A DNA stretch of 29,414 nucleotides, from positions 1-29,414 of IMG/VR virus record IMGVR_UViG_3300035681_000097; one strand, given 5' to 3'. The position numbers were made by a program, and so were the translations under genes. The notes under the pieces are model-generated. The model had not been told where the DNA came from, made no database searches, and saw only the letters and a list, made by a program, of their open reading frames with translations. The stretch comes from a virus. Every line of letters starts with the position of its first letter. Position 1 is the stretch's first letter. Positions 1 to 29,414 of the stretch are shown piece by piece.

Positions 1-2762
1 ACTAAATCCTTTTGAGTTGCTTTTAATTTATCAGCAGGTACTTCAGTTTGTAATACTTTGATGTTCTTCTCTTTCAACATCTCTCTAAATACAGGTTCGG
101 TATCTACCTCACCATCCTTATCAGTTTCCATTCCAGCTGCTCTACTACCATCTACCGCCTTTCCTTTGAATTGAGGCATTTCTTCTCTCGGTATCCCTTG
201 ATTATCATCACAATATAAGTTAGTTCCAGGAATAGTAATATCACATAAGTTGATGTTTGGCGCAGGTTCTCCTTTAGCCTTTGCATCATCTAACATTTTA
301 CTAATCTTACTTATATCAGTATTGAATTGATTTAAATCGTTTGGGGAAATTCCATCTAATGCTTTACCGTCTTTGCTGAATGTTTCTTTATCAGCTTCCG
401 GCATTTCATCTGCAATTTTTTCAGGCTCAACCGATTGAGTTTCGGTTTTACGCTTTGAACCGCCTTGCATCATTTTATCAACTAATTCAACATGACTCTC
501 TCCTGCAATTACAATTGGTATCTTACCTTTCGCTACTAATTCTTTTCTTTTCTCTATAATATTCTCATCTCTCGTATTATTAAACGCAACTTGAATATCA
601 TTTATTTTTGTTTCCTTATCGCCATTATCTTCTGGAAATGCTAATCTGAATAATGTTCCTTTATCACCACTTCCTTCTGGATTTTCTTCATTAGGTACTT
701 CTCCCGTTGGGTTATCAAAATTTTCTATTGGTGGAAATCCAGCTTCTTTAACCGCATCTTCTAAGAATTTTCTACCTTCATCATCTAAGAAATCTTTTGG
801 TGACATTGTATCAGTACCTTCACCTTGTCCAATCATACTAGCCCAATTACCAGCTTTAACTTGTGAATGATTGAGACCGGTTTTCTCCATTTGTTTTTTG
901 TACAACTTAGATTGGTCATCATGCACATCTAATTCATCTCCATCCCATGTATCAATACCCGCCCCCAATTTCTCAAATCTCGGAGCTGCATAATCCATTT
1001 CATCATTAAACTCTAAATCACCTTCATCATTTGTTGCACCACCCTCTCCTAAGAATACAATATTTTCCCATTCTTCTTGAGGAATAGTTGCTTTTATTTG
1101 GTCAATTATATCATCAACCATTTTGGTTTCACCATGAACGGTTCCAAACATCATTCCACCATCTTCAAATTCTATTGTTTGAATTTCTCTACCTGATTTT
1201 TTACCTTTAAATTTCTGTACTTTTGAATCAGTATCTTCATTAGCCGATTCTAATCTAGTAGGTTCTCCGACCGTACCTTTTCCAGAATCTTCTTGTTTAT
1301 TTTTATCTATAGTTTGTTGTGATTTAAATGCTCTGGCTTTAGCTTTATTATGTGTACTTGCTTTAGGGTCATCTAAAACTAAATCAGGATTATCTTTTGG
1401 TAAAGTTTTTTCCGCTTCTTTTTCTTTAGTATCCAATGCTTTTGTAGCAGTATCAATCATAGATGCGGTATCCGGTTTATCACTATCTGATTCTCCATCG
1501 GTTGGTTCTCCCATATCCGTTCCTCCAACTCCTTTACTTAATTCTTCTTTTTCCTTATCAGTTAAAGGTCTTAGATTACCTTTATCATTTTTAAATTCAG
1601 CTGCACCACCATCTGTAGATGAATAATATCCACCTCCTAAGTGAAACTTACCTGGAAATTCTTTTGATTCACCCTTACCATCTTCCTCGTTTAGTATTCT
1701 ATTAAACAATTCATTTAAATCTATTACTTCCGATTGTGCCTCATTTGGTTTTTTCTTTTCGTTGTATGAATCAACCATAGACATCATTAGTTCTTCTGGT
1801 ATTTCCATATTCTCCATGTTATCCGCAACGGCATCCATAAAATCGCCCAACATTCTTTCATCATCTCCATCTGCTCCCGCAAATAAAGATGCTTTACCAA
1901 CTCCAACTATAATAGTTTCGGCTACTGCGTGTGGTATCAATTCCATTGCAACGTGCTTAGCAAAATAAGCGGCTCCATGTGCCAATCCTCCTCCCGCTGC
2001 AGCAAATAATGCAGTACTAGCTACCTTAATTCCAACTGATATTAATGCCTTCTTTTCTTCTTTTTCTAATGGTTTTCTACTTAACAAATTCTTAACCGCC
2101 TTACCAGCAGTTTTGAATGTATGCACCTCATGCTTAAGACCATGCATAATAGCATTTCTAGCACCTTTCGCTTTATCCTTTAACGCCTCTGCAAAACTTC
2201 TACGAGTTTCTGAACCTGGTTTATCTTGACCTTTATTAAAAAATTCTTTTTCTTTTTCACTCCACTTTTCCACTTTACTTTTAAGTACATCCACCTTCGT
2301 TTTAACTACGGGTTCCTTTTTCAAAGGTGCAGGTGCTTCTACGGAAGAATCTTTTGGTTTCTCTACTGAAGGTGTTTCCGGTGAAGGTTGGTTTGGTTTA
2401 GAAGTATCAGTAGGCTTTTCCGCAGATGGTGTTTTACCACCCTTTGAATCAAACTTAGCTTTTTCTTCAGGAGTTACGGGTCTTAAATTACCCTTATCAT
2501 TTTTAAATTCGGCCTCACCACCATCTTTAGAGGAGTAATACCCTCCACCTAAATGGAATTTACCTGGAAACAAACCAGATTCTTTTTCATCTTCCGCTTC
2601 TGAAAGCAATTCGTATAGATTAGGTTTTATATATCCATACCCTAACTCATCACATATTTCCATCAACGCAATTACCTGCTCCTTATCCTTCATATTTGGA
2701 AATGGATATGTTACAGATAATTCTAAAAGTAGCTCATCTATGATTTTATTAATATCAGCCAT
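1..2762 (-). CDS. Large multidomain phage protein, C terminus cut by window edge; possible TIKI-like domain
   Basis: The frame is open from the ATG at 2762 to the window edge, giving at least 920 residues with no stop. I translated it by hand. The N-terminal ~45 residues look helical (MADINKIIDELLLELS). A Lys/Glu/Pro-rich linker and a helical Ala/Gly-rich stretch (about residues 230-300) follow. A module reading PGKFHLGGGYYSS occurs twice (near residues 65 and 370). About residues 540-760 contain GTVHGE, VFLGEGG, TRDENIIEKR and IVIAGESHV in that order, which resembles the GxxH, Glu, Arg, GxxH pattern of the TIKI/TraB/erythromycin-esterase superfamily. The last part visible has IPGTNLYCDDNQGIPREEMP and LQTEVPADKLKATQ, which I associate loosely with ParB-like or polyvalent phage proteins. 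It lies four bases after the 131-residue gene. It may be an internal or ejected virion protein, but its function is unknown. Confidence 0.85.
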   Translation of the reverse strand, partial: MADINKIIDELLLELSVTYPFPNMKDKEQVIALMEICDELGYGYIKPNLYELLSEAEDEKESGLFPGKFHLGGGYYSSKDGGEAEFKNDKGNLRPVTPEEKAKFDSKGGKTPSAEKPTDTSKPNQPSPETPSVEKPKDSSVEAPAPLKKEPVVKTKVDVLKSKVEKWSEKEKEFFNKGQDKPGSETRRSFAEALKDKAKGARNAIMHGLKHEVHTFKTAGKAVKNLLSRKPLEKEEKKALISVGIKVASTALFAAAGGGLAHGAAYFAKHVAMELIPHAVAETIIVGVGKASLFAGADGDDERMLGDFMDAVADNMENMEIPEELMMSMVDSYNEKKKPNEAQSEVIDLNELFNRILNEEDGKGESKEFPGKFHLGGGYYSSTDGGAAEFKNDKGNLRPLTDKEKEELSKGVGGTDMGEPTDGESDSDKPDTASMIDTATKALDTKEKEAEKTLPKDNPDLVLDDPKASTHNKAKARAFKSQQTIDKNKQEDSGKGTVGEPTRLESANEDTDSKVQKFKGKKSGREIQTIEFEDGGMMFGTVHGETKMVDDIIDQIKATIPQEEWENIVFLGEGGATNDEGDLEFNDEMDYAAPRFEKLGAGIDTWDGDELDVHDDQSKLYKKQMEKTGLNHSQVKAGNWASMIGQGEGTDTMSPKDFLDDEGRKFLEDAVKEAGFPPIENFDNPTGEVPNEENPEGSGDKGTLFRLAFPEDNGDKETKINDIQVAFNNTRDENIIEKRKELVAKGKIPIVIAGESHVELVDKMMQGGSKRKTETQSVEPEKIADEMPEADKETFSKDGKALDGISPNDLNQFNTDISKISKMLDDAKAKGEPAPNINLCDITIPGTNLYCDDNQGIPREEMPQFKGKAVDGSRAAGMETDKDGEVDTEPVFREMLKEKNIKVLQTEVPADKLKATQKDL
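490..1150 (-). other. Candidate TIKI/TraB/EreA-like domain within the large left-hand protein
   Basis: Four short motifs appear in family order: GTVH (about 1134-1145), a Glu in VFLGEGG (about 1050-1068), an Arg in TRDENIIEKR, and GESH preceded by a hydrophobic strand IPIVIA (about 491-515). TraB, GumN, ChaN and erythromycin esterases share such a pattern, with a late arginine helix leading into a final glycine-histidine strand. The match is by eye. Spacing between the second and third motifs is filled by an acidic, probably loopy insert. Confidence 0.45.
1551..1670 (-). repeat. Second copy of duplicated PGKFHLGGGYYSS module
   Basis: This encodes PGKFHLGGGYYSS, then TDGGAAEFKNDKGNLRP, almost identical to the copy at 2461-2577 about 910 bases upstream in gene sense. 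Both copies follow an acidic helix (here LFNRILNEEDGKG) and lead into a Lys/Glu-rich linker, so the duplicated unit includes the flanks. Confidence 0.85.
2461..2577 (-). repeat. First copy of duplicated PGKFHLGGGYYSS module
   Basis: This encodes PGKFHLGGGYYSS followed by KDGGEAEFKNDKGNLRP. The preceding helix ends LYELLSEAEDEKE. See the partner copy at 1551-1670. The aromatic and glycine-rich core is conserved while the linkers differ, suggesting a small folded or binding unit. Confidence 0.85.
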
Positions 2763-2766
2763 AAAA

Positions 2767-3162
2767 TTAATTAAATTCTATTTTTTCAAAAATTCTAGTT
2801 GGAACTTTTCTAATTCCTTGTAAACCCGTTAGTATAATACAATTTCTAAATTTATCCCAATCTAAAGAGAATGAAGTATCTAATACTCCTCCGTTTTCCT
2901 CTTTAATTAATTGGTTCAATGCATTGATTGTATATAGGGTGTTCGATTGTTTCTTTCTATGTACCAATATAGTGTTAGGTAACTGCTTATTTGGTCTGAA
3001 TTCCACATCGATATTATATGTGATATATAACTCATCTAAATTTGTTTTATTCTGTAGAATATAGATGTAATTATATACAATTTTATAATTTTCTCTTATT
3101 TGTTGCAATATATCTTGCAAAACTTCTTTATCCGTAAAGGTGCATAGTAACTGTGTTTTCAT
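2767..3162 (-). CDS. Conserved-looking phage protein of unknown function (131 aa)
   Basis: The frame starts at ATG 3162 and stops four bases before the large left-hand gene, so the two are probably co-transcribed and may be translationally coupled. The sequence is a mixed alpha/beta soluble protein with no signal peptide or membrane segment. It opens with a strand (MKTQLLCTF), a helix (KEVLQDILQQIRENY), then two strands (YIYILQN, ELYITYNI). The C-terminal half has a Leu/Ile-rich helix and LDWDKFRNCIILTG. I recognise no domain. It lies between a polymerase-like gene and a virion-type giant, which does not settle its role. Confidence 0.8.
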   Translation of the reverse strand: MKTQLLCTFTDKEVLQDILQQIRENYKIVYNYIYILQNKTNLDELYITYNIDVEFRPNKQLPNTILVHRKKQSNTLYTINALNQLIKEENGGVLDTSFSLDWDKFRNCIILTGLQGIRKVPTRIFEKIEFN

Positions 3163-3200
3163 CTAACGATTTATTTTATACTTTTTATCTTATATAAGTA

Positions 3201-4439
3201 TTAAATATTTCCGTAAGTATAATTTTTCTCCATCTTTGTAGGAGATATTCTATGTAAAACCTCCTCTATTTTGGATAAAAGTTCAATTTCGTTAGTATCA
3301 ACATCAAATAAAAAAGAATCATATGTGTAAAGTACCAATTTTGTCTTAGTATTTTCTAATAAAATATTCAGTTGATTCAATAATAAAACATTTTGTTCGG
3401 TTTCTAATGCCTGTAAATAATAGTTAAATACCTTCTGAGCATTGTGGTTATCTATCTTAGTAAATGGTATTCGTTTCCCAAATCGAGTCTCAATGAATCC
3501 ATTAACGATGAATTGTTTATATAGTTTGGTTATGAAATCATTTGTTTTCTGAAAGAATGGTATCTCTAAATTATGAACATCTATTCCACCATACAATTGC
3601 TGAAATGTAATTTTTTTACTATTAAGATAATCCTCTTCGGTTAGCTCCTCTTTCCCAAAGTACTGTCTTCCCAACCATTCATGTGCCGAACCTTCTGGTA
3701 TAGATTCCCCAACCAGCTTTGCAATCAATCGAATGTGATAACCATCGAAATCATATTGAACCAATTCCCCATTCTTACTAACAATGAAATCCCTGCTACC
3801 ATCTGATTTCTTAAGAGCCGAATAGTTTACCCCTCCAAATGTATTAGAAGGTCTCCCCGTAGTGGTAAAGTTATTGTAAAGAGAATACTCATATCCGTAT
3901 GTGGTAGGAATACCATTTGCTTCGATTTTAAGGAACGATGGTATTGTATAATCATTGTATCTATCAAATCCATTTGCATCGATTCTTGCATACTTAGCGT
4001 TATCCACAACGAAGTCCACTACACCTTTAAGAATAGTTGCAATTGGAATGAATGAAATATCGGATTTATCTCTATAACCATTGGTGAACGATTGATATAT
4101 CATATCATACGCATAGGATTTAAATTCCATTAGATGGTATGAAACATCCACACTTTTCCAATTTGTAATGTTGGTTTTATGTAAGAACCATTTAGTATCA
4201 AAGATATACTTAATTCTATCACTTCTTTCTAAGATGGATAAGCTAACTGGAACACAATCATTATGGTCTTCCATTATAACCCAACAATGTTCTCCTATAA
4301 ACACAAAAACACCCAACAGCTTATTGGCTATGGGGTGTTCTGTTCTATTTTTGAATAGAGGGAATATAACGGAATCTTTGGATGTGTACTCATCCATAAA
4401 TCTTTTCGCAATATCTTTATTTTCTACATAGTAAACCAT
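3201..4439 (-). CDS. Short family A DNA polymerase-like protein (palm/fingers, 412 aa)
   Basis: The likely start is ATG 4439; an in-frame TTG at 4448 would add three residues. The core of a family A (Pol I) polymerase is visible. It has TGRPSN and NYSAL (about residues 194-208, canonical TGRLSS...NLQ). Motif A reads QYDFDGYHIRL with catalytic Asp near 230. The O-helix reads KKITFQQLYGG (Lys 275, Phe 279, Tyr 283). GFIETRFGKR is the ETLFGRR counterpart, and motif C reads LYTYDSFLF with Asp near 374. Both catalytic aspartates are kept. The motif A Glu is His, the usual O-helix Arg is not evident, and the motif C His-Asp-Glu is Tyr-Asp-Ser. The ~190 residues before TGRPSN are too short and degenerate for an active 3'-5' exonuclease. 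At 412 residues it is far shorter than Pol I. Activity is uncertain, and the position among virion genes is odd. Confidence 0.8.
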   Translation of the reverse strand: MVYYVENKDIAKRFMDEYTSKDSVIFPLFKNRTEHPIANKLLGVFVFIGEHCWVIMEDHNDCVPVSLSILERSDRIKYIFDTKWFLHKTNITNWKSVDVSYHLMEFKSYAYDMIYQSFTNGYRDKSDISFIPIATILKGVVDFVVDNAKYARIDANGFDRYNDYTIPSFLKIEANGIPTTYGYEYSLYNNFTTTGRPSNTFGGVNYSALKKSDGSRDFIVSKNGELVQYDFDGYHIRLIAKLVGESIPEGSAHEWLGRQYFGKEELTEEDYLNSKKITFQQLYGGIDVHNLEIPFFQKTNDFITKLYKQFIVNGFIETRFGKRIPFTKIDNHNAQKVFNYYLQALETEQNVLLLNQLNILLENTKTKLVLYTYDSFLFDVDTNEIELLSKIEEVLHRISPTKMEKNYTYGNI

Positions 4440-4445
4440 ATAGAA

Positions 4446-4454
4446 CAAATATAC
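4446..4454 (-). promoter_or_regulatory. Possible promoter element before the polymerase-like gene
   Basis: In gene sense the leader reads TCGTATATTTGTTCTAT just before ATG 4439. TATATTTG matches the Bacteroidota -7 consensus TAnnTTTG. The preceding TCGTATATTT is shared with the leader of the dioxygenase gene (about 5262-5275). It lies only 7 bases from the ATG, so transcription from here would give a nearly leaderless mRNA. No Shine-Dalgarno sequence is present. Confidence 0.35.
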
Positions 4455-4463
4455 GAAAAATTT

Positions 4464-5240
4464 TTAAGAATTCCAATATTTTTCTTGCAAAGGTTTTAAC
4501 TCAATTGGTTCTCTCTTCATATGTGAACCCTGATTGAAATATGCCCCTCTTTTAAGGTATCCTCCTAATAAGTTTCTACGGAATCGGTTTGAATCGTTTG
4601 GCTCTGAACCATGCACACAATGTGAGTGAAGTAAAACTACTTGTCCCTTTTTAAGAACACCTTCTACTTTACGGAAATCGTGTCCTTCTGGCATAATACA
4701 AGGTTTACCTCTTTCATTTCTCCAAAAGTTAGGATTGGTTTTTGCTCTTTCCTCATTCACTTCGATTGGTAAAGTTGGTAATCTATGTGAACCTTCATAG
4801 TTCCATACCGCACCATTACCTGCATCGTGATTATCTAATGCTAATGCAGTATTAATGATTTCATTGTGTCCACAACCTGTGTAGAAAGCATTTTGGTGCA
4901 TATCTCTACCTAATTGTCCAGGTGGTTTGAAATAAGACCAAGTTTGCATACCAACGATATCACCACCCATAAGGTATGTACATGCTTCGATAATCTTTGG
5001 ATGAACAAAAAGTTTCTCTATTTTTTCTGAGATTTTGTGTGGGTATGAAAACGGGTCCCACTCTCCCCATTCTTTACCATCTGGAGTAAGTGTTCCTTTT
5101 CTTTCCTGACGAAGTCTTTCTAACTCATCATTTATTTCATCACACTCTTCTTCGGTAAGTAATTCTAAGGTTGTAAAACCTCTGTATCGCCAATCAAATG
5201 TAATCTGTTGGACTTCTAAATCTGTAAGATGTTTGAACAT
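4464..5240 (-). CDS. PhyH-family Fe(II)/2-oxoglutarate dioxygenase homologue with HxN in place of HxD
   Basis: This 258-residue protein starts at ATG 5240. It has the phytanoyl-CoA dioxygenase layout: a first metal-ligand motif (DMHQNAFY, His 115), a core strand and turn (LALDNHDAGNGAVW...GSH, residues 134-152; canonical LDD...NG.L...PGSH), and the distal His (HCVHGSEPNDSNRFRRN, His 210) with Arg residues 219-222 placed to bind the 2-oxoglutarate carboxylate. The carboxylate of the facial triad is Asn 117 (codon AAT) instead of Asp. In PhyH-like halogenases such as SyrB2 the same position is Ala, which leaves room for halide. Length and the other motifs look intact, so it does not look like a decayed gene. 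Substrate is unknown; PhyH homologues hydroxylate small molecules or modify cofactors. It is separated from the polymerase-like gene by 24 bases. Confidence 0.88.
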   Translation of the reverse strand: MFKHLTDLEVQQITFDWRYRGFTTLELLTEEECDEINDELERLRQERKGTLTPDGKEWGEWDPFSYPHKISEKIEKLFVHPKIIEACTYLMGGDIVGMQTWSYFKPPGQLGRDMHQNAFYTGCGHNEIINTALALDNHDAGNGAVWNYEGSHRLPTLPIEVNEERAKTNPNFWRNERGKPCIMPEGHDFRKVEGVLKKGQVVLLHSHCVHGSEPNDSNRFRRNLLGGYLKRGAYFNQGSHMKREPIELKPLQEKYWNS

Positions 5241-5261
5241 AACTTTGTTGTTTATTATAAC

Positions 5262-5270
5262 TATAAATAT
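5262..5270 (-). promoter_or_regulatory. Candidate phage promoter motif (ATATTTATA) before the dioxygenase gene
   Basis: The plus strand reads TATAAATAT, so gene sense is ATATTTATA, 22 bases upstream of ATG 5240. It lies in the 72-base gap after the preceding gene. The same 9-mer precedes five other gene starts in this window. Confidence 0.4.
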
Positions 5271-5312
5271 ACGATAAATTCTTTATTTTTCCAAATAAAT
5301 TTATGATTTTTA

Positions 5313-5702
5313 TCAATCCCTATGAAATTGTTTTAAGTTGACTAAATATAAATTTATATCATCCATTACCTTCTCTGCTTCCGCAATTGCTTTACCATTT
5401 GAAGTTTGTACGGATGGAATGAATACATTCTTATCATCATACTTATCAACCAAATTTCCAATTATTCTCCATTTTAATCTTACTCCAATATAAAAGGGAG
5501 TAGAGTGATAACTAACATATGTAGTTCTCTTAACTTCAAAAATAGGAGAACCCTTTGTATCTCTTTTTTGTAAAAAATATCTTTCTATATAACCTTTATT
5601 ATAATCCTCTTCCGATGGTTTAGGATAAAATGCTCTTGGTGGTCTAAGAGGTATCGGTAAATCTTCCCTAAGTTTTTTATATAATTCTAAATCAGTTTTC
5701 AT
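5313..5702 (-). CDS. Small conserved-looking phage protein after the hub gene (129 aa)
   Basis: I chose ATG 5702 (MKTDLELYKKL), one base after the stop of the hub-like gene. An in-frame TTG at 5714 would overlap that gene by 11 bases and add four residues. The protein has a charged N-terminal helix, a Pro-rich segment (PIPLRPPRAFYPKP), a beta-rich middle (GYIERYFLQKR, TYVSYHSTPFYIGVRLKW) and a C-terminal helix. No membrane segment or enzyme motif is seen. Its tight linkage to the hub-like gene suggests a virion or baseplate-assembly role, which is only inference. Confidence 0.8.
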   Translation of the reverse strand: MKTDLELYKKLREDLPIPLRPPRAFYPKPSEEDYNKGYIERYFLQKRDTKGSPIFEVKRTTYVSYHSTPFYIGVRLKWRIIGNLVDKYDDKNVFIPSVQTSNGKAIAEAEKVMDDINLYLVNLKQFHRD

Positions 5703-5703
5703 A

Positions 5704-7836
5704 TTATCTAACAAATGGTTTAAACATAGCTTCTACTGAAGTAGTCCAATGTTTACCGTCTACTTTATGTGTAACTTCCGTAATCATAAATGCTCCTTTT
5801 GATGCATTATTATATTGAGGTGGTAATCCTATTACATTAAATAATTGCCCAACTTGAAATCCACTCATACCCAATGTAGTAAAATTGAATTTTACAGGTA
5901 ACGGCCTTCCATTATAAACCGTAGCTCCTTTTGTATTATACCCAGTATCTTGTTTTCGTATTATATTAAAGTATTTTTTATTTAAATATATTCCGTATAT
6001 ACCCCATCTATTTATATTACTATCGATAGAACTTTTATCTACTATCGTAGGGTCAATCATAATTTTAATATTCCTTCTCAAATCAATCCAAGCATTCTTT
6101 TTTATATCATCATCCGTTAATGGTTTCGCGGGTGTTTTATCCGTTGCACTTGATTCTACTTTTACTTTTTCTAATTTAGTATCCTTTTTATCAGAAAAAA
6201 GACCTGTTGGTTCAGGGTCACCATCTCCGCTTATATTTCCATCTACAGATTTTTCCATAACCACTTTACTTGCCATAGCTTTTGGAATATCTAAATTAAA
6301 TGAAGCATCTAAGAAAAAACTTTTAGTTCCGGTATAATGAAATGATACTACATCTAATCCAGATTTATCGTTTCTTAAATTTGCATCACTAATTCTTAAT
6401 TCATTACCATCTTGTACAACTTGAAAATTCCATAACCCTTCTACTGAATCTTCCATTATTTTTAAAACTCCATCTAAGACTTCTTTAACTGGTCTTTTTA
6501 CATCTCTTAGTGCTTCAAAAACAACTTCGGAATCTAAATAAACATTACCTATCCAACCATGCTTATGAACCGGTAAAGTTACAGATGTACCATCTTTCAT
6601 TGTAAACGTTGTAGCGGTTTTTGACGGAAATGAGACTTTACCTCTACCTGATGTACCATAATTTCCTAACATTTCTGCTCTAGGTGTCTCAGTTCCTTTA
6701 TAATAAGGCTCGTTCCAAAAATAGTTTACCATTTCAACATTTGGTATAAAAACTCTTTCATCTGTTGAAAATATTCTTCTGAAACAACTAATATAGGTAG
6801 AACTTATATCAAGATTAAAATTCATCGAACCATCACTACTTAACTTAAGCCTAGTCTCATTCATTATATCGATAAAGTTTCGGAATCTTATATATTTTTT
6901 AGGCGTTACCGGTGAGGTTGAATCTCTGGCTGAAAATGTTTTATCTAATAAAGTAACATCTTGATTAAAAGTTATTAACCCAAATATTTCTCCTTTTTTA
7001 GTTTCTTCCTGTGCCTCTTCTATCAAACTATCATTGAATCCTATAAAATCCGCCGCAGTATCAACCTTACTAGAATCAGTTATCCAGTTTTTAATTGTAT
7101 TAGTTCTGTGTTCAGCGGGGAAAGAATTAAATGCGTATGCATAATTTAAATTTGTAGTACCCTCATATGATTCAATTTCAGCTTCACTAAAAGCAGGTTC
7201 GTTTGAAACTTTATCCGAATCGGTAGTAATTGTTTCCTGGCTCCTTCCCATCAATATTTCTCCAATAGAGCAAACTTTAACGGTTACACCATACTCTTCT
7301 CCATTTATAAAACTTTCTCCACCTGTTATAATACCAACCATATTATCATAACAACCATTATTTTTTTGTCTGACTTCATTTAATGCCTGCGGATTTCTAT
7401 TATATAAATTTACATTACCCGCATCAGCTGATAAAGGTATTACAGTCTTACCAGATGATAAACTTTTGTTCCACCCCCATTGAATAAAACAACTTATTCC
7501 TGGTTCTAAGAAATATTCCTGTAATTTAGATAGGTCATCTATGGTGTAACATTTAATTTTAAACGTAGCTTTTCTTAAAGTTCCTTTACTCGCAAAATCA
7601 ACTGAAAAATCTGTTACCATTGGTCTAGGTCTAAATCTACCTACACCATCATTATGATACATTCCATTAGACCCAAAAAGGTCTGGATAAGATGCACTTC
7701 CCAATTCATACCCTCCTCCTAAATTAGATGTTATTTGTATCCAAGGCACCAATTGAGATGCCTTAATTGGGTCTTTTCTAGTGTTCAATTCAGTATCAAT
7801 AAATGCATCTATTGATTTTATAAAAGGAAATGCCAT
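5704..7836 (-). CDS. Probable baseplate hub/tail structural protein (710 aa)
   Basis: The frame starts at ATG 7836 (MAFPFIKSIDAF), nine bases after the LysM gene. The N-terminal part has DFSVDFASKGTLRKATFKIK followed by FIQWGW (residues 117-122), a combination I associate with baseplate hub proteins of T4-like phages from environmental sequence. The C-terminal part (MSGFQVGQLFNVIG, then GAFMITEVTHKVDGKHW) looks like the beta-barrel end of gp27/gpD-type hub proteins, where a late strand-turn-strand ends in VEAMFKPFVR. A low-complexity Lys/Asp/Pro linker near residues 550-580 may separate domains. It is longer than T4 gp27 (about 390 residues), so a fusion or insertion is possible. Placement after the tape measure and next to a LysM tail protein supports a central baseplate role. 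No lysozyme motif was found. Confidence 0.72.
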   Translation of the reverse strand: MAFPFIKSIDAFIDTELNTRKDPIKASQLVPWIQITSNLGGGYELGSASYPDLFGSNGMYHNDGVGRFRPRPMVTDFSVDFASKGTLRKATFKIKCYTIDDLSKLQEYFLEPGISCFIQWGWNKSLSSGKTVIPLSADAGNVNLYNRNPQALNEVRQKNNGCYDNMVGIITGGESFINGEEYGVTVKVCSIGEILMGRSQETITTDSDKVSNEPAFSEAEIESYEGTTNLNYAYAFNSFPAEHRTNTIKNWITDSSKVDTAADFIGFNDSLIEEAQEETKKGEIFGLITFNQDVTLLDKTFSARDSTSPVTPKKYIRFRNFIDIMNETRLKLSSDGSMNFNLDISSTYISCFRRIFSTDERVFIPNVEMVNYFWNEPYYKGTETPRAEMLGNYGTSGRGKVSFPSKTATTFTMKDGTSVTLPVHKHGWIGNVYLDSEVVFEALRDVKRPVKEVLDGVLKIMEDSVEGLWNFQVVQDGNELRISDANLRNDKSGLDVVSFHYTGTKSFFLDASFNLDIPKAMASKVVMEKSVDGNISGDGDPEPTGLFSDKKDTKLEKVKVESSATDKTPAKPLTDDDIKKNAWIDLRRNIKIMIDPTIVDKSSIDSNINRWGIYGIYLNKKYFNIIRKQDTGYNTKGATVYNGRPLPVKFNFTTLGMSGFQVGQLFNVIGLPPQYNNASKGAFMITEVTHKVDGKHWTTSVEAMFKPFVR

Positions 7837-7845
7837 AAAAATATA

Positions 7846-8124
7846 TTATACTTTATTTAATACTTCAATTTTGTCAGCCGGTATTCTTAGTTGTATACCA
7901 GGCTCTAAACCTAAATTTACAGAGTTTAAATTATTAGCCTGTGCAATTATCCACCATAGAGATGGGTCATTGTAATATTCTCTTGCTAATGTATCCAATC
8001 TATCAGTTTCCTGAGTAATAATATATATATCACTATCTTTTTTGGCAATCTGGCTAGGTATAACGGTTTCATAAACTCTTTTTCCGTTAGCCAATCTAAT
8101 TGCACCTGTATTATTGTATCTCAT
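7846..8124 (-). CDS. LysM-domain tail/baseplate protein (gpX/gp53-like, 92 aa)
   Basis: This starts at ATG 8124. About residues 33-82 form a LysM fold: YIITQETDRLDTLAREYY, then DPSLWWIIAQANNLN, ending in the GIQLRIP strand. The pattern of threonine/aspartate turn, helix with a Tyr pair, Trp-Trp-Ile-Ile helix and PGxxLRIP end is typical of tail protein X of P2-like phages and the LysM domain of T4 gp53. In those phages the domain sits in the baseplate near the hub. Here it lies directly between the 999-residue structural gene and the hub-like gene, which supports the same job. Confidence 0.85.
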   Translation of the reverse strand: MRYNNTGAIRLANGKRVYETVIPSQIAKKDSDIYIITQETDRLDTLAREYYNDPSLWWIIAQANNLNSVNLGLEPGIQLRIPADKIEVLNKV

Positions 8125-8145
8125 AATATAAAAATATATTGTTAT

Positions 8146-11145
8146 TTAAAAACCTCCACCTGCGCCACCGCCACCGAAAGTACCTCCACCAAATTGAACT
8201 TGTTTAGTACCATCAGGTACATTTGTTCCTTTAATTTTCTTTTCTACATTTTTAACAGGAACAGGACCTTGTGTTCCACCGGCAGCCGTTCCACCGGCAG
8301 CCGTTCCACCTGTTCCACCACTACCTTTGGCTGCATTATTTTGCTTATTACCATCCGATGTAGTATCTCTAGTTACAGCAGGTCTTACATCATTACTCAA
8401 TGAAGTACCAAAATCATACAATCTAGTAGTAGTACTTCTACTTTCTATAAATGTTACACCAATTGATGCGTTTAAAAACTTAGGTAATCTAAAACTTTTC
8501 ATACTATAGTTAACATCATTGTATCCTACTCTAGCCGTATCACCAGCATTATCTATAAGAAATCCTGTTTTAGTAATAGGGTCATATATTCTATTTTCAC
8601 CTTCTTTTATACCTTCATTCGTTCTTGCAATGGTAGTAAATGCTTGTCCAGAATTACTTATTACTTCTCCGCCTGGATTAGCTCTAAATTTTCCATTAAA
8701 TTCATAATCGTTATCATAATAATCAGAAACTCCGTATTTCATTTGTCCATCTCCCAGTTCCCAAAGATTTTCACTATCTTCAATTGAATAACTTAAACTA
8801 TCTAAGAAGCAAACTCTATTGTGGTATAAATCACCAAAAGTAAATTTAGCTAAATTAGGTAAAACTATTCCACCATCCGTATATCCTCCTGGATAATTAA
8901 AGTTAGCTAAGAATTCAATTTTTCTCCACATCATTGCCAATTCTATCGAAGACATCGCATACGCCTTAAGGTTAAATGTTACCTTTCTTTCTATTCCTGT
9001 ATAATTGTAAAAATTAAATGGTGACCCAATCATTTTACTATTTTCCCAAGATGGAGAAAATGTTTCATTAAATCCACTTACGATTGCTCTAAAATAAATT
9101 GTCTCACCACTGCCCATATTAGTAAAACGAAGTGGTATTAAATCAACCTCATCTATTGTTTTTCCATTATACTTTATAGAAGCCAATTCAGATACTGTAA
9201 ATACTCCTGTTTGATTTATCACATCTGATAATGTTTTCAATCCTCTTCTCGTTGAAAGTGAATCTGTGACATTTGATGTAGTGTCTGCTGAATTATTAAT
9301 TCTTGTTCTTAAACTAAATCTATCCTTCTGAGTTCTTTTTTTAGGTTGAATAAATCCTAATATTGGATTAGTTAATATTTTACTGGATACCAATGGCCCC
9401 GCTGCTGAACCAGACTGATATGGATTTGTAATTGTATTATACTGCTGTAATTTATCCGCAGTAGGTTCACCTTTCTTTTTATTTAAGTCTGTATCAGATA
9501 ATCTAAACGCAAAACCAGATACACCAAATACTCCTTGAGTTCTTTTCAATCCTTTTGTAGGAGAATTAAGTTCCCAAGGTTTGTTGATTAACATCTTGCT
9601 ACCTAATAAAACTGATGTAGATAGTGGGAATGGTGCGGTAGATGGTCCACTAAATCCTCCTTGCCTTTCATATGGGTTTACATTTGTATAAACAAATTCT
9701 AAATCCTTAATAGTAGGTTCTCCAAATTTTTTGTGATTAGTATTATCGGATAAACTAAATGCGAATTCTTTATTTAATCCAAATAGGCCACTCTGAAGAG
9801 CAGGATTAGCTATACCCCCTGCAGGTGAGTTTAATCCATAGGGTTTATTAAGTAACAATTTACTACCCAACGTAACTACGGTTTCTACTCTAAAATCAGG
9901 CATAGTAGATTGACCTGCAAAATTATTAAATGGACTATATGGATTTTCTCTAGTATATATCCCCAGTAAATCCGCTAATTTAGGTTCACCAAATCTTTGA
10001 TTTCTACTACCATCGGAAAGACTAAACGCATATTCAGTATCACCAAATCTTGCACTTTTTCTAGCTAACGCAGATGCATATGCTGAACCATCGGAAGGTG
10101 AATTTTTATCAAAAGAGTTTCTTAAAGAAGTAGGAACAGGACTTAAAAATCTACTACCATTATTTAATTCAGCTGATTCTACATTTGGTAATCCTTTTGT
10201 TCTTGCATTAGGATTGGATGATGTGTATTTATCCCCTATCCAATATCTATTATCCTGTAAGAATGCGGAAGTAGGTTCACCCTTTCTTCCGTTTAATCTC
10301 ATACCATAACTCTTTGTTCCTAAATCTCTACCATATATTTCACCTTTTCGTGTGAATCCCTTAATAGGTGATACCGCTGATATATCTAAATAATTTAGAG
10401 ATAAAGTTTGCGTATATGTACTCATTGAAGATTCATAGTTAGCAGTAGATGCATATTTTCCTACAAATCCATTATGATTTCCTTTTGATAATGATGCAAC
10501 CGTCTGACTTCCGAATAATGCAGTTCGTATTGCTCCCTGAGTAACTTTTAATCCACCTCCAATTATTTGTTTAGCTAATTGAGATGGAGTACCTCCACCA
10601 GTTTGCTTTAAGAATCTACCAAATGAAGTACCTGCTGCATCTTTCTTAATTTCACCAATAGTAATCATCGTATCAGGCTCTTTTCCCTTTTGAAGTTTAC
10701 CCGTATTGATTACATAAGTTGGATAAGTATCCTGAGGCAATCCTAATTTTTTAGTTACAAATCCTTCAACTTTTTTTAGTGCCCTTCCTATTAAACCATT
10801 GTTACCACCTTGTGTACCATTGTTGTTTATGCTATCTTTCATAGCCTGAACATCGTTGGTTTTTCTGGTAGTTAATCTGATAATATCAGTTCCATATAAT
10901 ATAGGAGATGATAGTAATCTAAGCGGTCTGATTCCACCAAATTCCTCCTCTAATAAAGTTTCCTTAGTTCTAAACCCTATTGTTTTTCTAATACCATTCA
11001 TTGCTTTAAATGGTAACCCCATAAGAGGATTATTCGATGAGATATTGATATCCTTACTATTACGGATATCATAAGTTTTCTCAGCAGTTTTTCCACTACT
11101 CTGAAGTTGTTTTGACCTGAATAATTCTTCTATCGTTTTTCCCAT
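8146..11145 (-). CDS. Large tail/baseplate structural protein with internal repeats and Gly-rich tail (999 aa)
   Basis: Start ATG 11145 overlaps the stop of the tape measure by one base (TAATG), implying translational coupling. Residues ~280-600 carry about four degenerate repeats of 85-97 residues. The shared elements are FxLSD, then GEPT, a YT..NPY motif, LLGSK.L.NKP and LNSP. Residues ~650-820 form a more conserved-looking domain: IPLRFTNMGSGETIYFRAIV, FSPSWENSKMIGSPF, YTGIERKVTFNLK, then MWRKIEFLANFNYPGG. I associate this arrangement with virion proteins of environmental T4-like phages, probably at the tail tip. The last ~60 residues are Gly/Ala/Thr-rich and end GGGTFGGGGAGGGF. No enzyme motif or membrane segment was recognised. 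A baseplate protein is the best guess from context. Confidence 0.7.
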   Translation of the reverse strand: MGKTIEELFRSKQLQSSGKTAEKTYDIRNSKDINISSNNPLMGLPFKAMNGIRKTIGFRTKETLLEEEFGGIRPLRLLSSPILYGTDIIRLTTRKTNDVQAMKDSINNNGTQGGNNGLIGRALKKVEGFVTKKLGLPQDTYPTYVINTGKLQKGKEPDTMITIGEIKKDAAGTSFGRFLKQTGGGTPSQLAKQIIGGGLKVTQGAIRTALFGSQTVASLSKGNHNGFVGKYASTANYESSMSTYTQTLSLNYLDISAVSPIKGFTRKGEIYGRDLGTKSYGMRLNGRKGEPTSAFLQDNRYWIGDKYTSSNPNARTKGLPNVESAELNNGSRFLSPVPTSLRNSFDKNSPSDGSAYASALARKSARFGDTEYAFSLSDGSRNQRFGEPKLADLLGIYTRENPYSPFNNFAGQSTMPDFRVETVVTLGSKLLLNKPYGLNSPAGGIANPALQSGLFGLNKEFAFSLSDNTNHKKFGEPTIKDLEFVYTNVNPYERQGGFSGPSTAPFPLSTSVLLGSKMLINKPWELNSPTKGLKRTQGVFGVSGFAFRLSDTDLNKKKGEPTADKLQQYNTITNPYQSGSAAGPLVSSKILTNPILGFIQPKKRTQKDRFSLRTRINNSADTTSNVTDSLSTRRGLKTLSDVINQTGVFTVSELASIKYNGKTIDEVDLIPLRFTNMGSGETIYFRAIVSGFNETFSPSWENSKMIGSPFNFYNYTGIERKVTFNLKAYAMSSIELAMMWRKIEFLANFNYPGGYTDGGIVLPNLAKFTFGDLYHNRVCFLDSLSYSIEDSENLWELGDGQMKYGVSDYYDNDYEFNGKFRANPGGEVISNSGQAFTTIARTNEGIKEGENRIYDPITKTGFLIDNAGDTARVGYNDVNYSMKSFRLPKFLNASIGVTFIESRSTTTRLYDFGTSLSNDVRPAVTRDTTSDGNKQNNAAKGSGGTGGTAAGGTAAGGTQGPVPVKNVEKKIKGTNVPDGTKQVQFGGGTFGGGGAGGGF
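8273..8310. repeat. Short tandem repeat, 15-base unit, about 2.5 copies
   Basis: The unit GTTCCACCGGCAGCC occurs at 8273-8287 and 8288-8302, then half of it again. It encodes the GGTAAGGTAAGG stretch of the Gly-rich C-terminal tail of the 999-residue protein. The exact repetition at DNA level suggests recent slippage and copy-number variation. Confidence 0.9.
9400..10310 (-). repeat. Three to four degenerate ~90-residue repeats inside the 999-residue protein
   Basis: The GEP codons recur near 10280, 9985, 9718 and 9466, giving spacings of about 295, 267 and 252 bases. Each unit continues with NPY, a Gly/Pro/Ser/Thr segment, LLGSK (or a variant), NKP and LNSP. The most downstream copy is the most degenerate. 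Confidence 0.75.
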
Positions 11146-14096
11146 TATGAAGTAATTGGATTTTTAGCAGCACCCCTACCAACTGCCGCTGTTACTTTTG
11201 CACCGTCCATATAAACATCTTTATTAGATAAATATGCTGCTTTCAATTCATCTAATTTTTGTATTATTAAATCATCTTTACTTTCTCCTCCACCTGCACT
11301 ATCACCACCAAATAAAGAACCCGCTACTGCACCAACTGCTCCTGCCACTAATAGTACAGGAATAGCCGCTGTTCCCATTGCCGCAACCATCGCTAATGAA
11401 TATGCTAATGCTGTAAATGCACCCGCCATTGCCAACACACCTACCGCAGCTTCTATATTCATAAGTGGTAATAATGCCGCCATCATATTTGTTATACTAC
11501 CTACGATAACTGATATACCACTTGCTATAGCCGTTATCACTCCTACTAAAACTTCTCCGATTGCTTTTACCAATGGAACTAATAAACTTAATCCAAATGC
11601 AAATATAGTAAATGCGGCTGCTAATGCTAAAATTACCGCAACTCCTAACCAACCTACAGTTCCAGCAGTTGAACCAAATCCTACTAAGGCCGGTCCCAAT
11701 AAATTTAATGCTGCCGCTGTTGGTATTGCTGCCGCTGCAAATAATGCCATACCAATCGCTCCTGGAATCATCAATGTAAATGCAATTGCTGCAGCACCCA
11801 CTGCTATAGAACCAGGAATAGTTGGAGCCATTTTATCCAATCCTTTCGCTAACAATCCTAATCCTATTCCGGCTGGCGCTGCAAATACTGATAACAATGC
11901 CATTCCTATTATACCAGGAATAATTAATATAAATCCTAATGATGCTACTGCTAATGCTAATGAACCCATCATCACAGAGCCATCACCCATTTTTTTCAAT
12001 CCTTTTGCCAATTCACCTAATCCTTTACCAGCACTATCAGCAAATTTAGAAACTCCCCACATACCTATTAAACCAGGAGTTAATAATAAAAATCCTATTC
12101 CCGTTGGTATTAAGTTTAAAGCTCCCTTAAGAACTTTAGTATCACCCATTGCCTTCAATCCTTTTGATAAATCTTTAAGTTTATCACCCATTGATTTATC
12201 CTTATTAACTGCATCAGTTGCTCCTTCGACACCTTCAGGTGAGGTTACTGAATCTATTTTACTATCAACCAAATCCTCTGCTTTTTCGGATGCCTTATCC
12301 TGAACTTTATCTGTTATACTATCTTGTACTTTATCTACTACTTTATCTTTTGCACTATCTATTACATCACTTGCAGGACTTTTGCCACCTGTTACCATTC
12401 CCCACACCTTCTGTGCCCCTGCCACTACTAATCCCTTAACCATATCCCACACCTTAGATACAACTCCACCGAACATACCATCAAATGCCTTTATACCCCC
12501 ACCTAACTGACCCATTAATATAATAGCCTTTCCTATAGCACCAATGAATCCACCTCCGAATTCATTTACTATCGCACTTATACCTTCCTTCATTGTACTA
12601 AACTCTTCGGTCAAAGTACCGGCATTTTCAGCGATATTCTGCTGATTCATATACATCTTTTCCAATTCCGCTACACTTATTCCTAATGCTGCGGCAGCTG
12701 CATCTTTCTGATACGCATCCATTTTATCCCACTCAGCCTTATCACCCAATTGTCTAAGTATTTCAGACATTGCCTCCTCTTGCTTACCCATATAAAATAA
12801 CTCTCTTGCTCTACTTAAATTCAAGTCCCTACCTAACATTGCACTAGCTTCTAATTCTTTTTCAATTGAAGTTTCGAAATCTAATAATGTGTCTGCTATT
12901 TTAGCAGTAGTTGCAAAAGTTACACCTAATTGTCTAGCTTGTATAGCTGCGTTCTTAATGTTATCTCCACTTCCTTTTGCATATTTTGCAAACGCTTCTC
13001 CGTTAGCCGCTAAATCTTTCATTACTGCTGATGGTAAAACACCTCTTAATTTTGCGGTAGCCTGAAGTGATTTAAGCATATTAGCTGCTTGCTCTGAAGT
13101 CGAACCTCTCATTTTACCAAACTCTGATGTTAAATATGCTGCCTCAGTACCACTTATACCCATATTATTTGCAATCAAATTGGTATTCAATTGAGTACCA
13201 AATGATGCTTCACCCATATCACCTAAATTTTCAGCTAATCCTTCTGCTACTTGTTGAGATTCTTTAAATCCCATTCCTAATACTCCAGCTGATGCAGTAA
13301 ATCCATTAATCTCTTGACCTACCATTCCAAATGCCTTTTGCATTTCAAACACCTTACCAACAACTTTACCTACTCCAACTATGAGTAATCCAATTGCCAA
13401 TGATGGTTTCTTCAATGCAGCAGTTATTTGATTAGCAACTGCATTTAATCTACCTTTCATTTCATCTACTTCCTTAGTTAACTCTTTATATGCGGCTACC
13501 TCATCATCGGTTAACCCATTCATTATCTCAAGTTCACGATTCGCCTTTTCTAAGTTTTTATTGAAATCACCTACTATACTACCTAATTCTCTGTTCCCTT
13601 CTATCAAATCTTGATTTGACTTTACAAAACTTATATAGTCTTTTCGAATATTTACTAAATTGTCTGCCGCGGCTATCTGTTCTTCTTTAGTACCGGATGC
13701 TGCAGATAAAACATCTCTTTGTGCTTCTGCTACTTTGTACGCTTTTTGTGCAAATTGTTCGGCGAACTCTATATCAGCTGGGTCAGTTAAACTAACCTGA
13801 ACCTTACTTAATGATTTAAGTTGTCTATCCATTGAAGTGAACGACTTACCTAACTCAGTAGTTGCTCTTTCCGATATAGATATCTGAGATGCTAAATCAC
13901 TAAAATCGGAAACAGTGGTTTTTATACCTTTTGCTTTGTTAATATAGGCTTCGGTTTTACTAATCTTTTCTTGCAAATCCGCAATAGCAGCCGCATCACC
14001 CCTTTGTTGAGCAGCAGCTAGGTCCTCCTGTTGTTTGGCTAAATTTTCGGTTGCCTTAGCTTCGGCGTTGATTAGTTTTATTTTTTCCCCTGCCAT
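11145..14096 (-). CDS. Tail tape measure protein (983 aa)
   Basis: This starts at ATG 14096. The first ~230 residues are Lys/Glu/Ala-rich and predicted coiled coil. A mid-part contains GMGFKESQQVAEGLAENLGD and other helical segments. A Lys/Asp/Ser-rich stretch follows (VIDSAKDKVVDKVQDSITDK). From about residue 655 to 920 come long hydrophobic Ala/Gly/Ile/Leu segments with many potential membrane helices. This architecture of coiled coil followed by hydrophobic helices is that of tape measure proteins, which set tail length and may help DNA cross the inner membrane. T4 gp29 is 590 residues, so this predicts a longer tail if length scales in the usual way. It sits after the gp26/gp51-like pair, as in tape measure loci generally. 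Confidence 0.9.
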   Translation of the reverse strand: MAGEKIKLINAEAKATENLAKQQEDLAAAQQRGDAAAIADLQEKISKTEAYINKAKGIKTTVSDFSDLASQISISERATTELGKSFTSMDRQLKSLSKVQVSLTDPADIEFAEQFAQKAYKVAEAQRDVLSAASGTKEEQIAAADNLVNIRKDYISFVKSNQDLIEGNRELGSIVGDFNKNLEKANRELEIMNGLTDDEVAAYKELTKEVDEMKGRLNAVANQITAALKKPSLAIGLLIVGVGKVVGKVFEMQKAFGMVGQEINGFTASAGVLGMGFKESQQVAEGLAENLGDMGEASFGTQLNTNLIANNMGISGTEAAYLTSEFGKMRGSTSEQAANMLKSLQATAKLRGVLPSAVMKDLAANGEAFAKYAKGSGDNIKNAAIQARQLGVTFATTAKIADTLLDFETSIEKELEASAMLGRDLNLSRARELFYMGKQEEAMSEILRQLGDKAEWDKMDAYQKDAAAAALGISVAELEKMYMNQQNIAENAGTLTEEFSTMKEGISAIVNEFGGGFIGAIGKAIILMGQLGGGIKAFDGMFGGVVSKVWDMVKGLVVAGAQKVWGMVTGGKSPASDVIDSAKDKVVDKVQDSITDKVQDKASEKAEDLVDSKIDSVTSPEGVEGATDAVNKDKSMGDKLKDLSKGLKAMGDTKVLKGALNLIPTGIGFLLLTPGLIGMWGVSKFADSAGKGLGELAKGLKKMGDGSVMMGSLALAVASLGFILIIPGIIGMALLSVFAAPAGIGLGLLAKGLDKMAPTIPGSIAVGAAAIAFTLMIPGAIGMALFAAAAIPTAAALNLLGPALVGFGSTAGTVGWLGVAVILALAAAFTIFAFGLSLLVPLVKAIGEVLVGVITAIASGISVIVGSITNMMAALLPLMNIEAAVGVLAMAGAFTALAYSLAMVAAMGTAAIPVLLVAGAVGAVAGSLFGGDSAGGGESKDDLIIQKLDELKAAYLSNKDVYMDGAKVTAAVGRGAAKNPITS
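11720..12125 (-). repeat. Hydrophobic ~51-residue repeats in the tape measure
   Basis: LLLTPGLIGM, LIIPGIIGMAL and LMIPGAIGMAL recur near 12065, 11912 and 11758, a period of about 153 bases. Between them lie Gly-rich helices with KGL.KMGD-type loops. Each unit could form a hydrophobic hairpin followed by an amphipathic linker. Confidence 0.75.
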
Positions 14097-14102
14097 TTAT
14101 TA

Positions 14103-14300
14103 CTACTTCTTCTTATTAATTTTATCTAATACTTTCTGCAAATCAGCTAAAGAATCACTTGTATCTCTAAGTGCTTTAGCTAATTCAGGATTTCTTTCTG
14201 CTGATTTTTCTATGAAATACTTATCTAATCCTCTTTTATAGGAGTCTATAAAGCTATCTACGAATTTGTTAAGAATTCCTTCTTTAATAGGTTGTTTCAT
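14103..14300 (-). CDS. Small helical phage protein before the tape measure (65 aa)
   Basis: This starts at ATG 14300 and ends six bases before the tape measure ATG. The protein is almost all helix and strongly charged: MKQPIKEGILNKFVDSFIDS at the start and LADLQKVLDKINKKK at the end. It has no membrane segment and no recognised domain. A promoter-like motif lies 21 bases upstream, just after a terminator, so it probably heads the tape measure transcript. A chaperone or tail-tip accessory role is possible. Confidence 0.75.
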   Translation of the reverse strand: MKQPIKEGILNKFVDSFIDSYKRGLDKYFIEKSAERNPELAKALRDTSDSLADLQKVLDKINKKK

Positions 14301-14320
14301 TGTGAGTATATTTTTACTAA

Positions 14321-14329
14321 TATAAATAT
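14321..14329 (-). promoter_or_regulatory. Candidate phage promoter motif (ATATTTATA) before the 65-residue gene
   Basis: The plus strand reads TATAAATAT, ending 21 bases from ATG 14300. It lies directly downstream (in gene sense) of the terminator at 14334-14362, as expected if a new transcript starts here. Confidence 0.45.
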
Positions 14330-14333
14330 TGGA

Positions 14334-14362
14334 TAAAAAAATAAGGGGTGATTACACCCCTT
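14334..14362 (-). terminator. Rho-independent terminator after the gp51-like frame
   Basis: In gene sense an 8-base perfect stem AAGGGGTG/CACCCCTT (14343-14350 and 14355-14362) encloses a TAAT loop and is followed by ATTTTTTT. It lies eight bases after the stop at 14371. It would separate the gp26/gp51-like transcript from the tape measure transcript. Confidence 0.85.
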
Positions 14363-14370
14363 AAATTTTA

Positions 14371-14667
14371 CTATCTCATCCTTACTTTTGAAGAACCACC
14401 TGAAGGAACTTTTGTTTTCCTATTGGCTCTATCATATTCTTCTTTTTCTTTTTTCTTTAAGTCAATTAACTTCTTAAGGTAAAACCTTCTCCAGTGAATT
14501 GGCATCGTATATACATCTTTCCAAGTAAACCCATTACCATATTGAACCAAACTCCAAATTTCTTCGTGAAGTTGGGTAGAGTAATTAGTTGGAAGGGTAA
14601 AAAAAGCTAACCCCAAATGGGATATCAAGTGCCTCCGTCTCACCAGTAATATCAGATGTAAATTCAA
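14371..14667 (-). CDS. gp51-like protein frame, probably expressed by +1/-2 frameshift from the gp26-like gene
   Basis: The open frame spans 14667-14371 but begins at a TTG inside the preceding gene. There is no ATG before the one in YTMPIHWRRFYLKKL, which sits inside the conserved-looking part. The sequence QLHEEIWSLVQYGNGFTW plus MPIHWRRFYLKKLIDLKK resembles the gp51 baseplate hub assembly proteins of T4-like phages as I recall them; gene 51 also follows gene 26 in T4. About 75 residues lie after the T7 run at 14599-14605, so a frameshift product would be about 324 residues. The C terminus is basic (VPSGGSSKVRMR). Frames upstream of the T7 run (LVRRRHLISHLG) look like non-coding shadow. Alternative: initiation at GTG or TTG within the overlap. 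Confidence 0.72.
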   Translation of the reverse strand: MNLHLILLVRRRHLISHLGLAFFTLPTNYSTQLHEEIWSLVQYGNGFTWKDVYTMPIHWRRFYLKKLIDLKKKEKEEYDRANRKTKVPSGGSSKVRMR

Positions 14668-15346
14668 ATTTTAAATCCAAATCGGGTGCAAAATCTCTAA
14701 TATGTGCTCTTAATGCTCTGCTATCCTGAGCTAACAATTGATTAGTTACCCAATTATTAATGAATCCTCTTTCAGTATTACCTTCGACTTCCACTATCAT
14801 TTTTCGTAATCTAGTTGTAACTTCAACCGGATTAGTACCTTTGGATAACTTATCTAATGCCGCTACTTCAGCCTGAACATCTTTTTCATCCTTATGTGAT
14901 AATAATTTGAATTTAATCTTTTTACCAGATTGAGGTAAAGTAAATTCATATTTATTATCTCTTTTTAATAGAGAATAATCAATATCCTTTGTTTTAACCT
15001 TCGCTAAATCAATTGTTACTTGTTGTCTCTCACCGCTAAATGGGTCAGATACCTCTACTTGATAAGCCGCTCCATATCCTAAAATACGAGTTGCTAACAT
15101 AATAGCGTTCTTATCACCTGTAACTAAATCATCGATTGATGCATCTACTACTACAGATTCTAATAACTTATCTAATACTATACCTTTTTTGATTAGGTTT
15201 TGTGAAGAAAGAATATCTTCTTCCTTTGCGGTCATATACTTTATCGTAACTTGTCCGCTCGCCAATGGATGTCCCTCAGGGTAACACTTTCCTTCTGATG
15301 GTAATGATATAACCTCAGTTGGGAATTCATAATTTTTGTCTGCCAT
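14585..15346 (-). CDS. T4 gp26-like baseplate protein (PF12322 family), possible tail assembly chaperone
   Basis: This 253-residue protein starts at ATG 15346. It has the signatures I know from the T4_baseplate/gp26 family of marine T4-like phages: LPSEGKCYPEGHPLASG, then KYMTAKEEDILSSQNLIKKG, LDKLLESVV and GDKNAIMLATRILGYG. A beta-rich centre and a C-terminal domain (RAHIRDFAPDLDLKFEF, DITGETEALDIPFGVSFF) follow. It sits between the tube and tape measure genes, the usual place of tail assembly chaperones such as lambda G/GT. It ends at TAA 14585 a few codons after a T7 run, and a gp51-like frame continues in +1. It is preceded by a promoter-like motif and a terminator. Confidence 0.82.
   Translation of the reverse strand: MADKNYEFPTEVISLPSEGKCYPEGHPLASGQVTIKYMTAKEEDILSSQNLIKKGIVLDKLLESVVVDASIDDLVTGDKNAIMLATRILGYGAAYQVEVSDPFSGERQQVTIDLAKVKTKDIDYSLLKRDNKYEFTLPQSGKKIKFKLLSHKDEKDVQAEVAALDKLSKGTNPVEVTTRLRKMIVEVEGNTERGFINNWVTNQLLAQDSRALRAHIRDFAPDLDLKFEFTSDITGETEALDIPFGVSFFYPSN
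14599..14605 (-). other. Candidate slippery site for programmed frameshift (T7 run)
   Basis: In gene sense the region reads AGC TTT TTT TAC CCT in the zero frame. Phe tRNA on TTT could slip +1 or -2 on the T7 run and continue ACC CTT CCA in the gp51-like frame. The zero-frame stop TAA follows four codons later. I saw no obvious strong downstream hairpin. Confidence 0.6.
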
Positions 15347-15367
15347 AATAATAACTTATTGTTTGTA

Positions 15368-15376
15368 TATAAATAT
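15368..15376 (-). promoter_or_regulatory. Candidate phage promoter motif (ATATTTATA) before the gp26-like gene
   Basis: The plus strand reads TATAAATAT inside a run of AT dinucleotides, 22 bases from ATG 15346 and just after the tube terminator. The surrounding AT repeats make this copy less specific than the others. Confidence 0.4.
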
Positions 15377-15397
15377 ATATATCACAAATTTTCAAAA

Positions 15398-15432
15398 CAA
15401 AAAAAGGGGATAACATTTCTGTTTCCCCTTTT
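15398..15432 (-). terminator. Rho-independent terminator after the tail tube gene
   Basis: In gene sense the stem AAAAGGGGA/TCCCCTTTT (15424-15432 and 15402-15410) encloses a 13-base loop and runs into a T tract of seven or more. It starts 16 bases after the tube stop at 15449. Strong termination here would keep the abundant sheath/tube transcript apart from the low-copy gp26-like gene. Confidence 0.88.
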
Positions 15433-15448
15433 ATATTTTATTCTTTTA

Positions 15449-15940
15449 TTAGAATTCTAAGATTGCGTAATCGTAAGTTAAAGTAATTTCGATTGATGCA
15501 GGGTCTGTAGCATTACTCCAATCCAAGTCACCGAAGTTAGCTTGAGAGATAAATGCTCCTTTTAATTTCCATTGTTCAATCTTATCACCTACTGGACCTA
15601 ACATATAGAAATCCACATCCTTCTTATAGAATTCTGCGTATCCATCTCTACCTGTTAATGATTCATGTGATGTTCTAATCCACTCCATTACCGCTTGAGC
15701 TCCAGAAGGAACAATTGGGTCAAATAGCGTAAGTGCTACATCTTGCCAATCTCCTTTACCTTTCAACTTTCTTTTTACGTTGATGTGGTCTAATACTACT
15801 GTCTCAAATTGGATAGTAGGTCTGTTAGCTACTCTCACTAAATATGAAGGGATACCATCGATTTCAACGATGAATCTATTCTTCATCTTTGGTTCGAAAT
15901 TGGTATAAAACATTTCGTTAAATTCTAATACGTCTGCCAT
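15449..15940 (-). CDS. Tail tube protein (T4 gp19-like)
   Basis: This 163-residue protein starts at ATG 15940 and matches T4 gp19 (163 residues) in length. The opening MADVLEFNEMFYTNFEPKMK leads to NRFIVEIDGIPSYLVR, then PTIQFETVVLDHINVKRKLKG and WQDVALTLFDPI. The end PASIEITLTYDYAILEF is the typical final beta strand. Tube monomers stack as hexamers inside the sheath to form the DNA channel. The gene directly follows the sheath gene (38-base gap) with its own promoter-like motif and terminator, as fits a highly expressed structural gene. Confidence 0.95.
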   Translation of the reverse strand: MADVLEFNEMFYTNFEPKMKNRFIVEIDGIPSYLVRVANRPTIQFETVVLDHINVKRKLKGKGDWQDVALTLFDPIVPSGAQAVMEWIRTSHESLTGRDGYAEFYKKDVDFYMLGPVGDKIEQWKLKGAFISQANFGDLDWSNATDPASIEITLTYDYAILEF

Positions 15941-15957
15941 TTTATTGCTTTATTTTA

Positions 15958-15966
15958 TATAAATAT
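15958..15966 (-). promoter_or_regulatory. Candidate phage promoter motif (ATATTTATA) before the tail tube gene
   Basis: The plus strand reads TATAAATAT in the 38-base gap between sheath and tube, 18 bases from ATG 15940. This is the closest spacing of the set. Confidence 0.42.
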
Positions 15967-15978
15967 TAGTTATTCAAA

Positions 15979-18459
15979 TTATACACTAAAAGTTGCTCCA
16001 GTCGGTAAGATATTGAAATCAATTACGATGAATTCAGCAGTCTTAGCAGGTTGTAAAAACACAGAACCTTGTAATATGTTTCTGTCGATTACATCTGGTG
16101 TATTATTTGTTTCATCCATAACCACTCTAAATGCGTATAAACCTTGTCTTTGTTGAACACTCTCCAAATAAGGATTTACAGTATTTAAGAATTTAGCTCT
16201 TGTCTGTCCGGTGTTTTGTTCGAACACTAAGAATCTTGAAGTAGATGCAACGAACTTCTTTAAGTTAATTAACAATCTTCTTACGTTGATTCTATCTAAT
16301 GCAGATGAACTTTCTTGTAATGTTTTCTGTCCGAATGCACTAATACCTTGTCCAGGAAATGCCGCAATTGGATTTACCTTTCCTTCATATAATGTATCTC
16401 TTTCAGATTGAGTTAATCTATTCATCACTTGAACAGCTCCCTGAATACCACCTCTGTTTAAACCAGCTGGTGCAAACCATTCAGCACCTAATCTATCATT
16501 CTGTGCGTATGTACCAACTAATAAAGTTGATGGTGGAACTGCAACAATTTTATTTGTTATAGTATCAATTGTTTTAACCCAAGGGTAATAAGTTGCAGTA
16601 TAGTTAGAATCAACTAATGATGCTTGCTCTACTACATCTGTTATCGAACCATCTGCTCCAACAAAGTCAGCAATGTAGAATACATCTTCTCTTGCTTCAC
16701 AAAGGTCAATTGCTTTTGTTGTTACAAAAGGATGTAAACTTCTAACGATACCAGGAGTTACTAATAAATTTATATCAAATTCATCTGGATTAGAAACAGC
16801 GTTTAATGCTTTTGTATAAGCTTTAGTACCAGCAGTTGTAGATAAACTACAATTAAATCCTTGTGTATTAGTTGCAGTAATCTGTTCTCCTTTTAAGATA
16901 TCAACAGTTGGGTCAACACCTGCATATCCACCTTGAAATGCCAAACAGAAATTTCTTTTTGCAGTATCAATATATTCTCTAGCTGCTCCACTTCCTGCTC
17001 CTGCTGCAACCGCAGTTATTACATTACCTACAGCCGCAGTATATCCTGCTATACCTGTAACGGTAGCCCAGTTAGTACTTCCAACAGTAGTGATTACATA
17101 TGAACTACCACTTACAAAATTTTCGTCAGCAATAATATCACCGGTTAAATTTGCACTTAATCCTACACCATTTGCAGATAAAGCGTTATCTAAAGCGAAC
17201 CCTACATTTAATCCTACTCCATCATTGTTAACTGGAAGAGCTTTTAAATAATTTTTATTATTTTTAGCAGATTTTGCACTCGTATCTCCAAATTCAAACC
17301 CACTTGAATTAGTACCATTCGTAGATGCGTTTGTATATTTTACTACAGGAAAGTAATTAGCGTGTGTAGCAGATGTAAACGCAACTGGAACCGTATAAGC
17401 AGCAAATCCAAAAGGAATAGCCGTTATTGGATATGTACCCTCTGGTCTAACTTCTATTCTAATATATTTACTTTTATTAGAATAATCACCATTTTCGGTG
17501 ATTTTACCAACCGAATCAATTGTTAGATATCTATCACCAATTCTTCTAGATATAAAATTAGGAGAAGTTGGGTCTAAATTTAAATTATTATAAGTTTCTA
17601 AAATTACCTTTCTTTTATCGGTATCGTTAAAATCTCGTATTGTTAAAGTAAATGTTCCGTAATTAGTACCATCAGATGATTTTACATTAGAAATTTGAAT
17701 TTTATATCTAGTATTTTCATTTTCACCAACTGATAAAGTGTGTACTTTAAATAGATTATATCTACTAGTTCCGTTAAATATTTGCGATTGTACAAAAGGA
17801 GTTGCCGCAGTTTTATATGCAGACTCACTATCATCTGTAAAATTCTGTACATCTAATGCTAATCTTTCAACTGCAGCAATATTATTTGGATTGAAATTGT
17901 TTGAGGTAGCATCACTTACATCGAAAAATATGTTAGCGTACATATCTTTTTCAGAAGCAGGTGTAGTTCCTAATACCTTATCCAAAGAATTTTTATCAGA
18001 TGGGGTAAGTGATACTGTATAGTTTGTTCCATCTAAAGTTATTATCGGAGCACTTACCGTAGTATCATCAATAGTAGATACCGTAGCGGTTGCAGTTTCA
18101 GTATTTTCTAATACAGCTACGATAATATTATCACCATCTCCATCTTGTGCTACTACAGCAACAGTTCCATCTGAACCTCCTGCTAAAGTAGTATGTCCAT
18201 CTGTACCTGCTACTCTAACAACAGTTACCGAACCGGCATCTCTTAAATAATTTTGTACTGTATAACCTGTGTAATAATCTTTCGGTGTTCCGAAGATTTG
18301 TTCGTATTCAGCTTGTGACGTTACTAACGTAGGAACGAAAGCAGGTCCCTTTTCTGTAGGGCCTACAACAGCTGCACCTATTTGTGATATACCTTGTGGT
18401 AAGAAAGAAAGGTCGTTTTCTCTCGTAAATACACCAGGTGATACAATTTTCTCTGCCAT
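15979..18459 (-). CDS. Contractile tail sheath protein (T4 gp18-like, 826 aa)
   Basis: The start is ATG 18459. The N terminus MAEKIVSPGVFTRENDLSFL and the segment IGAAVVGPTEKGPAFVPTLV, with YTVQNYLRDAGSVTVVRVAG, are typical of gp18-like sheaths. The C-terminal third is also typical: YYPWVKTID, VPPSTLLVGTYAQNDR, WFAPAGLNRG, then RRLLINLKKFV, a mobile TNNTPDVIDRN segment and LQPAKTAEFIVIDFNILP. Sheath proteins polymerise around the tube and contract to drive injection. At 826 residues it is longer than T4 gp18 (659). The extra length is in the middle (about residues 90-500), beta-rich and Thr/Ser/Asn-rich, and probably surface exposed. It includes a small repeat-like unit near residues 445-495. 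Confidence 0.95.
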   Translation of the reverse strand: MAEKIVSPGVFTRENDLSFLPQGISQIGAAVVGPTEKGPAFVPTLVTSQAEYEQIFGTPKDYYTGYTVQNYLRDAGSVTVVRVAGTDGHTTLAGGSDGTVAVVAQDGDGDNIIVAVLENTETATATVSTIDDTTVSAPIITLDGTNYTVSLTPSDKNSLDKVLGTTPASEKDMYANIFFDVSDATSNNFNPNNIAAVERLALDVQNFTDDSESAYKTAATPFVQSQIFNGTSRYNLFKVHTLSVGENENTRYKIQISNVKSSDGTNYGTFTLTIRDFNDTDKRKVILETYNNLNLDPTSPNFISRRIGDRYLTIDSVGKITENGDYSNKSKYIRIEVRPEGTYPITAIPFGFAAYTVPVAFTSATHANYFPVVKYTNASTNGTNSSGFEFGDTSAKSAKNNKNYLKALPVNNDGVGLNVGFALDNALSANGVGLSANLTGDIIADENFVSGSSYVITTVGSTNWATVTGIAGYTAAVGNVITAVAAGAGSGAAREYIDTAKRNFCLAFQGGYAGVDPTVDILKGEQITATNTQGFNCSLSTTAGTKAYTKALNAVSNPDEFDINLLVTPGIVRSLHPFVTTKAIDLCEAREDVFYIADFVGADGSITDVVEQASLVDSNYTATYYPWVKTIDTITNKIVAVPPSTLLVGTYAQNDRLGAEWFAPAGLNRGGIQGAVQVMNRLTQSERDTLYEGKVNPIAAFPGQGISAFGQKTLQESSSALDRINVRRLLINLKKFVASTSRFLVFEQNTGQTRAKFLNTVNPYLESVQQRQGLYAFRVVMDETNNTPDVIDRNILQGSVFLQPAKTAEFIVIDFNILPTGATFSV
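16975..17125 (-). other. Small Gly/Thr-rich domain inserted in the tail sheath
   Basis: Residues ~445-495 read FVSGSSYVITTVGSTNWATV, then VGNVITAVAAGAGSGAA. The pattern GxxYxIxxxGxTxWxxV...VGxxxTAxxxGxGxG is one I recall as a free-standing unit in many phage virion proteins. In the sheath it would decorate the outer surface. Its binding target is unknown. Confidence 0.55.
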
Positions 18460-18489
18460 ATTAATTGTTGTTTAATTTTTGTTTACTAC

Positions 18490-18498
18490 TATAAATAT
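18490..18498 (-). promoter_or_regulatory. Candidate phage promoter motif (ATATTTATA) before the tail sheath gene
   Basis: The plus strand reads TATAAATAT in the 62-base gap upstream of the sheath, 31 bases from ATG 18459. The leader between motif and ATG is A/T-rich with no Shine-Dalgarno sequence. Confidence 0.45.
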
Positions 18499-18521
18499 CA
18501 AATGAAACCTCCAAAATATTA

Positions 18522-18770
18522 TTATGCGGGTTTAAATTCGCCGGTAATTAAATCTACACTACCTTCACCATAAGAAGTTTTTAGTTTTTCGAATAAATCT
18601 GCCTCTCTTTGTTGGATTTCTTTTAGAGATGCATAGTTTATTTCGTTCTCTTCTTCCAATTCTTTAATTCTACTTTGAACTGAACCGATATTAGCAAATG
18701 CATTAGCAAAATCTGTTCTTAATTCATTGATTGTTTGTAACTCTTCTTCCGATAACTTTTTGTTTTCCAT
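18522..18770 (-). CDS. Small coiled-coil phage protein (82 aa)
   Basis: This starts at ATG 18770. The protein is acidic and almost entirely helical with heptad-like spacing (LQTINELRTDFANAFANIG, SRIKELEEENEINYASLKEI), ending in a short VDLITGEFKPA tail. A leader AAAGAAA directly precedes the ATG. The position just before the sheath suggests a virion-associated or sheath assembly role, but nothing in the sequence names it. Confidence 0.78.
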   Translation of the reverse strand: MENKKLSEEELQTINELRTDFANAFANIGSVQSRIKELEEENEINYASLKEIQQREADLFEKLKTSYGEGSVDLITGEFKPA

Positions 18771-18808
18771 TTTCTTTAAATTTGGGTTTGTTTATACTAA
18801 TATATATG

Positions 18809-18817
18809 TATAAATAT
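18809..18817 (-). promoter_or_regulatory. Candidate phage promoter motif (ATATTTATA) before the 82-residue coiled-coil gene
   Basis: The plus strand reads TATAAATAT, 39 bases from ATG 18770, overlapping the first base of the stop of the upstream 61-residue gene. It is preceded in gene sense by ATCGTA, as at the dioxygenase gene. Confidence 0.4.
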
Positions 18818-19002
18818 TACGATAAATGCGTAATCTTATATTTAGCACCAAAATTATCTAAACTTTCTAATTCTGCCGCCTTTTCAGTAGCCTCTTCTTC
18901 CGTTTCGAAGATTTCAACTCCCTCAAATGTATAATCTTTGGAAACATAGATTCTCTCTAAAACGTTTCCATCTACTACTAATTGTTTTGTTATCTTAAAC
19001 AT
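18817..19002 (-). CDS. Small phage protein of unknown function (61 aa)
   Basis: This starts at ATG 19002, 14 bases after the Hint-domain gene. The pattern is beta strand, beta strand, acidic helix, strand: MFKITKQLVVDGNVLERIYV, then FETEEEATEKAAELE and AKYKITHLS. It is soluble and acidic with no cysteines. No family was recognised. Confidence 0.7.
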   Translation of the reverse strand: MFKITKQLVVDGNVLERIYVSKDYTFEGVEIFETEEEATEKAAELESLDNFGAKYKITHLS

Positions 19003-19016
19003 ATTATATTATTTTA

Positions 19017-20315
19017 TTATCCTGTTGCAGTTGAACCGAATCCACTTTGTAATCCTGCAAAATTTGTTTTAGCTCTTGCAAAAATAGTAGCTCCAGTTTT
19101 ATAGTTTAATGTATTAGAACTATATGCAGCAAAAGTTGCTAATATAGAACTAAATCCACTATCAGATGCTATCTGTATATCATAAGAATAGTTTGCAGTA
19201 ATCGCTGTTGAACCAGGTGAAACTACCGCTGAGTTTGTACTCAAAGTTAATTGTTTGTATGTATTTCCTCCAATAGTTACCGTACCAATTGATATAGTTG
19301 GGTTAGTTGATATAGAATACCCCGCTAATGAGTTTGCACCCTTATTGTGGGTAACGAATCCATTTACTATGTATGTATCCACATCTTCCACATCTATCGA
19401 TACAACCTCTAATGTCGATGCCTGAACCTCGTTCGCAATTATCTCTACTTCTTCTATACTATTTTCTCCTAATACTTTTATAAGTTTATCTCCAGGTTGT
19501 AATAATCCTAATGGTTTAAATTTATAAACTTCTTCATTCATATCCCAAACCATCATTGGATGTTCACCATTTCCCCTAACATCTCCTTTTGCAGTTCTTA
19601 CAATATTCCATCTATCAACAAATGTATATGCCACATCTTTTACATAAGCAGGAACTAATATTCCTCCTGGTGTATAATATTCCCAATCGTAAAAGTTAAA
19701 ATCATCCGCTGCGTTGAAGTGAGGAGGGTAATATGCTTTTACAACATCTTCTTCAACCAAATCCCCTGCTTTCTTAAATGTACCATCCCACATCTCAACC
19801 ATTTCATCTAAATGTAAACATAAACCACTAGCTCCGGCATAATCATCTACATTGTAAATGGTTTTTGTCATAGCTACGTTATAGTTTGAAGCATGGTCAT
19901 TATAAAGGTCTCTAAATGTTGCAGTTAAGGTTCTTGCAGTTGGTGCAGCTAAAGTAGATGAGTTACCTACAGCCGCAGCAGTTACAGATGGATTATATGG
20001 AGGTAGAGATTGAATTGTAAACTCTGCCCCCGCTGATAAACTCCATGTGAAGTTATTATATTGTGAACCTACTCTACTTAAGAATCTACTTCCCGCATTT
20101 GTAAAGTTCATATTATATGTTTCCGAAGTTGATTCCTTTACATAAGTGAATCCAGATATAGTTGAAGTTACCGCATCTATTGTAAAATCCGAAAATGCAA
20201 TTGGACCGGTTGTTGTGCCTGCCGCAGTAGCAATAGAATAGTTAGAAGTAGCCGTATTACCTGTCGCTGCTTTTAAATTCGATAATTCTAAATTGTCTCC
20301 CTGAACTCTAGGCAT
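19017..20315 (-). CDS. Virion-type protein with embedded Hint (intein/hedgehog-type) domain (432 aa)
   Basis: Start ATG 20315 overlaps the stop of the glycosyltransferase-like gene by eight bases. Residues 1-165 are Thr/Ser/Ala-rich beta structure (MPRVQGDNLELSNLKAATGN start), like phage fibre or decoration proteins. Residues 166-324 form a Hint domain: CLHLDEMVEMWDGTFKKAGD with Cys 166 first, RGNGEHPMMVWD with His 252 (TxxH-like block B), QPGDKLIKV, and a final block VDTYIVNGFVTHN ending His-Asn 323-324. The residue after the Asn is Lys, not Cys, Ser or Thr. Residues 325-432 are again a beta-rich virion-like domain. No homing endonuclease fits in the 159 residues, so it is a mini-intein or BIL-like element. 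The missing +1 nucleophile predicts cleavage rather than classic splicing. Confidence 0.82.
   Translation of the reverse strand: MPRVQGDNLELSNLKAATGNTATSNYSIATAAGTTTGPIAFSDFTIDAVTSTISGFTYVKESTSETYNMNFTNAGSRFLSRVGSQYNNFTWSLSAGAEFTIQSLPPYNPSVTAAAVGNSSTLAAPTARTLTATFRDLYNDHASNYNVAMTKTIYNVDDYAGASGLCLHLDEMVEMWDGTFKKAGDLVEEDVVKAYYPPHFNAADDFNFYDWEYYTPGGILVPAYVKDVAYTFVDRWNIVRTAKGDVRGNGEHPMMVWDMNEEVYKFKPLGLLQPGDKLIKVLGENSIEEVEIIANEVQASTLEVVSIDVEDVDTYIVNGFVTHNKGANSLAGYSISTNPTISIGTVTIGGNTYKQLTLSTNSAVVSPGSTAITANYSYDIQIASDSGFSSILATFAAYSSNTLNYKTGATIFARAKTNFAGLQSGFGSTATG
19344..19820 (-). other. Hint domain (intein-like, BIL-type candidate)
   Basis: Cys 166 to Asn 324 of the host protein. Block A has the Cys-x4-Glu pattern followed by WDGTFKKAGDL, block B has GEHPM, and block G has VTHN. 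The segment YYTPGGILVPAYVKDV in the middle is not endonuclease-like. Codon use looks the same as in the flanking parts, so it is not obviously recent. Confidence 0.82.
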
Positions 20316-21321
20316 TATATAAGTTTGTTAATTGTTCTTTCCAACTTTGTTTTGTATTGAAACGTTGTGCTAATAAATATTTAAATTTATCAAACTCTTC
20401 TTTTTTCTCTTCATATCTGAGATACCCAATACTATCATAAATATCTTTAAATTCTTCTTTAGTACTAGCTCTAAACTTATAAGGTATATCTTCACACCAA
20501 TCCTTTGAAATAATTGGTAATTTTCCCCAATCTAAACTTTGAAATATGGAGAACCCAAATGGCTCAGCAGAAAATGCACAATGAGATATACCCCAATCCA
20601 TACCATAATATATTTCTTCAAATGGGCTTTCATATTGAATTTGTTTTAAGTTCTTAAAGTTTATATCAGTTGTATGTTTCCATGTCTTCTGAAAGGTTCT
20701 TATATTAGTAAACATAAATCCTCCCAATTGGTCTAAATAATGTGGGTTCTTTCTACTCTCACATCTCGCAGTAAATCCTATAAAGTTTGAATCAGTTAAT
20801 TCTTTGTTATGTATAAATTCATAATAAGATGTGATATTAACTGCTCCGTTAAACTTTTCTCCTTTTAATTCATATAATCCTATCCATACTTTGTTTTTAG
20901 CATAAGATAGTATTTCCGTTTCCCACTTTTGAGAATAATAAGGAGTCCATCCAAATGGTAAATCACTTATACCTGTTTCTACTACAACCTTATCTAAACA
21001 ATTGTGGATTATATAAGAATGTATTTTATCTTTGTTCTCTTCTATTAATTCCAAAGGAGTGTAGTGAGCATGTAATATATTAACTCTCCTACACTCTCTA
21101 AACTTTTCTTCAAAAATATCTCTGTGATTTCCGTTCTCATCGTTATACCAATAGTGTTCGATTGGTATATCAAAATTAAAATCAGTTGGTTTAGTTCTAT
21201 AAATAAGTAAAACTGGCTGAGTGCTTAAGTCTTTACTTACTTCACTCAACCAGTTGTTTACCCAAATATCTACTCCCGTACTGATTTTACCTATTCCTGT
21301 GGTAAAATAAACATCGTACAT
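20308..21321 (-). CDS. GT-B glycosyltransferase-like protein (GT4-type, 337 aa)
   Basis: This starts at ATG 21321, one base after the fibre gene stop. The N-terminal half has GIGKISTGVDIWVNNWL (a Gly-rich donor-side loop typical of GT-B enzymes) and VNILHAHYTPLELIE. The C-terminal half begins with NFIGFTARCESRKNPHYLDQ, the counterpart of the IGxxxxRKN strand and loop. It has SAEPFGFSIFQSLDWGKLPI (residues 251-270), matching the GT4 E-x7-E motif, but the second Glu is Gln 261. The length fits a full GT-B enzyme. Being coupled to a fibre gene and a virion-type gene, it may glycosylate virion proteins or alter host surface sugars. The substrate cannot be read from the sequence. Confidence 0.75.
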   Translation of the reverse strand: MYDVYFTTGIGKISTGVDIWVNNWLSEVSKDLSTQPVLLIYRTKPTDFNFDIPIEHYWYNDENGNHRDIFEEKFRECRRVNILHAHYTPLELIEENKDKIHSYIIHNCLDKVVVETGISDLPFGWTPYYSQKWETEILSYAKNKVWIGLYELKGEKFNGAVNITSYYEFIHNKELTDSNFIGFTARCESRKNPHYLDQLGGFMFTNIRTFQKTWKHTTDINFKNLKQIQYESPFEEIYYGMDWGISHCAFSAEPFGFSIFQSLDWGKLPIISKDWCEDIPYKFRASTKEEFKDIYDSIGYLRYEEKKEEFDKFKYLLAQRFNTKQSWKEQLTNLYNA

Positions 21322-21322
21322 C

Positions 21323-24300
21323 TTATAACCCTCTTGCTCTTTTTAAATTTTCTACTTCTGATTTTAAGTTATCGATTTGTACTTGCTGCTCTTTCATACC
21401 TTCGATAAGAAGTGCAACTAACTTATCATACTTAACCGCTTTATATCCACTTTCTCTCGTCTGAACTAATTCTGGAAGTATCTCCTCAATTTCTTGTGCG
21501 ATAACACCCACATCATGTCCTTCGTGTCCATGTAATTCAACGTTTGAAATCCAATCAAATTCGTATCCACCTATTTTTAATACCTTAGCTAATGCGTTTG
21601 GTATATTTTTGATATTCTCTTTAAATCTTCTATCAGATGAAGAGTAAGCTACGATATCGTTTGCCGCATCTATTCTACCACTTGTACCACTTGCATTAAC
21701 ACCAATTCCTAAAGAACCAAATCTCACGTTTGATGTAGTAGCAATATCCTGTGGTAATGTTAATGATGCAGTAAATGCTCCCGTTGCAGTTACACCACCT
21801 ACAGTAATCTGATTAGCAGTTCCTGTTATGTTACTTGCTCTAGATAATGTTGGGATAACTAATGTCGCAACACCGGTTGATGGATTGATTGATACCTCAC
21901 CACTAACCCAGTTAGCAACAGTTACTCTAGCTCCATTAGTAAAGTGTGTAGAACCGGTATTCAATGAAACAGCATCAGCCGCTACCGAAATACCATCTCC
22001 TGCTCCTACCGCTAAAGTATGAGCCACACCTTCACCACTCGTTGCTCCACCGGTTAAACCAGCTCCAGGATTAATAGTAGCTACATAATCTCCTGTCGTA
22101 TCAGTTCCTAATGCAACTGAATTCGCTTGAATTGTAGCAGTACCATTGGATGCAATTAATACATCTCCTTTGATATATGATACAACCGCTTGCTGAGAAC
22201 CTGATTGGAAGTGAACTGATTGTGTATCAATTGTAAGTGTTGTATCAGTTTGGTTACGGAATACTGAACCACTCATACCACTACCCGCTATTACATTAAA
22301 TTGTAAATCTCCTTTGTGTAGAGTTGCGCTTACTTCTCCCCTAAAGTTAGAAGCCGATGCACTTACAAATCCACTTGCGCTCATATGGAGAGATGCAGTT
22401 ACCGAACCAGTTACTCTTAAGTTATTAGAGAACCATGCAGTAGAACCTGTTATAGGTCCAAAGAATGATGAAGAACCATACGCACCTTCGCCCTCTATTC
22501 TCAATCCACTAGCAGTTATTACACCACTCGCAGAAATACTATTGTTAAATGTAGCTAATCCGTCTAATATTGAATTACCCGTTGCTCTGAAGTTTCCGTT
22601 TGATTGGATACCTGCTCCTGATATTGAATTACTAGCTGAAATCGTACTTCTAAATGTAGCCGCACCTATAGTTAATTGAGTTCCATCAAATTGAACATTT
22701 GATAATGCTCTAATTTCACCTGCTGACCAAACACCACTACCTGTGATACCCTTACTTGCAGAGATGTATTCTTTACCACTTATGTTTCCAACTACTTCTA
22801 ATGCCCCACTTATGTTTGTAGCGTTTTGTACAAATAATGCAGATGCACTAATTGTATTACTTGCAGATACTGCACCTCTTATCGAAGTTGCACCTTCTAC
22901 AAATAATGCTCCACCACTAATGTTTCCACTAGCAGATATGTGATTAAATGATGCTGTTTGTGCTACTATTATTGTAGATGAAGTAATTGCTCCGTTTACA
23001 AACAATCCACTACCTAATCTCATATTAGTTTCAGCATTCGACCATGAGAAGAATACGTTAGCACCACTTATGAATAAACCTGCTCCGTTTGCAGCAACCG
23101 ATGTAGTTGAACCACTAGCGATTTCAATTAAACGGTCTTCAATTTTTAAATCTGAAATTTGAAGTTGAGTCGTTGTACCCAATACATTCAAGTCACCTTG
23201 TATAGTTGTTACAGATGAAACTCCTGTTCCTGCAACGGTTATAGCATTTTTTAATGAAGATGAATATACTTCTAATGCACCGGTTGCCTGATTAACTTGA
23301 TTTCTAAATGTTACTAAGTTGATACCATTTATCGTACTTGCATTGAAATCACCATTTACGGTAAAGTTCTTATCTAAGTACATATATTGTTCAGGATGGT
23401 CCCAATAGAAATTAACATTAGCACCACTTATGAATAAACCAGCTTTATCTGATTGTGCAGAAGTTGTAGAGCCACTATTTATTTCAATTTGCTTATCCTT
23501 AACTTGTAATCTATCAACTCTTAATTCACCTAATGTACCTCTAACTTGTAAGTTATTGAATACAATTAAATCACCATTACTTTCAGATATTGCACTTCTT
23601 AATGATGAAGTATATGCGTTTATTGATGAAGAGAATGTATTTTGTGCCGGTGCGAATTGTCTAATTAAAGTTCCATCAACAGTTCCTCTTACTTCAATAT
23701 TGTTATCAGAGTAAAGTGTATCAGAGAAATTTAAACTTTGAGAAGCGTGCGACCAAGTTACATATGCATCAGCACCACTAATGTAGAAACCTGCTCCATC
23801 TGCCGCCGCTGAGTTCAATGAACCACTTGCGATTTCGATGAATTTATCTACTATCTTAACATCACCAACTTCTAACAATACTTTAGAACCGGTTACTCTT
23901 AACGTACCATGTACTATTAAATCGTTTCCGTTTGTATTAATAGCTTGTTTTAATGAAGCAGAATATGAGTTTAATCCACTCAATGCCAAATTAGTAGAAG
24001 CAGTGAATTGGTTAACCGAACCAGAGTATTCAAATCCGTATTCTCTAACTTGTATAGAAGAACTTACTACTTGTTCATAATTTATTTTTTTCTTAACACC
24101 TTCTTCAAAGTGTAAAGATTGTGTTGCAATTTTTACAGTAGCCGATGCACTACCATTATAGTTAAAGTAATCAAATCCACCTGCATCACCACCGGTAATA
24201 GCAAATGCCAAATCAGCAGCTCCAGTAAATGAACCTGTGAATGAACCGGTTAAAAATCCGTTTCCACTAAATGAACCTGTTGCACTTAATGAGTTAAATA

Positions 24301-27300
24301 CTGATAATGATGTTCCTTGAACAGAACCCGTCAATCTACCACCGATAGAACCGGTTACTAACAAATCATTTGTCATTCTCACTACGATTCCGTTATCGGT
24401 CATCGTAGAAGATGTTAAGTTAGTAGATGTATATTGAATCTTAGGTACAGTTCCTTCCGGTAATCCAATTTCGTTTCCGTATAATCCTCCGTTAACAGGT
24501 CCTCCAATCAATACAGATGAAGAGAAACCATCATTCTGAGCCATTACCCAGTTATCATCTACACCATCATAGAATAATGATGCGGATGCGTACACATTAT
24601 TCGGAGGAGTTCCGCCTACTATAGAACCTGAATCATATACTATAAATCCACCAAATCTAACAACAGGTGAACTTGCTCTTACCGCAATTGTATTTTCACC
24701 AATATCTAAGTTAGATGCGGTGATTGCAGTAATAGTTGTACTACCCTTTACATCAAAGTTACCATAGATTGTTAAGTTACCTGATATTTGAGCGTTTTTA
24801 GCAACACCCAAACCTCCACTAACTACTAATGCTCCCGCATACCAATCATTTGATTGTATTTCACTACCTATTACAGTTCTTTCTAATTCATATGAAGCAA
24901 TCGCCCCAGTTAATGATTGAGAAACCGCTGCACCACCATCACCACCATACCATATCCAATCTTTTGGAAGATTAGGTAATTGGAAATAAGTTCCAGGATG
25001 TTCTACTAATAATTCACCATCGTTAATATTGATTCTACCTACTACAGCGATGTTCTGTACATAGAATGAGCCCGTAGGTAATTGAGTTGTTAATCCTCCA
25101 TTAGGTCCAACGTATAGTTGTTGCCCAGATGTTAATGCAGTTGTATCATAGTTTGTTAAGATACCCAATGCAGTTAATGAACCCGAACCACTTTCTAATA
25201 AATTATCCGCTGATAAACCAACGGCTGGCATTTTATCTAATCTAGATGAAGAAGCCGGTCCAACTATTGTTAAACCCGTTCCAACATCAAATCCTTTTAT
25301 ATATAATGGAGTACCTTTTGCAATCGGTCCACCATTTCCTATGTTTACAATTCCAATTGAAGTTCTATCTGTGAAACCAAAGAAGATTCCACCTGCTCCA
25401 TCACTTCTTAAAATTTTACCTACACCCTGTGCATCACTATTTGGATATCTTAATCCACTTGCGGTGAAAGGTGCTTGTATATTTGCATATTTGAATACAT
25501 CTAATCCACCACTTAATATAGTCGAACCACTTACAGATAAGTTTCCACTTACCTCAACCGTCTGCCCTAAGTTTGTAGAATTTAAGATGAATAGGTTTCC
25601 ACTAATTCTAGTATCTAATTTGATATCAACGTTACCACTAACAGTCAAATTACCACTTACAATTTGATTACCCTTAAATGTGTTTGAACCGGTTGTCGCA
25701 GATGTAGCCAATAAGAATCTAACTGATTCACTAACACTCTGAGAGAATGCAGTAAATTGAGCTCCATCTGTAGATTGTGATGCTTGATTACCAAATACAA
25801 CTTGAATAGGAGTTCCATTTCCACCACTCAATCCATTTCCAACCATAGAAGTAGATATTTCTAACGCAGTTAATGAATGTGTTACTATTAAATCTGCTCC
25901 TAATGAACGGGATACAATTTTAGAACCACTTAATGTGTTAGTTGCAATTGTATCGATTGTATTTCTAAATTGAGTTGCATATGCTACACTACCACTCTTA
26001 GCTAATACTTGATTATCAGTACCATTTGCTGCAATAGTTCTAGTATCAACATATGTTTTAACCGCTTGTTGTGATGGAACGGTATCTCTTCCAGGTAAAC
26101 CTTGTGAGTTTAATAAAGTTTCGTTATCAGATGCCTCATTAATCACAATACCCACCGGTACACCATTTCTTCTGAACGGTCCAATTGAAGATAAACCTGA
26201 TAATGAGAACTGATTTGCATCAATTGTTACAGCACCTGTCAATTGGTCTACTCTAAAGAATCTACCAACTTTTAAGTTACCTCTGTTATCAATTGTTACC
26301 GCAAATACTTTTCCAGGTTCAATCATCACAACTTCTTGTGTTGAATCTGGAATACCACCATACTCAGGAATAGCATTATAAGTAATACCCGCACCAACGT
26401 ACTCTAATACAAGACCTCCAGTTGATATGTTTGATAATTGGAAGAAATTAGCATTATCTCCTGCGTTTACGAAAAATACTGCAGGGAATGTTTCAACAAA
26501 GAATTCATCCGGTTCTACGGTTGTATTGATATCTGTTACTAAGTAATCCGAACCATTTAACTTCATCAAAGAAGAGAAGTCAATATTTCTTTGTTGTCCC
26601 TGAAATGAACCAGTTACTCTTACAAAGATATTAGCCAAACCACTTAATACCGCAGTAGCTTCTGCTCTCACTCCACCAGGAGTATCAGGTAAAGCAATAG
26701 AAACAGATGGTATAGATGTATAACCACTACCACTACTTTCTAAGTTTAATGCTACAACTTGTCCCTGTGTAATCAATGCAGAACCACTTGCTCCACTACC
26801 TCCTCCACCACTAATTGTAACAACCGGTGATACGGTGTATCCACTACCAGGATTTGTCACATTAAAACCAGCAACGGTTGAAGTACCCGCTGATAATACT
26901 AATGCACTTGTATATGTGTCTTTAAAGTTTCTTTTTGATACAACCCCCTGAAGACCGAAGTCAATTACAGAGTTTGAAATGTTCGCAAATCCACCACCTG
27001 ATGTTTTAAATCCGAATGTAGAGAATGTGGTAAACATAGATACGAATTGAGCGTATCCTGTATTACAAACGTGGTGTCCAGGTCCTCCCTGATTAACCTG
27101 CGTAAACGCTGCGGCTACCATTGAACGAAGTGGAGAACGAGGTGATGCTTCTCTACAACAATTACCATCCACTCTCATACCACCACCGGCACCAGTACTA
27201 TCTACACCTAAATCTTCAATATCATATGGAAGTGGAATTAATGCAGAAATCTTTTCACCATTAAAATTAAATGGTCCTGATATAGCAGTTGAGTTCCACA

Positions 27301-29414
27301 CATATGGAGATGCCTGAACAAATGGTCTTTGATTTTCCGGTGCAGGAACTGAAATATGTGGTCTTTCCGTAGAAACATATCCACTACCTGAGTTTACATA
27401 AGTTAATCCAACGATTTTACCATTTGAAATAACAGGTGTAAATTCAGCTCTTACTGAACCACTTTCCGGTGGAGAATCAGGCTCCTCTACTATAATATTA
27501 ACAGAAGCCGTATAACCAATAGGAGAATATAACACAACTGGATTTGTAATCCTACCAGATTGTATTGTGTAATCAATAATAGCAGAAGGGAAAGCTACAG
27601 TAAAAGCTGGTCTTTGTAAATCCAAAAATCTTACTGAATCTATATAATCCGCACTATGAACGTGGAAGTAATCTAATTTAGGATTCTTCGCATATAATAA
27701 TGATTGTTTTAAGGTATCACCTTTAATCGCAACTCCAGGAGGAATTACAATTGGGTTATCTTCAATATAGTATCCGGTTTCTACAAATACAGTTGCGTTA
27801 TAATTTAAAAATGGAGAGAACCAAGGTGCGAATGTGTTTGTTACAAATTCATCTTTTGCAACTTTCTGTGCAATAGCTCCAGCATAAAGGATACCAGCTA
27901 CCGTTTCCGTTAATTGATTTGCAGGAACTTCTCCCGCATTACCATATGCATTTGTATAATAAGATGTACCTGCATTAATTGCCTGTTCGTTACCACCATA
28001 GATTAAATCTACAATAACACAATCAGTAATTAAACCAACATCTCTAACACATTTAGATGAACTATAAATTAAATTAGGGAAAGATGAAGAAATAAGTCCT
28101 ACAGTCTGTTCTCCTAAGAATGTTTTGTTCATTTCCAATAAGGAAACTGCATTCTTTTTATTTGTAGAAAGTTTAGCAACTACATTACCTACAACGGTAT
28201 CTTTAGCTATTCTAGCTCCGTATGAAAGAGATGTTACCGTCTCAACTAATTGGTTATTTATAACACCCGCGCCATTTCCAAATACTCCATTATAATATGC
28301 CGAACCATTTATAATAGATTGTTGATTTCCTCCAAGTATTAAATCGGTTGCAACACCATCTATAATATATCCAGTATCTCTTCTACATTTATCTCTATCA
28401 TATGTAAATGGTGTTCCGGTCTGGTCTTTACCTTTTATATAAACATGCTCAATGAAGTAGATTATTTCTTCTTGAATTAATGATTTATTTCCTAATAATG
28501 CAGCTTTTGCATTTAATTTAGCATTAGTTGGTGCAGAAATCGCTCCGTTAACCGAAATGATTTGAGCCATTCTACTTGCGTAAAGAATAGCTGCTATTGT
28601 TTGGTCTTTTTGATTATTTGCTACTCCACTTCCTCCGAATTGAATGGCTCCAAAGTTACCATTATAATATGATATACCTGCTTCAACCGTTCTTTGATTT
28701 CCTCCAAATACTAAATCATCTAATACGGCATCTATAAGTAAACCAACATCTCTTTTACATCTTAAACTATTATAATCAAAGAAAGGAAAAACGGCATTTA
28801 AATATTCAACTGTTTCATCCTGTATAAATCCTTTATTTTTTAATACTAATGTTCTAGCATTTAATTTATCCGCATCTGTAGATATTGCTTCTGAATTATT
28901 AACAACCGCTGGAGCACTTCCTAATCCTCCGTTAATAATAGATGTAATTACAGCAAATGATGAACTGATTGATGATGATACTGAATTCGTACCACCTGTT
29001 CCCGTTATCTGAACATTTGTAGAAAGTTTTACAGGTGTTCTACCATTTTCTACTAATGCAGGAACTGAACCTAATCCATTACCTAATATATTTATTACGG
29101 TTGCAAATGAAGAACTTACTGATGAGGATTCTGTGTTTCCACCATATCCATCAAAAAAACTTTGTGATATATTTCCAACTAATACTAAATCAGTTGCACC
29201 ATTTTTAACTTCGGCTGGAGTTACACCCAATCCACCCGCTAATATTTCAGCAACAGTTGCATATGATTGTGAAATAGCTAAAGCTTCTGTTGCAGAACCA
29301 CTATTTCCAGACCCACTAACTTGTGAAGCTGATATTTGATAATTATCGTATATACTTTGTACGGCTGCTTTAACAGTTCTGAATGCAGTTGCAGGTGATT
29401 TACCTCTATGAGGA
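21323..29414 (-). CDS. Giant modular tail fibre/virion protein with C-terminal S74 chaperone, N terminus outside window
   Basis: The frame is open to the right window edge (at least 2,690 residues); the TTG at 29230 is only an internal codon. In order: ILxNGLGxxPAxVxN-type repeats (29000-29290); three ~115-residue repeats with CxRDxGxxxDxVxxDLxxGGN (27850-28880); a pectate-lyase-like beta-helix start (VFVETGYYIEDNPIVIPPGV, ~27740-27800); an LRSMVAAAFTQVNQGGPGHH segment also known from cyanophage virion proteins; GSGYTxxPxVxI repeats; a long region of SGNLxVSG-like strands; three ~118-residue repeats (22980-23960); and a C-terminal peptidase S74 domain starting SSDRRFKENI with YEFDW and a coiled-coil end. 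S74 domains trimerise fibres and cut themselves off by a Ser-Lys dyad. Probably a receptor-binding fibre or side-fibre. Confidence 0.9.
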   Translation of the reverse strand, partial: PHRGKSPATAFRTVKAAVQSIYDNYQISASQVSGSGNSGSATEALAISQSYATVAEILAGGLGVTPAEVKNGATDLVLVGNISQSFFDGYGGNTESSSVSSSFATVINILGNGLGSVPALVENGRTPVKLSTNVQITGTGGTNSVSSSISSSFAVITSIINGGLGSAPAVVNNSEAISTDADKLNARTLVLKNKGFIQDETVEYLNAVFPFFDYNSLRCKRDVGLLIDAVLDDLVFGGNQRTVEAGISYYNGNFGAIQFGGSGVANNQKDQTIAAILYASRMAQIISVNGAISAPTNAKLNAKAALLGNKSLIQEEIIYFIEHVYIKGKDQTGTPFTYDRDKCRRDTGYIIDGVATDLILGGNQQSIINGSAYYNGVFGNGAGVINNQLVETVTSLSYGARIAKDTVVGNVVAKLSTNKKNAVSLLEMNKTFLGEQTVGLISSSFPNLIYSSSKCVRDVGLITDCVIVDLIYGGNEQAINAGTSYYTNAYGNAGEVPANQLTETVAGILYAGAIAQKVAKDEFVTNTFAPWFSPFLNYNATVFVETGYYIEDNPIVIPPGVAIKGDTLKQSLLYAKNPKLDYFHVHSADYIDSVRFLDLQRPAFTVAFPSAIIDYTIQSGRITNPVVLYSPIGYTASVNIIVEEPDSPPESGSVRAEFTPVISNGKIVGLTYVNSGSGYVSTERPHISVPAPENQRPFVQASPYVWNSTAISGPFNFNGEKISALIPLPYDIEDLGVDSTGAGGGMRVDGNCCREASPRSPLRSMVAAAFTQVNQGGPGHHVCNTGYAQFVSMFTTFSTFGFKTSGGGFANISNSVIDFGLQGVVSKRNFKDTYTSALVLSAGTSTVAGFNVTNPGSGYTVSPVVTISGGGGSGASGSALITQGQVVALNLESSGSGYTSIPSVSIALPDTPGGVRAEATAVLSGLANIFVRVTGSFQGQQRNIDFSSLMKLNGSDYLVTDINTTVEPDEFFVETFPAVFFVNAGDNANFFQLSNISTGGLVLEYVGAGITYNAIPEYGGIPDSTQEVVMIEPGKVFAVTIDNRGNLKVGRFFRVDQLTGAVTIDANQFSLSGLSSIGPFRRNGVPVGIVINEASDNETLLNSQGLPGRDTVPSQQAVKTYVDTRTIAANGTDNQVLAKSGSVAYATQFRNTIDTIATNTLSGSKIVSRSLGADLIVTHSLTALEISTSMVGNGLSGGNGTPIQVVFGNQASQSTDGAQFTAFSQSVSESVRFLLATSATTGSNTFKGNQIVSGNLTVSGNVDIKLDTRISGNLFILNSTNLGQTVEVSGNLSVSGSTILSGGLDVFKYANIQAPFTASGLRYPNSDAQGVGKILRSDGAGGIFFGFTDRTSIGIVNIGNGGPIAKGTPLYIKGFDVGTGLTIVGPASSSRLDKMPAVGLSADNLLESGSGSLTALGILTNYDTTALTSGQQLYVGPNGGLTTQLPTGSFYVQNIAVVGRININDGELLVEHPGTYFQLPNLPKDWIWYGGDGGAAVSQSLTGAIASYELERTVIGSEIQSNDWYAGALVVSGGLGVAKNAQISGNLTIYGNFDVKGSTTITAITASNLDIGENTIAVRASSPVVRFGGFIVYDSGSIVGGTPPNNVYASASLFYDGVDDNWVMAQNDGFSSSVLIGGPVNGGLYGNEIGLPEGTVPKIQYTSTNLTSSTMTDNGIVVRMTNDLLVTGSIGGRLTGSVQGTSLSVFNSLSATGSFSGNGFLTGSFTGSFTGAADLAFAITGGDAGGFDYFNYNGSASATVKIATQSLHFEEGVKKKINYEQVVSSSIQVREYGFEYSGSVNQFTASTNLALSGLNSYSASLKQAINTNGNDLIVHGTLRVTGSKVLLEVGDVKIVDKFIEIASGSLNSAAADGAGFYISGADAYVTWSHASQSLNFSDTLYSDNNIEVRGTVDGTLIRQFAPAQNTFSSSINAYTSSLRSAISESNGDLIVFNNLQVRGTLGELRVDRLQVKDKQIEINSGSTTSAQSDKAGLFISGANVNFYWDHPEQYMYLDKNFTVNGDFNASTINGINLVTFRNQVNQATGALEVYSSSLKNAITVAGTGVSSVTTIQGDLNVLGTTTQLQISDLKIEDRLIEIASGSTTSVAANGAGLFISGANVFFSWSNAETNMRLGSGLFVNGAITSSTIIVAQTASFNHISASGNISGGALFVEGATSIRGAVSASNTISASALFVQNATNISGALEVVGNISGKEYISASKGITGSGVWSAGEIRALSNVQFDGTQLTIGAATFRSTISASNSISGAGIQSNGNFRATGNSILDGLATFNNSISASGVITASGLRIEGEGAYGSSSFFGPITGSTAWFSNNLRVTGSVTASLHMSASGFVSASASNFRGEVSATLHKGDLQFNVIAGSGMSGSVFRNQTDTTLTIDTQSVHFQSGSQQAVVSYIKGDVLIASNGTATIQANSVALGTDTTGDYVATINPGAGLTGGATSGEGVAHTLAVGAGDGISVAADAVSLNTGSTHFTNGARVTVANWVSGEVSINPSTGVATLVIPTLSRASNITGTANQITVGGVTATGAFTASLTLPQDIATTSNVRFGSLGIGVNASGTSGRIDAANDIVAYSSSDRRFKENIKNIPNALAKVLKIGGYEFDWISNVELHGHEGHDVGVIAQEIEEILPELVQTRESGYKAVKYDKLVALLIEGMKEQQVQIDNLKSEVENLKRARGL
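21326..21645 (-). other. Peptidase S74 intramolecular chaperone domain
   Basis: The last ~105 residues hold SSDRRFKENIKNI (Ser and Lys of the self-cleavage dyad in SDxRxKxxI), GGYEFDWIS, GHDVGVIAQEIEEILPELV and KAVKYDKLVALLIEGMKEQQ, ending in a coiled coil. The predicted cut lies just before the SDRRFK motif. Confidence 0.93.
22980..23960 (-). repeat. Three ~118-residue repeats in the fibre protein
   Basis: Each copy has a YxSSLKxAI helix, a strand with L(R/N)V.G, D.(K/Q)I.D(K/R).IEI.SGS, a Ser/Ala turn and then G(L/F)(F/Y)ISGA plus a Trp. The GxxISGA codons recur near 23790, 23435 and 23075, spacing about 355 bases. Confidence 0.85.
27850..28880 (-). repeat. Three ~115-residue cysteine-containing repeats in the fibre protein
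   Basis: Each copy carries KCxRDxG(L/Y)(L/I)(I/T)D, DL(V/I)(F/L/Y)GGN and a YY followed by N(Q/N)...(E/D)(T). The Cys codons lie near 28758, 28393 and 28052 (period about 340-365 bases). The same unit occurs in virion proteins of T4-like cyanophages as I recall them. Confidence 0.8.
29000..29290 (-). repeat. Short NGLGxxPA repeats near the visible N terminus of the fibre
   Basis: Three units read SYATVAEILAGGLGVTPAEV, SFATVINILGNGLGSVPALV and SFAVITSIINGGLGSAPAVV, spaced about 130-170 bases apart. Ser/Gly-rich linkers separate them. The array may continue beyond the window. Confidence 0.85.

Follow-up and report, generated by a model that had tools for sequence, protein, structure and literature searches.

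The window, the whole stretch of viral DNA that we analysed, comprises 29,414 nucleotides (IMG/VR virus record IMGVR_UViG_3300035681_000097, positions 1 to 29,414). On its minus strand, a tail sheath gene (15979-18459; phrog_23, E = 2e-70; PF04984, E = 2.5e-11) sets the gene-order context and is followed by a tail tube gene (15449-15940; phrog_4542, E = 2.1e-27; PF06841, E = 5.3e-8), by two overlapping frames that we call TAC-N and TAC-C, and by the gene for a tape measure protein (11145-14096). The last is a 983-aa ORF, the downstream partner by gene order, which matched the protein annotated as tape measure in Flavobacterium phage immuto (BLASTP, E = 4e-32). An earlier reading made from the letters and open reading frames alone (hereafter the sequence-only reading) had located the pair between the tube and tape measure genes; the tube profile match and the immuto match bear this out, and it is the position expected of a tail assembly chaperone (TAC) pair.

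TAC-N (14585-15346, minus strand) is the zero-frame ORF, a candidate short tail assembly chaperone of 253 aa that runs from an ATG at 15346 to a C-terminus ending in ...GVSFFYPSN. It matched phrog_150 (E = 1.8e-12) and PF12322 (E = 1.4e-8, 35.1 bits against a curated cut-off of 24.5). T4 gp26 (E = 8.8e-64) and T4 gp51 (E = 3.9e-52) match the same PF12322 model over its whole length, so that gp51 can be described as a longer version of gp26, and TAC-N is homologous to gp26 and to the N-terminal ~200 residues of gp51.

The end of TAC-N reads AGC TTT TTT TAC CCT TCC AAC TAA. The run of seven T within it (T7, minus strand, 14605-14599; phase AGC TTT TTT TAC) is separated by four sense codons from the zero-frame stop (TAA, 14585-14587) that ends the short product, exactly at the coordinates and at the distance from the stop that the sequence-only reading had given. 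The +1 frame, TAC-C (14371-14598, minus strand; ACC CTT CCA ... stop), continues for 71 aa to its stop at 14371 as a putative C-terminal extension, and the joined product would have 324 aa under a +1 slip or 325 aa under a -2 slip. No ATG precedes the conserved part of this second frame, again as first noted: its only upstream starts are TTG, GTG, TTG and TTG at -80, -56, -41 and -29, counted relative to the zero-frame stop, all of them within the first gene. By itself T7 is not rare: this AT-rich window has ten such runs when both strands are counted. The A-site codon is TAC in the window and TGG in many relatives, an RF2-type stop codon in the A site being absent, and a search for stimulatory RNA structure upstream or downstream of the slip site gave no consistent signal (mean z -0.6).

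Several other minus-strand features of the window deserve mention in their own right. A 65-aa ORF lies between TAC-C and the tape measure gene (14103-14300), with a weak match to phrog_7012 (E = 0.013) and a small ORF at the same place in Mel-JY01. The tail sheath protein, at 826 aa, is long compared with the ~500-aa phrog_23 profile, which suggests inserted domains. By eye, a 432-aa ORF (19017-20315), seemingly a structural protein, has an intein- or Hint-like stretch in mid-protein (LCLHLDEMVEMWDG...NGFVTHNKG), and the C-terminus of a 2635-aa fibre-like protein (21323-29230) resembles an intramolecular chaperone of the peptidase S74 type.

Conservation of the junction

The junction recurs in related contigs. 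Exact T7, in the same phase and with an open +1 frame, was found in 80/80 first-round IMG/VR relatives, which form 27 clusters at 90% identity; the chance of TTT TTT in all 27 clusters from Phe codon use alone is about 10^-6.6. With immuto, LR756508 and isolate relatives added (182 loci in 74 clusters at 90% identity), the +1 frame was open beyond the zero-frame stop in all 182 loci and at least 61 aa long in 178/178 loci whose frame is not cut by the locus end. A search for relatives in a bacterial genome collection found none.

The two frames are under similar constraint, with dN/dS of 0.10 for TAC-N and 0.107 for TAC-C (130 pairs). Judged by these ratios, TAC-C evolves like a protein, and purifying selection is acting on both frames. 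TAC-C homology starts at the FF of the slip site and follows the pattern FF[TG]L..Y...LH..I.....GN.GF.W..VY.MP...R.FY.

Homopolymers are a known source of sequencing error, and the two frames could in principle be one real ORF split by a miscalled run, or a pseudogene. We regard this as scarcely credible, since the same T7 and phase occur in 124 loci from many metagenomes and since the isolate genomes immuto, SP-15 and GXN1 keep the frame relation without a homopolymer of that length. For the window contig itself, an error in T-run length, which the sequence-only reading had raised, is ruled out by the conserved T7 and frame relation of the relatives.

It could also be that no frameshift takes place and that TAC-C is a separate small protein translated from one of the internal TTG or GTG codons of TAC-N listed above. 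Such codons are present in the window, two relatives (L291 and L296, discussed below) have an ATG for TAC-C, and the annotation of Mel-JY01 gives two overlapping genes. However, 22 of the 74 clusters contain no ATG, GTG or TTG in the +1 frame, so independent initiation is unavailable to those clusters, and 16 clusters have a +1-frame stop immediately ahead of the slip site, within 20-26 bases of the zero-frame stop. The positions of start-like codons in the +1 frame are not conserved among relatives, against a homology that extends from the slip site onward. Separate initiation is, in our estimate, most improbable.

Direction of the slip

In the phase found in the window, T7 allows a slip of +1 or -2, and both reach the same frame. 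A -2 ribosomal frameshift of the kind known in Mu (PMC5009743) would carry tRNA-Phe from T4-T6 of the run back to T2-T4 and insert one extra Phe, and T7 offers perfect -2 re-pairing at one position. We compared these options with the homologous sites of relatives, which read GGC TTC TTT TGG in L281-L290, TTT CTA TGG in L211, L222 and L233, TTC TTT CGT in GXN1, TTT CTA TTC in LR756508 and TTT CTT TGG in immuto-type relatives. All frameshift members of the clade that we examined allow +1 re-pairing (TTT_T, TTT_C or CTT_T); the LIS04 site (T6A) does so perfectly at the first Phe codon only. In contrast, -2 re-pairing is possible on T7 but finds no acceptable pairing in L281-L290, in L211, L222 and L233, in GXN1 or in LR756508. 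Because the sites of several relatives leave a -2 slip nothing to pair with, +1 is favoured over -2. The sequence-only reading had proposed that a +1 or -2 slip joins the frames: the joining frameshift stands, whereas its -2 option is disfavoured by these sites and appears very unlikely. A -1 slip finds no in-phase heptamer (T_TTT_TTY) in the T7 loci, and the -1 frame is not conserved there.

Slippage might instead occur during transcription, with RNA polymerase dropping one U or adding two in U7 and so producing mixed mRNAs. Recoding by transcriptional slippage is well documented (PMC5009743), and a seven-T homopolymer in AT-rich phages is consistent with it. Yet many clade members have no homopolymer (TTTCTTT, TTTCTAT), with a run of just four T in TTCTTTTGG; the T run does not exceed 7 and has no T in front of it in any member, a pattern contrary to the one that selection for polymerase slippage would produce; and the sister clade has a tRNA-type -1 heptamer at the same codons. 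We therefore consider polymerase slippage highly improbable. The variant sites TTC TTT TGG and TTT CTA TGG argue against both -2 and transcriptional slippage, leaving +1 ribosomal frameshifting at the Phe codons as the best-supported reading of the compared sites.

The base preceding the run adds to this picture. Before T7 it is C, G or A, with T in 0/46 clusters (log10 P -15.1 when codon use by amino acid is allowed for), whereas in the -1 clade T precedes the run in 35/35 clusters (log10 P -7.1); since related phages are not independent but their clusters were counted as if they were, these values overstate the strength of the effect. Avoidance of T before T7 is expected if a -1 heptamer, T_TTT_TTT, must be kept out. 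As far as such comparisons can tell, nothing signals more strongly that the direction of the slip matters than the opposite selection acting on this one base.

The -1 arrangement itself is seen in relatives of cyanophage S-PM2, where xxT TTT TTC (T_TTT_TTC, the canonical -1 heptamer) occurs in 80/80 loci and the -1 frame is open for 55-64 aa. A single PF12322 copy with a -1 extension is found in S-PM2, P-SSM2, HTVC008M (heptamer T_TTT_TTT), phiM12 and the jumbo phage Atu_ph07, compared with two PF12322 matches in T4 and two or more in Campylobacter phage CPX. The group of jumbo phage LR756511 is also of the -1 kind. The jumbo phages L087 and L301-L303 carry their TAC extension in the -1 frame; an in-phase T_TTT_TTC heptamer is present in L087, and the zero frame runs well past the site before a stop.

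Relationship to T4 gp51

We used profile comparisons to relate the joined products to T4 gp51. The +1 product against the -1 product gave 96.7% over 287 columns, and the -1 product against T4 gp51, including its C-terminus, gave 98.0% over 189 columns, with shuffled controls at no more than 6.5%. The TAC-C profile of the +1 clade was not significant against gp51 directly (0.2%), and the link from TAC-C to gp51 runs in two steps via the -1 clade (93%, then 95-96%). By this two-step link the +1 ORF corresponds to the last ~45 residues of gp51 only. The second ORF had been described as a gp51-like protein, which does not hold: gp26 and gp51 are both full-length PF12322 proteins, and the ORF represents only the C-terminal tail of gp51. 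On the evidence of the profiles, the gp51 equivalent is the predicted frameshift product, not the +1 ORF alone.

For the fused protein, AlphaFold2 returned a model with a mean pLDDT of 80 and a pTM of 0.69, in which the N-terminal part is mixed alpha/beta and the extension helical. Searched against a viral structure library, the model matched T4-like baseplate hub proteins and their relatives (down to E = 3e-20). A fold search of the PDB with the same model gave nothing significant, and a PDB sequence search gave no match; against the HK97 chaperone 2ob9, the model scored an E of about 5 with a TM of 0.49 over the target, which is not significant.

In a tree of TAC-N, the four states require 3 changes, the fewest possible, compared with 15.5 in shuffles. 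Setting aside an own-ATG pair nested among them, the +1 members fall into one group; the tree is unrooted, and some long branches make deep placements unsure. The nested pair is L291 and L296, in which no usable shift exists and TAC-C is a separate ORF whose ATG closely follows the TAC-N stop. Their own-ATG TAC-C runs from L291:2218 and L296:2215 onward and has a new N-terminal segment. Relatives of this type, which the sequence-only reading had set against a frameshift, do exist, but they are nested in the +1 clade, next to immuto, and look like a secondary loss of the frameshift. Frameshifting is reportedly kept in several T4-like groups.

Discussion

Taken together, the evidence points to a single gene from which a T4-like contractile-tailed phage probably makes both its short and its long tail assembly chaperone by means of a +1 slip, a reading to which we assign a probability of roughly 85%. 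Overlapping frames, a conserved site, purifying selection, gene order and homology to gp26/gp51 all come from sequence comparison. We infer that ribosomes slip here by +1, how efficiently they do so, and that the products act as chaperones. Most ribosomes would read AGC TTT TTT TAC CCT TCC AAC TAA and release TAC-N (253 aa). In a minority, tRNA-Phe in the P site on TTT would slip +1 onto the next T, skipping one base, after which the ribosome would read ACC CTT CCA... and add a predicted 75-residue helical C-terminal domain, giving a TAC-NC of about 324 aa. By analogy with lambda G/GT, many copies of TAC-N and few of TAC-NC may form a coat around the tape measure protein, with tube subunits perhaps recruited, as in lambda, by the C-terminal domain of TAC-NC.

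This arrangement can be compared with several known systems. Like the window, T4 gp26/gp51 form a short and long pair of the PF12322 family, but T4 uses two full genes, 26 and 51, in place of a +1 shift on an in-phase T7. Lambda gpG/gpGT likewise lie between the tube and tape measure genes and share an N-terminus between a short and a long product; lambda, however, slips -1, and we found no sequence relation of the window to gpG/gpGT. Phage Mu has the same net frame and a contractile tail but shifts -2, for which relatives of the window have sites that do not permit such a slip. The bacterial prfB (RF2) gene (+1, CUU UGA C) also involves a +1 slip in the P site, and the immuto site TTT CTT TGG contains CTT T, but prfB has a stop codon in the A site and the window has none. 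The PF12322 genes of cyanophages and pelagiphages (S-PM2, P-SSM2, HTVC008M) are present as a single copy, slip at the same Phe-Phe pair and carry a homologous C-terminal extension; in these phages the slip is -1 with T required before the run, whereas in the clade of the window it is, on our reading, +1 with T excluded.

Parts of this picture are already known. Tail chaperones are well known to use programmed frameshifts of -1, -2 or +1, with T4 named as an exception in a 2016 review (PMC5009743). The suggestion that gp26 and gp51 belong among the tail assembly chaperones holds, but it had been reported before (Vladimirov, Gautam and Davidson 2022, Virology 566:9, as cited in PMC10885494 and PMC12846349). 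In the passages citing that study, PMC10885494 describes T4-like phages with one short and one long fusion gene and no shift, and PMC12846349 describes T4-like phages whose TAC-N genes carry poly-T -1 signals. Tail chaperone frameshifting and the gp26/gp51 assignment are accordingly not new here.

The chaperone goes under the wrong name, baseplate hub, in public genomes of this group, where its C-terminal domain is truncated or absent from the annotation. TAC-N is annotated as 'baseplate hub' or hypothetical in L082, L083, L086, L088 and L089. TAC-C is annotated from an internal start or as a separate hypothetical gene in four of these (L082:5351-5461; L086:5309-5428; L089:5201-5377; L083:5237-5473) and is omitted from the public annotation of LIS04 (L088).

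The new element is a large homologous series that allows the direction of the slip to be compared base by base across -1, +1 and no-shift lineages; what sets the direction of a frameshift therefore becomes testable with one gene. Our tentative preference, on balance, is for a history in which one Phe-Phe pair has been tuned to -1 in one T4-like group and to +1 in another, with opposite selection on the base before the run; gene duplication in the T4 group, and in a small lineage a C-terminal gene with its own start, would later have taken the place of frameshifting. In literature other than the site list of Vladimirov et al. 2022, we found no description of a switch of direction at one codon pair. 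If true, the direction of a programmed frameshift would have changed at one site in a way that can be traced.
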